This document shows, in pieces, positions 1-64,000 of a stretch of 64,000 nucleotides of DNA. A model generated the notes under the pieces. The model worked only from the letters and a program-made list of their open reading frames with translations. It did no database searches and was not told the DNA's origin. How positions within the stretch are numbered: position 1 is the stretch's first letter; the number at the start of each line of letters is the position of its first letter. The position numbers were made by a program, and so were the translations under genes. Source of the stretch: Actinomycetospora sp. TBRC 11914 (GTDB taxonomy: Bacteria > Actinomycetota > Actinomycetes > Mycobacteriales > Pseudonocardiaceae); NCBI RefSeq assembly GCF_012933465.1, contig NZ_JABBND010000001.1, positions 930,001 to 994,000 of the forward strand, written 5' to 3'.

Positions 1-18
1 CGCGATCATCTTGGCCAT
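1..18 (-). CDS. groEL: 60 kDa chaperonin GroEL, N-terminal 6 codons only
   Basis: The reverse strand reads ATG GCC AAG ATG ATC GCG (MAKMIA) and runs off the left edge. A GGAGG Shine-Dalgarno stands about 10 bases upstream. MAKxIA is the usual start of actinobacterial GroEL. Two CIRCE operators lie upstream, and the moeA/psd/pssA neighbourhood matches the groEL2 locus of mycobacteria. Only six residues are visible, so the call rests mainly on start sequence, operators and synteny. GroEL is the cytoplasmic ATP-dependent folding chaperone. Confidence 0.75.
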
Positions 19-114
19 GCTTGGTGGTCCTCCGATGAGAGACACGTGTGCTCGGCCAGGCGCGGTGCCCGCGACGGACGACCGGCTCCGTTCCGCCGGC
101 CTCACCGTCCCGAC

Positions 115-141
115 CTGGCACTCGAACATAGCGAGTGCCAA
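115..141 (-). promoter_or_regulatory. CIRCE operator, distal copy (HrcA site)
   Basis: An inverted repeat TGGCACTC / GAGTGCCA is separated by exactly 9 bases. This matches the CIRCE layout (GCACTC-N9-GAGTGC) bound by the heat-shock repressor HrcA. It lies about 100 bases upstream of the groEL start on the reverse strand. Confidence 0.85.
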
Positions 142-149
142 TCACGAGT

Positions 150-176
150 CTGGCACTCGGGTGGGGTGAGTGCAAG
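150..176 (-). promoter_or_regulatory. CIRCE operator, second copy (HrcA site)
   Basis: A second GCACTC-N9-GAGTGC inverted repeat follows 35 bases from the first (centre to centre). The outer bases are less symmetrical than in the first copy. A pair of CIRCE sites suggests tight HrcA repression of groEL. The kinase gene ends at base 200, so both sites lie between the two genes. Confidence 0.8.
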
Positions 177-199
177 CGACTCAGGACCCTCCGGCCCGG

Positions 200-1519
200 T
201 CAGGTCAGCGCGAGGACCAGGACCACGAGGAGCACGACGACGACCGCCCCCGCCACGGCCAGCACGACCACCGGCCGCCGCGGGCCGCCGTCGCGACCGA
301 AGGCGCCCAGGTCGGCGGGCGCCGCTGGGGCCTGGACGCGCCGCGGCGGCGGGCCGGGCGGCTGCCGGCGCGGGACCGGTCCCGTCGGGGGGCGCGGGTT
401 CCCGACGACGGGTCCGGTCCCCGGCCGCGGTCCGGCCCCGTTCCCGCCGCCGCGAGGGGGCGATCCGGTCGCTCTATCCGCACCAGGGTTCCCCTCGCGC
501 GGGTGATCCGGCCGCACCGCCCCACGAGGGGAGGATCCCGTCGCTCTATCCGCACCGGGGTTCCCCTCGCGCGGGTGACGGGGAGGTCCCGGACGCCGGG
601 CCAGCGCCGCCCGCGCCGCCGCCACCAGCTCGCGGGCGCTGCCCGGGCGGGCGGCCGGGTCGGCGGCGAGGGCCCGCCGGACGAGCTCGTCCACCTCGCG
701 GCCGAGCGGCGGCGCTCCCGCGGCCGCCGTCGCGAGGACCGCCGTGGCCGCGGGGACCTGCCCGGCGAGGTGGGCGTCGATGACCTCGGTGACCGTGCCC
801 CGGTAGGGCGCCCGGCCGGTGAGGCAGGTGAAGAGGACGCAGCCCAGCGAGTAGAGGTCGGTGCGCGCGTCCACCGGCTCGCCGCGCAGGTGCTCCGGCG
901 CGGCGTAGGTGGGCGAGCCGAGGAAGTCCCCGGCGCCCGTGCGGTGCCCGGTCGCGCCGCGGTGCGTGAGCCCGAAGTCGGCGAGGTAGGCGTGCTCGGA
1001 CCCGGCGCGGCCCTCGACCAGGACGTTCGCCGGCTTGACGTCGAGGTGCACCAGGCCGTGGGCGTGGACGGCGTCGAGCGCGTCGGCCACCTGGTCGAGC
1101 AGCCGCAGCGCGCGCTCCGGCGCCAGCGGGCGGCCACCGATCAGCGACGCGAGGTCGCGCCCGTCGACGAAGCGCATCGCGATGTAGAGCCGCTCCTCGC
1201 CGCCGGGGCCGGGCGCGCGGTCGACGTCGTAGAGCGGCACGACGTGCGGGTGGTCGACCGCGGAGGTGTTGCGGGCCTCGTCGAGGAAGCGGGCGCGGAA
1301 CTCGTCGTCGCCGGCCAGCGCCGGGTCGATGACCTTGAGCGCCACCCGGCGGTCGAGCCGGGTGTCGGTGGCCCGGTACACCGTGCTCATCCCGCCGCGG
1401 CCGATCACCGACTCGACCCGGAACCGGCCGAGCGCGGTCCCGACGAGGTCCTCCTCGGTGCGCGTCGGGGTGGCCGACCGGGAACCCGGCGGCACTCCAT
1501 CCGACGGGGGGACCGACAC
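200..1519 (-). CDS. Membrane-anchored serine/threonine protein kinase (PknB type)
   Basis: A 439-residue Hanks-type kinase. Visible motifs, in order, are the P-loop GRGGMSTVY, the VALKV lysine, the catalytic loop HLDVKPANVLV (HLD instead of HRD), the DFG of DFGLTH, and APEHL. A Pro/Gly/Arg-rich linker follows, then a single C-terminal membrane helix (PVVVLAVAGAVVVVLLVV region) with almost nothing outside the membrane. It therefore lacks PASTA or other sensor domains. The linker contains two in-frame copies of a peptide HPREGNPGADRATG, encoded by two copies of a dispersed inverted repeat. The GTG start at 1519 was chosen because the kinase fold begins about 30 codons later; a longer reading frame reaches 1693 but overlaps the moeA start. 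It is divergent from moeA and upstream of groEL, and its substrate cannot be inferred. Confidence 0.88.
   Translation of the reverse strand: MSVPPSDGVPPGSRSATPTRTEEDLVGTALGRFRVESVIGRGGMSTVYRATDTRLDRRVALKVIDPALAGDDEFRARFLDEARNTSAVDHPHVVPLYDVDRAPGPGGEERLYIAMRFVDGRDLASLIGGRPLAPERALRLLDQVADALDAVHAHGLVHLDVKPANVLVEGRAGSEHAYLADFGLTHRGATGHRTGAGDFLGSPTYAAPEHLRGEPVDARTDLYSLGCVLFTCLTGRAPYRGTVTEVIDAHLAGQVPAATAVLATAAAGAPPLGREVDELVRRALAADPAARPGSARELVAAARAALARRPGPPRHPREGNPGADRATGSSPRGAVRPDHPREGNPGADRATGSPPRGGGNGAGPRPGTGPVVGNPRPPTGPVPRRQPPGPPPRRVQAPAAPADLGAFGRDGGPRRPVVVLAVAGAVVVVLLVVLVLALT
450..574. repeat. Two copies of a GC-rich dispersed inverted repeat inside the kinase gene
   Basis: Copies at about 450-503 and 523-574 share the segment CGCTCTATCCGCACC and the right arm GGTTCCCCTCGCGCGGG. 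Each arm pairs imperfectly with a left arm CGCGAGGGG. A third copy stands at 58730-58782 in an intergenic gap. Here the two copies stay in frame and encode a repeated low-complexity peptide in the kinase linker. Confidence 0.7.
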
Positions 1520-1672
1520 GGCGCCGAGGGTAGTCGCCGGGCACCGCCGCACGGGTCCGCTCGGGCCCCGGCGTGCCCGGCCGGGCACGATGGCGCCGTG
1601 GGCGCCGACACACCGAGACAGCAGCACGGCACGGGGCACGGGCACGGGCACGACCACGGCGACCCCGCCGCG

Positions 1673-2887
1673 ATGCGCCCCGTCGAGGAGCACGCCGCGG
1701 CCGTCGCCGCGCTGATCGCCCCCACCGGCACCGAGACCGTCGGGCTCGCCGACGCCCGCGACCGGGTGCTGGCCGCCGACCTCACCTCACCGATCGCGCT
1801 CCCGCCCTTCGCGAACTCGGCGATGGACGGCTACGCGGTGCGCGCGGCGGACCTCGCCCAGGTCCCCGTGACGCTGCCGGTGCCCGAGGACGTCCCGGCC
1901 GGCCGCGTCGACGGACCGCCGCTCGCGCCGGGCACCGCCCACCGGATCATGACCGGCGCCCCGCTGCCCGAGGGCGCCGACGCGGTCGTGCAGGTGGAGT
2001 GGACCGACGGCGGGCTCCCGGGCGCGACGGTCACCGTCGAGAAGGCCGTCGAGGCAGGGCAGAGCGTGCGGGGCGCGGGGGACGACGTCGTCACCGGCCA
2101 GGTCGTCCTCACCGCCGGCACGGTGCTGGGCCCGGCGCAGATCGGGCTGGCCGCGGCGGTCGGCGCCGCCGAGCTCGTCGTGCACCGGCGCCCCCGGGTG
2201 CTCGTGCTCTCGACCGGCTCGGAGCTCGTCGCGCCGGGACTCCCGCTGCGCCACGGCCAGATCCACGAGTCCAACGGGCCGATGCTCGCCGCCGCCGTCG
2301 ACGACGCGGGCGGGGTGGCCCGGCTGCTGCGCTTCGTCCCCGACGACGTCGAGGAGTTCCTGGCCACGCTCGACGCCGCCCTCGACGAGCCGACCGACCT
2401 CCTCATCACCTCGGGCGGGGTGAGCGCCGGGGCCTACGAGGTCGTCAAGGACGCGTTCGCGACGCGGGGGATCACGTTCAGCAAGGTCGCGATGCAGCCC
2501 GGCATGCCCCAGGGCGCGGGCCGCTACTCCCACGACGGGCGCGCCGTCCCCGTCGTCACCCTCCCCGGCAACCCGGTGAGCTCGCTGGTGTCGTTCGAGG
2601 TGTTCGTCCGGCCGGCGCTGCGGGCGGCGGCCGGGCAGCCGCAGCCGGACCGGGCCCGGGTGACGGCCCGGGTGGCCGAGGACCTGGGCTCCCCCGCGGG
2701 CCGCCGGCAGTTCCGGCGGGGCCGGCTCGACGCGGTCACCGGCACGGTGAGCCCGGTCGGGGGCGCCGGGTCGCACCTGCTCGCCGCGCTCGCCCACGCG
2801 GACTGCCTGTTCGTGGTCGGTGAGGACGTCACCCACGTGGTGGCGGGGACCGAGGTCGAGGTCTGGCTGCTCGACGCGCTGCCCTGA
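1673..2887 (+). CDS. moeA: Molybdopterin molybdenumtransferase MoeA
   Basis: A 404-residue protein with the family hallmarks: NSAMDGYAVRA near residue 45, the IMTGAPLPEGADAVV block, STGSELV, the substrate-binding TSGGVSAG, and the active-site LPGNPVSS. It inserts molybdate into adenylated molybdopterin in cytoplasmic molybdenum cofactor synthesis. The ATG at 1673 is preferred because MRPVEEHAAAV resembles the start of mycobacterial MoeA2 as recalled. An in-frame GTG at 1598 would add a His-rich leader. It is divergent from the kinase. It matches the mycobacterial order moeA2-psd-pssA. Confidence 0.93.
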   Translation: MRPVEEHAAAVAALIAPTGTETVGLADARDRVLAADLTSPIALPPFANSAMDGYAVRAADLAQVPVTLPVPEDVPAGRVDGPPLAPGTAHRIMTGAPLPEGADAVVQVEWTDGGLPGATVTVEKAVEAGQSVRGAGDDVVTGQVVLTAGTVLGPAQIGLAAAVGAAELVVHRRPRVLVLSTGSELVAPGLPLRHGQIHESNGPMLAAAVDDAGGVARLLRFVPDDVEEFLATLDAALDEPTDLLITSGGVSAGAYEVVKDAFATRGITFSKVAMQPGMPQGAGRYSHDGRAVPVVTLPGNPVSSLVSFEVFVRPALRAAAGQPQPDRARVTARVAEDLGSPAGRRQFRRGRLDAVTGTVSPVGGAGSHLLAALAHADCLFVVGEDVTHVVAGTEVEVWLLDALP

Positions 2888-3328
2888 CCGGATGTGACGG
2901 GCTGGACCGTTTCCGCACCGTTCGACCAGCGCAAAGCGAACCGTCGAGCCGCCGAGCGAGTGTTCCTGCTGCGCTGACCGAGCGAATCGCCCTTGGGATC
3001 CCGAGGAAGATCGGGCACCATGTGTGAGAACTCTCATGGCGGGGACGCCGTGGAGTTCGACCGGGGTAGTCCGATGCGCGATCGAGTGACGATCGTCGTG
3101 GACCAACCGCTTGTCGCTGGGGAGCGGACGAGCGGTTCTCGCCGGGGTCGCCGTCTCGGGGGATGGCGGCCCCGGCCCCGCCCGCTCCGCGCGCCGGTCC
3201 CGGCCGCCGGTCCCGTGCGCCGGTCCGCGCGGCGACCTCGCGCCCGCGGCACCTTCCGCCGCGTGGTCCCGGTGCGGCGCCCGATAGGTTCGTGCTGTCC
3301 GCTCCTCGACCGAGGGATCCCCATACCG
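2888..3328. other. 441-bp intergenic region upstream of psd
   Basis: No convincing gene is visible. The stretch presumably holds the promoter of the psd-pssA-ATPase operon and the moeA 3' end. I see no clear riboswitch, strong palindrome or canonical -35/-10 pair that I would defend. Confidence 0.4.
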
Positions 3329-4123
3329 ATGGTCGCGTCCGACCGCTCCCCCGCCCCGGCGCCGGGTGACCCGAGCGCCACCGCCCGAGAGCGCCTGCCC
3401 GCCCCGCGGCGCCACCCCGTCCTCCACGCGGTCGACCTGGTCCGGGAGACGCTCCCGCCCCTGCACCCCGGCGGCCGTCCCGTGATCGGCGCCGTCGCCG
3501 CCGGCGCCCTCGCCCTCCGGGCGGCCCGCGGTCGCGGCACGCTCGGGGCCGCCCTGACGACGGCCGCCGTCGCCGCGTTCTTCCGCGCCCCGCACCGCAC
3601 CACCCCGCGCCGGGCCGGCGTCGCGGTCGCCCCGGCCGACGGCACGGTGAGCGTGATCGGCGACGCCGAGGCTCCGCCGGAGCTCGTCGCGAAGGGCTTC
3701 CCGTCCGGGCCGCGCCCGCGGGTCAGCACCTTCCTGTCCGTCTACGACGTGCACGTGCAGCGCGTCCCCGCCGACGGGCAGGTCCTCGCCGTCGAGCACC
3801 GCCCCGGGACCTACGTCTCGGCCGACCTGCCCGAGGCCAGCGAGGGCAACGCCCGCACGTCGCTGTGGCTGCGCGACACCGAGGGCCGCGACCTCGCCGT
3901 CGTGCAGATCGCGGGCCTGGTCGCCCGGCGCATCGTGTGCGACGCCGCGCCGGGCGACGAGGTTGCCGCCGGCCAGACCTACGGGCTGATCCGGTTCGGG
4001 TCGCGGGTCGACCTGCTGCTGCCGCCGGGCGCGGAGATCGGGGTCGAGGTGGGCCAGCGCACCGTCGGCGCGGAGACCGTCGTCGCGACCCTCCCGCCGC
4101 CCGCCCCCGGCGACGGGGGCTGA
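3329..4123 (+). CDS. psd: Phosphatidylserine decarboxylase
   Basis: A 264-residue enzyme converting phosphatidylserine to phosphatidylethanolamine. It contains the AFFRAPHRTTP entry motif, VAPADGTVSVIG, the VYDVHVQRVPADG block, and a C-terminal FGSRVDLLLP. That last motif holds the Gly-Ser autocleavage site that generates the pyruvoyl group; actinobacterial members have GS there in place of the LGST of E. coli. A hydrophobic segment near residues 50-75 suggests membrane association. The ATG at 3329 directly precedes conserved sequence; the reading frame extends upstream without a better start. pssA begins 6 bases after its stop, so it makes phosphatidylethanolamine from the product of the next gene. 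Confidence 0.93.
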   Translation: MVASDRSPAPAPGDPSATARERLPAPRRHPVLHAVDLVRETLPPLHPGGRPVIGAVAAGALALRAARGRGTLGAALTTAAVAAFFRAPHRTTPRRAGVAVAPADGTVSVIGDAEAPPELVAKGFPSGPRPRVSTFLSVYDVHVQRVPADGQVLAVEHRPGTYVSADLPEASEGNARTSLWLRDTEGRDLAVVQIAGLVARRIVCDAAPGDEVAAGQTYGLIRFGSRVDLLLPPGAEIGVEVGQRTVGAETVVATLPPPAPGDGG

Positions 4124-4129
4124 GCCCCG

Positions 4130-5149
4130 GTGCCCGCGTCGACCGCGCCCGGGATCCGGCTGCTGCCCAACGCCGTCACGGTCCTGGCCCTGTGCTCGGG
4201 GCTCTCGGCGGTCCAGTTCATGGTCGCCGGCAACCAGGTGGCCGCCGTCGCCGCCGTCGCGCTGGCCGGGGTGTTCGACGCCCTCGACGGCCGGCTCGCC
4301 CGCCTGCTCGACGCGACCAGCCGGATCGGCGCCGAGCTCGACTCGCTCTCGGACTGCGTCTCCTTCGGCGTCTCCCCCGCGCTGGTCCTCTTCCTCTGGT
4401 CGCTGCACGACCTGCGCGTCGGCTGGGTGGTGGCGCTCGTCCTGGTGGTGTCGACGGCGCTGCGCCTCGCGCGCTTCAACACCCTCTCCGACGACGTCGA
4501 GGCGCCCCCGTTCGCGGGCGAGTTCTTCGTCGGCGTGCCGTCCCCGGCCGGGGCGCTCATCAGCCTGACGCCGCTGGCGACGGAGCTGCTGCTCGGCCCG
4601 GGCTGGTGGTCGGCGCCGGTGACCGTCGCGCTGTGGACGGTGTTCTCGGCCGGCCTGATGATCTCCCGCATCCCGACGTCGTCGCTCAAGAGCGTCCGCG
4701 TGCCGCCGGCCGCCGTCGCCCCGGCGCTGGTCCTGGTCGCCCTCGCGGCCGCGGCCGTCGTCGCCGTCCCGTTCGCGCTCTACCCCGTCGTGATCCTGCT
4801 CTACCTGGCCCACATCCCCTACGCCGTCTACCGGTACCGCTGGCTGGAGCGCCACCCCGAGGTCTGGCACGTGCCGCCGCGGCAGCGCCGGGCGGTCCGA
4901 CGGGCCCACCGCCGGCTCGGCCTGGCGCCTCCCCGCCGGCCGTTGCCCCGCCGGGTCGCGGGTGCCGCCGCGCGGGCCGGGCGCCGCACCATCAACCGGG
5001 CGGGCGACCGGGGTCCCGGGTCGCGGCGGCTGGGCCAGCGGGGATCCCGACGCCGGGGCCAGGGCCGCGGCCCCGACCGCCGACCCCAGGACAACCCGGG
5101 TCCAGGTCCCGAGCGGCCCGGCCCCGATCGCCCGCAGGAGCGGCCGTGA
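4130..5149 (+). CDS. pssA: CDP-diacylglycerol-serine O-phosphatidyltransferase
   Basis: A 339-residue integral membrane enzyme making phosphatidylserine. The CDP-alcohol phosphotransferase signature D-G-x2-A-R-x8-G-x3-D-x3-D is complete around residues 46-68 (DGRLARLLD...GAELDSLSD). About six to eight hydrophobic helices follow, up to residue 240. The last ~95 residues are an unusual Arg/Pro/Gly-rich tail of very low complexity, which is not part of the enzyme family core. GTG start 4130; its stop overlaps the next start (GTGA at 5146). It supplies substrate to psd just upstream. Confidence 0.93.
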   Translation: MPASTAPGIRLLPNAVTVLALCSGLSAVQFMVAGNQVAAVAAVALAGVFDALDGRLARLLDATSRIGAELDSLSDCVSFGVSPALVLFLWSLHDLRVGWVVALVLVVSTALRLARFNTLSDDVEAPPFAGEFFVGVPSPAGALISLTPLATELLLGPGWWSAPVTVALWTVFSAGLMISRIPTSSLKSVRVPPAAVAPALVLVALAAAAVVAVPFALYPVVILLYLAHIPYAVYRYRWLERHPEVWHVPPRQRRAVRRAHRRLGLAPPRRPLPRRVAGAAARAGRRTINRAGDRGPGSRRLGQRGSRRRGQGRGPDRRPQDNPGPGPERPGPDRPQERP

Positions 5150-7503
5150 GCACCGCCGGGAGCCCGCAGGTCACGCTGACCGCGCAGCTCTCGACCTCCG
5201 CCACCGACGCCCGCCGCGGGGTGGTCCGGCTGCACACCGAGGTGTTCGCGGCGCTCGGGCTGGCGGCCTGGGACGCGGTCCGGGTCGTCGGCACCCGGGC
5301 GACGGTGGCCCTGGCCGCGCCGGCCACCGGCCCGGTCTCCCCGGGCACCGCCACGCTCGACGAGACCGCGATGGTCAACGCGGGCATCGTCGCCGGCACC
5401 GCCGTAGCCGTGGAGCCGGTCGCGGTCACCGCCGCCCGCACGCTCACCGTCGCGGGGTCACGGCTCGCCTCGACCGCCGTGGCGCCGGAGACGGTGCGCC
5501 TGGCCCTGACCGGCAAGGTCGTCACCCCCGGCGACACCGTCTCGCTCCTCCCCCAGGACCTCGCGCCGGTACCGGGCGCGGACGCCGTCGGGACCCGGAC
5601 CCGGTTGTCGGCCGAGCTCGGCGGCACGTGGACGACGGAGCTGGTCACCGTGGTGGCCGCCGAGCCCGGGTCGGACGCGGCCTACGTCGTGGGGCCGAGC
5701 ACCGTCGTGGAGTGGCAGGGCGGGGCCCGCACCGGCTCGTCGCCGGACCCGGTGCCCCCGGCGGCGGCCACGCCGTCCAGCTTCTTCGGAGGGGTCCCGA
5801 CGTCGAGGGGGGCGGCTCCCGGCCCGGGGCTCGCGGCCGCCGTCGCCGGGGCCTCGTCGGCGCCGGCCCCGGTGTCCTCGCCGGCGCCCGCCGCCCCGCC
5901 CGAGCCCCCGCCGCCCGCGGTCAGCGACCTGGTCGGGCACCAGGACGCGGCGCGGCGGCTGGGTGAGTGGTTCGAGCTGGTGTTCCACCGCCCCGAGCTG
6001 CTGACCCGCCTCGGGGCCGCGCCGCGGCTCGGGGTGCTGGTGGTCGGGCCGGAGGGCGTCGGGCGCACCACGCTGGTGCGCTCCGTCGCCGCCGAGGCCC
6101 GCGCCGGTGTCGTCGTCCTCGACGCGCCCGCCGCCGCCGCGCTGGAGGCCGGGGCGGCCGCCGAGCGGGTGCGGACGGCCTGCCGTCGGGCGCGGGAGGC
6201 CGCCACCGGCGACGCCCGCGCCGTGCTCCTGGTGCCCGACGTCGAGGCGCTCCTGCCCGCGTCCGACCCGCCGCCGCTGGCGACCGTGGTGCTCGACGAG
6301 CTGCGGGCCGTCGTCGCGTCGGAGCGGGTCGCGCTGGTGGCGACCGCGCAGGGCTCCGAGTCCGTCGAGCCGCGCCTGCGCGCTCCCGACCTCGTCGACC
6401 GCGAGCTCGGCCTGGCCGCCCCCGACGACCGCGACCGCGCCGAGCTCCTGCGCGTCCTGCTGCGCGAGGTGCCGCTGGCGGGCGACGCGGACCTCGGCGT
6501 CGTCGGGCTGCGGACCCCCGGCTTCGTCGCCGCCGACCTCGTGGCCCTGCGCCGGGAGGCCGCTGTGCGGGCGGCGCTGCGGAGCGCCGGGGACTCCGGG
6601 GACGCCGGGGAGCTGCGCCTGTCCCAGGACGACCTGCTCGGGGCGGTGACGTCGGTGCGGCCGGTGGCGCTGTCGTCGTCGGGGTCGCAGACGCTGCACT
6701 CGGGCGGGCTCACGCTCGACGACGTCGGCGACATGACCGAGACGAAGCAGGCCCTCACCGAGACCGTGCTCTGGCCGCTGAGCTACCCGGACTCGTTCGC
6801 CCGCCTCGGGGTCGACCCGCCGCGCGGGGTGCTGCTCTACGGGCCGCCCGGCGGGGGCAAGACGTTCCTCATGCGGGCGCTGGCCGGCACGGGGCGGCTC
6901 AACGTGTTCGTGGTCAAGGGCGCGGAGCTGCTGGACAAGTACGTCGGCGAGTCCGAGCGGGCGGTGCGCGAGCTCTTCCGCCGGGCGGCCGACGCGGCGC
7001 CGGCGCTGGTGTTCCTCGACGAGGTCGACGCGCTGGCGCCGCGGCGGGGCGGGTCGAGCGACGCCGGGGTGGCCGACCGGGTGGTCGCGGCGCTGCTCAC
7101 CGAGCTCGACGGCGCGACGCCGCTGCGCGACGTGGTGGTGCTCGGCGCGACCAACCGGCCCGAGCTCATCGACCCGGCGCTGCTACGGCCCGGCCGGCTC
7201 GAGCGCCAGATCTACGTCCCGCCACCGGACGCGCCGGCCCGGGCGGCGATCCTGCGGGCCGCGGCGAAGGCGACGCCGCTGGCGCCCGACGTCGACCTCG
7301 ACGCCCTCGCGGAGTCGCTCGAGGGCTACTCGGCGGCCGACTGCGCGGCGCTGGTCCGCGAGGCCGCACTCACCGCCATGCGGGCCTCGCTGGACTCCAC
7401 CGAGGTCACCGCCGCCCAGTTCGAGGCCGCGCGGCAGGTGGTCCGGCCGTCGCTGGACCCGCGGCAGCTGGCCGAGCTGGAGGCGTACGCGTCGCGGGGG
7501 TGA
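5146..7503 (+). CDS. CDC48/p97-like double AAA+ ATPase
   Basis: A 785-residue protein of the family of mycobacterial Rv0435c. Residues 1-190 look like a CDC48 N-domain (double-psi barrel type). A Pro/Ala-rich linker follows, then two AAA modules. The first module is degenerate: Walker A is GPEGVGRTT (about residue 301, Lys replaced by Arg) and the Walker B position reads LLVPDVEAL, lacking the DE pair. The second is intact: GPPGGGKT at about residue 566, VFLDEVDAL, the second-region ATNRPELIDPALLRPGR and an arginine-finger region. So hydrolysis probably depends on D2. The GTG start overlaps the pssA stop, so it is translationally coupled to phospholipid genes. Cytoplasmic unfoldase/segregase is the likely role; its target is unknown. 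Confidence 0.9.
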   Translation: MSTAGSPQVTLTAQLSTSATDARRGVVRLHTEVFAALGLAAWDAVRVVGTRATVALAAPATGPVSPGTATLDETAMVNAGIVAGTAVAVEPVAVTAARTLTVAGSRLASTAVAPETVRLALTGKVVTPGDTVSLLPQDLAPVPGADAVGTRTRLSAELGGTWTTELVTVVAAEPGSDAAYVVGPSTVVEWQGGARTGSSPDPVPPAAATPSSFFGGVPTSRGAAPGPGLAAAVAGASSAPAPVSSPAPAAPPEPPPPAVSDLVGHQDAARRLGEWFELVFHRPELLTRLGAAPRLGVLVVGPEGVGRTTLVRSVAAEARAGVVVLDAPAAAALEAGAAAERVRTACRRAREAATGDARAVLLVPDVEALLPASDPPPLATVVLDELRAVVASERVALVATAQGSESVEPRLRAPDLVDRELGLAAPDDRDRAELLRVLLREVPLAGDADLGVVGLRTPGFVAADLVALRREAAVRAALRSAGDSGDAGELRLSQDDLLGAVTSVRPVALSSSGSQTLHSGGLTLDDVGDMTETKQALTETVLWPLSYPDSFARLGVDPPRGVLLYGPPGGGKTFLMRALAGTGRLNVFVVKGAELLDKYVGESERAVRELFRRAADAAPALVFLDEVDALAPRRGGSSDAGVADRVVAALLTELDGATPLRDVVVLGATNRPELIDPALLRPGRLERQIYVPPPDAPARAAILRAAAKATPLAPDVDLDALAESLEGYSAADCAALVREAALTAMRASLDSTEVTAAQFEAARQVVRPSLDPRQLAELEAYASRG

Positions 7504-7552
7504 GCCGGGGTCCTGGTCCCGAGCCTCAGCTCCCGGCTCCCGGCTCCCGGCG

Positions 7553-7805
7553 GAAGCAATGGCACATTCCTCCCGCTGGACGCCAGAACGGCGCCGCTCG
7601 CTCATCGGACGGCGGCCCACCCCGACGCCGACCGGGGCTCCGACCGAAGCAGTGGCGCATTCCTGGCGTCAGATGCGAGAACGGCGCCGCTCGCTCGTGG
7701 AGCCCCCACCCCGACGCCGACCGGGGCTCCGAACCGAAGCAATGGCGCATTCCTGGCGTCCGATGCCAGAACGGCGCCGCTCGCTCGTGGAGCCCCCACC
7801 CGAGC
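7553..7805. repeat. Three tandem copies of a ~90-bp unit
   Basis: Units begin at 7553, 7646 and 7736 with GAAGCARTGGC, and continue through GAACGGCGCCGCTCGCTC and CCCCGACGCCGACCGGGG. Periods are 93 and 90 bases. The second and third copies are nearly identical; the first has diverged more. The array fills the gap between the convergent ATPase and LytR_C genes, and its last unit ends at the LytR_C stop codon. Both strands stay open through it, but the translations are repetitive Arg-rich sequence and not credible genes. Confidence 0.85.
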
Positions 7806-8528
7806 CTAGGAGCCCTTCTGCGCCGTCTGGCCCCAGTTGTTCGTCGCGATGACGATGACGCCGGGGGAGGCGTTCGCGAGCCCGGGGAAGCGCGGCTCCG
7901 AGCGCAGGCCGAACGCGGCGGCGACGGCGTCGGCAGCGCCCTGCTCGTTCGTGCCCGGCCGGTAGTAGGCGGTGCTCACCGGGATGACGCCCTGCGCGTA
8001 GTTGCCGGTCTCGACGACGTCGAACCCGCGGGCCTTCATCTGGTCGCCGGCCTTCTCGGCGAGGCCGACGATCATCGAGTTGTTGTAGACGCGGACCGGG
8101 ACGCCCGCGTAGGACGACGTGCCGCCCCCGCCGCCCGAGCCACCGGAGCCGCCGCCCCCGGACGCCGCGGCGCCCGAGCCGCCGCCGGGCACGATCGGCG
8201 GGGCGGCCGCGACGGGCGGGAGTGCCCCCACCACCGGCGGCGCCGCACCCGGCGTGGGGGAGCCGGGCAGGGCCGCCCCGGGCAGTCCGGCACCGGCCTG
8301 GCCAGGCGCGACCGTGTTCGGCGCGGGAGCGGCCGGGGCCGACGACGACGGCGGGGCGAGCTGGGAGCTCGACGCGGGGCCGGCGGCGGTGGGCGGGGCC
8401 GGTGCGGCGGAGCTCCCCTGGCCCCCGAGGCTGATCAGACCCACGACGGCCGCGATGGCTGCCACGCCGAGCAGCGCGACGCCCGCGATGCGCAAGCGGG
8501 AGGCGCCGGACGCCCCGGGACCCGTCAT
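7806..8528 (-). CDS. LytR_C-domain membrane-anchored protein
   Basis: A 240-residue protein. An N-terminal helix (residues ~10-34, LRIAGVALLGVAAIAAVVGLI) is followed by a long Pro/Ala/Ser then Gly-rich disordered segment. A C-terminal ~90-residue LytR C-terminal domain begins at VPVRVYNNSMIVGLAEK. The ATG at 8528 has a GGGGAG ribosome site; an upstream ATG at 8567 is less well placed. It corresponds to mycobacterial Rv0431 by position next to DUF3263 and def. It probably acts outside the membrane in envelope biology; its exact role is unknown. Confidence 0.85.
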   Translation of the reverse strand: MTGPGASGASRLRIAGVALLGVAAIAAVVGLISLGGQGSSAAPAPPTAAGPASSSQLAPPSSSAPAAPAPNTVAPGQAGAGLPGAALPGSPTPGAAPPVVGALPPVAAAPPIVPGGGSGAAASGGGGSGGSGGGGGTSSYAGVPVRVYNNSMIVGLAEKAGDQMKARGFDVVETGNYAQGVIPVSTAYYRPGTNEQGAADAVAAAFGLRSEPRFPGLANASPGVIVIATNNWGQTAQKGS

Positions 8529-8604
8529 GACCCTGCTCCCCTTCCGATCCCGTCGGTGCCCCATCACTCACAGGCGTACCGACCTCGTCGGGATCAGGAG
8601 ACCA

Positions 8605-8931
8605 CTAGCTCGGCTCTACTCCGAGCCGACGCGCCGCACGGGCGCGCTGACGTGTCTGACGCAGCCGGCGGAGGCGCTTCACGAGCATCGGGTCGGCCGC
8701 GTGCGCCTCGGGACGGTCCACGAGGGCGTTGAGCACCTGGTAGTACCGCGTGGCGGACATGTCGAACAGCTCGCGGATCGCCTGCTCCTTGGCGCCGGCG
8801 TACTTCCACCACTGCCGTTCGAAGGCGAGGATCTCCCGGTCGCGGCGCGTCAGGCCGTCGTCCGGGGCCGAGGCGTGCCGAGCGGGACCGGTGGCCGGCG
8901 CCGGGTCGGTCGAGGCTGCTGGGGCGTCCAT
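8605..8931 (-). CDS. DUF3263 family protein (HTH-like)
   Basis: A 108-residue protein with the DUF3263 core LTRRDREILAFERQWWKYAGAKEQAIRELF, followed by SATRYYQVLNALVDR, which reads like a helix-turn-helix. It ends in a basic tail (RRLRQTRQRARAARR). The ATG at 8931 follows a GGAGAG site; the longer frame would run through the palindrome upstream. It is the equivalent of mycobacterial Rv0430, between the LytR_C protein and def. DNA binding is an inference; a perfect inverted repeat in its promoter may be its own operator. Confidence 0.85.
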   Translation of the reverse strand: MDAPAASTDPAPATGPARHASAPDDGLTRRDREILAFERQWWKYAGAKEQAIRELFDMSATRYYQVLNALVDRPEAHAADPMLVKRLRRLRQTRQRARAARRLGVEPS

Positions 8932-8998
8932 CACTCTCCTCGGAGAGGCTCGTTCCTCCGGGCGCCCGCTCACCGGTGATCGACGAGAGGGTTCCCGT

Positions 8999-9026
8999 AC
9001 CCGAATGACACGGGTGTCATTCGGGT
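8999..9026. promoter_or_regulatory. Perfect 13-bp inverted repeat in the DUF3263/def divergent promoter
   Basis: The arms ACCCGAATGACAC and GTGTCATTCGGGT are perfect complements separated by GG. The site lies 68 bases upstream of the DUF3263 start and 100 bases upstream of def. A short spacer and long perfect arms suit an operator for a dimeric regulator rather than a terminator. Confidence 0.65.
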
Positions 9027-9126
9027 GCCTCCCATTCAACCACGCCGGTCCGACAACTCCGTGGCAACGCACGGCGTCACCACCACCCCCGGCCGCGATC
9101 CCCCAGCTCACCTAGGCTGCCCCGCC

Positions 9127-9714
9127 GTGACCGTCCGCCCGATCGTCATCACCGGCGAACCCGTCCTGCACGCCCCGACGCGGCCGTTCGACGACGACGA
9201 GTTCGGCTCGCCGGAGCTCAAGACCCTCGTCGAGGACCTGTTCGAGACGATGGACGCGGCCCACGGCGTCGGGCTCGCCGCCAACCAGATCGGCGTCGGG
9301 CGGCGCGTGTTCGTCTACGACTGCCCCGACCCCGAGCTCGACGGCGAGCGGCGGCGCGGCGTCGTGGTCAACCCGACCCTCGAGACCGGCCCGATCCCCG
9401 AGACGATGCCCGACGAGGACGACGACGCCGAGGGCTGCCTCTCGGTGCCGGGCGAGAACTTCCCCACCGGCCGGGCCGAGTGGGCGCGGGTCACCGGGTA
9501 CGACGTCGAGGGCACCCCGCTCGAGGTCTCCGGCGTCGGTTTCTTCGCCCGCTGCCTGCAGCACGAGACCGACCACCTCGACGGCCACGTCTACACCGAC
9601 CGGCTCGTCGGGCGGAACAAGCGGGCCGCGAAGCGCGCGGTCCGCGACCACGGCTGGGGCGTGCCGGGCCTGTCCTGGATGCCGGGCGTGGATCCGGACC
9701 CGTTCGGTCACTGA
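9127..9714 (+). CDS. def: Peptide deformylase
   Basis: A 195-residue metalloenzyme that removes the formyl group from nascent N-termini. All three motifs are present: [18 protein letters not shown] (metal-ligand Cys), and QHETDHLDG (two His ligands and catalytic Glu). The GTG start at 9127 gives the usual N-terminus [13 protein letters not shown]. It is divergent from the DUF3263 gene, as in mycobacteria (Rv0429c/Rv0430). Confidence 0.95.
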
Positions 9715-9854
9715 CCGGGATCGACCCTTTGTTGAACACAATGAGTAACCGATCGGCTACACACCGGCACCAGTAGCGGTGACTCCCTCGTTGCACGGGG
9801 GACGGCGACGCGGCCGTCCTCCCCGATGAGCGACGAGACTCCGGAGCGCCTCCT

Positions 9855-11597
9855 GTGACGACCGTCCTGACCGATCCGGTGGACGACCCGTGCGCCACGG
9901 GCCCCGTCCCGCTGACCGCGGGCCCCGCGACGTGGGCCGCCGAGCGCGGCACCTCGACCGCCTTCACGTTCAGCGACCACACGGTCTCGCCGCCCCGTCG
10001 GTCCTCGCTGACCTGGGACGAGCTGGCGCGGGACACCGACGACCTCGCCCGCCGGCTGCGCACGGTGGCCGAGCCCGGCGAGCGCTGCGCGATCATGCTG
10101 CCCACCGGCCTGGAGTTCGTCGTCGGCATGCTCGCCGCGGTGCGGGCCGGCCTCGTCGCGGTGCCGCTGTTCGGCCCGGACAACCGGGGGCACGCCGAGC
10201 GCGTCCGGGCGGTGCTCGAGGACTGCACGCCCGCGCTGGCCCTGGCCACCCCGGCGGGCGTCGAGGCCGTCGAGGCCACCGGCGCGGTCGGCCGGGTGCT
10301 CGCGCTCGGCGGCACCGGCGACGAGCTCCCCGCCCCGAGCGGGGCGGAGCTGGTGGACCCGGACCCCGACGACGTCGCCTACCTGCAGTACACGTCGGGC
10401 TCGACGCGCACCCCGGCCGGCGTCGTCGTCACCCACGCCAACGTGCTCGCCAACTGCGCGCAGCTCGTCGACGCCGTGGGGGTGCACCGCGACACGAACC
10501 GCTCCGTGACCTGGCTGCCGCTCTTCCACGACATGGGCCTCGTCGCCGGCGTGCTGCTGCCGGTGTGCACCGGGGTGTCCGCGGACCTCATGGACCCGGC
10601 GGCGTTCGTGCAGCGCCCGGCGCGCTGGCTCGACCTGCTCGCCGGGGCACCCGGCACCTTCTCCGCGGCGCCGAACTTCGCCTTCGACCACTGCGTGCGC
10701 CGCGTCCGCGACGTCGACCTGGAGCGGCTCGACCTGAGCGGGGTCACCGCGCTGGTGAACGGCAGCGAGCCGGTCCGGCCCGCGACGATCGAGCGCTTCG
10801 CGGAGCGCTTCGGCCCGGTCGGGTTCCGACGGGAGGCCCACCGCCCCTCGTACGGGCTGGCCGAGGCCACCGTCTTCGTCGCCACCGGCCCGGCCGGCCG
10901 CGAGCCGGTCACCGTCGCCTTCGACGCCGAGCGGCTGCGCAGCGGGGAGGCGGTGCCGGCCACCGACGACGACGGGGCCCGCGCGCTCGTGTCGTGCGGG
11001 ACGCCGGTCGGCCAGTCGGTCGTCGTCGTGGATCCGGTGTCCCGACGACCGCGCCCGGACGGTGCCGTCGGCGAGCTGTGGTGCCGCGGGCCGAACGTGG
11101 CGGCGGCCTACCACGGCGGCGGCGAGCGGTCGCGGGAGACCTTCGAGGCCACCCTGGCCGACGACGCCCGCGGTGGGCTCCCGGCGGGCCCGTGGATGCG
11201 CACCGGCGACCTCGGCGTCGTCCACGACGGCGCCCTGTTCGTCACCGGGCGCCTCAAGGACACGATCATCGTCGACGGCCGGAACCACTACCCGCAGGAC
11301 CTGGAGGCCACCGCCGAGTCGGCCGACCCGGAGGTGCGGCAGGGGCTGGTCGCCGCGTTCGGGGTGGACGACCGCGACGAGGGCGAGCAGGTGGTGGTGC
11401 TCGCCGTGCGACGGCGCCGCGACGAGGACGGCAGCGCCGCCCGGACGGTGCGCCGGGCGGTCTCCTCCGAGCACGGCGTCCCGGTGCGCGAGGTCCGGTT
11501 CGTCCCGCCGCACGAGCTCCCGCGCACCAGCAGCGGCAAGATCGCCCGGGCGGCGTGCCGCCGGGCCTACCTGGCCGACGCCGGGGCGCTCCGGTGA
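9855..11597 (+). CDS. Fatty acyl-AMP ligase, FadD32 type
   Basis: A 580-residue adenylate-forming enzyme. The AMP-binding motif reads YTSGSTRTPAGVVV, the form typical of FadD32. Other motifs are WLPLFHDMGL, PSYGLAEATVFVA, RTGDLG, and GRNHYPQDLE, diagnostic of fatty acyl-AMP ligases rather than acyl-CoA ligases. PRTSSGKIAR carries the C-terminal lysine. It should activate a long acyl chain as the adenylate and load it on the N-terminal ACP of the PKS that follows. The GTG start is at 9855; its stop overlaps the PKS start (GTGA), implying coupled translation. Substrate chain length cannot be read from sequence. Confidence 0.92.
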   Translation: MTTVLTDPVDDPCATGPVPLTAGPATWAAERGTSTAFTFSDHTVSPPRRSSLTWDELARDTDDLARRLRTVAEPGERCAIMLPTGLEFVVGMLAAVRAGLVAVPLFGPDNRGHAERVRAVLEDCTPALALATPAGVEAVEATGAVGRVLALGGTGDELPAPSGAELVDPDPDDVAYLQYTSGSTRTPAGVVVTHANVLANCAQLVDAVGVHRDTNRSVTWLPLFHDMGLVAGVLLPVCTGVSADLMDPAAFVQRPARWLDLLAGAPGTFSAAPNFAFDHCVRRVRDVDLERLDLSGVTALVNGSEPVRPATIERFAERFGPVGFRREAHRPSYGLAEATVFVATGPAGREPVTVAFDAERLRSGEAVPATDDDGARALVSCGTPVGQSVVVVDPVSRRPRPDGAVGELWCRGPNVAAAYHGGGERSRETFEATLADDARGGLPAGPWMRTGDLGVVHDGALFVTGRLKDTIIVDGRNHYPQDLEATAESADPEVRQGLVAAFGVDDRDEGEQVVVLAVRRRRDEDGSAARTVRRAVSSEHGVPVREVRFVPPHELPRTSSGKIARAACRRAYLADAGALR

Positions 11598-14500
11598 CCG
11601 CGGCCGAGGCGGACCTGCGCGGCAGGCTGCTGGAGCTGGTCGCGACCTGGTGCGACCTCGACCCCGCCGAGCTCGACGCGGACGCGTCGCTCGGGGACCT
11701 CGGGCTCTCGTCGCGCGACATCGTCGCGCTGTCCGGCGAGATCGGCGACGAGCTCGGCGTCGACCTCCCGACGACGGTGCTGTGGGAGTCGCCGACGATC
11801 TCCACCCTGATCAGCACGCTCGCCCCGGAGGCCGCCGGGGTGGCCGCCCCCCGCGACGCCGTCCCGGCCCCGGACGAGCCCCTCGCCCTCGTCGGCCTCG
11901 GCTGCCGGCTGCCCGGTGGCGTGGACTGCCCGGAGGCGTTCTGGGAGCTGCTGGCGCGCGGCGGCGACGCCGTCGGCACGGTGCCCGCCGGCCGGTGGTC
12001 GGACCGGCCCGCCGACGTGGGCGACCGCGGCGGCTTCCTCGACGACGTCGCGGGCTTCGACGCCGGCTTCTTCGGGATCTCGCCGCGCGAGGCCGCGGCG
12101 GCGGACCCCCAGCAGCGGCTGCTGCTCGAGGTCGCCCACGAGGCCCTCGCGCACGCCGCGATCGACCCGGCGTCCCTGCGCGGCAGCGCGACCGGCGTCT
12201 ACGTCGGGGTGTCCTCCGTCGACTACCCCTCCACCCCGGGCGAGCCGTGGCAGGCCACCGGCACCTCCGCCGCCGTCGTCGCGGGGCGTCTCGGCTACGT
12301 GCTCGACCTGCGCGGACCCGCCGTCACCGTCGACACCGCCTGCTCCTCCTCCCTGGTCGCCCTGCACCAGGCGGCGCAGGCCCTGCGCGCGGGGGAGATC
12401 GACCTCGCGCTCGTCGGCGGCACCAACGTGCTCGGGACCGCCCGGGGCCAGGTCGCCATGGAGGCGCTCGGGGTCCTCTCGCCGCGGGGACGCTGTGCCC
12501 CGTTCGACGCGGCCGCTGACGGCGTCGCGCGCGGCGAGGGCGCGGGCGTGGTCGTGCTCAAGCGGCTCGCGGACGCGCGGCGCGACGGCGACCGGGTGCT
12601 CGCCCTGCTCGCGGCGACCGCCGTGAACGCCGACGGGCACTCGCAGGGGCTCACCGCGCCCCACCCGGGCGCGCAGCGGGACCTGCTGGCCGCCGCGTAC
12701 CGGCGCGCGGGCATCGACCCGGCGACCGTCGACTACGTGGAGGCCCACGGCACCGGGACCGCGCTCGGCGACCCCATCGAGGCGGGCGCCCTCGGCGCGG
12801 CCCTCGGGGCCGGCCGGTCCCCGGAGCACCCGCTGCTCATCGGCTCGGTGAAGTCCAACATCGGGCACACCGAGGCCGCGGCGGGCCTCGTCGGGCTGAT
12901 CAAGGTCGTGCTCGCGATGGGCTACGACCGGCTCCCGGCGACCCTGCACCAGGACGAGCCCAGCCCCCACCTCGACCTCGCCGCCGCCGGGCTCCGCGTG
13001 GTCGCGCACCCGACCGGATGGCCGCGCTACGGCGGGCGGGCGAGCGCCGGGGTGTCGTCGTTCGGCTTCAGCGGCACCAACGCGCACGCCGTGCTGGTCG
13101 AGGCGCCCGCGTACCCCGCCGCCGAGGCGCCCCGGGACCGGCCCGTCGTCGCCGTCCTGTCCGCCCCCGACGAGGAGCGCCTGCAGGAGACGGCCCGCGC
13201 GCTGGGCCGGTGGCTGACCGAGCGGCCCGCCGGGGCCCGCCCGAGCCCGGTCGACGTCGCGCACACCCTCGCGCGCCGGGACGCGATCTCCGCACACACC
13301 GGCCGGCGACGCCGCCTCGCGGTGGTCGCCTCCGACCACGAGGAGCTCGCCGCCCGGCTGACCGGCGCCGCGCACGGGCCCGTCGCCGAGCCGGACCCCA
13401 CCGCCGCGCCGGGCGTGGTGTGGCTCTTCGGCGGCCACGGCTCCTGGTGGCCGGGCACCGGCCGCGGCCTGCTCGACGGCGAGCCCGTGTTCGCCGCGGC
13501 CGTCGCCCGCCTCGACGAGTCCTTCACCCGGTACGCCGGGCGGAGCCTCACCGCGCTGCTCACCGATCCCCCCGCGGAGTCCGACCTCGCCGCCACCCAG
13601 CTCGCCGTGTGCGGAGTGCAGCTCGCGCTCGCCGCGACCTGGCGGGCCGCCGGGGTCCAGCCCGCGGCCGTCGTCGGGCACTCCATGGGCGAGGTGGCCG
13701 CCGCGGTCGCCGCCGGCGTGCTCACCGAGGACGCCGGGGTCCGGGTCATGGCGGTCCGCGCCCGGCGGCTCGCCGAGCTCGACGCGGCCGGGGGCGGCGC
13801 GATGGCGTCGGTGGAGCTCACCCCCGCCGAGCTGGCGTCGATCGGCGACGAGGTGGAGGTCGCGGTGCACGCCGCGCCCGACCAGCTCACCGTCTCCGGG
13901 CCGGCCGCCGCCGTGCACCGGGTGGTCGAGGCCGCCCGCGACCGGGGCCGCACCGCGCGGCTCCTGCCGCTCGGGGTGGCCTGCCACACCGCCGCCGTCG
14001 AGCCCCTCCGCGCCGCGCTGCGCCGCGAGCTCGCCGACCTGGAGACCCGGCCCGCCACGGTGCCCTGGTACGACACGACCGGCGGCGACCCGCGCCGGCA
14101 CCCGACCGGCGACGCCGCGCACTGGGCCGACGCCGCCCGGCACCCGGTCCGCTGGGCCGACGCCGTCGCCGCCGCGGCGGCCGACGGGCACGCCCGGTTC
14201 CTCGAGCTCTCGCCGCACCCGGTGGTCCTCGGGGCCACCGGTCGCACCCTCGCCGCCGCCGGGACCGAGCCCGTCCTGGTCTCCTCCGTGCGGCGGGGTG
14301 ACGACGAGGTGCGGGCGCTGCGGATCGCGCAGGCGCAGCTGCACGTCGCCGGCGTCGCGGTCGACTGGGCCGCCGTGCTGGGCGACGGCCGCGTCGTCGA
14401 CCTGCCGGGACCGGTGTGGCGCCACGAGCGGTTCTGGGCCGAGCCGCCCGCGGCCGTCGCCGCGCCCACGGGCGCACACCCGCTCCTCGGGGCCCACCAG

Positions 14501-15955
14501 GAGCTCCCCGGCGGGTCCGCCGACGTGTGGCAGGCGCCGCCGCGGCACGGGGACCTCACCACCGCCCGGCTGCGCGAGCGGGTCCTCGCCGCCGCGGAGC
14601 ACCGCCACGGTCCCGGCGCCGCACTCGTCGGGGAGCTCGTCCGGCTCACCGAGCCCGGCACCGGACAGGCCGGCCGGGGTGCCGCGCTGAGCACCCTCGC
14701 GCGCGGCGACGGCACCGTCGAGGTCCACCTGCGCACGCCCGACGGCGGCTGGGTGCCGGTCGCCACCGCGAGGACCACCGCCGTGACGCCCGGACCCGAC
14801 GACGGCGGCTCCCCCGAGACCGCCGCCGAGGCGTCCGGCACCGGAACCCGGCTGGACGCCGTCCGCCGGCTCACCGCCGACGTCCTCGGGCTCGACCACC
14901 GGCGGCTCGACGTCGACGCCGACCTCGCCGCGGTCGGGCTGGACTCGCTCGGCGCGCTGCGGCTGCGCCGCCTCCTGGAGGCCGAGCTCGACGTCACCGT
15001 GCCGGTGCGCGAGCTGCTGGCGGGCGCGACGGTCCGGCAGCTCGCGCAGGACCCCGGCCCGGGACGCCCGGCGCCCACCCGCGGCGCTCCGGCCCGCGTG
15101 TCGGTCCCCGCGGACACGCCCGCGGTCACCGTCCTGCAGGAGGGCGAGCCCGGGGTGGTCCCGCTGCACCTGTTCCACCCCGCGGGCACCCCGACCGCGG
15201 TCTACGGGCCGCTCGTCGCCGCGCTGCCGCCCGACGTGCCCTGCCTGGGTCACGAGCGCGCCGCGGAGCCCGGGCCGGTCCCCGAGCGGGCGCGCGGTCA
15301 CCTGGCACAGCTGCGCCGCCTGCAGCCCGCCGGCCCGTACCGGCTGCTGGGCTGGTCGTTCGGTGGCGTGCTCGCCCAGGAGACCGCGGTCGCGCTCACC
15401 GCCGCGGGGCAGCAGGTCGAGATCGTCGCGCTGGTCGACGCGGTGCGGGCCGCCGCCGCACCCGGCCCCGACCTCTCCGGCGACCCGCGGTCGTTCACCG
15501 CGGCCCGGCTCTCCCGGCTGGTCCGCCACCTCGAGAACGTCCACGACACGGTGCTCCCGATCGACCTCGACGGGCTCGCCGACCTCGACGAGGACGCCCA
15601 GCTGGCGCGGCTCCTCCGCGCCCTGACCCAGGCCCCCGTGCCGTGGAGCGCCGCCGCCCTCGAGCACCAGCGGACCTCGATCCTCGACGCGCGCGACGCC
15701 GAGGCCCACGTCCCGGGCCGGCTCTCCGCGCCCGTGGTGCAGTACCGCGCGCTGCACCCGTGCGAGGCCTTCGACGTCCTCGACCCGCGCTACAACCGGG
15801 TCGGGCCCGACGGCGGGTGGGGTGACGCCCTCACCGACCTCGAGATCGTCGGGCTCGAGACCGACCACCTCGGCGTCCTCGACCCGCCGCACGCGCAGGC
15901 CATCGCGCACGACCTCGCCGCCCGGTGGGGCCTCATGGCGGGGCGGAGCCGGTGA
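11594..15955 (+). CDS. Pks13-like condensing polyketide synthase (ACP-KS-AT-ACP-TE)
   Basis: A 1453-residue type I PKS. The N-terminal ACP has Ser39 in GLSSRDIVALSGEI, very like Pks13. The KS spans about 95-520 with Cys250 in DTACSSSL and His residues in EAHGTGTALGD and KSNIGHTEAA. The AT has Ser697 in GHSMGE. The second ACP has Ser1118 in GLDSLG. The thioesterase has Ser1255 in GWSFGG and a terminal His in ETDHLGVLD. No KR, DH or ER domain is present, so one Claisen-type condensation without reduction is expected, as in mycolic acid formation. It is shorter than mycobacterial Pks13 (about 1730 residues). It overlaps both neighbours by GTGA, coupling it to the FadD32-like ligase and the reductase. 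Confidence 0.93.
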   Translation: MTAAEADLRGRLLELVATWCDLDPAELDADASLGDLGLSSRDIVALSGEIGDELGVDLPTTVLWESPTISTLISTLAPEAAGVAAPRDAVPAPDEPLALVGLGCRLPGGVDCPEAFWELLARGGDAVGTVPAGRWSDRPADVGDRGGFLDDVAGFDAGFFGISPREAAAADPQQRLLLEVAHEALAHAAIDPASLRGSATGVYVGVSSVDYPSTPGEPWQATGTSAAVVAGRLGYVLDLRGPAVTVDTACSSSLVALHQAAQALRAGEIDLALVGGTNVLGTARGQVAMEALGVLSPRGRCAPFDAAADGVARGEGAGVVVLKRLADARRDGDRVLALLAATAVNADGHSQGLTAPHPGAQRDLLAAAYRRAGIDPATVDYVEAHGTGTALGDPIEAGALGAALGAGRSPEHPLLIGSVKSNIGHTEAAAGLVGLIKVVLAMGYDRLPATLHQDEPSPHLDLAAAGLRVVAHPTGWPRYGGRASAGVSSFGFSGTNAHAVLVEAPAYPAAEAPRDRPVVAVLSAPDEERLQETARALGRWLTERPAGARPSPVDVAHTLARRDAISAHTGRRRRLAVVASDHEELAARLTGAAHGPVAEPDPTAAPGVVWLFGGHGSWWPGTGRGLLDGEPVFAAAVARLDESFTRYAGRSLTALLTDPPAESDLAATQLAVCGVQLALAATWRAAGVQPAAVVGHSMGEVAAAVAAGVLTEDAGVRVMAVRARRLAELDAAGGGAMASVELTPAELASIGDEVEVAVHAAPDQLTVSGPAAAVHRVVEAARDRGRTARLLPLGVACHTAAVEPLRAALRRELADLETRPATVPWYDTTGGDPRRHPTGDAAHWADAARHPVRWADAVAAAAADGHARFLELSPHPVVLGATGRTLAAAGTEPVLVSSVRRGDDEVRALRIAQAQLHVAGVAVDWAAVLGDGRVVDLPGPVWRHERFWAEPPAAVAAPTGAHPLLGAHQELPGGSADVWQAPPRHGDLTTARLRERVLAAAEHRHGPGAALVGELVRLTEPGTGQAGRGAALSTLARGDGTVEVHLRTPDGGWVPVATARTTAVTPGPDDGGSPETAAEASGTGTRLDAVRRLTADVLGLDHRRLDVDADLAAVGLDSLGALRLRRLLEAELDVTVPVRELLAGATVRQLAQDPGPGRPAPTRGAPARVSVPADTPAVTVLQEGEPGVVPLHLFHPAGTPTAVYGPLVAALPPDVPCLGHERAAEPGPVPERARGHLAQLRRLQPAGPYRLLGWSFGGVLAQETAVALTAAGQQVEIVALVDAVRAAAAPGPDLSGDPRSFTAARLSRLVRHLENVHDTVLPIDLDGLADLDEDAQLARLLRALTQAPVPWSAAALEHQRTSILDARDAEAHVPGRLSAPVVQYRALHPCEAFDVLDPRYNRVGPDGGWGDALTDLEIVGLETDHLGVLDPPHAQAIAHDLAARWGLMAGRSR

Positions 15956-16788
15956 GCGGGCCGCGCCACGTCCTCGTCGCCGGGGCGTCGTCCGGCATCG
16001 GCGCCGCGACCGTCGCCGAGCTGCTCGAGCGCGGGCACCACGTCACCGCGTCGGTGCGCGCGCCCGCGGACGCCGCCGCCCTCGAGGCGCGGCACGACGG
16101 CGCCCGGCTCCGGGTCGTGCGGTTCGACGTCACCGACACCGCGCGCATGGGCGAGGTCGTGCGCGACGTCGCCGCGGCGGGCCCGCTGCACGCCGTCGTC
16201 GCGAACGCGGGGATCGCGCTCGCCGCGCCGCTCGCCCACCTGCCGGCCGACGACCTCCGCCGGGTGCTCGAGGTCAACGTGGTCGGGCAGGTCGCGCTCG
16301 TCCAGGCCGCGCTCCCCGCGCTGCGCCGCGACGGCGGGCGGGTGGTGGTCGTGGGCTCCCTCGCCGGCCGGCTCGCCGGCCCCATGCTCGGGGCCTACGC
16401 CGCGTCCAAGGCCGCCCTCGCCACGACCACCCAGGTGCTGCGGGCCGAGCTCGCCCCGCGCGGGGTGCCGGTGGTCCTCGTGGAGCCCGGCGTGACCGCC
16501 AGCGCCATCTGGGACCGGGCCCGGGACGCGACCACCGACCTCCGGGCCCGGCTCGGACCCGACGTCGCACGCGAGTACGACGCGCTGTGGGACGACCTCG
16601 CCGCCGACGCGTCGCACAACGCCGAGCGCGGCGCCCCGCCGCGGCGTGTGGCCCGGGCGATCGTCCGGGAGGTCGAGGCCCCCCGGCCCCGGCCCCGGCG
16701 GCTCGTGGGCCGCGACGCCCACCTCGCGGCCGCGATCGCGGTGCTCCCGGGGCGGGTGCGGGACCGGTTGCTCGCCGCGCGGCACTGA
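15952..16788 (+). CDS. Short-chain dehydrogenase/reductase, candidate beta-ketoester reductase
   Basis: A 278-residue classical SDR with the cofactor motif GASSGIG, NAGIALAAPL, VVGSLAGR containing the catalytic Ser, and the YAASK pair. A basic tail is typical of membrane-associated SDRs. The GTG start overlaps the PKS stop (GTGA at 15952). In mycolate producers CmrA (Rv2509) reduces the beta-keto product of Pks13 to the beta-hydroxy form. The coupled position makes that the best guess here. The SDR family alone does not fix the substrate. Confidence 0.85.
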   Translation: MSGPRHVLVAGASSGIGAATVAELLERGHHVTASVRAPADAAALEARHDGARLRVVRFDVTDTARMGEVVRDVAAAGPLHAVVANAGIALAAPLAHLPADDLRRVLEVNVVGQVALVQAALPALRRDGGRVVVVGSLAGRLAGPMLGAYAASKAALATTTQVLRAELAPRGVPVVLVEPGVTASAIWDRARDATTDLRARLGPDVAREYDALWDDLAADASHNAERGAPPRRVARAIVREVEAPRPRPRRLVGRDAHLAAAIAVLPGRVRDRLLAARH

Positions 16789-16895
16789 GCCACCACTGCG
16801 AGTGACATCCAGTCACGGTGCGCGACAACCCTCGTTGGACCCGACGGAGCGGGTCCGCCCTCCCACCCACACCACCAGACCCTCGGGGAGCCCAC

Positions 16896-17909
16896 GTGCT
16901 GCGACGACCCAGCGGCCCGGGGCGTGCCGCGGCCCTCGTCCTCGCGCTGGTCGCGGCGCTGCTCACCGCCGGCGGCGGCACCGCGGTCGCGGCCCCCGCT
17001 CCGGGTGCCCGGGTCGTCTCGGCGGTCCCGCACGGCCCCTCGGAGATCCGCCTGCGGGTGTTCTCGCCGGCGATGGGCACGACGCTCCCCGTGACGCTGC
17101 TCCTGCCGCGCGGCTGGGCGCACGGTGGCACCTTCCCCACGCTGTACGCCCTGGGCGGGATGGACGAGGTCGACGACCGGGCCTGGACCAGGCTCACCGA
17201 CCTCCCGGCCTTCGCCGCCGCGCACGACGCGCTCGTGGTCCTGCCCCCGACCAGCAAGGGGGGCATGTTCAGCGACTGGTTCGCCCCCGGCCCGCACTGG
17301 GAGACCTTCGACACCGTCGAACTGCCGGCGCTGATCCGCGCGGAGTTCCGGGGCGGCGCCCGCCAGGCCGTCATGGGCATCTCCGTCGGCGGTCACGCGG
17401 CGCTGAAGTTCGCGGCGCACCAGCCCGGCGCGTGGGCCGCGGCCGCGTCGTTCTCCGGGATCCCGTACTCCTCCGCGCCGGGCGTGTCCGCCCTGTACGA
17501 GAAGTCGATGGCGGACGCCGGGGTCGACCCGAAGGCACCGTGGGGCGACCCGGTGGCCCAGTCCGGCGTCTGGGCGGCGCAGGACCCGGCGAACGGGATG
17601 GGGAACCTCCGGGGCACCGCGGTGTTCGTCTCCGCGTCGAGCGGCGTGCCCACCCCCGCCCGCCTGGCCGGCGACCCCGGCCAGGTCCTCCGCGACCCGC
17701 CCGGTGCGCTGGGCCGGGCCACCGGGGGCAGCTCGATCGAGTCGGTCGCGTTCAGCACCTCGGTGCGGTTCGCGCAGGAGGCGCGCGCGGCCGGGGTGGC
17801 GGTCACCTCGGACTTCCCGGCCACCGGCATCCACGACTGGCCGTTCTGGAGCGCCGAGTACAAGAAGGCCTGGCCGATGATCGCCGCCGCGCTCGGGATC
17901 CCGGCCTGA
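16896..17909 (+). CDS. Secreted antigen 85-like mycolyltransferase/esterase
   Basis: A 337-residue alpha/beta hydrolase. A Sec signal peptide (residues 1-33) ends near AVAAPAPG. Antigen 85 hallmarks are FSDWFAP, HWETFDTVELP, nucleophile Ser163 in GISVGGHAAL, and His313 in GIHDWPFW. The Cys pair of Ag85 between SDW and WETF is absent. The family transfers mycolyl groups to trehalose or arabinogalactan outside the membrane. The GTG at 16896 was chosen for its GGGGAG site and good signal peptide; an upstream GTG at 16818 is possible. It lies 107 bases after the reductase, with the same orientation. A general secreted esterase is the alternative. Confidence 0.85.
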   Translation: MLRRPSGPGRAAALVLALVAALLTAGGGTAVAAPAPGARVVSAVPHGPSEIRLRVFSPAMGTTLPVTLLLPRGWAHGGTFPTLYALGGMDEVDDRAWTRLTDLPAFAAAHDALVVLPPTSKGGMFSDWFAPGPHWETFDTVELPALIRAEFRGGARQAVMGISVGGHAALKFAAHQPGAWAAAASFSGIPYSSAPGVSALYEKSMADAGVDPKAPWGDPVAQSGVWAAQDPANGMGNLRGTAVFVSASSGVPTPARLAGDPGQVLRDPPGALGRATGGSSIESVAFSTSVRFAQEARAAGVAVTSDFPATGIHDWPFWSAEYKKAWPMIAAALGIPA

Positions 17910-18025
17910 CGAGCACCGCGGCGCTCGCCGGGGCACCGACCGTCGAGTTCGCCGCACCCCGTCCCGACGCATTCGACGCCCCCGGCTCCCCCGACACCGA
18001 CCCGACCGGATGGCGCGCCGCCGCC

Positions 18026-19480
18026 GTGATCGCGACGGCGAGCGCGGGCGCGGCCCTCGTCGTCGTCGACGCCACCGTGGTCACGCTGGCGGCCCCCGGG
18101 CTCGTCGCCGATCTCGGGATCGGCGGCGGGGGCGCGCAGTGGGTCGTCGAGGCCTACACCGTGGTCTTCGCGTCGCTGCTGCTCTCCGCCGGCCGGGTGG
18201 GCGACCGGTTCGGACGCCGTCGTGCCCTCGCGGCCGGGGCGCTGGTCCTCGCCGGCGCGGGCGCGCTGGCCGCCCTCGCGCCGGGGCCCGCCGTCCTCCT
18301 CCTCGCCCGGGCCCTGCAGGGGGCCGGGGCCGCCCTGGTCTTCCCGGCCACCCTCTCCGTGCTGGGGGCGACGTTCCGCGGACCCGTGCGGGGCACGGCC
18401 TTCGCGCTGTGGGGCGCGACGATCGCCGCGACGGCCGGCGTCGGTGGCCTGCTCGGTGGCTGGCTGACGACCACGCTGGGCTGGCGCGCGGTGTTCGCCG
18501 CGTCCGTCCCGGTCGGCGTGGCGGTCGCCCTCGCGGCGCACCTCGCGCTGCCGGAGAGCCGCGAGCGCACGGGGTCCGTCGACCCGGTGGGCGCCCTGCT
18601 CTCCGCGGCCGGGGTCGGCGCCGGGGTCCTCGCGCTCGTGCAGGGCCCGGCCTGGGGCTGGTGGGCCCCCGGGCCCGCCGCCCCGGCGGGCTGGCCGGTG
18701 TCCCCGGTCCCGCTGCTGGTGGGGACGGCGGTGCTCTGCGCGGCGGCGTTCGGGGTGCGGCAGCGCCGGCTCGGCGCGGCGGGCGCGGTCCCCCTGCTGT
18801 CCGGCCACCTGCTGCGGGTCCGGTCCTTCCGGGCCGGGACGGCGGCCGCGGCGGTGGTCAGCTTCGGCGAGTTCGGCCTGATGTTCGTCCTGCCCTTCTG
18901 GTGGCAGGACGTGCTGGGGTGGACCGCGGCGCAGGCCTCCGTCCTGCTGGTGTTCCCGACCGTCGCGGCGCTGACCGGCGGCCTGACGACCTCACTGCTC
19001 GTCCGCCGGGTCGGCCCGCGCGCGACCGTCCGCGCCGGGCTGGCCTGCGAGGGCGCCGCGGCGGCCGGGCTCGCCCTCCTGGTGGCGGGCGGCGCCGCCC
19101 CGTTCGCCCTCGGCGGCGCCCTGCTCGCGCTCTACGGGCTGGGGCTCGGGCTCGCCTCGGCCCAGCTCGGCTCGATCGTGCTGGCCGACCTGACCGGCGA
19201 CGACGTCGGGGCCGGGTCCGGCGCGATGACCACCGCCCAACAGGTGGGGTCGGCCTTCGGGGTCGCGGTGCTGGGCGCGGTGACGTTCTCGGCGCCGGTC
19301 CTCGCGCACGGCGTCGCCCGCGCCCTCGGCCTCACCGCGACGGCGCTCGTGGTCGCCCTCGCCGTGACCTGGCGGCTCGGCGCGGCACGGGGCGGACGCC
19401 ACCGCCGGGCTCGGCGGCCGAGGGGGCCCGGGTTTCGCCCTCAGCGCACACCCCTGCCCGATACCGGTGCAACGGTGTAA
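18026..19480 (+). CDS. MFS transporter, DHA2-like (14 TM type)
   Basis: About 484 residues with many membrane helices, the motif GRVGDRFGRRRAL after helix 2, and a LDAxVV-like motif (VVDATVVTLAAP) in helix 1. Both fit drug/H+ antiporter-2 transporters. The start is uncertain: the first ATG/GTG/TTG in frame is GTG 18026, right at helix 1. The conserved frame also extends back to a CTG at 17906 that overlaps the mycolyltransferase stop (CTGA); that would give 524 residues and a normal cytoplasmic N-terminus. The position at the end of the FadD32/Pks13-like operon suggests export of its lipid product, an inference only. Confidence 0.85.
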   Translation: MIATASAGAALVVVDATVVTLAAPGLVADLGIGGGGAQWVVEAYTVVFASLLLSAGRVGDRFGRRRALAAGALVLAGAGALAALAPGPAVLLLARALQGAGAALVFPATLSVLGATFRGPVRGTAFALWGATIAATAGVGGLLGGWLTTTLGWRAVFAASVPVGVAVALAAHLALPESRERTGSVDPVGALLSAAGVGAGVLALVQGPAWGWWAPGPAAPAGWPVSPVPLLVGTAVLCAAAFGVRQRRLGAAGAVPLLSGHLLRVRSFRAGTAAAAVVSFGEFGLMFVLPFWWQDVLGWTAAQASVLLVFPTVAALTGGLTTSLLVRRVGPRATVRAGLACEGAAAAGLALLVAGGAAPFALGGALLALYGLGLGLASAQLGSIVLADLTGDDVGAGSGAMTTAQQVGSAFGVAVLGAVTFSAPVLAHGVARALGLTATALVVALAVTWRLGAARGGRHRRARRPRGPGFRPQRTPLPDTGATV

Positions 19481-19490
19481 GCACGACGCT

Positions 19491-20429
19491 GTGGACGAGC
19501 TCGACTCCTACTCCCGCACCGTGGTCGCCGTCGCGGAGACGGTCGGCCCCGCCGTGGCCGCCCTCGCCGTCGGCGACCCGGAGAACCCGCGCGGCGCGGG
19601 CTCCGCGGTCGTGGTCGGCGACCCGGCCGGACCCGGCGCCGTCCTGGTCACCAACGCCCACGTCGTCGCCCGCGCCCGTGGCGGCCGCGCCACCTTCGCC
19701 GACGGCACCCACGCCGACGTCCGCGTCCTCGGCGCCGACCCGCTCTCCGACCTCGCGGTCCTCGCCGTGCACCCCGACGCCACCACCCCCGAGCCGGTGG
19801 CCCTCGGCGACGCCGCCGGCCTGCGGGTCGGCCAGCTCGTCGTCGCCGTCGGCAACCCGTTCGGTCTCGCGGGCAGCGTCACCGCCGGCGTGGTGAGCGC
19901 CCTCGGCCGCTCGCTGCCCACGCGCGACGGCAGCGCGAGCCGCGTCGTCGAGGACGTGATCCAGACCGACGCCGCGCTGAACCCCGGGAACTCGGGCGGG
20001 GCCCTCGCCGACGCGTCGGGCCACGTCGTCGGGATCAACACGGCCGTCGCCGGGGTGGGGCTCGGCCTCGCGGTCCCGGTCACGACGACGACCCGCGGCA
20101 TCCTCGAGGCCCTGCGCCGCGACGGGCGGGTGCGCCGCGGCTACCTCGGCGTCGTCGGCGCCCCGGCGCCGCTGCCGGTCGAGGTGGCCGCGCGGCTGGG
20201 ACGGGCGAAGGGCCTGCGGGTGGCCGACGTCGTCGCCGGGAGCCCGGCCGCGCAGGCGGGCCTGCGTCGCGGTGACATCGTCGTCGACGCCGACCGCGAG
20301 CCCGTCGTCGACGCCCAGGGACTGCAGCGACGCCTCTTCGCCGACTCCATCGGCCGCACGCTGCCGGTCACCGTGCTGCGCGGCCGGGCCATGGTCGACG
20401 TCCTCGCGGTGCCCTCCGAGCTCTCCTGA
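19491..20429 (+). CDS. Trypsin-like serine protease with PDZ domain (S1C/HtrA type)
   Basis: About 312 residues. The catalytic triad is visible as TNAHVV, SDLAVL and GNSGGAL, followed by GINTAVAGVG. A C-terminal PDZ domain runs from about RRGYLGVVG through VVAGSPAAQAGLRRGDIV. Unlike most HtrA proteins there is no signal peptide or membrane helix, so it appears cytoplasmic. The GTG at 19491 avoids overlap with the MFS gene; an in-frame GTG at 19467 is the alternative. It lies just upstream of the thiC riboswitch; no functional link to thiamine is evident. Confidence 0.9.
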   Translation: MDELDSYSRTVVAVAETVGPAVAALAVGDPENPRGAGSAVVVGDPAGPGAVLVTNAHVVARARGGRATFADGTHADVRVLGADPLSDLAVLAVHPDATTPEPVALGDAAGLRVGQLVVAVGNPFGLAGSVTAGVVSALGRSLPTRDGSASRVVEDVIQTDAALNPGNSGGALADASGHVVGINTAVAGVGLGLAVPVTTTTRGILEALRRDGRVRRGYLGVVGAPAPLPVEVAARLGRAKGLRVADVVAGSPAAQAGLRRGDIVVDADREPVVDAQGLQRRLFADSIGRTLPVTVLRGRAMVDVLAVPSELS

Positions 20430-20492
20430 CGCGCGTTTGCCCCCGCCGGGCACCGATGGCACGGTCGGGGCCCGACAGACAACTGCAGACCA

Positions 20493-23024
<2,532 letters not shown>

Positions 23025-23033
<9 letters not shown>

Positions 23034-23074
23034 ACGGATGTGGTCGTCCGGGCGACCACATCCGTTCACATGGG
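23025..23074 (+). terminator. 22-bp perfect hairpin between tandem thiD genes
   Basis: The arm from 23025 (CCCATGTGAACGGATGTGG...) pairs perfectly over 22 bases with 23053-23074 around a 6-base loop TCCGGG. It contains the stop codon of the first thiD and ends 12 bases before the second. No U-run follows, so it could be an attenuator or mRNA-stability hairpin rather than a classical terminator. Confidence 0.7.
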
Positions 23075-23086
23075 AGCGTGCTCCCC

Positions 23087-23950
23087 ATGGCCGAGACACC
23101 GCCGCGCGCGCTGACGATCGCCGGCTCCGACTCCGGCGGCGCGGCCGGGCTCGAGGCCGACCTCCGGGCGATGACGGCGTGCGGGGTCCACGGCTGCGTC
23201 GCGGTCACGGCCGTGACCGTCCAGAACTCCCTCGGCGTCTCCGGGGTGCACCTGGTGCCGCCGGACGTCGTCGCCGCGCAGGTCCAAGCCGTCGTCTCCG
23301 ACATCGGCGTGGGCGCCGCCAAGACCGGGATGCTGGCGACGGCGGAGATCATCGAGGCGGTCGCGGGGGTGGTCGACGAGGTCGGGATCGGGCGCGGCGA
23401 CGACCAGGACACGCAGCGCAGCGGAGCCGGACCATCGGTCCCGTTCCTGATCGACCCGGTCGCGGCGTCGATGTACGGCGAGCCGCTGCTCGCCGACGAC
23501 GCCATGGAGGCCTTCCGCACGCTGCTCTTCCCCCGCGCGGCGCTCGTCACCCCGAACCTCGACGAGGTCCGGCTGCTCACCGGTGTCACCGTCACCGGCG
23601 CGGACTCCGCCCGGAAGGCGGCCGACGCGCTGCACGACCTCGGGGCCCGGTGGGTGCTCGTCAAGGGCGGCCACCTCCACGGCTCGCCCGAGGTCACCGA
23701 CCTGCTCTCCGACGGCGAGCGGACCTGGGAGTTCACCGGGCCGCGGATCGACACCCCGCACGTGCACGGCGCCGGCGACGCGCTGGGCAGCGCGACCTGC
23801 GCCGGCCTCGCCCGGGGCCTCGCCGTCCCCGACGCGGTCGCCTACGCCGAGCGCTACATCCGCCGGGCCGTCGCGGCGGCCTACCCCCTCGGGCAGGGCA
23901 CCGGGCCGGTGTCCCCGCTCTGGGCGATCGCGGAGTGGGACGAACCGTAG
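23087..23950 (+). CDS. ThiD-like HMP/HMP-P kinase, second copy
   Basis: A 287-residue ThiD paralogue with all motifs: TIAGSDSGGAAGLEAD, AAKTGMLAT, DPVAASMYG, TPNLDE, LVKGGHLHG, VHGAGD. Compared with the first copy it carries an extra polar insert (GRGDDQDTQRSGAGPS) before the DPVAA block and lacks a few residues later. Identity to the first copy is high, suggesting local duplication. The ATG at 23087 follows GGGAGCG. A perfect hairpin separates it from the first thiD, so the two may be expressed differently. It may phosphorylate HMP or a related pyrimidine. Confidence 0.9.
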   Translation: MAETPPRALTIAGSDSGGAAGLEADLRAMTACGVHGCVAVTAVTVQNSLGVSGVHLVPPDVVAAQVQAVVSDIGVGAAKTGMLATAEIIEAVAGVVDEVGIGRGDDQDTQRSGAGPSVPFLIDPVAASMYGEPLLADDAMEAFRTLLFPRAALVTPNLDEVRLLTGVTVTGADSARKAADALHDLGARWVLVKGGHLHGSPEVTDLLSDGERTWEFTGPRIDTPHVHGAGDALGSATCAGLARGLAVPDAVAYAERYIRRAVAAAYPLGQGTGPVSPLWAIAEWDEP

Positions 23951-23960
23951 GCTTCCGGGC

Positions 23961-26900
23961 GTGCTCGCGGTCCGTGTGCTCGGCGAGATCGCCGCGACCC
24001 TCGACGCACGCCCCCTCGACCTCGGTGGCCTGCAGCGCCGGGCGGTCCTCGCGCGGCTCGCGGTGGCGGGCGGCGACGTGGTGCCCACCGACCGCCTCGT
24101 CGACGACCTCTGGGCCGGCGAGCCCCCGCCCCGCGCCCTCGCGGGCCTGCAGGCCCACGTCAGCCACCTGCGCCGCGTCCTCGAGCCCGGCCGGGCGCCC
24201 CGGACCCCGGCGACCGTGCTCGTCAGCGCGGCCGGCGGCTACGCGCTGCGCGTCGGCGAGGGGCTCGACGCCACCCGGGCCGCCGTCCTGCGGGCCCGCG
24301 CCCGCGACGAGGCCCCCGCCGCAGCCACCGCGACGCTGCGGGAGGCGCTCGGGCTCTTCACCGGCCCGCCCCTGGCCGAGCTGGCCGACGCCGCGTGGGC
24401 CGCGCCGGAGGTGGAGCGCCTCGTCGAGCTGCGGCGCACCCTCGTCGAGGCGCTCGCGGCGGCGGAGCTCGCCGACGACCCGGCCCACACGGGCCGCCCG
24501 GCCGAGCGGGCCGCCGTCGTCGTCGAACTCCTCCGCCCGCACGTGCGCGACGAGCCTCTGCGCGAGGAACCCGTCCGGCTGCTGGCCCTGGCCCTCTACC
24601 GGACCGGGCGGCAGGCCGAGGCGCTCGCCGCGCTGGCCGACCTGCGGCGCCGGCTCGACGACGAGCTCGGTCTCGACCCCTCACCCGGCCTGGTCGAGCT
24701 CGAGCACCGGATCCTGACCCACGACGCGGGGCTGGCCGTTCCCGATGTCAGCGGTGTCGCATCGCAGACGCTGATCGTCCGGAAAGCCACACCGTCGGCG
24801 GGGCCGGACACCCGGATCGTCGGCCGCGACGCCGAGCTCGCCCGCCTCCTCGCGGTCGCCGCCACCGCCGCCGCCGGGCCCGGGCTGCTCGCCCTCGTCA
24901 CCGGCGACGCGGGCGCGGGCAAGTCCACGCTCGCCGACGCGCTCACCGACGCCCTCGGCTGGCCCAGCGTCCGCGGCCGCTGCCCCGAGGTCGACGGCGC
25001 CCCGCCGGGCTGGGCGTGGACCGAGATCGGCGAGGCGCTCGGCGGGGTCACGACGACCGGCGCCGACGACCCCCACCGCGCCTTCCACCACGGCCGCGCC
25101 CTCCTCGCCGCCCTGGGCGCCCGGGACGCGCCCCTGCTCGTCGTCGTCGACGACCTGCACCGCGGGGACGAGGAGACGTGGCGCCTGCTCCGGGTCGTGG
25201 CGTCGGCCCGCCTCGCGGGGGTGCTCCTGCTCGCGACGTTCCGCCCCGCCGAGGCCGGCGACGACCTCCTCGCCACCGTCGCCGCCCTCGCCACCCTCAC
25301 CGCCGAGCGCGTCGAGCTCATCGGCCTCGACCGCGCCGCCGTCGCCGCGCTCGTCGCCCGCGAGGGCCTCGAGGTCGACGACGACGCGGCCGCCCGGATC
25401 GCCGAGCGCACCGCGGGCAACCCGCTGTTCGTCCGCGAGGTCGCCCGGCTGGCCCGCACGGTCGGCGCCGACGCCGCCCGTCGCACCGTCCCCGCCGGCG
25501 TCCGCGACGTGCTCTCCCGCCGCGCCGCCCAGCTGCCCGCCCCCGCCGTCTCCGTGCTGCGCCGCGCGGCCGTGCTGGGCCGCGACGTCGACGTGTCGGT
25601 GCTGGTCGCGCTCGAGGACGCCGACGAGGACCGGGTGCTCGCCGCGTGCGAGGCGGGGGTGGTGACGGGGCTGCTGGTGGAGTCCGGGCCCGACGCGGTC
25701 CGCTTCGCCCACGACCTCGTCCGCGAGACCCTCTACGACGAGCTCCCCCGGCTGCGGCGCGCCCGGGTGCACGCCGAGGCGCTGACCGTGCTGGAGCGCG
25801 TCCGGCCCGGCGACCACGCGGCCCTGGCCCACCACGCGCTGGCCGCCGGCCCGGTCGCCGGGATCGACCGGGTGCTCGACCACGCCGAGCGGGCCGCCCG
25901 CGCGGCCCGCGCCGAGGACGTGCCGCGGACCGCGGCCGACCTCCTCGCCGCCGCGCTCGACCTCGCGGTCACCACCGAGGACGCCCGACGACGGGTCCGG
26001 CTGCGCTGCGCGCTCGCCTCGGCCCACTCGGCGGCCGGGGCCGGCCTACCCGCCGTCACCCAGCGGAGCGCCGCCCTGGCGGAGGTCGCGGGGATCTCCG
26101 GCCTCCCCGACGACGAGCACCGTGCCCTGCTCCTCGACGTCGCCACCTGCGTCGACGGACCCGTCACGTTCGCGCTGGCCGAGAACGCCGAGGTCGACCG
26201 GCCGCTGGTGTCGACGATCGCGTCGCTCCTGGCCGGCGACCCGGCGCCCGCCGACCGCGTGCGCCTGCTCGCGGTGCGGGCCTTCGCCTGGCACCCCCGG
26301 GAGCCGCGGCGCGCGACGGCGGACGCCGAGGCCGCGCTCGCCCTGCTCGACGGGCTCCCCGACGACGCGGGCCTGCGCTGCCTGGTCCTCAACGCCCGCT
26401 TCTGGACGCTGCTCCACCCCGACCGCTGGGACGCCCTCGACGCCCTCGGGGTCGAGATGCTCGGGGCGGCCGAGCGGGCGGGGTCGTGGGGGCACCGCGT
26501 CGTCGGGCACCACGCCCGGTTCCTGCACGCGTGCTACCGCGAGGACTTCGCCGCCGCGTCCGGGCACGCCGCGACGGCGCTGGCCGAGGCCCCCGACGGC
26601 CAGCTCGCCTCGACCCTCGGATGGACGTCGATCTTCGCCGCCCTCCAGGCCCAGCTCGCCGGGCGGTACGACGACGCCGAGCGCCTCTACACCGGCGTCG
26701 CCGCGACGCTCGCCGAGCGGGGGCTGGCGAACGCGTCGGCGCTGTCGACGGTCGGGCTCATCGGCGTGTACCACGCGCGGGGCCGCCTCGGAGACCTCGT
26801 CGAGCCCCTCGCCGCGGAGTACCGGACGCGGGGCGTGCTGATCGCCGAGGCGTACGCGGCGGCGCTCGTCGCGGCCGGCCGTCCGGACGAGGCCCGGCGC

Positions 26901-27110
26901 GTCTGGCGGCCCGACCTGGACATCAGCCCCGACTGGTGGTGGCTGATGTGGACCGCGCTGCGCGCCGAGACCGCCGCCGCCCTCGACGACCGGGCCGTGC
27001 TCGCCGCCTGCCGTCGGGACCTCGCGCCGTGGGAGGGGCACCTGGCCGGGGCGATGAGCGGGACGGCGACGTTGGGCCGCATAGGTGCGCTGCGCGCTCG
27101 TGAGCACTAA
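23961..27110 (+). CDS. BTAD-domain transcriptional regulator with AAA-type ATPase domain (AfsR-like)
   Basis: A 1049-residue protein. An OmpR-like DNA-binding domain is at residues 1-95 (VRVLGEIAATLDARPLDLGG...RRAVLARLAV). A bacterial transcriptional activation domain (TPR-like) follows to about 250. An NTPase comes next with Walker A GDAGAGKST near residue 315, LLVVVDDLHRGDEETWRLL, and TAGNPLFVREVARL. A helical tetratricopeptide-like C-terminal half ends it. No LuxR domain is present. The GTG start is 11 bases after the thiD stop. The last codons (ALRAREH and TAA) come from a dispersed palindrome. Such SARP-type proteins activate secondary metabolism or signalling genes; the target here is unknown. 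Confidence 0.88.
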   Translation: MLAVRVLGEIAATLDARPLDLGGLQRRAVLARLAVAGGDVVPTDRLVDDLWAGEPPPRALAGLQAHVSHLRRVLEPGRAPRTPATVLVSAAGGYALRVGEGLDATRAAVLRARARDEAPAAATATLREALGLFTGPPLAELADAAWAAPEVERLVELRRTLVEALAAAELADDPAHTGRPAERAAVVVELLRPHVRDEPLREEPVRLLALALYRTGRQAEALAALADLRRRLDDELGLDPSPGLVELEHRILTHDAGLAVPDVSGVASQTLIVRKATPSAGPDTRIVGRDAELARLLAVAATAAAGPGLLALVTGDAGAGKSTLADALTDALGWPSVRGRCPEVDGAPPGWAWTEIGEALGGVTTTGADDPHRAFHHGRALLAALGARDAPLLVVVDDLHRGDEETWRLLRVVASARLAGVLLLATFRPAEAGDDLLATVAALATLTAERVELIGLDRAAVAALVAREGLEVDDDAAARIAERTAGNPLFVREVARLARTVGADAARRTVPAGVRDVLSRRAAQLPAPAVSVLRRAAVLGRDVDVSVLVALEDADEDRVLAACEAGVVTGLLVESGPDAVRFAHDLVRETLYDELPRLRRARVHAEALTVLERVRPGDHAALAHHALAAGPVAGIDRVLDHAERAARAARAEDVPRTAADLLAAALDLAVTTEDARRRVRLRCALASAHSAAGAGLPAVTQRSAALAEVAGISGLPDDEHRALLLDVATCVDGPVTFALAENAEVDRPLVSTIASLLAGDPAPADRVRLLAVRAFAWHPREPRRATADAEAALALLDGLPDDAGLRCLVLNARFWTLLHPDRWDALDALGVEMLGAAERAGSWGHRVVGHHARFLHACYREDFAAASGHAATALAEAPDGQLASTLGWTSIFAALQAQLAGRYDDAERLYTGVAATLAERGLANASALSTVGLIGVYHARGRLGDLVEPLAAEYRTRGVLIAEAYAAALVAAGRPDEARRVWRPDLDISPDWWWLMWTALRAETAAALDDRAVLAACRRDLAPWEGHLAGAMSGTATLGRIGALRAREH

Positions 27111-27139
27111 CTGTCGCTATACCGGCATTTAGTGCTCAC
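27083..27139. repeat. Dispersed palindrome family A, copy 1 (core 27100-27139)
   Basis: The imperfect 40-bp core begins GTGAGCACTAACTGTCGCTA and ends AGTGCTCAC. The left flank AGGTGCGCTGCGCGCTC is present, the right flank is not. It lies between two convergent genes and contains the TAA stop of both: the BTAD regulator (27108-27110) and the hemerythrin-like gene (27129-27131). Both proteins end in REH. A bidirectional terminator role is likely. Confidence 0.85.
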
Positions 27140-27803
27140 GGGGCCGGAGGCCACCCAGGAGCCGGGACTCCCGCCGGTACCGCGGCCCGAGGACCTTCGC
27201 GAGCAGGACCAGCACCGCCGGCGCCGACTCGCCCATCCGCGCGAACTCCTCCGGCGTGGCCACCTCGACGATGCGCGGCAGCACCCACCGGATGCCCGCG
27301 CCGCCCGCCTGCGCCGCCTTCTCCACGGCCTGCCAGTCGGGGAGCGGCACGTAGCGCAGGATCACCGGGAACACGTCCCGCTCCTCCTCGGCGATGTGCT
27401 CGTCGAGCAGGTCCGCGAGGAAGGTCAGCCGCTCGGCCAGCGGGTCGACCCGCCCGCCCGAGGCGGCGACGGCGAGGGCGGTCCGGATGTCGTCGAGGAC
27501 CGGGTCGAGGGCGGCGTGGTCGTCGGAGAGCGGCGCCAGGTCGATCTCGGCGCCGGCGTGGCGCTCGATGATCGGCCACAGGTGGTCGTCCTCGGTGGCG
27601 TGGTGGTGGTGGATGTCGAGGCAGAGGCCCTCGACCCAGCGGCCGAACACCCGCCGTCGGCGGCCGACGAGCGGGTCGGAGCCGTCGGCCCAGGCGGCGG
27701 CCAGTCCGGCGAGGCGGCGCGCCTCGCGGCGCATGACCCGGTGGGCGATCCGGATGCCGAGCAGGTCGGCGTCGCGGGTGGGGGTGGTGACGGTGGCGGT
27801 CAT
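27129..27803 (-). CDS. Hemerythrin-like HHE domain protein
   Basis: A 224-residue helical protein with the cation-binding pattern of HHE domains: HRVMRREARRL, DIHHHHATEDDHLWP, DDHAALDP, and LDEHIAEEERDVFP. These His/Glu residues would bind a di-iron centre. The family senses or handles O2, NO or iron. The ATG at 27803 has a strong GAGGAG site; the longer frame to 27887 lacks one. The stop is in the family A palindrome shared with the convergent regulator. Confidence 0.85.
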   Translation of the reverse strand: MTATVTTPTRDADLLGIRIAHRVMRREARRLAGLAAAWADGSDPLVGRRRRVFGRWVEGLCLDIHHHHATEDDHLWPIIERHAGAEIDLAPLSDDHAALDPVLDDIRTALAVAASGGRVDPLAERLTFLADLLDEHIAEEERDVFPVILRYVPLPDWQAVEKAAQAGGAGIRWVLPRIVEVATPEEFARMGESAPAVLVLLAKVLGPRYRRESRLLGGLRPREH

Positions 27804-27891
27804 GGTGGGCTCCTCGTCGGGCGACGGTCGGTGACGACGAGGAGCGTCGCCGACCCCACTTGCCGCCGACTTGGCGGCGACCTGCACCCGC

Positions 27892-28866
27892 CTACGAGGC
27901 CAGCTCCCGCACCGGCGAGCCCGCCGCGAACGCCTCGATGTCCTCCACCGCGTCGGCGTACATCTCGGCGAACGTCTCCGAGGTCACGTAGCCGAGGTGC
28001 GGGGTGAGCACGGTCCGCGGCGCCGAGCGCCACGGCGAGTCGGCCGGGAGCGGCTCGGTGCCGTACACGTCCAGCCCCGCCCCGCCGATCGACCCCGCCC
28101 GCAGGGCCTCCAGCAGCGCGTCCTCGTCGACGATCGGGCCGCGCGAGGTGTTCACCAGCACCGCGTGCGCGGTCATCCGCGCCAGGTCCTCCCGCCCGAC
28201 GAGGCCGCGGCTGCCCCGGGAGAGCTTCATGTGGATCGTCACGACGTCGGAGGTGGCGAACAGCTCCTCCCTCGACACCGGCGTGACGCCCACGGCGCGG
28301 GCGTCGTCGGGGTCGAGGTGGCGGCTCCACGCCGCGACATCCATGCCGAAGGCCTGCCCGACGGCGGCCACCGGCTTCCCGATCCCGCCCAGCCCGACGA
28401 CGCCGAGGCGGCGCCCCTTGAGGTCGGCGCCGACCGTCTGCTGCCAGCCGCCCTCGCGCAGCCGCCGGTCCTCCTCGGGCACGTGGCGCACCACCGCGAG
28501 GATCAGCGCCCAGGTCATCTCGACGGTGGCCGCGTTGTCGAGCACCCCGCCGGTCCCGCAGACCGTGATCCCGGCCCGGTGCGCCGCCGCCACGTCGATC
28601 GCGGCGTTCGCCGGACCCGTCGTCACCAGCAGCCGCAGGTTCGGCAGCATCTCCAGCACCTCCGCCGGGAACGCGGTGCGCTCGCGCATGACGACGAGCG
28701 CGTCGAAGGGCTCGAGGGCGGCGACGACGTCGTCGGGACCGCCGAGGTGGTGGTGGAACGTGGTGATCTCGGCGCCGAGGCCGTCGGTGACCCGCTCCCA
28801 CGGCGCGCTCTGCCGGGCCACGTGCTGGTAGTCGTCCAGGATCGCGACCTTGCGGACCTCGGGCAC
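27892..28866 (-). CDS. D-2-hydroxyacid dehydrogenase family protein
   Basis: A 324-residue NAD-dependent enzyme. The nucleotide-binding GVVGLGGIGKPVA is near residue 150. Catalytic residues are Arg in NTSRGPIVDE, Glu in YGTEPLP, and His in LTPHLGYVT. The N-terminus KVAILDDYQHVARQSAPWERV is typical of a subgroup annotated as D-2-hydroxyacid dehydrogenase. The GTG at 28866 was chosen just before this block; the frame is open to 29646 but that part is antisense to another gene. The 2-keto acid substrate is not predictable. Confidence 0.9.
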   Translation of the reverse strand: MPEVRKVAILDDYQHVARQSAPWERVTDGLGAEITTFHHHLGGPDDVVAALEPFDALVVMRERTAFPAEVLEMLPNLRLLVTTGPANAAIDVAAAHRAGITVCGTGGVLDNAATVEMTWALILAVVRHVPEEDRRLREGGWQQTVGADLKGRRLGVVGLGGIGKPVAAVGQAFGMDVAAWSRHLDPDDARAVGVTPVSREELFATSDVVTIHMKLSRGSRGLVGREDLARMTAHAVLVNTSRGPIVDEDALLEALRAGSIGGAGLDVYGTEPLPADSPWRSAPRTVLTPHLGYVTSETFAEMYADAVEDIEAFAAGSPVRELAS

Positions 28867-28947
28867 GGTGGCCGACCTCCTCCGTCGGGCGGGGACGGGC
28901 TCCCCGGCGCGGTGTGCCCCCGGGAATGGCCGGGCACACACCCCGAC

Positions 28948-29643
28948 GTGAGCCTCACCCTCGCCCCCCGCGGCCCCCGCCTGCTCCTCTACGCCGAGCG
29001 CCCGCGCCGGCGGATGCTGCAGGTGCTCACCGACCTCGCCGTCGCGGTGTGGGTCGTGCTGGTGGTGACCGCGGCGATCGCGCTGCACGACACGGTGCTC
29101 GCCCTGCAGGCCCCGGGCCGCGGGCTGACCGACGCGGGCGACCGCGTGCGCGGCGTGTTCGACGGGGCCGCGCAGGCGGCCGGCGGCGTGCCGTTCGTCG
29201 GCGACCGGCTCTCCGGGGCGTTCTCCCCCGGCGCCGACGCCGGGACGGCGATCGCGGACGCCGGACAGGCCCAGGTGGAGGCGGTGGCCGCCGTCGCGAC
29301 CGGGCTGGCGTGGCTCGTGGTGGTCGTCGCCGCCGTGCCGGTCCTCACGACCTGGCTCGCGCTGCGGGTGCGCTGGGTGCTGCGGGCCCGGCAGTCCCTC
29401 GCCGCCCGCGACCTCGACGTGGACCTCCTCGCCCTGCGGGCCCTGACGCGCGGGGCGCCCCGCCGGGTGCGGCGCGCCGCCGGACCGGGCGGGGACGCGG
29501 CCGGGGCCTGGCGCCGCGGCGACCCCGCGGTGCTGATCCGGCTGGCGGACGTCGAGCTGCGCCGCATGGGCCTGCGCGGGGCCACGTCCGTGACGACGTC
29601 CGCCCCGATCGCGACCCGTCCGGACGAGCGACGAGACGAGTGA
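28948..29643 (+). CDS. Hypothetical two-TM membrane protein
   Basis: A 231-residue protein with two hydrophobic helices: residues ~25-50 (VLTDLAVAVWVVLVVTAAIA) and ~112-140 (AVATGLAWLVVVVAAVPVLTTWLAL). They are separated by an Ala/Gly-rich extracytoplasmic loop and followed by a basic cytoplasmic tail. GTG start at 28948. It is divergent from the D-2-hydroxyacid dehydrogenase and 90 bases before a P450. I do not recognise a functional domain; similar unnamed membrane proteins occur in actinobacteria. Confidence 0.7.
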   Translation: MSLTLAPRGPRLLLYAERPRRRMLQVLTDLAVAVWVVLVVTAAIALHDTVLALQAPGRGLTDAGDRVRGVFDGAAQAAGGVPFVGDRLSGAFSPGADAGTAIADAGQAQVEAVAAVATGLAWLVVVVAAVPVLTTWLALRVRWVLRARQSLAARDLDVDLLALRALTRGAPRRVRRAAGPGGDAAGAWRRGDPAVLIRLADVELRRMGLRGATSVTTSAPIATRPDERRDE

Positions 29644-29733
29644 CACGCGGGGGCGTCACCGCGGGGACACGCCGGGACGCCCTACCCTGCACCCGTCCGG
29701 AGAGCTGATCGGGCGATACGGGAAAGTGGGGAC

Positions 29734-31074
29734 GTGGTCACCGTGGGCTCCGGCAGGACGAACGCGGCGCGAGACGTCCTCGCGCGCGCGACCGCGGCCG
29801 CGCGCGCCCGGCTCACCGGGTTCGTCGCCCGCCACTACCTCGCCTGGCGCAGCAGACGCGGGCTCGACCCGATGAGCCTGATCCCCGAGCACGCGCTCAT
29901 GCCGCTGCGCCGTGACGGCCTCGACCCGGTGCCCGCGCTGCGCGAGGCCCGCGAGGACCACCCGGTGCGCGACTTCCCGCTGCCCTACGGCGTCAAGGCC
30001 TGGCTGGTGACGGGGAACGCGGAGGCCCGGGACATCCTGGGGCGCACCGAGGGCCTCTCCACCGACTTCGGTCACCTGGTGGGCTCGGCGGGCATCAAGT
30101 CGGGCCAGAACCCGGGCGGCCTCGGCTTCACCGACCCGCCCGAGCACACCCGGCTGCGGCGCCTGCTCACCCCCGAGTTCACGGGACGGCGGCTCTCGCG
30201 GCTCGGGCCGCGGATCACCGAGATCGTCGAGGGCCGGCTCGACGCCATGGCCGAGCTCGCGGCGGCCGGCGAACCGGTCGACCTGGTGCGCGACTTCGCC
30301 ACCCCGATCCCCGCGCTCACGATCTGCGAGCTGCTCGGCATCCCGTACGACGAGCGCGACGAGTTCCAGGCGCTCTCGACGGCGCGGTTCGACCTGCTCA
30401 GCGGGGCCACGGCCGCGTTCGACAAGATCTCGGACTCGCTGGTGTACCTGCGCGGGGTGGTGGAGCGGCAGCGCGACCGGCCCGGCGAGGGCCTGCTCGG
30501 GATGCTGATCCGCGAGCACGGCGACGAGCTGGACACCGACGAGCTGGCCGAGCTCGCCGACGGGCTGCTCACCGGCGGGCTGGAGACCTCGGCGTCGATG
30601 CTGGCGCTGGGCGCGGTGATCCTGCTGCGCGACCCGTCCGTCGCGGCGATGGTCCGCGACGAGCCGGGCTCGGTGCACGGCTTCGTCGAGGAGCTGCTGC
30701 GCTACCTGACCGTCGTCCAGATCGCGTTCCCGCGGTTCGCGACCCAGGACATGGTGATCGGCGGGGTCGAGGTGGCGGCGGGCGACGCGCTGCTCGTCTC
30801 GCTCTCCGGCGCCGACCGGGACCCGCGGCTCACGCCCGACCCGGAGCGGTTCGACCCGCGCCGCGAGCCCACGCCGCACCTCGCGTTCGGGCACGGTATC
30901 CACCGCTGCATCGGCGCGGAGCTGGCCCGCATGGAGCTGCGGACCGCCTACCCGGCGCTGCTGCGGCGGTTCCCGCACCTGACGCTGGCCGCGGCGGAGT
31001 CGACGCTGCCGCTGCGGACGACGTCGGTGGTGTACGGGGTGGACGCGCTGCCGGTGTCGCTGGGGGCCTCCTAG
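29734..31074 (+). CDS. Cytochrome P450
   Basis: A 446-residue soluble bacterial P450. The heme-binding loop HLAFGHGIHRCIGAELAR has Cys392. The K-helix EELLR and the RFDPRRE block are present. The I-helix reads GLLTGGLETSAS, with Gly where most have Ala in AGxxT. GTG start at 29734. The nearest genes are an SRPBCC protein downstream and a membrane protein upstream; no ferredoxin or reductase is adjacent. The substrate is unknown. Confidence 0.95.
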   Translation: MVTVGSGRTNAARDVLARATAAARARLTGFVARHYLAWRSRRGLDPMSLIPEHALMPLRRDGLDPVPALREAREDHPVRDFPLPYGVKAWLVTGNAEARDILGRTEGLSTDFGHLVGSAGIKSGQNPGGLGFTDPPEHTRLRRLLTPEFTGRRLSRLGPRITEIVEGRLDAMAELAAAGEPVDLVRDFATPIPALTICELLGIPYDERDEFQALSTARFDLLSGATAAFDKISDSLVYLRGVVERQRDRPGEGLLGMLIREHGDELDTDELAELADGLLTGGLETSASMLALGAVILLRDPSVAAMVRDEPGSVHGFVEELLRYLTVVQIAFPRFATQDMVIGGVEVAAGDALLVSLSGADRDPRLTPDPERFDPRREPTPHLAFGHGIHRCIGAELARMELRTAYPALLRRFPHLTLAAAESTLPLRTTSVVYGVDALPVSLGAS

Positions 31075-31110
31075 TGCCAGCGGCGCCCTATCGGCGTGCT
31101 CCCCTTGACT

Positions 31111-31143
31111 GCTTGCGTCCAGTGGCAGGAAAGCCGCGTCGTC
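31111..31143. repeat. Dispersed palindrome family B, half copy
   Basis: The sequence GCTTGCGTCCAGTGGCAGGA and the following AAGCCGCGTCGTC match the right half of the full palindrome at 36829-36910 with one mismatch in the shared arm. The left half is missing. It stands 37 bases after the P450 stop and 17 bases before the SRPBCC start. Confidence 0.75.
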
Positions 31144-31159
31144 GAGGGGATCCGCGACC

Positions 31160-32562
<1,403 letters not shown>

Positions 32563-32566
<4 letters not shown>

Positions 32567-33711
32567 GAGGACACCTCCAGCGGGGCGAGCCGGGCCGCCG
32601 CGGCCGCGCGCGACTCCTCGGGCACGGGACGACCGGCGAGCAGGTCGGCGACGACGTCGGCCGTCAGCGCGGTGAGCAGGATGCCGCCCCGGCCGTGGCC
32701 GAAGCAGGCGAGCAGACCCTCGGGGGCGCCCGGGACGGGACCCAGCACCGGCAGGTTGTCGGCGGTGCCGGGCCGGAACGACGCCGCCGACTCCTCCAGG
32801 GCGTAGTCGGCGAGCCCGGGGAACACGCGCTCGGCGTCGGCGAGGAGGTCGCGGACGCCGCCGACGGTCACGTCGGCGTCGAACCCGGCCTCGTACTGCG
32901 TCGCGCCCAGGACGAGCCGCCCGCCGTCGCGCGGGACCGCGTACACCGCGCGCCCGGCGACCGCCGCCCGCACCGTCCGCGTCGGCGGCGGCAGCGACCC
33001 GGCGCGGGCCCGCACCCGCAGGATCTCCCCCTTGACCGGGCGCACCAGGCCGCCCAGCGCCGGGTGCAGCGCCCCCGACCACGCCCCGGCCGCGACGACG
33101 ACCCGCTCCGCGCGGACCTCCTCGCCGGAAGCCAGCGCGACGCCGGCCACCGCCCCGCCGGACTCGGTCACCCGCGTCGCCGGCTCGCGGCGCACGACGA
33201 CCCCCGCCCGCTCGGCGGCGGCGGCGAGTGCGGCGAGCAGCAGGCGGTTGTCGACGGCGAGGTCGTCGGGCACGGCGAGCCCGGCCCGCACCGCGGGTCC
33301 CAGGGCGGGTTCCTGACGACGGGTCTCGCGGCCGGTCAGGCGTTCGGCGTCGCGTCCCCAGGCCCGCAGGTGCTCGACGATGCGGTCGAGGTCCTCGCGG
33401 TCGGCGGCGTCGACGACGACGGCGAGGGTCCCCTCGCGGCGCAGCCCGACCGACCGCCCGGAGGCACCCTCGACGGCGGCGGCGAACCCCGGCCAGCGCG
33501 CGAGCGACGCCGCACCGAGCTCGAGCAGCGCGCGCTCGCCGGGCCAGGCCTCGGTGATCGGCGCGAGCATCCCGCCGGCGACCCACGAGGCGCCCGAGCC
33601 CGGCGCGGGGTCGACGAGGACGACCTCGTCCGCGAGGTGGTCGCGGGCGGCGACCCAGGCCGCCGTCGTGCCGACGACGCCGGCGCCGAGGACGACGAGT
33701 CGGTCGGTCAT
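32563..33711 (-). CDS. thiO: Glycine oxidase ThiO
   Basis: A 382-residue FAD-dependent oxidase giving dehydroglycine for the thiazole. The dinucleotide-binding motif [14 protein letters not shown] is at the N-terminus, with [40 protein letters not shown] and [16 protein letters not shown]. The ATG at 33711 follows the GGAGGG at the end of the TPP riboswitch; a second ATG at 33735 would lie inside the riboswitch. It overlaps thiS. Confidence 0.95.
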
Positions 33712-33717
33712 GCTCTT

Positions 33718-33806
33718 CCCTCCCTGCGCCGGCATGACCCGGATCAGGTTCGACGGTCGGGACCGTGGGTCCCCTCTCAGCCCGGCCGCTCCGGGCTCCC
33801 GTGGTG
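33718..33806 (-). promoter_or_regulatory. TPP (THI-box) riboswitch upstream of thiO-thiS-thiG
   Basis: On the reverse strand the order is GGGAGCCCGGAGCG, GGCTGAGAGGGGACC, GAACCTGATCCGGGTCATGC, CGGCGCAGGGAGG. The last GGAGGG lies within ribosome-binding distance of the thiO ATG, suggesting translational control. It lies between divergent thiO and thiE, and thiE on the other strand is not covered by it. Confidence 0.95.
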
Positions 33807-33844
33807 GTGCTCGCCCGTCACCCTACGCGCTAGCGTCGCCGGCG

Positions 33845-34513
33845 ATGACCAGCTCGACGCACGCCCCCGGGACCGGCACCCGTCGTCGGGAGCGCCTCGC
33901 CCGGGCACGGCTGTACCTGTGCACCGACGCCCGGCGGGAGCGGGGCGACCTCGCCGAGTTCGCCGACGCCGCGCTGCGCGGCGGGGTGGACGTGCTGCAG
34001 CTGCGGGAGAAGGGGATGGAGGCGCGCGAGGAGCTCGACGCGCTGGCCGTCCTCGGGGAGGCGTGCCGCCGGCACGACGCGCTGCTCGCGGTCAACGACC
34101 GCGCCGACCTCGCGCTCGCCGCGGGCGCCGACGTGCTCCACCTCGGCCAGGACGACCTGCCCGTCGACGTGGCGCGGCGGATCCTCGGCGACGACGTCCT
34201 GATCGGCCGGTCCACGCACGACGAGGCCCAGGCGCGGGCGGCGGCGGTCGAGCCCGGCGTCGACTACTTCTGCACCGGTCCGTGCTGGCCCACCCCGACC
34301 AAGCCGGGCCGTCCGGCGCCGGGCCTCGACCTGGTCCGGGCGACCGCCGCGGCGGCCCCCGACCGGCCGTGGTTCGCGATCGGCGGGATCGACCACGCGC
34401 GGCTCCCGGAGGTCCTGGCCGCGGGGGCGACGCGGGTCGTCGTCGTGCGCGCGATCACCGAGGCGGAGGACCCGGAGGCGGCCAGCAGGTGCCTGACGGC
34501 TCGTGAGCACTAA
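33845..34513 (+). CDS. thiE: Thiamine-phosphate synthase ThiE
   Basis: A 222-residue TIM-barrel enzyme joining HMP-PP and thiazole phosphate. Motifs: [72 protein letters not shown] and [12 protein letters not shown]. The start is ATG at 33845. The final residues (TAREH and TAA) are supplied by a perfect palindrome. It is divergent from thiO. Confidence 0.96.
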
Positions 34514-34559
34514 GTGTCGCTATAGCGACACTTAGTGCTCACGAGCGCGAAGCGCACCT
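34503..34559. repeat. Dispersed palindrome family A, copy 2 (core 34503-34542, perfect)
   Basis: The 40-bp core is a perfect palindrome with half-site GTGAGCACTAAGTGTCGCTA. The right flank GAGCGCGAAGCGCACCT is present. It lies between convergent thiE and a membrane-protein gene. The core contains the thiE TAA (34511-34513), and the outer flank (ACCTA) provides the TAG of the opposite gene (34558-34560). Confidence 0.92.
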
Positions 34560-35841
34560 ACTGGCCGGAACCCTGCTCCTGGAACTGCGGGACCAGCGAG
34601 GACAGCACCCCGCCGCCGCCGGTGTTGCCCGACTGCCGGCTCGTGCTCGGCGTCGTGGTCCGCGAGGAGTTCGAGCCGGACTGCTGGGTCTGCTGGCCGC
34701 CGGTCCGGTCGGACGACTCGGTGGTGCTGGGCTCCGACCCGTCCGAGTTCTCCGTGGTCGGCGTGTCGCTGCTCGTCTGCGGCTGGGTCGTCGACTCGCC
34801 GAACAGCGACCCGACCGACGTCCCCGAGCTGCCGCCCGAGAGCGGGTGCCCGGCGGCCGACTCGACCGCGAAGCTCGCCAGCAGGCCGATCGCGAAGATG
34901 CTGGCCGCGACCCCGCCGAGCGTCACCCACGTCTTCCAGGAGCGCTTGCGACGGGGCCGGTCGACCGCCCCGGCGAGCTGGGTCGGGTCGTCGTCGGGAG
35001 CCGCGCCGAGGTAGGCCGTCGTCGGGTCGCCGCCGGGCGGGGGCACCGGCATCCCCGGGGGCGGGGTGGGCACGCCGGGCATGCCGACGCGGCGGGTCGG
35101 GTCGGCCGGGCCGGTGCCGCGCGGCGGCGTCCCCGGCGGCAGCAGCCGTCCGTCCGGCCCGCGGGGCGGGCCCTCGGGGGTGCGCGCGTCGGGGATGCGG
35201 CGCGTCGGGTCGGCGGGCGCGGGCACCGGCCGGCCGGCGGAGTCGAGGCGGGTCGTGACGGTGCGCCCGCCCGCGCGCAGCTGCTGCGGGGCGCCGGCCT
35301 GCTGGGTGGGCTGGGCCTGCGGGGCCGGCTGTGGGGTGCCGACCTGGCGGCGCCCGGGGGCGAGGCCGCCGTCGGGCAGCCGGTGCGTGGGCAGCGGCGG
35401 GACGGCGCCGCGGTTGGGCGGGCCACCGGGCGGCGGCGCCCCGGGTGGGCGCGCCCCGGCACCGGGCCGCGCCCCCGGGCCGCCCGGGCGCTGGGCGCCC
35501 TGCGGGTTCGCGGCCGGGATGCCGTCGCCGGTCACCTTGGCGACCGCCTGCGCGACCTTGGTCCCGGCGGCGGCGTTGACGACGAGCCGGTCCTTGACCG
35601 CGTCCCGGGTGCGCTCCAGCGAGCGCTGGTAGAGCGACGACCCGACCGTCGAGATGACCGACGCGACCGCGGCGCCGCCGATGGTCCCGGCGACGCCCAT
35701 GAACGACCCCAGGATCGCCGCCGTCGCCGCGGCGAGTGCGCCGGCGACGATCTGCGGGACCGACAGCCCCGAGGACGACGTCTTCGAGTCGTCCGGTGGC
35801 GTCGCGTCGCCTCCTGCCGTCCTCGTCGAGGTCTGTGCCAT
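34558..35841 (-). CDS. Hypothetical Pro/Gly-rich protein with two hydrophobic segments
   Basis: A 427-residue protein. A short N-terminal leader precedes a Gly/Ala-rich hydrophobic segment (residues ~27-65, LSVPQIVAGALAAATAAILG). A very long Pro/Gly/Arg-rich disordered region follows to about 320, then a clear membrane helix (WKTWVTLGGVAASIFAIGLLASF). The extracellular tail is Ser/Thr/Gln-rich. The layout suggests a single-pass envelope protein with a disordered cytoplasmic arm. I recognise no catalytic motif. The ATG at 35841 is preceded by open frame only. Confidence 0.75.
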   Translation of the reverse strand: MAQTSTRTAGGDATPPDDSKTSSSGLSVPQIVAGALAAATAAILGSFMGVAGTIGGAAVASVISTVGSSLYQRSLERTRDAVKDRLVVNAAAGTKVAQAVAKVTGDGIPAANPQGAQRPGGPGARPGAGARPPGAPPPGGPPNRGAVPPLPTHRLPDGGLAPGRRQVGTPQPAPQAQPTQQAGAPQQLRAGGRTVTTRLDSAGRPVPAPADPTRRIPDARTPEGPPRGPDGRLLPPGTPPRGTGPADPTRRVGMPGVPTPPPGMPVPPPGGDPTTAYLGAAPDDDPTQLAGAVDRPRRKRSWKTWVTLGGVAASIFAIGLLASFAVESAAGHPLSGGSSGTSVGSLFGESTTQPQTSSDTPTTENSDGSEPSTTESSDRTGGQQTQQSGSNSSRTTTPSTSRQSGNTGGGGVLSSLVPQFQEQGSGQ

Positions 35842-36069
35842 GGCTCCCAGGGCTCGTCGTCACATCGGGGTCGGTGCGGTCGTGGACAGGGCAGCAGGGA
35901 TCGCCCGCTGCCCCGGATCCGTCTCTGGAGACGCCCTCCAGGGTGCCAGGGTGGCCCGACGGTGAGGGCGTTCACCCGTCTTTCTCCGGATCGATCTTCG
36001 CGGCGACCAACGCGATGCTCCGTACGGGCCAGTAGTCGTGGGGCTGACCTGCGGAGGATGATCGGGCCC

Positions 36070-36831
36070 ATGTCCTGGAGCACCTTCGTCGCCGTCGGCG
36101 ACAGCTTCACCGAGGGGGTCGGGGACCTCGACCCGCGGACCGGCCGGGAGCGCGGCTGGGCCGACCGGGTGGCCGAGGCCCTGGCGGCCCGCGACCCCGA
36201 CCTCCGCTACGCCAACCTCGCCGTACGCGGGCAGCTGCTCGACCAGGTCGTCGAGACGCAGGTCGAGCGCGCCCACGCCATGTCGCCGGACCTGGTCAGC
36301 GTCTGCGCGGCCGGCAACGACCTGCTGCGGCCGTCGGCGAGGCCCGCCGAGCTCGCGCAGCGGCTCGAGGCCGCCGTCGCACGGCTCGGTGACGAGGGCG
36401 CGGACGTGCTGGTGTTCACGGGCTTCAACACCCGGGCGACGCCGGTCGTCGACCTCGTGGGCCGGCGGCTGGCGACGATGAACCAGCTCATCCGTGACCT
36501 CGCGCACCGGCAGGGCGCCCACCTGGTCGACATGTGGGAGATGGACACCCTCGCCGACCCGCGGGCCCGCGCCGACGACCGGCTGCACCTCAACCCCGAC
36601 GGGCACCGGCGGGTGGCCGCGCGGGTGCTCGAGGTGCTCGGCGTCCCCACCGAGGACGACTGGCGCGAGCCCTGGCCACCGATGGAGCAGGCGCCCTGGG
36701 TGCGCCGCCGCGAGGCCGACATCCGCTGGGCCCGCGAGCACCTCATCCCGTGGGTGCAGCGGCGGGTCACCGGCCAGAGCACCGGGGACGGGCGGCCGGC
36801 GAAGCGTCCGGAGCCGGCGCCGGTCCGCTGA
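36070..36831 (+). CDS. SGNH/GDSL-family hydrolase
   Basis: A 253-residue esterase/lipase-like protein. Block I is VAVGDSFTEGVGD (nucleophile Ser), block II NLAVRGQLLDQ (oxyanion Gly), block III VCAAGNDLLRP (Asn), and block V DDRLHLNPDGH (Asp and His). No signal peptide is visible, so it is cytoplasmic. The ATG at 36070 follows GGAGG. The stop begins the family B palindrome. The substrate is unknown. Confidence 0.92.
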   Translation: MSWSTFVAVGDSFTEGVGDLDPRTGRERGWADRVAEALAARDPDLRYANLAVRGQLLDQVVETQVERAHAMSPDLVSVCAAGNDLLRPSARPAELAQRLEAAVARLGDEGADVLVFTGFNTRATPVVDLVGRRLATMNQLIRDLAHRQGAHLVDMWEMDTLADPRARADDRLHLNPDGHRRVAARVLEVLGVPTEDDWREPWPPMEQAPWVRRREADIRWAREHLIPWVQRRVTGQSTGDGRPAKRPEPAPVR

Positions 36832-36910
36832 CGACGACGGGCCTTTCCTGCCACTGGATGCAAGCGAAGCGTCGTTGCTTGCATCCAGTGGCAGGAAAGC
36901 CGCGTCGTCA
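36829..36910. repeat. Dispersed palindrome family B, full copy
   Basis: Perfect 23-bp arms (36843-36865 and 36877-36899), with inner half TTTCCTGCCACTGGATGCAA, surround an 11-base loop. The outer parts TGACGACGACGGG and CCGCGTCGTCA are also nearly complementary. They supply the TGA stops of both convergent genes, the GDSL hydrolase (36829-36831) and DUF3159 (36908-36910). It could form a strong bidirectional terminator. Confidence 0.9.
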
Positions 36911-37618
36911 GCCGGGCGTCTCGGCCTCGTCGGCGGCCCGCTCCTCCACCGGCCGGGCGTCCACCGGGTGCCGCGGCCCGGGGTGCTCCGGCGGCAGCGC
37001 CGAGCGCACCAGCGGCCACGACCCCAGGGCGCAGAGGATCACCAGCGGCCACGTGAGCACGACCTGGGCGATCCCCAGCGCGACCACCTCGTCGGCGAAC
37101 CACAGCGGCAGCAGCACCACGATGCGCACCAGGTACTGCGCGGCCCACAGCCAGCTCGCCCGCGAGTAGCCGCGCACCAGGTCCGGGTCGTACCGCCACG
37201 ACCGCGGCTTGCCCAGCGCCGCGCTCACCACGAGCCCGAGCAGCGGCCACCGGATCGCGATCGACACGAGCCAGGCCGCGAGGCTCCCGGCGTTGGCGAT
37301 GATGCGCGGGAGGAAGAAGTCCTCGGCCCGGCCGGTGTAGAGCGCGACCAGCGTGGCGGCGACGGCGATCAGCAGGCCCACGGCCGCCGCGCCCGGTCGC
37401 TCCCCGGCGCGCCAGCGCACGACGGCGACCACCCCGGCGACGACGACCGACGCGAGGCCGCCGAGCAGGATCGGCTCCGGCCACGACGCGGCCCGCGCGA
37501 CCAGCCAGACGACGACGAACACCGCGGTCGGCAGCACGGCGTCCGCCATGCGGCGCCCGGTCCCCGCGAGGATCTCGAGGAGGGGGTCGTCCCGCCGCCG
37601 CAGCCGCACGACGTCCAC
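36908..37618 (-). CDS. DUF3159 family membrane protein
   Basis: A 236-residue protein with about five or six hydrophobic helices and the family pattern AVLPTAVFVVVWLV, GRAEDFFLPRIIANAGSLAAWL, RWPLLGLVVSAALG and SRASWLWAAQYLVR. It ends in an acidic tail. GTG start at 37618. No function is known for the family. Its stop codon is in the palindrome shared with the GDSL gene. Confidence 0.87.
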   Translation of the reverse strand: MDVVRLRRRDDPLLEILAGTGRRMADAVLPTAVFVVVWLVARAASWPEPILLGGLASVVVAGVVAVVRWRAGERPGAAAVGLLIAVAATLVALYTGRAEDFFLPRIIANAGSLAAWLVSIAIRWPLLGLVVSAALGKPRSWRYDPDLVRGYSRASWLWAAQYLVRIVVLLPLWFADEVVALGIAQVVLTWPLVILCALGSWPLVRSALPPEHPGPRHPVDARPVEERAADEAETPG

Positions 37619-37658
37619 TGTAGGTGAGGGGAGCCTCGCCTCAGATCGGTGTGAGGAG

Positions 37659-38108
37659 CTAGGGGCTCGCGGCCGGCGCGATCCCGCGGCGCATCATCTC
37701 GGCGCGGAACTCCGGCGAGGGCGTGGACGGTGTCGAGACGTCCACGAGCAGGCCGTTCGGGTCGGTGAGGAGCATCCGACGGCGGCCGTAGAACTGGTCG
37801 CGCGGCGGCGCCACCACCGGCACGCCCTGGCGACGGGCCTCGACGTGCAGCGCGTCGACGTCGTCGACGACGAAGGTCAGGACGATGCCCGCGGGGTCGG
37901 CGCGGTAGGGCGGTGGGACCATCTCGTGCCCGACCGCCCAGATCCCGAGCTCGGCCGCCGGCTGCCCCTCGCCGTCGGGCGTCGTCGTGAGCGCCACGTA
38001 GTACTCGCTGTCGAAGGCGACCTCGAAGCCCAGGAGGGCCACGTAGAAGTCACGCGTCTCGGGCAGCCGGTCGGACAGGATGGTCGGGAACGCTCGACGC
38101 AGCGCCAT
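37659..38108 (-). CDS. VOC superfamily (glyoxalase/bleomycin resistance-like) protein
   Basis: A 149-residue protein with paired beta-alpha-beta-beta-beta units: PTILSDRLPETRDFYVALLGFEVAFDSEYYVAL and ILTFVVDDVDALHVEARRQG, ending MLLTDPNGLLVDVS. The ATG at 38108 has a GAGGAGG site; the frame extends to an ATG at 38138. It may be a dioxygenase, isomerase or binding protein; metal ligands are not clear enough to decide. Confidence 0.85.
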   Translation of the reverse strand: MALRRAFPTILSDRLPETRDFYVALLGFEVAFDSEYYVALTTTPDGEGQPAAELGIWAVGHEMVPPPYRADPAGIVLTFVVDDVDALHVEARRQGVPVVAPPRDQFYGRRRMLLTDPNGLLVDVSTPSTPSPEFRAEMMRRGIAPAASP

Positions 38109-38169
38109 CGGGGCCTCCTCGCGGGTCGGGCCCATCATGGGCGATGCCCCCGACAGCGCCGAGGAGGGG

Positions 38170-38835
38170 TCACGACACGCCCGACCCCGCCTCGGACCCG
38201 ATCCGGTCCAGCGCGTCCACGACCCCGCTGCCCACCGTCACGCGGATCACGGCCCAGCAGGCCTCGGTGAGCTGGGCCCCGAGCGTCGCGACGTCGGCGC
38301 CGTGGGCCTCGTCGAGCCAGTGCGCCGCGGCGGCGTCGACCATCCCGACGAGGCCGTAGGCCAGCGGGTGCGCCGTGGCCGGCGGGATCTCGGCGCCGAG
38401 CGAGCCGTCGACGAGCATCTGCGCGACGTGGGCCGACACCACGCCGCGCACGTTGGTGCTCGCGGACTCGTCGGCGTCGGCCGAGGGCAGCGAGTTGCGC
38501 TTGAGGTAGTGGTAGACGTTCGCGTGCTCCGAGAGCCAGCGCAGGTGCGCGGCGAGCGCGCGCTCGAGCATCTCCCGCGGCTCCCCGGACGGCCGCCACA
38601 CCGGCTCCAGCTCGGTGACCAGCCGCTCGACGCTGCGGGCCGCGATGGCCGACTGCAGGTCGTCCTTGCCGTCGAAGTGGCGGTAGAGGCCGGGCCGCGA
38701 GACGCCGGCCTGGGCGGCGATCTGCTCGGTGGTGACCTCGGGGCCGTGCTCCTCGATGGCGACGACGGCGGCGTCGACCAGCTCGAGGCGCCGTGCCTCC
38801 CGGTGCCCTGCCCAGCGTCGTGTCCGGCCGTCCAT
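38170..38835 (-). CDS. TetR-family transcriptional regulator
   Basis: A 221-residue regulator. The N-terminal helix-turn-helix reads VTTEQIAAQAGVSRPGLYRHFDGKDDL, and the rest is an all-helical ligand domain. ATG start at 38835 (a longer frame runs to 38874). It is divergent from the AurF-like oxygenase, with overlapping palindromes between the two starts. It therefore probably represses itself and that gene in the absence of an unknown ligand. Confidence 0.9.
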   Translation of the reverse strand: MDGRTRRWAGHREARRLELVDAAVVAIEEHGPEVTTEQIAAQAGVSRPGLYRHFDGKDDLQSAIAARSVERLVTELEPVWRPSGEPREMLERALAAHLRWLSEHANVYHYLKRNSLPSADADESASTNVRGVVSAHVAQMLVDGSLGAEIPPATAHPLAYGLVGMVDAAAAHWLDEAHGADVATLGAQLTEACWAVIRVTVGSGVVDALDRIGSEAGSGVS

Positions 38836-38882
38836 GGTCCGACCAGAGTGCGCCCGGTCGGGCACAACCGCCAACTATGCGC

Positions 38883-38902
38883 TACACGGTGTACGGGGTA
38901 CA
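38883..38902. promoter_or_regulatory. Overlapping palindromes, candidate TetR operator
   Basis: TACACGGTGTA (38883-38893) and TGTACGGGGTACA (38890-38902) are each perfectly symmetrical around odd centres and share four bases. They lie 10 bases upstream of the oxygenase ATG and 48 bases from the regulator start. The place and form suit a TetR operator. Confidence 0.6.
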
Positions 38903-38911
38903 TTGCGTCGC

Positions 38912-39793
38912 ATGACGACCCTCGACCGCGACCACGGCGCGGCCCGGCTGCTCACGGCCAGCGCCCGCCACACGCTGGACCCGGACCTCGAGGTCGACTG
39001 GGCGGCGCCGGTGGACCCGTGGGGCTGGGCGGTCCCGCCCGAGCGGGTCTCGCTGTACGGCACCGGTCTCTGGGACGACCTCGACGACGACGCCCGGCGC
39101 ACGCTGGCCCGCCACGAGGCGGCCAGCCTGCTCTCGGTGGGGCTGTGGTTCGAGGTCCTGCTCATGCAGATGCTCACCCGCTACGCCTACGACCTCGACC
39201 TCCGGCGCCCGCACGCGCAGTACGCGCTGACCGAGGTCGGCGACGAGACCCGACACTCGGTGATGTTCGCGCGGACCGTCGACGCGCTGGGCTGCCCGGA
39301 CTACCGCCCGCACGGCCGGCTGCACCGCGTCGGCGGGTGGTACGGCCACCTCGGGGCCGGGGCGAGCATGTTCGCGTCGGTGCTCGTCGCGGAGGAGGCC
39401 ACCGACCGGCTGCAGCGCGAGTCGATGCACGACGACCGCGTCCTGCCGCTGATGCGCTCGGTCGCCCGGGTCCACGTCGTGGAGGAGGCCCGGCACGTGC
39501 GGTTCGCGCGCGAGGAGCTGGCCCGGCTGGTGCCGACGCTGTCGCCGGCGGCCCTGGAGAAGGAGCGGTGGTTGACCGCGCTGGTCGGCACCGAGGTCGT
39601 CAACTCGCTGTGGCAGGCGCGGATCTACCGCAGCGTCGGGCTCTCGGGCCGGGTGGGTCGCGCGGCGGCGCGGGCGAACCCGCACCACCGCGCGACGAAG
39701 CGGTTCATGCTGGAGAAGGTGCTGGCGTTCCTGGCCGAGGTCGGGATGGTCGGCGGGCCGTCGGAACGCCTCTGGCGGCGCGCGCTCGACTGA
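38912..39793 (+). CDS. AurF-like di-iron oxygenase (p-aminobenzoate N-oxygenase family)
   Basis: A 293-residue helical protein with ferritin-like di-iron ligands: RHEAASLL, TEVGDETRHSVMFA, LVAEEATDRLQ and VEEARHVRFAREEL. This matches the AurF family, whose founding member oxidises p-aminobenzoate to p-nitrobenzoate. The ATG at 38912 is 10 bases after the candidate operator. No biosynthetic cluster surrounds it, so a detoxifying or unknown N-oxygenation is as likely as a biosynthetic one. Confidence 0.85.
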   Translation: MTTLDRDHGAARLLTASARHTLDPDLEVDWAAPVDPWGWAVPPERVSLYGTGLWDDLDDDARRTLARHEAASLLSVGLWFEVLLMQMLTRYAYDLDLRRPHAQYALTEVGDETRHSVMFARTVDALGCPDYRPHGRLHRVGGWYGHLGAGASMFASVLVAEEATDRLQRESMHDDRVLPLMRSVARVHVVEEARHVRFAREELARLVPTLSPAALEKERWLTALVGTEVVNSLWQARIYRSVGLSGRVGRAAARANPHHRATKRFMLEKVLAFLAEVGMVGGPSERLWRRALD

Positions 39794-39803
39794 CGCGTCC
39801 GGT

Positions 39804-39851
39804 ACGAGCGGCCGGTCCATGACCTTCGATGGTCACGGACCGGCCGTTCGT
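39804..39851. terminator. 21-bp inverted repeat between convergent genes
   Basis: Arms ACGAGCGGCCGGTCCATGACC (39804-39824) and its near complement (39831-39851; two mismatches) flank the loop TTCGAT. It lies 10 bases after the oxygenase stop and 17 bases before the end of the convergent dioxygenase. It probably terminates both. Confidence 0.65.
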
Positions 39852-39868
39852 GCGGACTGGCGGAGCGC

Positions 39869-40852
39869 TCAGAACGGCGCGTCGCCCCGGATCGCCACGC
39901 GCTCGGCCACGCGGACGTGCGACCCGTAGTCGCCCACCGCGTAGTGCTGCGTCGACCGGTTGTCCCAGAACGCCACCGTCCCCTCGGCCCAGCGGTACCG
40001 GACCTGGAACTCGGGCGTGTGCGCCTGGGCGAACAGGTGGCGCAGCAGCGCGTCGGACTCGACGGGCTCCAGGCCGACGATCCGCGTGGTGAACGCGGCG
40101 TTGACGAAGAGCGTCCGCCGCCCCGTCTCCGGATGGGTCCGGACGACGGGGTGGGTCACCGGCGGGAACGTGCCCTCCAACCGGGTCAGCTTCTCGGCCG
40201 GCAGGAAGCGCGCGAAGCCGGGCACCATGTCGTGCACCGCCACCGCGTCCTCGATCCGCGCCTTCACCTCGTCGGAGAGGTTGTCGTACGCGGCGGCCAT
40301 GTCGGCCCACATCGTGTCCCCGCCGAACGGCGGCGTCGTGATCATCCGCAGGATCGCGCCCATCGCCGGCGCGGGCCGGAACGACGTGTCGACGTGCCAG
40401 ATGTTCTCGTAGGTCGGGGGCCCGTCGCCGCCCTTGGCGAAGCGGACGACGCTCGGGTCCTCCCCCGCCTCGAGCAGCGGGTTGGTCTCGAGCTCGCCCC
40501 AGTGCCGCCCGAACTCGCGCTGGGCCGCGCTCGTCATGTCCTGGTCGGGGAAGAAGAGGACCTTCCACTCCAGGAGCGCGCGGTGGATCTCGGCCCGCAG
40601 CTCGTCGGTCAGCGGCGACGACAGGTCGACGCCGGTGATCGCGGCGCCGAGCGTCACGCCGACCGGGGTCAGCGTGAACGCGGTGTAGTCCTCGGAACAG
40701 CGGTCCGGCCCATCCCCCGGCAGGCGGCGCAGGTAGCGCTTGCCCTCGAGGAGATCGATGGCGGGAGTGGCACGGGGCCGGTCGGGGCTCGCCTGGTCCG
40801 TGCCGACCCCGCCGGTGGACACACCGGTTTCGAGGATGGTCGTCACGTCCAC
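39869..40852 (-). CDS. TauD/TfdA-family Fe(II)/2-oxoglutarate dioxygenase
   Basis: A 327-residue enzyme. The facial triad is visible as WHVDTSF (His, Asp) and STQHYAVGDYG (distal His), with the 2-oxoglutarate Arg in RVAERVAIRG. Other family blocks are GAAITGVDLS, VLFFPDQ and GGDTMWADM. GTG start at 40852. Typical substrates are taurine, alkylsulfonates or aryloxy acids; the actual one is not predictable. Confidence 0.92.
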   Translation of the reverse strand: MDVTTILETGVSTGGVGTDQASPDRPRATPAIDLLEGKRYLRRLPGDGPDRCSEDYTAFTLTPVGVTLGAAITGVDLSSPLTDELRAEIHRALLEWKVLFFPDQDMTSAAQREFGRHWGELETNPLLEAGEDPSVVRFAKGGDGPPTYENIWHVDTSFRPAPAMGAILRMITTPPFGGDTMWADMAAAYDNLSDEVKARIEDAVAVHDMVPGFARFLPAEKLTRLEGTFPPVTHPVVRTHPETGRRTLFVNAAFTTRIVGLEPVESDALLRHLFAQAHTPEFQVRYRWAEGTVAFWDNRSTQHYAVGDYGSHVRVAERVAIRGDAPF

Positions 40853-41024
40853 CGATCATGGGACATCGCGGGCCGGAGCGCCATCCGCTGAACGCCGAGG
40901 TCACGCCGGTCGTCGTCCGACACCGGATCAGCATCCCGCCGACACCTCGTCGATACACACGGAGAGTCAGGTGGGCCGTCGCTCCGGGGGGACCGCCGCA
41001 CGACCGACGCAGGAGGGTCCTGCC

Positions 41025-42272
41025 GTGTCCGATCTCCGCGCTCCGGCGCCGTCACCGCCCGTGCCCGCCCTGGGCCGTTCGGCGGACGCCCCGCCGCGGC
41101 CGCGGGTGCTCGTCGTCGGGCCCCGCGCCGACGCCCACGGCGGCATCGGGAGCGTCCAGTGTGTCCTCGAGCAGCACGCGTCCGTGCTCGCCGACCTCGA
41201 CGTCGTCGCCACCCACCGCGACGGACCGGCCGCGGTCCGGCTGTGGGCCATGGCGACCGGCACGGCCCGGGCCGCGTACCGCCTCGTCGCCCGGCGCCCG
41301 GCCGTGGCCCACATGCACGTCTCGCAGCGGACCTCGGTGCTGCGCAAGGGCGTGCTCGCCACGCTCGCCCGGACGCGCGGGGTACCGGTGGTGCTGCACC
41401 TGCACGGCTCGGAGTTCCTCGACTGGTTCGACGCGCTCCCACGTCCGGCCCGCGCCGCGGTCCGCGCGCTGCTGCGCCCGCACCGCCTCGTCGTGCTCTC
41501 CGAGACCCTGCGCGTGCCCTACCGCGCGCGCCTGGGGGTCCCCGACGAGCGGGTGGTCGCCCTGCCGAACCCCGTCGAGTGGCCGGCCGCGCTGCCACCG
41601 GTCGCCGCCGCCCCGGAGGAACGCGTGCTCGCGGTCTTCCTCGGGCGGCTGGGGGCGCGCAAGGGCATCTACGACCTGGTCGAGGCCTGCGCCCGCCTCG
41701 CGCCCCGGCAGCGCCGCCGGCTGCGCCTCGTGGCGGCGGGCGACGGCGAGGTCGAGGAGGTCCGGGCCGCGGTCGCCGAGGCCGGCGTCGGGGACGTCGT
41801 GGAGCCGGCGGGCTGGCTCGACCGCCCCGAGCGCGACGCCCTGCTCCGCCGCGCCCAGGTCCTCGTGCTCCCGAGCACGCACGAGGGTCTGCCCATGGCC
41901 GTGCTGGAGGCGATGGCGTGCGGGGTGGTGCCGGTCGTCACGCCGGTCGGCGCCCTGCCCGAGGTGGTGCAGGACGGCGTCAACGGCGCGGTGGTCCCGG
42001 TCGGCGACCCGGCGGCGCTCGCGCGGACCCTCGAGGACCTCGTCGCCGACGACGAGGCCCGCCGCACCCTGGCACGCCGCGCCCGGGCCGACGCGCAGGC
42101 CTACTCGGCCCCGCGCTGGGCCGCCCGGCTCGCGGCCGTCTGGGCCGACGCCGTCCGGATCGACGCCGACCGGATCGACGCCGACCGCCGCCCGCCGGGT
42201 CGGGGACGGCCCGCCGTCAGGCGCGGTGGAGCACGAAGAAGTACGGCGCCGCGTCGCCGCGGTGGTCCATGA
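41025..42272 (+). CDS. GT4-family glycosyltransferase
   Basis: A 415-residue GT-B enzyme. The N-terminal glycine-rich loop is DAHGGIGSV; the C-terminal donor domain shows FLGRLGARKGIYDLVEA and the E-x7-E motif EGLPMAVLEAMACGVVPVVT. The GTG at 41025 follows AGGAGGG. The C-terminus ends in a Arg-rich tail that overlaps the end of the convergent GXWXG-domain gene by 56 bases. No cell-wall or polysaccharide cluster is nearby, so the acceptor is unknown. Confidence 0.9.
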   Translation: MSDLRAPAPSPPVPALGRSADAPPRPRVLVVGPRADAHGGIGSVQCVLEQHASVLADLDVVATHRDGPAAVRLWAMATGTARAAYRLVARRPAVAHMHVSQRTSVLRKGVLATLARTRGVPVVLHLHGSEFLDWFDALPRPARAAVRALLRPHRLVVLSETLRVPYRARLGVPDERVVALPNPVEWPAALPPVAAAPEERVLAVFLGRLGARKGIYDLVEACARLAPRQRRRLRLVAAGDGEVEEVRAAVAEAGVGDVVEPAGWLDRPERDALLRRAQVLVLPSTHEGLPMAVLEAMACGVVPVVTPVGALPEVVQDGVNGAVVPVGDPAALARTLEDLVADDEARRTLARRARADAQAYSAPRWAARLAAVWADAVRIDADRIDADRRPPGRGRPAVRRGGARRSTAPRRRGGP

Positions 42273-42768
42273 GCCCGAGCAGCGTGGTGTCCGAGACCCG
42301 GCGGAAGACGTCGTTGATGGGCCGCGCGTCGTAGATCATCGTGGCGGTGGAGACGTCGCGGTACTCGGTGGCGCGCAGCCGCGCCGTGTACCGCGACGTC
42401 GCGAGCAGGGGCCGGGTGCCGGTGATGACGCGGTGCAGCCAGGGGCGGCGCACCGCCCGCGGGAGCGGGAGCCCCATCGGCACGCGGATCGGGTCGACGG
42501 CGAAGGTGCCGGTCCGGTCGGCGTTCCAGAACAGCAGCGGGTGGACGCGGTCGGCGTCGTCGAACCGCTTGCCCGCCCACCCGGTCGCCGCGAGCAGGCC
42601 GTCCATCGGGTGGCCGGTCGGGAACTCCTCCCCGCGCCACTCGCCGAGCATCTCCTCGGGGCGGACCGCCGGCAGCGTGTCGAACAGCGCCAGCGCCTCC
42701 CCGGTGTCGACGTCACCGCGGTTCGCGCGGGAGAGAAGGACGTCGAAGGACGGGTCCACGGTCGTCAT
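42217..42768 (-). CDS. GXWXG / DUF4334 domain protein
   Basis: A 183-residue protein with the GXWXG motif GEWRGEEFPTGHPMDGLL and the DUF4334 C-terminal block YRDVSTATMIYDARPINDVFRRV...LLGLMDHRG. The family is common in actinobacteria and has no established function. ATG start at 42768. A family A palindrome lies 18 bases upstream of the start. Confidence 0.88.
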   Translation of the reverse strand: MTTVDPSFDVLLSRANRGDVDTGEALALFDTLPAVRPEEMLGEWRGEEFPTGHPMDGLLAATGWAGKRFDDADRVHPLLFWNADRTGTFAVDPIRVPMGLPLPRAVRRPWLHRVITGTRPLLATSRYTARLRATEYRDVSTATMIYDARPINDVFRRVSDTTLLGLMDHRGDAAPYFFVLHRA

Positions 42769-42785
42769 GGCGGGCAGTGTGCCCC

Positions 42786-42860
42786 AGGTGCGCTGCGCGC
42801 CTGTGAGCACAAAGTGTCGGTATACCGACACTTTCTGCTCACGAGCGCGGAGCGCACCTA
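42786..42860. repeat. Dispersed palindrome family A, copy 3 (core 42803-42842)
   Basis: Core GTGAGCACAAAGTGTCGGTA with a near-perfect complement, and both outer flanks (AGGTGCGCTGCGCGC and GCGCGGAGCGCACCT). It lies between two genes of the same strand. The right end supplies the TAG (42858-42860) of the upstream small gene; the left end is close to the GXWXG start. Here it is not between convergent genes. Confidence 0.9.
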
Positions 42861-43118
42861 GTGGCGGGCGATGAGGTCGTCCAGCGTCAGGACCAGCCGC
42901 TGCGCCGTCCGGCCCGTCGTCACCGCCAGGACGTCGCGCAGCCCGCACAGGTGGGCCAGCGGGTCGCGCTGTCCCCGCGCGAACGGCGCGGCGGCGAGCG
43001 CCTCGGCGTGGCCGATGAGGGCGTCGACGCCCGGACCGAAGAGGCCGTCGTCGACGAGCGCGTCCAGCTCGACGATCGCGGTGCGCGCGACCATCCGGAT
43101 CCGCGTCGCGTCCGACAT
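42858..43118 (-). CDS. Hypothetical small protein
   Basis: An 86-residue predicted helical, slightly acidic protein (begins SDATRIRMVARTAIVELDALVDDGLFG, in two parts). ATG at 43118; GTG codons just upstream are alternatives. No recognised domain. The stop is at the edge of the family A palindrome. It is probably real, given its position in the minus-strand row and its normal composition. Confidence 0.5.
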   Translation of the reverse strand: MSDATRIRMVARTAIVELDALVDDGLFGPGVDALIGHAEALAAAPFARGQRDPLAHLCGLRDVLAVTTGRTAQRLVLTLDDLIARH

Positions 43119-43213
43119 GACACTCACGTCGAGTGACTCTAGGGACACCCAGCGTGGATGAAGCCCGCGTTCACCGAGGACGGTGACGGCCGTCCGGTGA
43201 GCGGACGCCGCGA

Positions 43214-43942
43214 TCAGCCCAGCGGCGTGTGCACCGAGAGGAAGCTCGCGATGCTCTCGCGGGCCGCGTCGTGGTACTCCTCGGCCTTCCACCGCTCCAC
43301 CAGGGTGGCCTGCGGCGCCACGTCGGCGAGCATCGCGGACGCCGACGCCGGATGCGGCTCGTCGCCGCCGGCGAAGACCAGCAGCGGTGCACCGAACCCG
43401 GCGACGGCGGTGTCGGGCACGCTCCAGAGGGTGTGGTCGGAGCCGTAGAGGTTCTGCCGGAACCCCTGCCAGTCGGCCTCCGAGGCCTCCGGGTGGTTCG
43501 GCGCCTCCTCGGCGGCGAACTCGTCGAACCGGCCGAGGAAGGCGTCGCGGTTGCCGTCGAGCCCGATCGGCTGCAGGCACACCGCCGAGGCGACGCGGTC
43601 GGGCGCCGTCGCGAGCAGGTTCGCGATGAACGAGCCGCCGATGCACATGCCGAGCAGGTGGCAGCGCTCGATCCCGAGGTGGTCGAGCAGGGCGAGGTGG
43701 TCGGCGGTGTAGGAGTCCCAGCCGTCCGCGGCACGGACCGGTGCGGAGGACTGCCCCGCGTGGCGCTGGTCCATGAGGACGACGCGGTGGTCCACCGAGA
43801 CCGCCCCGGGCACGTCCCAGGGCGCGTACGACCACGCCTCGATCGTCGAGCGCAGCCCGCCGGGCGCGAACGCGAGGACCGGGAAGCCCTCGCCGATCTC
43901 CTCGAAGTGGATGCGGACGTCGCCGTGCTCCATGACCGACAT
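43214..43942 (-). CDS. Alpha/beta hydrolase with Cys at the nucleophile elbow
   Basis: A 242-residue alpha/beta-fold protein: FPVLAFAPGG oxyanion region, DQRHAGQSSAP, and the elbow LLGMCIGGSF. The nucleophile position carries Cys rather than Ser, as in dienelactone hydrolases. An Asp in VFAGGDEPHP and a His in EEYHDAAR could complete the triad. ATG start 43942 with a second ATG four codons in. It could be a hydrolase or a non-hydrolytic member; the substrate is unknown. Confidence 0.85.
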   Translation of the reverse strand: MSVMEHGDVRIHFEEIGEGFPVLAFAPGGLRSTIEAWSYAPWDVPGAVSVDHRVVLMDQRHAGQSSAPVRAADGWDSYTADHLALLDHLGIERCHLLGMCIGGSFIANLLATAPDRVASAVCLQPIGLDGNRDAFLGRFDEFAAEEAPNHPEASEADWQGFRQNLYGSDHTLWSVPDTAVAGFGAPLLVFAGGDEPHPASASAMLADVAPQATLVERWKAEEYHDAARESIASFLSVHTPLG

Positions 43943-43971
43943 GGCGCGTGGCTTCCCCTGCCTTCCCCGCC

Positions 43972-44508
43972 CTACGCGGTGAGCCCGGCCGCCGCGAGCG
44001 CCGCCGCGATCCGGCCCGCGTCGGCGCCGGCCAGGGCCGCGCAGACCAGGCGCGGGTCGCCGGTGATCTCCCGGGTGACCGCGTCGGGCGGCGGCGTGAA
44101 TGCGTCCCGCGCCGCCTCGTCGTCGAACTCGACCTCGCCGATGACGAGGCCGCGCAGCGGCCCGGCGAACAGGTCGACGCCGAACGGCGGCACGCTCAGC
44201 CGGACCTTGCGCAGGACGTCGGCCGGGAGCTCCGCCAGCGCGGCGTACTCGGCCTCGTCGAGGTACATCGTCGTGATCAGTCCCGGGCGGCCGTCGGGCC
44301 GCGGGACCTTCTGGCTGAGCTTGAGGAACACCGACCCGTCGTCCCCCTGTTGACGGCGCAGCCGCAGCCGGGTCCCGCGGATGTAGCGGTCGAGCAGCCC
44401 GACGCGGCCGACGCTCTCCCCCGGCACGCGGGACATCAGGAAGCGCCGCTCGAGCTCGACCTTCGCGTACTGCCGCTCCTTGTGCGCGGGGGCGGACGGG
44501 TTGAGCAC
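43972..44508 (-). CDS. CYTH-domain protein (triphosphate tunnel family)
   Basis: About 178 residues. The N-terminal KVELERRFLM resembles the ExExK-like opening of CYTH domains. Charged beta strands follow (RYIRGTRLRLRR, VFLKLSQKVPR, LVIGEVEFDDE) that would line a tunnel. The family includes adenylate cyclase CyaB and thiamine triphosphatase-like enzymes. The start is uncertain between GTG 44508 and GTG 44547. Confidence 0.7.
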   Translation of the reverse strand: MLNPSAPAHKERQYAKVELERRFLMSRVPGESVGRVGLLDRYIRGTRLRLRRQQGDDGSVFLKLSQKVPRPDGRPGLITTMYLDEAEYAALAELPADVLRKVRLSVPPFGVDLFAGPLRGLVIGEVEFDDEAARDAFTPPPDAVTREITGDPRLVCAALAGADAGRIAAALAAAGLTA

Positions 44509-44574
44509 GGGGGGAGACTCGCAGGCGACGCGGGCGCCCGCCAGCACCCGCCCCCCCGACGTCAGGACCGGTCG

Positions 44575-44874
44575 TCAGCCCGGCGGCTCGAGCTGCCAGG
44601 TCTCGCGCAGTCGCCGGCTCTCGCGTCGCTCCTCCTCGGCGAAGGCCCGGGCGCGCCGGGCGGTGCGCCGGAGCTCGTCGCCGTCGGTGCGCCGGGGATC
44701 CCGGGCGAGCTTGTCGCGGGTGGCCGCCACGTGGTCGAGGGTCGTGACGAGCTCGTCGATCACCCCGGCCAGGTGCTCGGCGATCGCCCGACCGGACCGC
44801 CGGGCGTCGGTGAACCGCGCCAGCGCGAGGGCGTGGGCCTCCGACACGGGGTCCGCCACCGCCTCGTCGGCCAT
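44575..44874 (-). CDS. Hypothetical small charged helical protein
   Basis: A 99-residue, strongly charged, predicted all-helical protein (LARFTDARRSGRAIAEHL and RRTARRARAFAEEERRES). ATG at 44874. No recognised domain. It pairs with another small charged ORF upstream on the same strand. Low support beyond start, composition and orientation. Confidence 0.45.
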   Translation of the reverse strand: MADEAVADPVSEAHALALARFTDARRSGRAIAEHLAGVIDELVTTLDHVAATRDKLARDPRRTDGDELRRTARRARAFAEEERRESRRLRETWQLEPPG

Positions 44875-44976
44875 CGGCGCACCTCGGCGTCCGGGTCGCG
44901 CGCCCGCCGCACACGGCCACGCGGGCACCGTGGCCGGACGGCTGCCGGGGACTCTCCGCCGGCGTCGCGGCGTCCA

Positions 44977-45249
44977 CTACCCCAGATCGGGTGCCGGTGC
45001 GCAAGAGCCGGAGGTCTCCGTCCCCGCGACCGTGCCCGGCGCGGGGCCCCGGCGCCGCCGCGCCCGGGCCGCCTGCCGCTCGGTCACCGCCAGCCCGCGC
45101 GCGGCCGCCGCCGCGCGACGGCGGGCGCGGGCCTCCTCGATGACCCGCTCGAACTCGTTCCGCGCGTCGGCCACCCGCTCGAAGGCCGCCGCGGGGGAGG
45201 TGACGGGGGCGTTCTCGGCCACGACCGTGCAGTCCGTTTCCTGAGACAA
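44977..45249 (-). CDS. Hypothetical small Ala/Arg-rich protein
   Basis: Up to 90 residues, predicted helical (FERVADARNEFERVIEEARARR), with a basic and then Gly/Pro tail. The start would be TTG at 45249 in an AT-rich spot, or GTG at 45222. No recognised domain; it may not be translated. Confidence 0.35.
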   Translation of the reverse strand: MSQETDCTVVAENAPVTSPAAAFERVADARNEFERVIEEARARRRAAAAARGLAVTERQAARARRRRGPAPGTVAGTETSGSCAPAPDLG

Positions 45250-45324
45250 AAATTCACTCTTGTTTCCGACGACCGGGTCTCCCTACTGTCGGGTCATCCG
45301 TCGACGACGACCACGGGAGGACCC

Positions 45325-47409
45325 GTGACCGCCACCGAGCCGTCCGCCGCCCCGCCACGCCGGGTCCTGTCCGAGGACGAGGCCGCGGCGGTGCGCCGTG
45401 GAGTGCCCGATCCGGGCATCCCGCTACCCGCCGTCGCCTGGCCGACGGTCGCGCTGTGGGCCGGGTCTTTCGCGGCCTGGGTGGGCGCGACGCTGCTCGC
45501 GCTGGCCGCGCTCGACGGGTCCGTCAGCCGCTGGTGGCTCCTCGCGACGGTACCGGTGCACGCGCTGGTCACCTTCACGATGTTCACGGTGCTGCACGAG
45601 GCCACCCACCACGCCGCCGGTCGGCTGCGCTGGGTCAACGAGGTGCTCGGGCGCGTGTCGATGCCGTTCGTCGTGGCGTGGGCGACCTTCCCGCTCGTGC
45701 GGTTCATCCACATCGAGCACCACCGGCACACCAACGAGGACGTCCTGCTCGATCCCGACGCCTGGGTCGAGGGCGGCCCGACCTGGCAGCGCCCGCTGCG
45801 CTGGCTGGCGATCGACCTCTGGTACTTCCGCTTCTACGCGCCGCGGATGCGGCAGCGCCCGCGGGGCGAGGTGGCGGGCGAACTGCTCACCCTCGCCGTC
45901 GTGGTCGGGCTGGCCGCGGCCCTCGTCGTCACCGGCCACGGCCTCGCACTGGTGATGGTCTACCTGCTGCCGCAGCGGCTCGGGGTCGGCGTGCTCGCGT
46001 GGTGGTTCGACTGGCTGCCCCACCACGACCTCGGCGTCACCGCCCGGACGGACCGCTTCCGCGCGACCCGCGTCCGTGTGGGCCGGGAGTGGCTGATGAC
46101 GCCGGTCATGCTCTACCAGAACTACCACCTGGTCCATCACATCCACCCGACGATCCCCTTCTACCGCTACGTCCGGGCCTGGGAGAACACGCGCGACGAC
46201 TATCTCTCCCGCGACATCCCGATCGCCACCGCCTGGGGCACCGAGCTCACGCCCGCCGAGTACCGGGCCTGGCGCGGTATCACCGACGGCATGGAGCTGC
46301 CCGCGGGTGAGGTCCGCCCCGGCTTCCACCGGTTGCGGGTCGCCGACGTCCGCCGGCTGACCCCGGAGGCCGTGGCGGTGACCTTCGACGTCCCCGACGA
46401 GCTCGCGGCCACGTTCGCGCACCGTCCCGGGCAGCACGTGACGGTCCGGGCGTGGCTGGACCGGCCCGACGGGTCGGGCCGCGCGGAGGTGCGGCGGAGC
46501 TACTCGGTCTGCTCGACGGCCGGGTCGGGGGTGCTGCGGATCGGGGTGCGGACCGTCGACGGCGGGCGCTTCTCGGGGTGGGCGGCCCGGTCGCTGGCGG
46601 CCGGGGACTCGCTCGAGGTGGCGGCGCCGGCGGGCCGGTTCACCCCGTCGCCCGACGCCGGCTCGTCCTCGGGCCGGCGTCTCGTCGCGGTGGCCGCGGG
46701 CAGCGGGATCACGCCGGTGCTCTCGATCGTCGCGAGCGTGCTCGAGGCCGAGCCGTCGACGCGGGTGACGCTGCTGCTGGGTAACCGGGACGCGGCCTCG
46801 ACGATGTTCGCCGACGAGCTGTCGATGATGGTGTCGCGGTTCGAGGGGCGGTTGCGGTTGGTGCACCTGCACTCGCGGTCGGCCGGACCCGGCGGGGGTC
46901 CGGAGGACGCCGCGCGGTGGGAGACCGTCGAGGCCGGTCGGCTCTCCGTCGAGCGGGTGCTGGCGCACGTGCCGCGTCCCGACGACGTCGAGGGCTGGTT
47001 CCTCTGCGGACCGTCGCCCCTGACCGACGCGCTGGTCGCCGGGCTGACGGCCCAGGGGGTGCCGGAGGACCGGGTGCACCGCGAGGTGTTCACGTCGGCG
47101 GCACCGGACGCGCCGGTCGAGGGGACGACGGCGGCCGCCGTCACGGTGACGTTGGAGGGCGGGTCGGCGGAGATCGACTGCGGGCCGGACGAGGCGGTGC
47201 TCGACGCGGCCCTCCGGGCCGGGCTCGACGCCCCGTACTCCTGCGCCGGCGGGGCATGCGGCACGTGCGCGGCGACGCTGCGCTCGGGCACCGTCCACAT
47301 GGTCGTCTGCCACGCCCTGACCGAGGCCGAGGTCGCCGACGGCCGCATCCTGACCTGCCAGGCCCGGCCCACCAGCGGGTCGCTGGCCGTCGACTACGAC
47401 GACGACTGA
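45325..47409 (+). CDS. Membrane di-iron desaturase/hydroxylase fused to FAD/NAD and 2Fe-2S reductase
   Basis: A 694-residue fusion. Residues ~1-335 form a membrane fatty-acid-desaturase-like domain with His boxes HEATHH, HIEHHRHT and HLVHHIHP, plus LPHHDL, and several helices. Residues ~340-590 are a ferredoxin-NADP-reductase-type module: RSYSVCS for flavin, AGSGITPVLSI for NAD(P), and WFLCGPSPLTDAL. Residues ~600-694 are a plant-type 2Fe-2S ferredoxin with CAGGACGTCAA and a distal Cys (LTCQA). So the oxygenase carries its own electron chain. The GTG at 45325 has GGGAGG upstream. The substrate could be an acyl chain, an alkane or a carotenoid; sequence does not decide. Confidence 0.88.
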   Translation: MTATEPSAAPPRRVLSEDEAAAVRRGVPDPGIPLPAVAWPTVALWAGSFAAWVGATLLALAALDGSVSRWWLLATVPVHALVTFTMFTVLHEATHHAAGRLRWVNEVLGRVSMPFVVAWATFPLVRFIHIEHHRHTNEDVLLDPDAWVEGGPTWQRPLRWLAIDLWYFRFYAPRMRQRPRGEVAGELLTLAVVVGLAAALVVTGHGLALVMVYLLPQRLGVGVLAWWFDWLPHHDLGVTARTDRFRATRVRVGREWLMTPVMLYQNYHLVHHIHPTIPFYRYVRAWENTRDDYLSRDIPIATAWGTELTPAEYRAWRGITDGMELPAGEVRPGFHRLRVADVRRLTPEAVAVTFDVPDELAATFAHRPGQHVTVRAWLDRPDGSGRAEVRRSYSVCSTAGSGVLRIGVRTVDGGRFSGWAARSLAAGDSLEVAAPAGRFTPSPDAGSSSGRRLVAVAAGSGITPVLSIVASVLEAEPSTRVTLLLGNRDAASTMFADELSMMVSRFEGRLRLVHLHSRSAGPGGGPEDAARWETVEAGRLSVERVLAHVPRPDDVEGWFLCGPSPLTDALVAGLTAQGVPEDRVHREVFTSAAPDAPVEGTTAAAVTVTLEGGSAEIDCGPDEAVLDAALRAGLDAPYSCAGGACGTCAATLRSGTVHMVVCHALTEAEVADGRILTCQARPTSGSLAVDYDDD

Positions 47410-47512
47410 CCGCAGTTCGCGAAACTCCACCGGGTGACCGCGGCGCCCGTCACGAGCGGGACGTGGCGGTCGCCGGTGGCCGTCGTCGGCCGCGAAGAGG
47501 CCCCGGTGATCA

Positions 47513-47857
47513 TCAGGAGGTGGGCCCCACCCTCGCCGCGACCCGGTAGAAGCCCGGGTTGGGGGTGGCCCGTTGGCGCTGGTCCCCGCGGGCCTCGGCC
47601 ACGGAGGCCCGCAGCTGCGGGGTGCGCGTGGCCGCCTCCTGCGCCTCGCGGCTGTCCCACTGCGTGACGTTGACCAGCTGGAACCGCTCGTCGTCGGAGA
47701 CCGCCTCGAGCAGCTGGGCGCCGCGGAAGCCCGGTGCGTCCTCGACGAGCCGGATGCGTTCCCTCCACCCCGCCCGGAACGTGGCGACGTCCTCGCGCGG
47801 GATCTCGAAGATGTTGAGGAAGGTGACCGGTCCGCCGACCGGGTCGGGTGTCGTCAT
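47513..47857 (-). CDS. Antibiotic biosynthesis monooxygenase (ABM) domain protein
   Basis: A 114-residue ferredoxin-like-fold protein. The family pattern is visible as FLNIFEIPREDVATFRAGW, GFRGAQLLEAV, and FQLVNVTQWDSREAQEAA. Members include heme-degrading and quinone-forming monooxygenases, and many have no known role. ATG start 47857. It is divergent from the permease gene. Confidence 0.87.
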   Translation of the reverse strand: MTTPDPVGGPVTFLNIFEIPREDVATFRAGWRERIRLVEDAPGFRGAQLLEAVSDDERFQLVNVTQWDSREAQEAATRTPQLRASVAEARGDQRQRATPNPGFYRVAARVGPTS

Positions 47858-47967
47858 GCACGAAGCGTCCGACCTCGACAGCGCTCGAGGTCAAGGAGGC
47901 TCTCACGGACGGGTCGATCGGGGACGATGCTGGTTTCGCCCGGAGAGCGCGGGGGTCATCCCGAGCG

Positions 47968-49188
47968 ATGACTCGGCTCGGGACTGCGGGTGCCCCGCGC
48001 GGCGCCACCTCGGACGACGGCGCCTCGGTGACGGGCGCCGAGCGTGGGCACCACTCCTCGGTGGCCCAGCCACACCTCGACGCGGAGGGGCCGATCGCCG
48101 AGGCCGAGGCGCACGCCGCGCACTCGAGCACGACGCAGCAGCCCCTCGGCCCGCTCGGTTCGCCCCTGGACCGACGCTCGCCGTTCCTGATCGGGCTCAG
48201 CGCGGCGCTCGGCGTGGCGGTCGTCGTCGCCCTGGTGGGCCTGGCCGCCGTCGCGGCCCACGTCCTGATCCTGATCGGGGTCGCACTGTTCGTCGCGCTC
48301 GGGCTCGAACCGGCCGTCTCCTGGCTGGCCCGCCGCGGGCTGCGGCGCGGGCTCGCGGTCACCCTCGTGTGCATCGGGTTCGTGGCGATCGTGGGCGGCT
48401 TCCTGGCCCTGGCCGTCCCCCCGCTGGTCGAACAGGCGGTCGGTCTGCTCGAGCAGTCTCCGCGCTACCTGCAGATGCTGCAGGACCGCAGCTCGACGAT
48501 CGGGCAGCTCGACGCCCGGTTCGGACTGCAGCAGCACCTCCAGCAGACACTCGCCGGCAACGGCTCGACGCTGATCGACGGCGTGCTCGGAGCGGGGTTG
48601 GCGGTCCTGAACGGGCTGAGCGACACCCTGGTGGTCGTCGTGCTCACGGTGTACTTCCTGGCCACGCTGCCCGCGATGCGCCGCGCCGCCTACCGGTTGG
48701 CGCCGGCCTCGCGGCGGCCCCGCGCCGTCCTGATCGGCGACGCCATCTGCGTCCGCTTCGGGGGCTACGTGCTGGGCAACGTGGTGATGTCGGTGATCGC
48801 CGGGGCGGCCACGTTCGTCTGGTTGCTGATCTTCGGGGTGCCCTTCGCGCTGCCGTTAGCGGTGCTGGTCGCCCTCCTGGACCTGGTCCCCGTCGTCGGG
48901 GCCGTGATCGGCGGCGTCCTGACCACCCTGGTGGCGCTGACCGTGTCCTGGCCGGTCGCGCTGGCCACGGCCGGGTTCTTCGTGGCCTACAAGCTCGTCG
49001 AGGACTACGTGCTGATGCCGAAGATCATGGGGCGGACGGTCGAGATCCCGGCCGTGCTGACCGTGGTCGCGGTGCTGATCGGCGGTGCGCTGCTGGGGGT
49101 CATCGGGGCCGTCGTGGCGATCCCGGTCGCCGCGGCCGTGCAGCTGGTCGTCCAGGAGATCGTCTTCCCGCGGCTCGACCGCACCTGA
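47968..49188 (+). CDS. AI-2E family transporter (PerM/TqsA-like permease)
   Basis: A 406-residue membrane protein with about eight hydrophobic helices. Features include the paired N-terminal helices, an extracytoplasmic segment (EQSPRYLQMLQDRSSTIG), VVVVLTVYFLATLP, and the conserved C-terminal YKLVEDYVLMPKIMGRTVEIPAVL. The cytoplasmic N-terminus is polar and about 65 residues long. ATG at 47968; the frame is open from 47848 but would overlap the ABM gene. Transported substrate unknown; the family name does not prove autoinducer transport. Confidence 0.92.
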   Translation: MTRLGTAGAPRGATSDDGASVTGAERGHHSSVAQPHLDAEGPIAEAEAHAAHSSTTQQPLGPLGSPLDRRSPFLIGLSAALGVAVVVALVGLAAVAAHVLILIGVALFVALGLEPAVSWLARRGLRRGLAVTLVCIGFVAIVGGFLALAVPPLVEQAVGLLEQSPRYLQMLQDRSSTIGQLDARFGLQQHLQQTLAGNGSTLIDGVLGAGLAVLNGLSDTLVVVVLTVYFLATLPAMRRAAYRLAPASRRPRAVLIGDAICVRFGGYVLGNVVMSVIAGAATFVWLLIFGVPFALPLAVLVALLDLVPVVGAVIGGVLTTLVALTVSWPVALATAGFFVAYKLVEDYVLMPKIMGRTVEIPAVLTVVAVLIGGALLGVIGAVVAIPVAAAVQLVVQEIVFPRLDRT

Positions 49189-49285
49189 GCCGGCGGGCCC
49201 GGCCGACGGACGCCGAGGCCGTCGTTCGTGCCGTGACCGTGCCCCGTCAGCTGCGCCGAGGGACATCGCCGCAGGTGGGAGGCCG

Positions 49286-49358
49286 AGCCGGCGCGGGGAA
49301 TCGAACCCCGGACCTTTCGCTTACAAGGCGAGTGCTCTGCCGATTGAGCTACGCCGGC
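49286..49358 (-). tRNA. tRNA-Thr (UGU)
   Basis: The reverse strand folds as a cloverleaf: acceptor GCCGGCG pairs with CGCCGGC. It has the D-arm GTAGCTCAATCGGCAGAGC, the anticodon arm with loop CTTGTAA giving anticodon UGU, and the T-arm GGGGTTCGAATCCCC. The discriminator base is U and CCA is not encoded. It lies antisense, between the permease and the ThrE-type exporter. Confidence 0.95.
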
Positions 49359-49484
49359 ACTGGGGCACCATCGTAGGGGTCCGCGCCCGGGCCTCGACCG
49401 CCGCCGTCGGGTGTGCGTCACACCCCCGTCGCCCGGATGCCCGACAACTCCCCACGCCGCGGGGCGTCCCCCAGGATGTTGCCC

Positions 49485-51035
49485 ATGAGGATTCCCGGGC
49501 TGCGGCGGTTCGTACGCGACCGCCCGACCACGGAGCCCGAAGAACCCCGAGAGGAGGCGCCGCCCGTGGGGGTGGCCCAGCGAGCCCGATCCTTCCGCCG
49601 ACACGTCCCGCTCCCGTCCGCCGAGGACCTCCGGCGCGCGGCGATCGACGCCCCGACCGTCCGCGAGAACTTGCTCCCCGCAATGCCGGGGCCGCAGGTC
49701 GCCGACGAGACCCTGGTCCTGCGGGTGCTCGACCTCGCGCTGCGCATCGGCGAGGTCCAGCTCGCGACGGGCGCCGGGGCGGCCGTCGCCCACGACACCA
49801 TGCTCGCCGTCGCGGGCGCCTACGGCCTGCCGACGTGCGACGTCGACATCGCGTTCTCGACGATCACGATGTGCTGCCACCGCGGCGTCGAGGCCGGCCC
49901 GGTCACGACGATGCGCAACGTCCGGTACCGCACCCAGGACTACACCCGGCTCGCGACGGTCGACGCGCTGATCAAGGACATCGTCGACCAGGACACCCCG
50001 CTCACGTCCTCCGAGGCCTTCGAGCGGCTCGCCGCGGCCGTCGACGCCAACCACCCGTACCCCCGCTACGTCGCGGGGCTCGCGCGGTCGGCCTTCGCCT
50101 CGGCCGTCGCCGTGCTCATCGGGGGCGGCCTCGGCGTCGGGCTGGTGACGTTCGTGCTGACCGCGGTCATCTGGGGCATCGCCCGGTGGCTCGGCCGCCG
50201 CAACGTGCCGCTGTTCTTCCAGCAGGTGTTCGGCGCGATGGTCGTCACGACGACGGCGATTGCGCTCGCCTTCTCGGGGGCCCTGCTCGACTCCCCGGCC
50301 TTCGTCATCGCCGCCGGGATCATCGTGCTGCTGACCGGGCTCTCGCTCGTCGGCCTCGTCCAGGACGCCATCACCGGCTTTCCCCTGACGGCGGCCGGGC
50401 GCGCGGTGGAGGTCGTGCTCTCGACGGCGGGTCTGCTGGTCGGCGTCGTCGTCTCCATCAAGGTGACGGCCGCCGTGGGCGGGCCGTCGGCGTTGTCGTA
50501 CGCGCTCGTCGTCCCGAACGACCTGACGCCGCAGCCGGACCTCAAGTCGCTGATCGCGGCCGCGGCCGCCGGGCTCTTCTTCGCCCTGTCCGCCTACGCG
50601 CCGTGGGCCTCGCTCCCGGTCGCCGGGATCGGGGGCGCGGCCGCGTGGGCGATCTACGCGATCGGGTTCGACAACGGCCTGGGGCAGGTCGTGGCGTCCG
50701 CCCTCGCCGCCGGCGTCCTCGGTCTCATCGCGATGGTGCTACCGCAGCGGCTCGGGCTGCCGCCGCTGGTGCTCGTCGTCGCCGGCATCTCGCCGCTCCT
50801 GCCGGGCCTGCTGCTCTACACGGGCTTCTCGCAGCTCGCGACGGACGGGACCGGTGCCACCGGGACCGGCAACGCCGTCGGGACGGGCAGCGTGACGATC
50901 CTGCTCGCCCTCACGGTCAGCCTCGGGCTCGCCGCGGGGGTGTCCTTCGGCGAGCAGGTCGGGTGGCCGCTGGCGAAGGCGCAGCGCCGCCGGCTCCCTC
51001 CGGCCGCCCGGTCGCGGCGGCCGCGGATCTTCTAG
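49485..51035 (+). CDS. ThrE-type threonine/serine exporter
   Basis: A 516-residue membrane protein. The cytoplasmic N-terminal half has the DUF1212 pattern (LDLALRIGEVQLATGAGAAVAHDTMLAV region, DVDIAFSTITM). About ten hydrophobic helices follow, and the C-terminal half has the ThrE_2-type segment (LPPLVLVVAGISPLLPGLLLY). ATG at 49485; an ATG at 49476 in the same frame is an alternative. The TAG stop starts a family A palindrome. It probably exports threonine/serine or small peptides. Confidence 0.9.
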   Translation: MRIPGLRRFVRDRPTTEPEEPREEAPPVGVAQRARSFRRHVPLPSAEDLRRAAIDAPTVRENLLPAMPGPQVADETLVLRVLDLALRIGEVQLATGAGAAVAHDTMLAVAGAYGLPTCDVDIAFSTITMCCHRGVEAGPVTTMRNVRYRTQDYTRLATVDALIKDIVDQDTPLTSSEAFERLAAAVDANHPYPRYVAGLARSAFASAVAVLIGGGLGVGLVTFVLTAVIWGIARWLGRRNVPLFFQQVFGAMVVTTTAIALAFSGALLDSPAFVIAAGIIVLLTGLSLVGLVQDAITGFPLTAAGRAVEVVLSTAGLLVGVVVSIKVTAAVGGPSALSYALVVPNDLTPQPDLKSLIAAAAAGLFFALSAYAPWASLPVAGIGGAAAWAIYAIGFDNGLGQVVASALAAGVLGLIAMVLPQRLGLPPLVLVVAGISPLLPGLLLYTGFSQLATDGTGATGTGNAVGTGSVTILLALTVSLGLAAGVSFGEQVGWPLAKAQRRRLPPAARSRRPRIF

Positions 51036-51108
51036 GTGGGCAGAGCCCTTGTGAGCACTAAGTGTCGCTATACCCACACTTAGTGCTCACGAGCGCGAAG
51101 CGCACCTA
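51033..51108. repeat. Dispersed palindrome family A, copy 4 (core 51051-51090)
   Basis: Core GTGAGCACTAAGTGTCGCTA followed by a near-perfect complement (two mismatched positions at the centre). The right flank is conserved, the left flank AGGTGGGCAGAGCCCTT is degenerate. It lies between convergent genes and supplies both TAG stops: the ThrE-type exporter (51033-51035) and the LacI regulator (51106-51108). Confidence 0.9.
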
Positions 51109-52230
51109 CCCTGGTGGACCGCTCGTCGCCCGCACCATCAGCTCGGTCGGCAGCAGCAGCGTCCGGGAGCGCTGCCGGTCGCCGCGGTCGAGCAGCAGCT
51201 CCCCCGCGGCGCGGCCCTTGTCCAGCGAGGGCTGGCGGACCGTCGTGAGCCCGGCCCGCTCGGCGGCGGGGACGCCGTCGAAGCCGGTCACCGTGACCTC
51301 GCCGGGCACCTCGCGCCCGGCGGCCCGCACCCCGCGCAACGCGCCCAGCGCCAGGATGTCCGAGGTGCAGACGACCGCGGTGATCTCGGAGTTGCGCTCC
51401 AGGAGCTGCTCGACGGCGGTGGCCCCGGCGGCCTCGGTGTGGTCGAAGCGCTCGACCACGGGCACCGTCGACCAGTCCACGCCGAACTCGGTGAACCCGT
51501 CGCGCAGCCCGGCGAGGCGCCGGCGCTGGACCTCGTAGCGGGCGGAGTCCTGGCGCTCGACCGAGGCGAAGCCGTCGTTGCGGTCGGTGGACAGCCGCAT
51601 GCACAGCACGCCGACCCGACGGTGCCCGAGCTGGCCGAGGTGCCGGGCGAGCTCGACCATCGCGGCCTGGTCGTCGATGCCGACGCGGTCGACGTCGGGC
51701 ACGTCGGTCGGCTGGTCACAGACCACCACTGGGACCGGACGCTCGAGGACCGCGGCGAAGTGCTCGTCGTCGTCGGGCATGGAGTAGACGACGAAGCCGT
51801 CGACCCCGGCGCGGGCGACTGCGCCGACGTCCTCGGCCTCCGGGCTCACCGGGACGAGCAGCAGCCCGGAGCCGTTGTCCTCGCACGCGAGGGCGAGGCC
51901 CTCGAGGAACTGGATGGCCACCGGGTCGCGGAAGGCGTAGGAGAGCGCCTCGGTGAGCAGCAGTCCGACGGCGCCCGCCTTGCGGGTGCGCAGGGACCGC
52001 GCCACGGGGTCGGGCCCCGGGTAGCCGAGCCGTCGCGCCGTGTCGAGCACGCGGCGGCGCAGGGCCGGGGAGAGCTGATCGGGCCGGTTGTAGGCGTTCG
52101 AGACCGTCGTCCGGGACACCCCGAGCTCAGCGGCCAGTGAGGCCAGCGTCGCCGTACGGCGCGTGGACCTCCGCCCCTCGAGTGCCTCTGCCACCTGCGC
52201 AACGTAGCGACTGTTTCGATCTAGGGCCAC
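51106..52230 (-). CDS. LacI-family transcriptional regulator
   Basis: A 374-residue regulator. The helix-turn-helix is ATLASLAAELGVSRTTVSNAYNRPDQLS with hinge ARRLGYPGPDPVARSLRT. A periplasmic-binding-protein-like effector domain follows (VDGFVVYSMPDD, ICTSDILALGALRG-type block). GTG start 52230, or 52194 closer to the helix-turn-helix. It is divergent from a metal ABC transporter operon, but LacI proteins usually sense sugars or nucleosides, so a link to that operon is doubtful. Confidence 0.92.
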   Translation of the reverse strand: MALDRNSRYVAQVAEALEGRRSTRRTATLASLAAELGVSRTTVSNAYNRPDQLSPALRRRVLDTARRLGYPGPDPVARSLRTRKAGAVGLLLTEALSYAFRDPVAIQFLEGLALACEDNGSGLLLVPVSPEAEDVGAVARAGVDGFVVYSMPDDDEHFAAVLERPVPVVVCDQPTDVPDVDRVGIDDQAAMVELARHLGQLGHRRVGVLCMRLSTDRNDGFASVERQDSARYEVQRRRLAGLRDGFTEFGVDWSTVPVVERFDHTEAAGATAVEQLLERNSEITAVVCTSDILALGALRGVRAAGREVPGEVTVTGFDGVPAAERAGLTTVRQPSLDKGRAAGELLLDRGDRQRSRTLLLPTELMVRATSGPPG

Positions 52231-52286
52231 CGGTCGTCGCCGTTCTGCGCCCCCCTCGTGTCACGGAAGCCACTCTCGCGAGCGAT

Positions 52287-52305
52287 AACGACAACGGTTA
52301 TCGTT
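52287..52305 (+). promoter_or_regulatory. Fur/Zur-like operator upstream of the metal ABC transporter
   Basis: AACGACAAC-G-GTTATCGTT is a 9-1-9 inverted repeat with one mismatch, the architecture of Fur-family sites. The wider CGATAAC ... GTTATCG pair at 52283-52303 overlaps it. It lies about 100 bases upstream of the solute-binding lipoprotein. Zinc (Zur) or manganese (Mur-like) control is inferred from the operon content. Confidence 0.6.
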
Positions 52306-52400
52306 TGCTCTCGCCGCATCGGCGTCCCCCGACGGTGTGGCTTTCCTGACGTCGAGCGTCTGCGGTGCCACACCGCTGACATCCCCTCCGGAGCCGCCCC

Positions 52401-53321
52401 GTGACCGCCCCCCACCGCGTCGTCCTCACCGCCGCCGGCGCGCTCGCCGCCCTGGCCCTCGTCGCGGGCTGCGGGAGCTCCACGACCGCCGCCCCCGCGC
52501 CCACCGCCGACGGGACGCTGACGGTCGTCGCCACCACGAACGTCTGGGGCTCCGTCGCGAGCGCCGTCGCCGGCCCGGACGCCCACGTCACGTCGATCAT
52601 CAACGACCCGGCCGCCGACCCCCACTCCTACGAGAGCACCCCCGCCGACGCCGCCGCGATCAGCCGCGCGGACCTCGTCGTCGCGAACGGCGGTGGGTAC
52701 GACACCTTCGTCGACAAGGTCACCGGCGCCGACCCGGCCGCGAAGGCGAAGACGATCGAGGCGTTCGACCTGCGGCCCGACCAGGCCGACGACAACGAGC
52801 ACGCCTGGTTCGACCCGACGACGGTGAAGGCGGTCGCCGCGCAGGTCGCGCAGCGGCTCTCCCGGGCCGAGCCCGCCGAGGCCGCGGGCCTCCAGCAGCG
52901 CGCCCAGGCCTTCACGGCGCGCGTCGACCGGATCGCCCAGCAGACCGCGGCGATCGGCGCCGCCCGCCCCGGCACGAAGGTCATCTCCACCGAGCCGATC
53001 GCGCACTACCTGCTGCGGACCGCGAACATCCAGGACGTCACGCCCCAGGACTTCGTCGACGCCGTCGAGAACGACAGCGACCCCTCCGCCGCCTCGCTGC
53101 AGGAGGTCCGCACCGCGCTGACCGCCCGCCAGGTCACCGCACTGGTGTTCAACCCGCAGACCGAGACCCCCGTCGTCGAGGGCCTGCGCGGCACCGCCAC
53201 CGCCGCCGGCGTCCCGGTCGTCGAGGTCACCGAGACGCTGCCGGCCGGCGTCCCCGACTACCTGACCTGGGTGGACGGGACCCGTCAGGCGCTCGCGAAG
53301 GCCGTCGGGGCGCCGGCGTGA
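52401..53321 (+). CDS. Metal ABC transporter substrate-binding lipoprotein (ZnuA/AztC-like)
   Basis: A 306-residue cluster A-I binding protein. The lipobox LVAGC places the lipidated Cys at residue 24. Metal-site blocks: DPAADPHSYESTPAD, the central NEHAWFDPTTV, and a late Glu/Asp region. The His-rich loop of classical ZnuA is absent, as in AztC-type proteins. GTG start at 52401. It overlaps the ATPase gene by GTGA. Zinc or manganese uptake is expected. Confidence 0.9.
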   Translation: MTAPHRVVLTAAGALAALALVAGCGSSTTAAPAPTADGTLTVVATTNVWGSVASAVAGPDAHVTSIINDPAADPHSYESTPADAAAISRADLVVANGGGYDTFVDKVTGADPAAKAKTIEAFDLRPDQADDNEHAWFDPTTVKAVAAQVAQRLSRAEPAEAAGLQQRAQAFTARVDRIAQQTAAIGAARPGTKVISTEPIAHYLLRTANIQDVTPQDFVDAVENDSDPSAASLQEVRTALTARQVTALVFNPQTETPVVEGLRGTATAAGVPVVEVTETLPAGVPDYLTWVDGTRQALAKAVGAPA

Positions 53322-54130
53322 CGGGCCCGGCGGTGTCCCTGACCGGTGCCGAGCTCCGGCGCGGCCCCCGCACGCTCTGGTCGGGCCTCGAGCTCGACGT
53401 GGCCCCGGGCGAGTTCGTCGCCGTCCTCGGCCCCAACGGCTCGGGCAAGACGACGCTGCTGCAGGTCCTGCTCGGGCTGCTGCCGCTGTCGAGTGGCCAG
53501 GTCCGCGTCCACGGCGCCCCGCCCGCCCGGGGCAGCGCCGCGGTCGGCTACGTCCCCCAGCAGCGCGCCCTCGACCCGCTCACCCCGCTGCGCGGACGCG
53601 ACCTCGTCGGCCTCGGGCTCGACGGCCACCGCTTCGGCCCCGGCCTGCGCGGCCGCGCCCGGCGCCGGGAGCAGGTCCACCGGGCCCTCGCGCAGGTCGA
53701 CGCCCTCGACTACGCCGACGCCCCGGTCGGGTCGCTCTCCGGCGGGGAGCAGCAGCGCCTGCGGGTCGCCCAGGCCCTCGTCGGGGACCCGTCACTGCTG
53801 CTCGCCGACGAGCCGCTGCTCTCCCTCGACCTCGCCCGCCAGCGAGAGGTCGTCGAGCTGGTCGACCGCCGGCGCCGGGAGCACGACACCGCCGTCGTCT
53901 TCGTCACCCACGAGCTCAACCCGGTGCTGCCCGTCGTCGACCGCGTCCTCTACCTCGTCGACGGCCGGTTCCGGATCGGGACGCCCGAGGAGGTCATGAC
54001 CTCGGCGAACCTGTCCCAGCTCTACCGCACCGACGTCGAGGTGGTCCGGGTGCGCGGCCGGATCCTCGTGGTCGGCGCCGAGGACGCCCCGGTGCACCAC
54101 GACGTGCCCGAGGAGGTCGGCGTCCGGTGA
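53318..54130 (+). CDS. Metal ABC transporter ATP-binding protein
   Basis: A 270-residue ABC ATPase: Walker A GPNGSGKTT, Q-loop YVPQQRAL, signature LSGGEQQRLR, Walker B SLLLADEPLLSLD (ending in LD where most have LD after DEP-x4) and the H-loop VTHELNPV. The GTG start overlaps the binding protein; the stop overlaps the permease start. It energises zinc/manganese import. Confidence 0.93.
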   Translation: MTGPAVSLTGAELRRGPRTLWSGLELDVAPGEFVAVLGPNGSGKTTLLQVLLGLLPLSSGQVRVHGAPPARGSAAVGYVPQQRALDPLTPLRGRDLVGLGLDGHRFGPGLRGRARRREQVHRALAQVDALDYADAPVGSLSGGEQQRLRVAQALVGDPSLLLADEPLLSLDLARQREVVELVDRRRREHDTAVVFVTHELNPVLPVVDRVLYLVDGRFRIGTPEEVMTSANLSQLYRTDVEVVRVRGRILVVGAEDAPVHHDVPEEVGVR

Positions 54131-55038
54131 GCACCCTCGACCTGCTCCAGCTCGGGTTCGTCCGCCAGGCCCTCCTCGCCGGCGCCGTCCTCGCCCTGCT
54201 CGCCGGCCTGCTCGGGCCCCTCGTCGTCGGGCGCGGCATGGCGTTCGCGGTCCACGGGACCTCGGAGCTCTCCTTCGCCGGGGGCGCGGGCGCCCTGCTG
54301 CTGTTCGGGGCGGGCGCGGTCGGGTGGGGGGCGCTGGTCGGCGCGGTCGTCGTCGCGCTGGTCTTCGGCGCCCTCGGGCTCGCCGCGCACGAGCGCGACT
54401 CCGTGATCGGTGTGCTGCTCTCGTTCGGGCTCGGGCTCGGCGTCCTCTTCCAGTCCCTCTACACCGGCCGGTCGGCGAACAAGTTCGGGCTGCTGGTCGG
54501 CCAGATCGTCGGGGTCGACACCGGCGACCTGGTCTCGCTCGCGGTGACCGGCGTCGTCGTCGTGGGGGTGCTCGGCCTCGCCTACCGGCCGCTGCTGTTC
54601 GCGAGCCTCGACCCGACGATGGCCGCCGCCCGCGGCGTCCCGGTGCGGGCGCTCTCGGTGGCGTTCGCGGTGCTGCTGGGGGCGACGACGGCGCTCGGCG
54701 TCCAGATCGTCGGGGCGCTGCTCGTGCTCTCCCTGCTCATCACCCCGGCCGCCGCGGCGGCCCGGCTCACCGCGAGCCCGCTGCGGGCGACGGTGCTCGC
54801 GGTGGTGTTCGCCGAGGTCGCGGTGCTGGGCGGGATCGTGCTGTCCCTGGCGCCCGGGCTGCCCATCAGCCCGTTCGTGGCCGGGATCGCGTTCGCGACC
54901 TACGTGATCTGCCGCGTCGCGGGCTCGCTGCGCACGAGGCGGCGCGCGAGCCGCACCCGCGTCCCGGCGTCGTCGACCGCCACGTCCACGTCGTCGCAGA
55001 GCGCCCTGGCGAGCCAGAGCCCGCGGCCGCGGTCCTGA
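54127..55038 (+). CDS. Metal ABC transporter permease
   Basis: A 303-residue ABC-3 family permease with about eight hydrophobic helices and the coupling region LLFASLDPTMAAARGVPV. GTG start overlapping the ATPase stop. The last ~45 residues (after ICRVAGSLRTRRR) are a Ser/Thr/Arg-rich tail read antisense to the 3' end of the convergent regulator gene, a 139-base overlap. Confidence 0.92.
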   Translation: MSTLDLLQLGFVRQALLAGAVLALLAGLLGPLVVGRGMAFAVHGTSELSFAGGAGALLLFGAGAVGWGALVGAVVVALVFGALGLAAHERDSVIGVLLSFGLGLGVLFQSLYTGRSANKFGLLVGQIVGVDTGDLVSLAVTGVVVVGVLGLAYRPLLFASLDPTMAAARGVPVRALSVAFAVLLGATTALGVQIVGALLVLSLLITPAAAAARLTASPLRATVLAVVFAEVAVLGGIVLSLAPGLPISPFVAGIAFATYVICRVAGSLRTRRRASRTRVPASSTATSTSSQSALASQSPRPRS

Positions 55039-55898
55039 TCGAGCGGCGGCGGCACCACGCCCGGGAAGGCCTCGTGGATGCGGCCGGCGTCGGCGACGAG
55101 GCAGACCGCCTCGCCGTCGGCGACCCACGCCCACAGCAGCCCGTGCCCGCCGCCGTGCTCCACCGCGTTCGTCGCGACCTCGCTGGCCGCGTACACGAGG
55201 TCCTCCCCCGCCTCGGCCTCCAGGCCGGTCGCGGCGACGGCGACGGTGAGCTCGTGTCGCAGCGCTCCGAGGTCCTCGGCCGCGAACGCCCAGCGGCGCG
55301 CGCCCGGCGGGGCCGGGGGGACGGTCGCCGACGGCAGCCCGCGCACGACGTCGACCGGGTCGCGGTGCGCGGGGTTCGGCGACGGCCGCTCCAGCTCGGG
55401 GACCACCGCCAGCTCGGGGTGGGTGGCGAGCAGCGCCGGCGGGACCTCCGGGACGGGCCCGTCGCCGTTCGTCACCGCCGCGCGCAGCACCGCCCGGTAG
55501 GCGCACAGCAGCGTCACCGGCAGGCCGCGCAGCGCCTCGTCGAGCGCGGCCTCCAGCCGCAACCAGTAGGCGTCGGGCAGCCCGAGCTGCGGCTGGTACT
55601 GGGTCACGATGAACGAACGGGTCCCGACGCGGGCCGCGGCGGCCGCCGCGGTCGCCCGGCGGGCGGCGAGCTGGAAGGCGTCGGAGCGGGCCGGCCGGGC
55701 GTGGTCGAGGAACTCCGTCCCCGCGAGGGCCTCCTCTCCGAGACCGTCCCGCACGACGGCGGCGGTGCGCGGGTCGAGCGCCACGGTCACGGCGTCCCCG
55801 GAGCGCGCGGCCCTGGTCAGTTCCGGCACCAGAGCCGCGCCGAGCACCTCGGGGTCGTCGTACGAGACCCCGCGATGCACCAGACCGGGCGCCGCCAT
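54900..55898 (-). CDS. MEDS-domain / HATPase anti-sigma regulatory protein
   Basis: A 332-residue protein. An N-terminal MEDS sensor domain (HRGVSYDDPEVLGAALVPEL to LLCAYRAVLRA, ~1-150) is joined to a C-terminal RsbW-like histidine-kinase ATPase domain with the N-box EVATNAVEHGG and a G-box QDRGRGLWLARAL. Such proteins act as anti-sigma or switch kinases in stress signalling. ATG start 55898. It is divergent from the cyclase, and its end overlaps the metal permease gene antisense. Confidence 0.87.
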   Translation of the reverse strand: MAAPGLVHRGVSYDDPEVLGAALVPELTRAARSGDAVTVALDPRTAAVVRDGLGEEALAGTEFLDHARPARSDAFQLAARRATAAAAAARVGTRSFIVTQYQPQLGLPDAYWLRLEAALDEALRGLPVTLLCAYRAVLRAAVTNGDGPVPEVPPALLATHPELAVVPELERPSPNPAHRDPVDVVRGLPSATVPPAPPGARRWAFAAEDLGALRHELTVAVAATGLEAEAGEDLVYAASEVATNAVEHGGGHGLLWAWVADGEAVCLVADAGRIHEAFPGVVPPPLDQDRGRGLWLARALCDDVDVAVDDAGTRVRLARRLVRSEPATRQIT

Positions 55899-55975
55899 GC
55901 TCGCATGGTAGCGATCACGCCCCCGGACCCGGTGACGCTCGGTCCCCGCAGCTCGCCCGCCGTTAGGGTCCGCCC

Positions 55976-57616
55976 ATGACGGGCCGCGGGCAGGACGCCT
56001 CGCAGGTGCCGCGTCGGGACCGGGACGTCGCCGGGCTCGGCGTGGTCACGAAGCTGTTCCTGGTGCTCGTGGTCGTGCTGCCCAACCTGATCGGGGCCGG
56101 CGTCGTCCTGGTCCTCGCCGCGTTCGTGCTGCCCACCGAGACCCTCGACGCCGACCCCGGGGCGCTGAACCGCAACCTGATGGTCTTCGGCCCCTACCTG
56201 GCGATCGCGGTGGTCGTCGGCGCGTGGTGGGGGCACCGTCGGATGCGCGTGCCGGCACTGCCGGCGGGCGCCGACGACGCGACCCGCGAGAAGGTCTTCC
56301 GGCGGCTGCGCCGCGTGGTGCTGCGCGGCCCGCTGCGGCTCGCGCTGGTGCAGACCGTGCTGTGGGCGATCGCCGCCGCACTGTTCGTGCTGCTCAACGT
56401 GTTCGCATCCGGCCGGCTGGGCTTCCAGGTCGGGGCGACGGTGGTGCTGGGCGGCGTCGTCACCGTCTCGATCACCTACCGCCTGGTCGAGGTCGTGCTC
56501 CGCCCGGCGGTGCGCCGGGTGCTCGCCGTGCGGCCGCCGTCGGGCAACGTCCTGCCCGGCGTGCTCATGCGCACCGTCGGCGGCTGGTTGCTCGGCACCG
56601 CGGCGCCCCTGGCCGGCGTGCTCCTGGCGGCGGGCGCGGCGCTCGCGTTCGGCGGCTACACCGTCGAGCGGCTGGCGGTCGTGGTGCTCGTGCTCGGCGC
56701 GGTGGCGCTGGTCTTCGGCGGTGCCGTGATCACGCTCACCGCGATGTCGACGGCCGCCCCGGTCCTCGCGGTGCGCCGGGCGCTGCGGCGGGTGGAGTCG
56801 GGCGACTACGACGTCGACGTCCCCGTCTTCGACACCACCGAGCTCGGCCTCCTGCAGGCCGGCTTCAACACGATGGTCGAGGGGCTGCGCGAGCGGGAGC
56901 GGGTGCGTGACCTGTTCGGCCGCCAGGTGGGCGAGGACGTCGCCCGCAACGCCCTGGAGAACGAGCTCGAGCTCGGCGGCGAGGTCCGCGAGGTCGCGGT
57001 GCTCTTCGTCGACCTGGTGGGCTCGACGAGACTCGCCGCGACCCGCCCCCCGACCGAGGTCGTCGAGCTGCTCAACGAGTTCTTCGCGGTGGTGATCGAC
57101 GTCGTGGAGAACCACGGCGGCTGGATCAACAAGTTCGAGGGGGACGCGGCGCTGGCGGTGTTCGGGGTCCCGACGGCGCTGTCCGACCCGGCGGGCTCGG
57201 CGCTGGCGGCCGGGCGGGTGCTGGCCGGGCGGCTCACCGCGGAGGTGTTCGACGTGTCCGGGCTCCAGGTGCGGGCCGGCATCGGGATCTCGGCGGGCGA
57301 GGCGGTCGCGGGCAACATCGGCGACGCCCGCCGCTACGAGTACACCGTGATCGGCGACCCGGTGAACGAGGCCGCCCGGCTCTGCGACGTCGCCAAGGAG
57401 ACCGAGGGCGGGGTGGCCGCGTCGGGGGCGGCGCTGTCGCGAGCCTCGCCGGATGAAGCGGCGCGGTGGACGACGACGGGCTCGCGTCAGCTGCGGGGGC
57501 GCACGGCGGAGACGGACGTGGCGGTGCCCCGGGAGACGTCGGACGCGGCACCGCGCGACTCGGCCGAGCCCAGCGGTGCGGCCGATGCGAGCGAAGGCGC
57601 CCTCCAGTCGAACTAG
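55976..57616 (+). CDS. Membrane adenylate cyclase, class III, with HAMP domain
   Basis: A 546-residue protein of the mycobacterial Rv1318c-Rv1320c type. About six membrane helices lie in residues 20-260, and a HAMP segment in about 260-315 (AVRRALRRVESGDYDVDVP). The class III catalytic domain starts near 340: metal Asp in LFVDLVGSTRL, substrate Lys in NKFEGDAALAVFG, and YTVIGDPVNEAARL with Asn and Arg transition-state residues. It makes cAMP in the cytoplasm. ATG at 55976. Its last codons and stop lie in a direct repeat. Confidence 0.9.
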   Translation: MTGRGQDASQVPRRDRDVAGLGVVTKLFLVLVVVLPNLIGAGVVLVLAAFVLPTETLDADPGALNRNLMVFGPYLAIAVVVGAWWGHRRMRVPALPAGADDATREKVFRRLRRVVLRGPLRLALVQTVLWAIAAALFVLLNVFASGRLGFQVGATVVLGGVVTVSITYRLVEVVLRPAVRRVLAVRPPSGNVLPGVLMRTVGGWLLGTAAPLAGVLLAAGAALAFGGYTVERLAVVVLVLGAVALVFGGAVITLTAMSTAAPVLAVRRALRRVESGDYDVDVPVFDTTELGLLQAGFNTMVEGLRERERVRDLFGRQVGEDVARNALENELELGGEVREVAVLFVDLVGSTRLAATRPPTEVVELLNEFFAVVIDVVENHGGWINKFEGDAALAVFGVPTALSDPAGSALAAGRVLAGRLTAEVFDVSGLQVRAGIGISAGEAVAGNIGDARRYEYTVIGDPVNEAARLCDVAKETEGGVAASGAALSRASPDEAARWTTTGSRQLRGRTAETDVAVPRETSDAAPRDSAEPSGAADASEGALQSN

Positions 57617-57717
57617 CCGGCGGTGGGTGCCCCTCGCCGGAACACTCCGGCACGGCCGTGGATCGAGCGAAGGTGCCCCTCGCTCAATAGATTCGGCGGC
57701 GGGCGCCCATCGCCGGA
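57589..57717. repeat. Two ~53-bp direct repeats after the cyclase gene
   Basis: Copies at 57589-57641 and 57665-57717 both open with GAGCGAAGG, and both contain a GGCGG(T/C)GGG(T/C)GCCC(C/A)TCGCCGGA block. The period is 76 bases. The first copy contains the last codons and TAG of the cyclase. The second fills the gap before the hydrolase. Confidence 0.65.
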
Positions 57718-57757
57718 CCGGGGCCCGCGCCGACGCCGCCGCACGCCAGGGAGCACC

Positions 57758-58642
57758 GTGATCCAGCTGCCCGAGCCCTTCGAGTACCGGCGCATCGACG
57801 CGGACGGCACGACGATCCACACCGCCGTCGGCGGCTCCGGTGACCCGGTGCTCCTCCTGCACGGCTACCCGCAGACCCACCTCATGTGGCGCCACGTCGC
57901 GCCGGCCCTCGCGCGCGACCACACCGTCGTCGTCCCGGACCTGCGCGGCTACGGCGCGAGCGACAAGCCCACACCGGACCCGGAGGACCGGGCGTACGCC
58001 AAGCGCGCGATGGCCGCCGACCAGCTCGCCGTCATGCGCTCCCTCGGGTTCGACCGGTTCGCTCTCGTCGGCCACGACCGTGGGGCCCGCGTCTCCCACC
58101 GGCTGACCCTCGACCACCCCGACGCCGTCTCCCGGCTCGCCGTCCTCGACATCGTCCCGACGCGGCACGTGCTCACCCACGTCGACCTGCAGCTCGCCCG
58201 CGGCTACTTCCACTGGTTCCTGCTCTCCACCGGCGGGGACGTCCCGGAGACGCTGCTCGCGGGCGCGCCGGAGTTCTGGATCCGGACGATGGTCGAGCGC
58301 CTCCTCGCGCCCGGGTCGACGATCGAGCCCGAGGTGATGGACCACTACGTCGCGGCGTTCTCCGATCCGGCGGCGATCGCGGGCACCACCGCCGACTACC
58401 GCGCCGGCGCCACGACCGACCTCGCCGACGACGAGGCCTCCTACGACGCCGGCGCGCGCGTGGACTGCCCGGTGCTGGTGCTGTGGGGCGAGCGCTCGTT
58501 CGTCGGGAAGGCCTACGAGCCCCTCGAGGTGTGGCGGGAGTACGCGGCCGACGTCCGCGGCACGGGCCTGCCGGTCGGCCACTTCCTGCCCGAGGAGGCC
58601 CCGGACCAGGTGCTCGCGGAGCTGCGGTCGTTCCTGGGCTGA
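57758..58642 (+). CDS. Alpha/beta hydrolase, haloacetate dehalogenase/epoxide hydrolase-like
   Basis: A 294-residue enzyme with oxyanion-hole HGYPQTHLMW, the nucleophile Asp in VGHDRGARVSHRL, and the terminal His in PVGHFLPEEAPD. The HDRG elbow is characteristic of fluoroacetate dehalogenase-like proteins, and IRTMVERLLAP lies in the cap. GTG at 57758 follows AGGGAG. Whether it dehalogenates, or opens epoxides, cannot be told from sequence. Confidence 0.88.
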   Translation: MIQLPEPFEYRRIDADGTTIHTAVGGSGDPVLLLHGYPQTHLMWRHVAPALARDHTVVVPDLRGYGASDKPTPDPEDRAYAKRAMAADQLAVMRSLGFDRFALVGHDRGARVSHRLTLDHPDAVSRLAVLDIVPTRHVLTHVDLQLARGYFHWFLLSTGGDVPETLLAGAPEFWIRTMVERLLAPGSTIEPEVMDHYVAAFSDPAAIAGTTADYRAGATTDLADDEASYDAGARVDCPVLVLWGERSFVGKAYEPLEVWREYAADVRGTGLPVGHFLPEEAPDQVLAELRSFLG

Positions 58643-58729
58643 CCCGAGCCGGCGAGGGGCACACCACGCAGCCCGGACCGCCCGCGAACCTGCGCCACGT
58701 GCCCGTGATCGTCGGCCCAGCACCCCGAT

Positions 58730-58782
58730 CCGCGAGGGGAACATCCGGCCGCTCTATCCGCCCGAGGGTTCCCCTCGCGCGG
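58730..58782. repeat. GC-rich dispersed inverted repeat, third copy
   Basis: CGCGAGGGGAAC and GTTCCCCTCGCG-type arms flank CGGCCGCTCTATCCGCCCGA. The same element occurs twice inside the kinase gene at 450-574. Here it sits between the convergent hydrolase and rlmB genes. Confidence 0.8.
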
Positions 58783-58796
58783 CGGAGAGGACGGGA

Positions 58797-59852
58797 TCAG
58801 CCCGACCGGCGACGACGCGCGACCTCGGCCAGCGCGACCCCGGCGGCCACCGACGCGTTGAGCGACTCCACGTCGCCGGCCATCGGGATCGCCACCGTCG
58901 CGGTGCACGTCTCGCGGACCAGCCGGGAGAGCCCCTTGCCCTCGGACCCGACGACGAGCACCAACGGCCCGGTCGCGGCCTCCGGCCCGGCCACGGCGTC
59001 GAGGTCGTCGATCGTCGTCGGCACCTCGCCGTCGAGGCCGACCGTCACGAACCCGTCGTCGTTCCAGGCGCCGAGCGTGCGCGAGAGGTTGGTCGCCCGC
59101 CCGATCGGCATCCGCGCCGCCGCGCCCGCCGAGGTCCGCCACGCCACCGGCGTCATCCCCACCGAGCGGCGCAGCGGCAGCAGCACGCCGTGCGCCCCGA
59201 ACGCCGCCGCGGAGCGCACCACGGCGCCGAGGTTGCGGGGGTCGGTCACGCCGTCGAGCGCGACCAGCAGCGGCTCCACCTTCGCCAGGTGGGCCGCCTG
59301 CCGGGCCTCCTCGAGCAGGTCGTCCGGGTGCCGGTACTCGAACGCGGGCACGGAGAGCGCGAGGCCCTGGTGCACCGCGCCGTCGGCGAGCCGGTCGACG
59401 TCGGCCCGGGGCACCTCGAGCACGCTGATCCGCTGGTCGCCGGCCGCCCGCAGCGCCTCGCGGACGCGGTCGTCGACGTCGATGCCCTGCGCGACGTGCA
59501 GCGCCGTCGCCGGGATGTGCGAGCGCAGGCTCTCCACGACGGGGTTGCGCCCGACGACGACCTGGGGCCCGTCGGGTGCTTCGCGCCCGGAGGTGCGGGC
59601 GCGGGAGCGCCCACCGCCCCGGTCGGCGCGCTGCCCCCCGCCGTCGGGAGCCGGCTTCCGGGGCGCCCCGTGGCCGCTCTTCCCGGTCGAGCCGCCCCCG
59701 CGGTAGGCCTTGTGGTTGGGCCGATTCTCGGCGGGCGGGGTCGGGCCCTTGCCCTCGAGGCCCTTGGCGCGGTTGCCGCCCGAGCCCTTGGTGGGCCCCT
59801 TCTTGGTGCCGGGCTTGCGTCGTGCTCCGGGGCGGCGGGAATTGCCGGCCAT
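58797..59852 (-). CDS. rlmB: 23S rRNA 2'-O-methyltransferase RlmB (TrmH/SpoU family)
   Basis: A 351-residue SPOUT methyltransferase. The first ~90 residues are a basic, Gly/Pro-rich disordered extension typical of actinobacterial members. A substrate-binding domain follows ([13 protein letters not shown]). The knot carries motifs [26 protein letters not shown] and [18 protein letters not shown]. It is predicted to methylate G2251. Its ATG overlaps the cysS stop by one base. Confidence 0.92.
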
Positions 59853-61276
59853 CAGCTCTCGTCGTCCTTCAGGGTCCAGATCGGGCCGTCGGGGGTGTCC
59901 TCGATGCCGACGCCGGCCGCGGTCAGCTGGTCACGGATGGCGTCGGCCCGGGCGAAGTCCTTCTCGCGGCGGGCGGCGGTGCGCTGGCCGAGCAGGTCCC
60001 CGACGAGGGCGCCGAGCGCGGAGCGCGCGTGGTCGCCGCCCGCGGAGCCGTCGGCCCCCGCCGCCCAGTGCGGGTCGAGCGGGTCGAGGCCGAGCACGCC
60101 CGTCATCTCCCGCACCGCGCCGGCCGCGGCGAGCGCGCCCTCGCGGTCGCCGTCGTCGAGGGCGGTGTTGCCCGCGCGCACCTGCTCGTGCACGACGGCG
60201 AGGGCGGCCGGGGTGCCGAGGTCGTCGTCCATCGCGGCCGCGAAGGCGCCCATCGCCTCGGAGCCCGCGATCGGCTCGACCTTCCCGACCCGCTCGGCCA
60301 CGCGGCGCACGAACGTCTCGATCCGCCGGTAGGCCGCCGACGCCTCCGCGAGCGCGCCCTCGGAGTACTCGACGGTGGAGCGGTAGTGCGGCGCGACGAG
60401 GTAGTAGCGCAGCTCCACCGCGCGGACCCGCTCGAGCACCGCGGGGATCGTCAGGGTGTTGCCCAGCGACTTCGACATCTTCGCCCCGGACATCGTCACC
60501 CAGGCGTTGTGCATCCAGTACCGGGCGAAGCCGTCGCCCGCGGCGTGCGACTGGGCCTGCTCGTTCTCGTGGTGCGGGAACACCAGGTCCAGCCCGCCGC
60601 CGTGGATGTCGAAGGTCGGCCCCAGGTAGTGCGTGGCCATCGCCGAGCACTCCAGGTGCCAGCCCGGGCGGCCGCGGCCCCACGGCGTCGGCCAGCTCGG
60701 CTCGCCGGGCTTGGCGGCCTTCCACAGCGTGAAGTCGCGGGGGTCGTGCTTGCCGCGCGACGGGGCCTCGCCCTGCTCCACCTCGTCGGGCCGCTGCCCG
60801 GAGAGCGAGCCGTAGTCCGGCCAGGTCCCGACGGCGAAGTAGACGTCGCCGGAGCCGTTGTCGCACGGGTAGGCGTGCCCGGCGTCGATCAGCCGCGAGA
60901 TCAGCTCGACCATCTCGGTGATGTGGCCGGTCGCCCGCGGCTCCACCGAGGGCGGGAGGCAGCCGAGCGCGTCGAAGGCGGCGGTGAAGGCCCGCTCGTG
61001 GGTGGCGGCCCACTCCCACCACGGCCGGCCGGCCTCGGCGGCCTTCGAGAGGATCTTGTCGTCGATGTCGGTGACGTTGCGGACGAGGGTGACGTCGAGA
61101 CCGCCGTGGGCCAGCCAGCGGCGGAGCACGTCGAAGTCGACGCTCGAGCGGACGTGGCCCACGTGCGGCACGCCCTGCACCGTGGCCCCACACACGTACA
61201 GCGACGCCCGGCCCTCGTGCTGCGGGTGGAATTCCCGCAGCGCGCGTGCAGCGGTGTCGTACAGGTGCAGGCTCAC
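59852..61276 (-). CDS. cysS: Cysteinyl-tRNA synthetase
   Basis: A 474-residue class I synthetase. Zinc and HIGH motifs are in [16 protein letters not shown], the zinc site in [12 protein letters not shown] and HHENEQAQS, and KMSKS in [15 protein letters not shown] at 61276 gives the usual N-terminus [14 protein letters not shown]; an adjacent GTG at 61279 is equivalent. It is in an operon with rlmB. Confidence 0.96.
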
Positions 61277-61417
61277 CACGCGGATCCTACGGACGGGCGC
61301 CGACACCCACCGAAACCGGCCCTGTCCCCCGGTCACCCCTGGCCCACACGTGATCGACACCATAGGGTGCTGGACCAAGAACGTTCTACAGCGCCGTTGC
61401 GTGAGGAGTGGTCCGCG

Positions 61418-62542
61418 TTGTCAATCACCTGCCGTACGTCCCTGGTCCGTTCGGCTCCGGGCACGTACGAGACGGCGACCGTCCAGGTCGACGACCCGCA
61501 GCAGGACGAGATCCGCGTCAAGATGGTGGCGTCGGGCCTCTGCCACTCCGACGACCACATCGCCACCGGTGACATCCCGGTCGGCGTCTACCCCTTCGCC
61601 GGCGGCCACGAGGGCGGCGGCATCGTCGAGTCGGTCGGCCCGAACACCAAGGGCTTCGAGGTCGGCGACAAGGTCGTGTTCTCCTTCCTCCCCGCCTGCG
61701 GCAAGTGCAAGTGGTGCTCGACCGGCCACTCGAACCTGTGCGACCTCGGCGCGGGCCTGCTCGCCGGCACCCGCTGGGACGACCCGTCGACCCGCCTCCA
61801 GCTCGAGGACGGCTCGCCGGTCGGCCAGATGTGCGGCATCTCGACCTTCACCGAGTACACGACGGTGGCCGTCGACTCCGCGATCAAGGTCGCCCAGGAG
61901 ACCAACCTCGAGGTCGCCTGCCTGCTCGGCTGCTCGGTCGGCACCGGCTGGGGCTCGGCGGTGAACACCGGCGACGTCCAGCCCGGCGACACCGTGATCA
62001 TCCAGGGCATCGGCGGCATCGGCGCCAACGCCGTCCAGGGCGCGGCGCACGCCGGCGCGGCCAACATCATCGCCGTCGACCCGGTCGCGTTCAAGCGCGA
62101 GAAGGCCCAGGAGCTCGGCGCCACCCACGCCGTCGAGTCGATCGAGGAGGCCACCGAGATCGCCAAGGGCTTCACCAACGGCCAGGGCGCCGACGTCTCC
62201 ATCGTCACCATCGGCATCACCAAGCCCGAGCACGTCGGCAACGCCTTCGCCTCGATCCGCAAGCAGGGCACCGTCATCGTCACCGGCCTCGGCGACATCA
62301 CCGAGGTCGGCGTGCCGATCCCGATCGGCGAGCTCACCCTGTTCGAGAAGAAGCTCAAGGGGTCGCTGTTCGGCTCGTCGAACCCGCGCGCCGACATCCC
62401 CAAGATGCTCGACCTCTACAACAACGGGAAGCTCAAGCTCGACGAGCTCGTCACCAAGCAGTACAAGCTCGACGAGGTCGCGCAGGGCTACGAGGACATG
62501 CACGCCGGCAAGAACATCCGCGGCGTCCTCATCTTCGACTGA
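61418..62542 (+). CDS. Zinc-dependent alcohol dehydrogenase, NDMA/mycofactocin-associated type
   Basis: A 374-residue medium-chain dehydrogenase. Catalytic zinc ligands lie in GLCHSD and GGHEGGG; structural zinc in [16 protein letters not shown]; cofactor motif [10 protein letters not shown]. The pattern matches the Rxyl_3153 group of NDMA-dependent alcohol dehydrogenases, which hold NAD tightly and are linked to the redox peptide mycofactocin. The start is a TTG at 61418 with a GAGGAG site. Codon use is strongly biased to C-ending codons, which suggests high expression. No mycofactocin genes are in the window. Confidence 0.88.
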
Positions 62543-62592
62543 GTCCTCGACCGATCCTCCGGAGAACCACGATCAGCACCACCACGAACGGC

Positions 62593-63534
62593 GTGCTGCC
62601 CCGGGCCGGCGTCCTGCCGGCCCGGGGCATGCTCGACTCGGCCCGCGCGGCCGTCGTCGGGCGCCACACCGAGTCCGAGGTCCTCGCCGCCGCGCTCGCC
62701 TCCGGGCGCAGCATCCTGCTCGAGGGACCGCCGGGCACCGGCAAGACGACCCTGCTGCGCGCGCTCGCGGAGGGCGCGGGCGTGGGCTTCGAACTGGTGG
62801 AGGGGAACGCCGAGCTCTCCCCCACCCGCCTCGTCGGCCACCACGATCCCTCGCGGGTGCTCACCGAGGACTACCGCCCCGAGAACTTCGTCCCGGGACC
62901 CCTGGTGCGCGCCCTGCAGAGCGGGTCGCTGCTCTACGTCGAGGAGCTCAACCGGGTCCCCGAGGAGACGCTCAACGTCCTGCTCGGGGTGCTCTCGGAG
63001 CGGCGGCTGCACGTGCCGCGGCTGGGCGTCGTCGACGCGGTGTCGACGTTCCGGCTCGTCGCGGCCATGAACCCCTCCGACGGCGTCGGCACCGGGCGCA
63101 TCACGCCCGCGCTCTACGACCGCTCCTGCCGGGTCGCCTTCGACCACCAGAGCGCGGACGAGGAGCTCGCGATCGTCGAGCGGGGCTCCGCCGACGAGCA
63201 CGCCGAGGCCTTCGCGCGGCGGGCCGTCGAGGCGGTGCGGGCGACCCGCTCGCACCCCGACCTGCGGCTCGGGTCGTCGGTGCGCGGCGCGCTCGACCTG
63301 GTCGCGCTGGCCTCCTCGCTGGCCGCGCTGCGGGGCGAGGCGCAGCCGTCGGAGGACACCGGCGCGGACGCGGCCCGCGCGGCGCTCACCGGCCGGGTCG
63401 TGCTGGTGGAGGGCTCGCCGCGCACCGTCGAGGAGGTCGTCACCGCGATCTGGGCGGCGACGGCGCCCCGTCCCGACGACGCCGGGTCCGGCTCGTCCGG
63501 CGCGCCCGAGGGGGACGGCGCGGGAAAAGCCTGA
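62593..63534 (+). CDS. MoxR-type AAA+ ATPase
   Basis: About 313 residues: Walker A EGPPGTGKTTLL, pore/insert region NAELSPTRLVGHHDPSRVL, Walker B SLLYVEELNRVPEETLN, sensor 1 LVAAMNPSDGVGTGRITPAL. The start is uncertain: GTG 62593 is used, ATG 62629 is possible. MoxR ATPases act with VWA-domain proteins to mature or insert cofactors in enzymes, and such a partner seems to follow. Confidence 0.88.
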   Translation: MLPRAGVLPARGMLDSARAAVVGRHTESEVLAAALASGRSILLEGPPGTGKTTLLRALAEGAGVGFELVEGNAELSPTRLVGHHDPSRVLTEDYRPENFVPGPLVRALQSGSLLYVEELNRVPEETLNVLLGVLSERRLHVPRLGVVDAVSTFRLVAAMNPSDGVGTGRITPALYDRSCRVAFDHQSADEELAIVERGSADEHAEAFARRAVEAVRATRSHPDLRLGSSVRGALDLVALASSLAALRGEAQPSEDTGADAARAALTGRVVLVEGSPRTVEEVVTAIWAATAPRPDDAGSGSSGAPEGDGAGKA

Positions 63535-63555
63535 CCCCGGGCCGTTCGCCCGGGG
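63535..63555 (+). terminator. Short GC-rich hairpin between the MoxR and VWA-like genes
   Basis: CCCCGGGC and GCCCGGGG pair perfectly around the loop CGTTC immediately after the moxR stop. It is only 12 bases before the proposed next start, so it may reduce rather than stop read-through. Confidence 0.45.
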
Positions 63556-63566
63556 CGCCACCCCGG

Positions 63567-64000
63567 GTGGTCTCGGACCCGCGCGAGGTCGAGGAGCTGC
63601 TGCGCGATCACTCGCGGCGCACCACGACCCGAGCGGAGCTCGAGCGCAAGCACGGCGACGGCCTCGGCGAGGTCAGCCCGACCGTCGGGGTCCTCGACGA
63701 GGCGGCGGTGGCCTCGCAGGCCGCCACCGACCCCGACGCGGCCGTCGACCTGCTCGCCGACCTCGCCCGCGCCACCGACCCCGGCCTGCGCGCCGCGGCC
63801 CGCCGGCTGGCGGCCCGGCTCGTGGTGCGCCCGCCGCGGGTCGGCCGCGAGGAGCGCCGGGGCACCACGCGCCTCGCGACGGTCGACCGGGAGGGCCCGG
63901 ACCTCGACCTCGACGCGACCCTCGAGCAGTCCCCCCGCCCGTCGGAGGGCGACCTGCGCTGGCGCGGGTGGCGTTCCTCGGCCCGGGCGACGGTGCTGCT
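63567..64000 (+). CDS. Probable VWA-domain partner of MoxR, 5' part
   Basis: The frame stays open from GTG 63567 to the window edge (about 144 residues). It is charged and helical (DPREVEELLRDHSRR, DPDAAVDLLADLARATDPG) and ends in WRSSARATVLL, where VWA proteins of this pair often begin their MIDAS strand. Position after moxR supports the call; the metal-site motif itself is outside the window. Confidence 0.55.
   Translation, partial: MVSDPREVEELLRDHSRRTTTRAELERKHGDGLGEVSPTVGVLDEAAVASQAATDPDAAVDLLADLARATDPGLRAAARRLAARLVVRPPRVGREERRGTTRLATVDREGPDLDLDATLEQSPRPSEGDLRWRGWRSSARATVL

Follow-up and report, generated by a model that had tools for sequence, protein, structure and literature searches.

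We found that an operon of five genes in the genome of Actinomycetospora sp. TBRC 11914 encodes a polyketide synthase that, judged by its sequence, represents a lineage sister to Pks13-type synthesis and is neither a Pks13 ortholog nor a transferred copy. The window, namely the entire stretch of 64,000 nucleotides that was analyzed, carries all five genes on the + strand at the place given by an earlier first-pass annotation, in the order of a fatty acyl-AMP ligase (FAAL), a type I PKS, an SDR, a secreted Ag85/PS1-like esterase, and an MFS permease. We infer, with a probability of about 0.55, that this operon serves to build a mycolate-type lipid and deliver it, and its substrates, product, acceptor, and export all belong to this inference. 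The genus Actinomycetospora belongs to Pseudonocardiaceae, the host family that the first-pass annotation had considered conditionally. The literature (PMC6194230) describes the order Pseudonocardiales as lacking mycolic acids and calls these lipids exclusive to a single order.

The operon is real. All five reading frames are open, and the same five genes occur in the same order in Actinomycetospora endophytica (TBRC 5722), with protein identities of 68-86%. Because the KS match alone has an E-value of 8.3e-79 and the gene set is conserved in A. endophytica, chance or misread frames were rejected. The GTGA overlaps previously described hold for the FAAL and PKS genes; the PKS and SDR genes overlap by 31 bp (or the SDR starts at 15952). 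The GC3 values of the operon genes are 0.945-0.981, compared to 0.939-0.978 in the neighbors, and a search against a plasmid collection with only the MFS region as query found no match.

The operon is located between genes for a peptide deformylase (9025..9714, + strand; Pfam Pep_deformylase, 1.4e-41) and an HtrA-like serine protease (19467..20429, + strand; named from reading the sequence). The protease gene is present in 17/18 genus genomes, and in all 15 other genomes with a readable site, the site is empty and the deformylase gene adjoins the protease gene. The sequence TGCAACGGTGTAAGCAC is found at the protease start in the window and in 7/7 of the empty-site spacers read. Since A. endophytica shares the five genes and the 15 other genomes have an empty site, a single gain is probable. 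The operon was thus probably acquired once, apparently by horizontal transfer, between the deformylase and protease genes in the ancestor of the host strain and A. endophytica, and the direction deduced is apparently gain rather than loss. In A. endophytica, the MFS gene is followed by an additional operon gene for a secretory lipase (PF03583), which is absent from the window; this family is also found downstream of the Ag85-like gene in an Amycolatopsis locus (L117).

The PKS (1453 aa; 11594..15955, + strand) has Pfam matches to KS, AT, two PP-binding stretches, and Thioesterase, and Pfam found no KR, DH, or ER, which agrees with the ACP-KS-AT-ACP-TE order first reported. Motifs were identified in the N-ACP (GLSSRD at residue 37), KS (DTACSSS at 247, EAHGTG at 383, and NIGHTE at 422), AT (GHSMGE at 695 and VACHT at 795), C-ACP (GLDSLG at 1115), and TE (GWSFGG at 1253 and ETDHLG at 1422). 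The AT pocket motif of the window PKS reads VACH, compared to VAGH in the Amycolatopsis counterparts, GAGH, GASH, or GSSH in the six Pks13 rows shown, and HAFH or IAFH in the four modular rows shown. HAFH or YASH indicates an ordinary malonyl or methylmalonyl extender, and the VACH motif (not HAFH) would fit a bulky extender.

Within the PKS, a DH remnant (DH*; residues ~962-1070, 14477..14803, + strand) that was overlooked by Pfam was identified by hhalign, AlphaFold, and Foldseek. It corresponds to the N-terminal hot-dog half and lacks the HxxxGxxxxP motif. In hhalign, it matches the N-terminal DH half of related synthases with a probability of 97.5% (E = 5e-12). Its AlphaFold model has a pLDDT of 78.8 and a pTM of 0.71, and the Foldseek matches include PKS dehydratases, with a best value of 8.3e-5, as well as the AviM domain (7vwk). 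The Pks13 linker also matches the DH N-half of related synthases, and the direct hhalign match between the window and Pks13 linkers is weak (5%, E = 0.007). No or trivial hhalign signal was found for psi-ACP against ACP profiles or for the Amycolatopsis non-reducing linker, a stretch that is mostly ACP, against Pks13. One Pks13 row (L099) likewise has no DH or KR by Pfam, and the Pks13 pseudo-dehydratase has already been published (excerpt of PMC11649247). Unlike Pks13 and the related synthases, the window PKS has no psi-ACP between the C-ACP and TE. From the C-ACP Ser to the TE Ser, the two Actinomycetospora rows span 137-138 residues and 21/24 Pks13 rows span 232-334, with the remaining three rows being unreadable by the Ser-Ser patterns used. 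A DH half without its catalytic motif, a lost psi-ACP stretch, and the absence of the lipase gene could suggest decay, in which case the operon would be a silent remnant without a product. We consider this very unlikely, as the open frames, the conservation with A. endophytica, the GC3 values, and the active-site motifs kept at the KS, AT, ACPs, TE, SDR, and esterase (those read) all argue against it.

Among solved structures, the best relative of the PKS is Pks13 (739 bits). Rows dropped from the KS-AT trees repeated one gene in overlapping loci. In a careful tree with 40 rows, out of 89 in a quick tree, the window type, Pks13, and a DH-KR type from Pseudonocardiaceae clusters form a superclade with support of 100/98. 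Within this superclade, Pks13 is monophyletic at 100/100, and the window PKS is placed outside. Thus, the synthase is not far from Pks13, as the first-pass annotation expected of its KS, but it does not belong to the Pks13 clade itself. Its score against the NCBIfam model mycolic_Pks13 (NF040607) is 1065.5 bits, about half of the curated cut-off of 2100, which is reached by 28/31 genomes of the mycolate-producer family; the identification as Pks13 itself was therefore abandoned. An ordinary modular PKS was also rejected by the KS-AT trees.

A similar pattern was observed for the FAAL (580 aa; 9855..11597, + strand; Pfam AMP-binding, 9.3e-64, and a DIP2-like AMP domain). The expected motifs are present (YTSGSTRTPAG at residue 179 and GRNHYPQDLE at 475). 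The best solved chains are labeled acyl-CoA synthase (5d6j/5icr, 420.8 bits), and the first chain labeled FadD32 is 5ey9 (404.8 bits). The best NCBIfam model is NF004509 (544.1 bits; cut-off 775), and the score of 510.3 bits against the FadD32 model NF038339 is about half of the cut-off of 975. In a quick tree with long rows, six FadD32 rows are separated from the FAAL with support of 99 (one A. endophytica copy, L114, is identical to L049 and is carried under the label 'A_other'), such that the FAAL is not FadD32 itself. If the operon were a genuine Pks13 operon that moved from a mycolate producer, the strain would make ordinary short (coryno)mycolates. The shared architecture, with the DH half in the same place, is consistent with this scenario, and an AU test did not reject the union of the window type and the Pks13 clade (p-AU = 0.075, no decision between one and two non-reducing origins). 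However, the monophyly of Pks13 without the window, the curated score, and the FAAL placement all contradict it. The esterase does so as well: in a quick tree with long rows (47 hand-picked from 90 distinct sequences), it groups with Pseudonocardiaceae Ag85-like proteins outside five mycolate-producer Ag85 rows with support of 98. We regard such a transfer as the least probable of the alternatives, and a recent import of genuine Pks13 was rejected based on the curated score and the KS-AT and FAAL trees.

For mycolates, the keto reduction is performed by CmrA, and the cmrA gene lies elsewhere in the genomes of mycolate producers. The SDR that follows the PKS (287 aa; 15925..16788 or starting at 15952, + strand; Pfam adh_short, 7.2e-43) is of the classical type, as first described, with GASSGIG at residue 20 and the YxxxK active site as YAASK at 158. 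The signatures given for mycobacterial Rv2509 (excerpt of PMC7065075) are GxxQNIG and CANAGT, alongside a C-terminal extension. At the two sequence signatures, the window protein has GASSGIG (cf. the wider corynebacterial GxxSGIG) and VANAGI; lacking these two, it is not demonstrably CmrA. The name CmrA is absent among the best 120 of 800 relatives, which have generic SDR names, and among the NCBIfam matches listed, no model scored above its cut-off for the SDR or the esterase. Relatives at 49-55% adjoin an Ag85-like gene in 28/28 returned loci of one genus (g16). In both window-type lineages, the loss of DH/KR is accompanied by a separate SDR, and we propose that the SDR would take over the role of the lost KR as a stand-alone ketoreductase.

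The Ag85/PS1-like acyltransferase (363 aa with a signal peptide recognized by eye; 16818..17909, + strand; Pfam Esterase, 9.2e-22) has the reported Ag85 motifs WETF at residue 161 and IHDWPF at 338. Its Ser (GISVGG, 187), Glu (IESVAF, 307), and His (IHDWPF, 338) align to those of PS1 and, with the WETF and HxW motifs, presumably have catalytic roles. The likeness to Ag85 is further supported by the solved relatives, namely, corynebacterial PS1 (best, 5.1e-42), Cmt1 (5e-20), and Ag85A (1e-16). Ag85-like proteins were found in 77/249 genomes of the family at E <= 1e-45. Neither a FAAL nor a PKS was found within about 1.5 kb in 24/25 new loci, a reach that is too short where AccD intervenes; among five loci read more widely, three contain a superclade synthase, and in the other two no KS-AT was found. 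Because such proteins are widespread and many have no nearby FAAL or PKS, the Ag85 fold alone is no proof of mycoloyl transfer.

The last gene of the operon encodes an MFS permease of the DHA2/EmrB type (17906..19480, + strand, start uncertain; Pfam MFS_1, 5e-40), as previously annotated. No ATG, GTG, or TTG is available at the overlap; homology begins at a CTG (17906), and GTG candidates are located at 18026 and 18077. The score against TIGR00711 is 148.6 bits, under the cut-off of 230.2. No accD4 was found in the operon, and none of the six Carboxyl_trans matches in the genome (97% complete) belongs to it. The AccD most similar to the Amycolatopsis cluster AccD (64%) is encoded directly upstream of a Maf gene, which is a housekeeping-type place. 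No MmpL3-grade protein was found in this genome; its two MMPL matches are limited to 24.0 bits (SecD) and 21.4 bits. For arabinan genes, the genome has five Emb-type matches (PF04602; best 645.2 bits), and C. glutamicum is the only one of 14 control genomes with a match. Among the genes that the first-pass annotation proposed to search for, Emb-type arabinan genes were found, but a dedicated accD4 and a gene for an MmpL3-grade protein were not. Its mycolate interpretation retains the host, the KS-AT clade, and the PS1 likeness and loses the FadD32 and Pks13 identities.

The lack of AccD and MmpL in the operon, the permease of the drug-efflux kind (by family names, under the cut-off), and the scattered presence in 2/18 genus genomes may also suggest a small secreted polyketide or fatty-acid metabolite with no envelope role. 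Such a product, possibly a beta-hydroxy (alpha-methyl) acid or an ester thereof, would start from the FAAL, gain one malonyl or methylmalonyl unit, be tailored or cleaved by the esterase, and leave through the MFS protein. The narrow distribution fits an accessory metabolite equally well as an envelope lipid. However, the AT motif is neither HAFH nor YASH, the KS-AT shares a clade with Pks13, and the nearest solved relatives of the esterase are PS1, Cmt1, and Ag85; we consider both this pathway and this product unlikely, though far from negligible.

For the preferred mycolate-type lipid, the FAAL would adenylate a fatty acid and load the N-terminal ACP, as suggested by its family, and the AT, with its small-residue pocket motif, would place an alpha-carboxylated acyl (alkylmalonyl-type) extender onto the C-terminal ACP. 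One Claisen condensation by the KS would generate an alpha-alkyl beta-keto acyl chain. The synthase has no working reducing domain, and the TE would release or transfer this chain for the SDR to turn the keto group into a beta-hydroxyl; in related synthases, an in-line KR would do so. The MFS protein may then carry the lipid across the membrane, where the secreted Ag85/PS1-like enzyme would transfer it to a sugar or perhaps to host arabinan.

More tentatively, and with somewhat more doubt than trust, mycolate-type synthesis may extend beyond the mycolate family as a sister system in Pseudonocardiaceae. This system would comprise the non-reducing synthases with an SDR in Actinomycetospora and Amycolatopsis and a wider group of DH-KR synthases, most of which are accompanied by AccD and an Ag85-like gene. 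Pks13 may have been derived from a reducing FAAL-linked synthase by loss of the KR and half of the DH, either once or twice, which would explain its pseudo-dehydratase. If true, a sister pathway would change the chemotaxonomic rule on mycolic acids, offer a setting outside mycolate producers for studying Pks13-type chemistry, and give the Pks13 pseudo-dehydratase an evolutionary origin.

Among known systems, the fadD32-pks13-accD4 locus likewise has an FAAL gene followed by that of an ACP-KS-AT-DH*-ACP-TE synthase in which no reducing domain works. In mycolate producers, too, the keto group is handled by a separate SDR, Ag85-fold acyltransferases are present, and the synthases belong to the same KS-AT superclade. 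The window differs in representing a sister clade, in lacking accD4 and the psi-ACP stretch, in including the SDR and MFS exporter in the operon, and in its host order, which is described as mycolate-free. For the Pseudonocardiaceae clusters with the organization FAAL-PKS(ACP-KS-AT-DH-KR-ACP-psiACP-TE)-AccD-Ag85-like (e.g., L117 of Amycolatopsis tucumanensis), no published name was found. Literature searches found nothing on Pks13 in Pseudonocardiaceae, on Amycolatopsis mycolyltransferase, or on Amycolatopsis FAAL-PKS-carboxylase, and papers pairing Pks13 with Amycolatopsis included no title on such synthases. These clusters share with the window the FAAL-PKS order, N-ACP, AT motif class, TE, Ag85-like gene, and a nearby MFS gene, and share the lipase family with the A. 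endophytica operon. Their synthases differ in having the KR (10/10 scanned by Pfam), DH N-half (10/10), and DH C-half (8/10). An acyl-CoA carboxylase beta subunit gene adjoins the PKS gene in 12/12 Amycolatopsis loci examined and in the two Pks13 loci read; the DH-KR clusters mostly have such an adjoining AccD (L117 also has MmpL). The window type has lost DH/KR and has an SDR. Finally, corynebacterial PS1 and Cmt1 and mycobacterial Ag85 resemble the window esterase in being secreted members of the Esterase family with aligned Ser/Glu/His, WETF, and HxW; PS1 has a chain of 620 residues, compared to 363 in the window, and the match covers only its first part.

Five closely packed genes occupy 9855-19480 of the window on the + strand, encoding a fatty acyl-AMP ligase (FAAL), a type I PKS, an SDR, a secreted esterase of the Ag85/PS1 kind, and an MFS permease; the operon proposed in the first-pass annotation stands. 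The PKS has 1453 residues in the order N-ACP, KS, AT, linker, ACP, and TE, with motif residues kept at KS, AT, both ACPs, and TE. Among solved structures, its top match is Pks13 (739 bits) and the second enzyme is MAS (610.5 bits). The esterase matched corynebacterial PS1 best (147.4 bits; Cmt1, 75.0; Ag85A, 64.1), and its Ser, Glu, and His align with those of PS1. For the FAAL, the top chain is labeled as an acyl-CoA synthase (420.8 bits), followed by FadD32-labeled chains (404.8 bits); the top chains include 5d6j, which we take to be FadD32 of a mycobacterium. The MFS gene, whose start falls within 17906-18026, lacks a usual start codon at its overlap with the esterase gene, and homology to Actinomycetospora endophytica starts at a CTG.

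The host, with a genome of 6.52 Mb, is an Actinomycetospora of the family Pseudonocardiaceae, and a general taxonomy paper likewise places this genus there. A PKS protein-pattern scan of named genomes found 15 loci, namely, the whole operon in A. endophytica (PKS identity 81%) and 14 loci in Amycolatopsis. Within the genus, the esterase is present in two of 18 genomes, and the SDR (E<=1e-50) in the same two. The protease gene flanking the operon on the right was detected in 17 of these genomes, and it directly adjoins the deformylase gene, the operon's left neighbor, in all 15 non-carriers that have it (spacers of 37-116 bp; seven read). In both carriers, the operon is inserted between these two genes. 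In the window, the MFS and protease genes overlap; A. endophytica has an extra secretory lipase gene in between (PF03583, 188 bits; 5264-6586 of its locus, - strand), which has no match in the window. Identities between the carriers are 68-86% for operon proteins and 88-92% for flank proteins. A single gain in the common ancestor of the two carriers is the simplest history, because their protease sequences resemble each other most (92% identity; 76-86% between the window strain and other genus genomes); alternatively, an old operon may have been lost in the other members of the genus. Elsewhere in the window are a tandem array at 7553-7801, in which a 90-bp unit is repeated 2.7 times with 88% matches, and a doubtful tRNA-Gly (ccc) of 94 nt predicted by ARAGORN at 5261-5354, with no Rfam match at the gathering score. 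Two tandem ThiD-like frames at about 22200-23950, identified by reading, follow a ThiC-like gene; a TPP riboswitch is not near these frames but at 33703-33812 (- strand).

A careful KS-AT tree was built from 40 rows: six non-reducing synthases of the window type (two Actinomycetospora and four Amycolatopsis), 11 Pks13, 12 longer relatives with in-line DH and KR (DH-KR type), eight modular or other synthases, and three FAAL-linked synthases (L062, L106, and L108). The window type, Pks13, and the DH-KR type form one clade (100/98), with the modular or other synthases and the three FAAL-linked synthases outside. Inside this superclade, Pks13 (100/100) and the window type (100/98) are each supported, and support for joining Pks13 to the DH-KR rows is 88/84, below the level marked as strong; a quick tree of 89 rows recovered the same groups. 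Forcing the window type and Pks13 together cost 6.3 log units (p-AU 0.075), so the non-reducing form may still have a single origin. Six FadD32 rows of mycolate producers stand apart from the window and Pseudonocardiaceae rows in a quick FAAL tree (99), as do five Ag85 rows in a quick esterase tree (98). In the FAAL tree, the window lies close to the Amycolatopsis non-reducing rows without forming a single group with them, and the two are apart in the esterase tree. The first-pass annotation had read these genes as a FadD32-Pks13-like, mycolate-like condensation operon outside mycolate producers; this was right in kind, but the ligase and synthase are sister forms and not FadD32 and Pks13.

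The non-reducing form is also found in genus g16, which is Amycolatopsis from the placement of its PKS. Relatives of the SDR occur in 31 g16 genomes (the search covered 346 family genomes in all, with the g16 share unlisted) and adjoin an Ag85-like gene in all 28 g16 loci returned. Eight g16 SDR regions were read. Seven of them encode a FAAL together with a synthase that extends 441-490 residues beyond the AT, compared with 493 in the window synthase and 1095-1217 in the KR-bearing type; no KS-AT was found in the other (L243). Pfam scans of two of these seven synthases found no DH or KR. SDR matches in two further genera (G034 and G112) have no KS-AT nearby. In both window-type lineages, KR loss coincides with the presence of an SDR gene. 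The window SDR has a classical active site and lacks the mycobacterial Rv2509 signatures, as described in PMC7065075, and may thus be merely an analogue of CmrA.

The AT-ACP linker of the window synthase aligned as a profile with the DH N-half of related synthases (probability 97.5, E 5e-12), as did the Pks13 linker (95.5, E 1.5e-8); direct alignment of the two linkers gave only 5%. The HxxxGxxxxP motif is present in none of two window and 25 Pks13 linker rows, in 10 of 17 DH-KR rows, and in one of seven Amycolatopsis non-reducing rows, in which ACP makes up most of this stretch. The linker has a hot-dog-like AlphaFold model (pLDDT 78.8, pTM 0.71), with an input alignment containing full DH relatives that may favor this fold, and Foldseek matched it to PKS dehydratases and the AviM domain. 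In the accessible text on the cryo-EM of Mycobacterium tuberculosis Pks13, the corresponding domain is named DH*, an N-terminal DH half that matches AviM and has no catalytic residues (PMC11649247). The present trees suggest the origin of DH*. Pfam found KR and the DH N-half in all 10 longer-type superclade synthases scanned and the DH C-half in eight; the synthases of L101 and L247, in which only KR and the DH N-half were found, possibly represent an intermediate on the way to the DH* that Pks13 and the window synthase have. No DH* stretch is present in the Amycolatopsis non-reducing form. Both this form and the DH-KR form gave matches to the psi-ACP stretch of Pks13 (92-98%), which is missing from the window PKS.

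The putative product is a mycolate-like lipid. At the AT extender-pocket motif, both Actinomycetospora rows have VACH and all three Amycolatopsis non-reducing rows shown have VAGH. The DH-KR superclade rows shown have GAGH (six of eight), VAGH, or GAAH (one each), Pks13 rows have GAGH (four of six), GASH, or GSSH (one each), and modular rows have HAFH (three of four) or IAFH. Small residues at this motif would go with bulky extenders. Because the synthase lacks a KR, the adjacent SDR would be the natural reductase, replacing the lost domain. The acceptor could be the host arabinan; the genome has five Emb-type matches, and Pseudonocardiales are listed as arabinogalactan makers without mycolates in the accessible part of PMC6194230. 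The operon contains no AccD or MmpL. The nearest carboxylase in the genome is just upstream of Maf, and there are two weak MMPL matches, one of them SecD and the second without any additional Pfam match. Many members of the family have Ag85-like proteins (77 of 249 genomes). According to the accessible part of PMC8930869, known mycolate masses were undetected in one Amycolatopsis species, not necessarily a cluster carrier, and an altered lipid would escape such detection.

The operon ligase and synthase belong to a wider Pseudonocardiaceae set. Through esterase matches, a FAAL, a PKS, and an Ag85-like gene were found in one stretch in seven of 19 family genomes outside the genus (G018, G025, G026, G027, G032, G033, and G036, among G018-G036; matches in G024 and G031 were read to 1.5 kb on each side only). 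Named Amycolatopsis loci have the acyl-CoA carboxylase beta subunit (AccD) between the PKS and the Ag85-like gene, with AccD present in all 12 checked of 14 loci. The Amycolatopsis tucumanensis locus (L117) reads MmpL, hydrolase, MFS, FAAL, PKS, AccD, Ag85-like, and secretory lipase; this lipase shares the PF03583 family with that of the A. endophytica operon. Loci of G018 (L058), G025 (L109), and G032 (L053) likewise have AccD after the synthase, as do the two Pks13 loci that were read (50-52%) and two loci (61-65%) from other families of the order. No AccD was found in L050, L054, L062, L106, or L108; L107 is cut at this position, and the overlapping L058 has AccD. In other families of the order, L101 (G037) and L102 (G048) have consecutive genes for a FAAL, a superclade N-ACP synthase, and AccD, and the same 19-kb stretch gave no match to an Ag85-like gene. 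No paper describing the wider set was found by title or abstract start in open-access text, which leaves out most subscription papers. The FAAL, DH/KR PKS, AccD, and Ag85-like clusters comprise the 14 Amycolatopsis loci (L115-L128), L053, L058, and L109, and this gene set resembles the mycolate locus, in a genus described as lacking mycolic acids.
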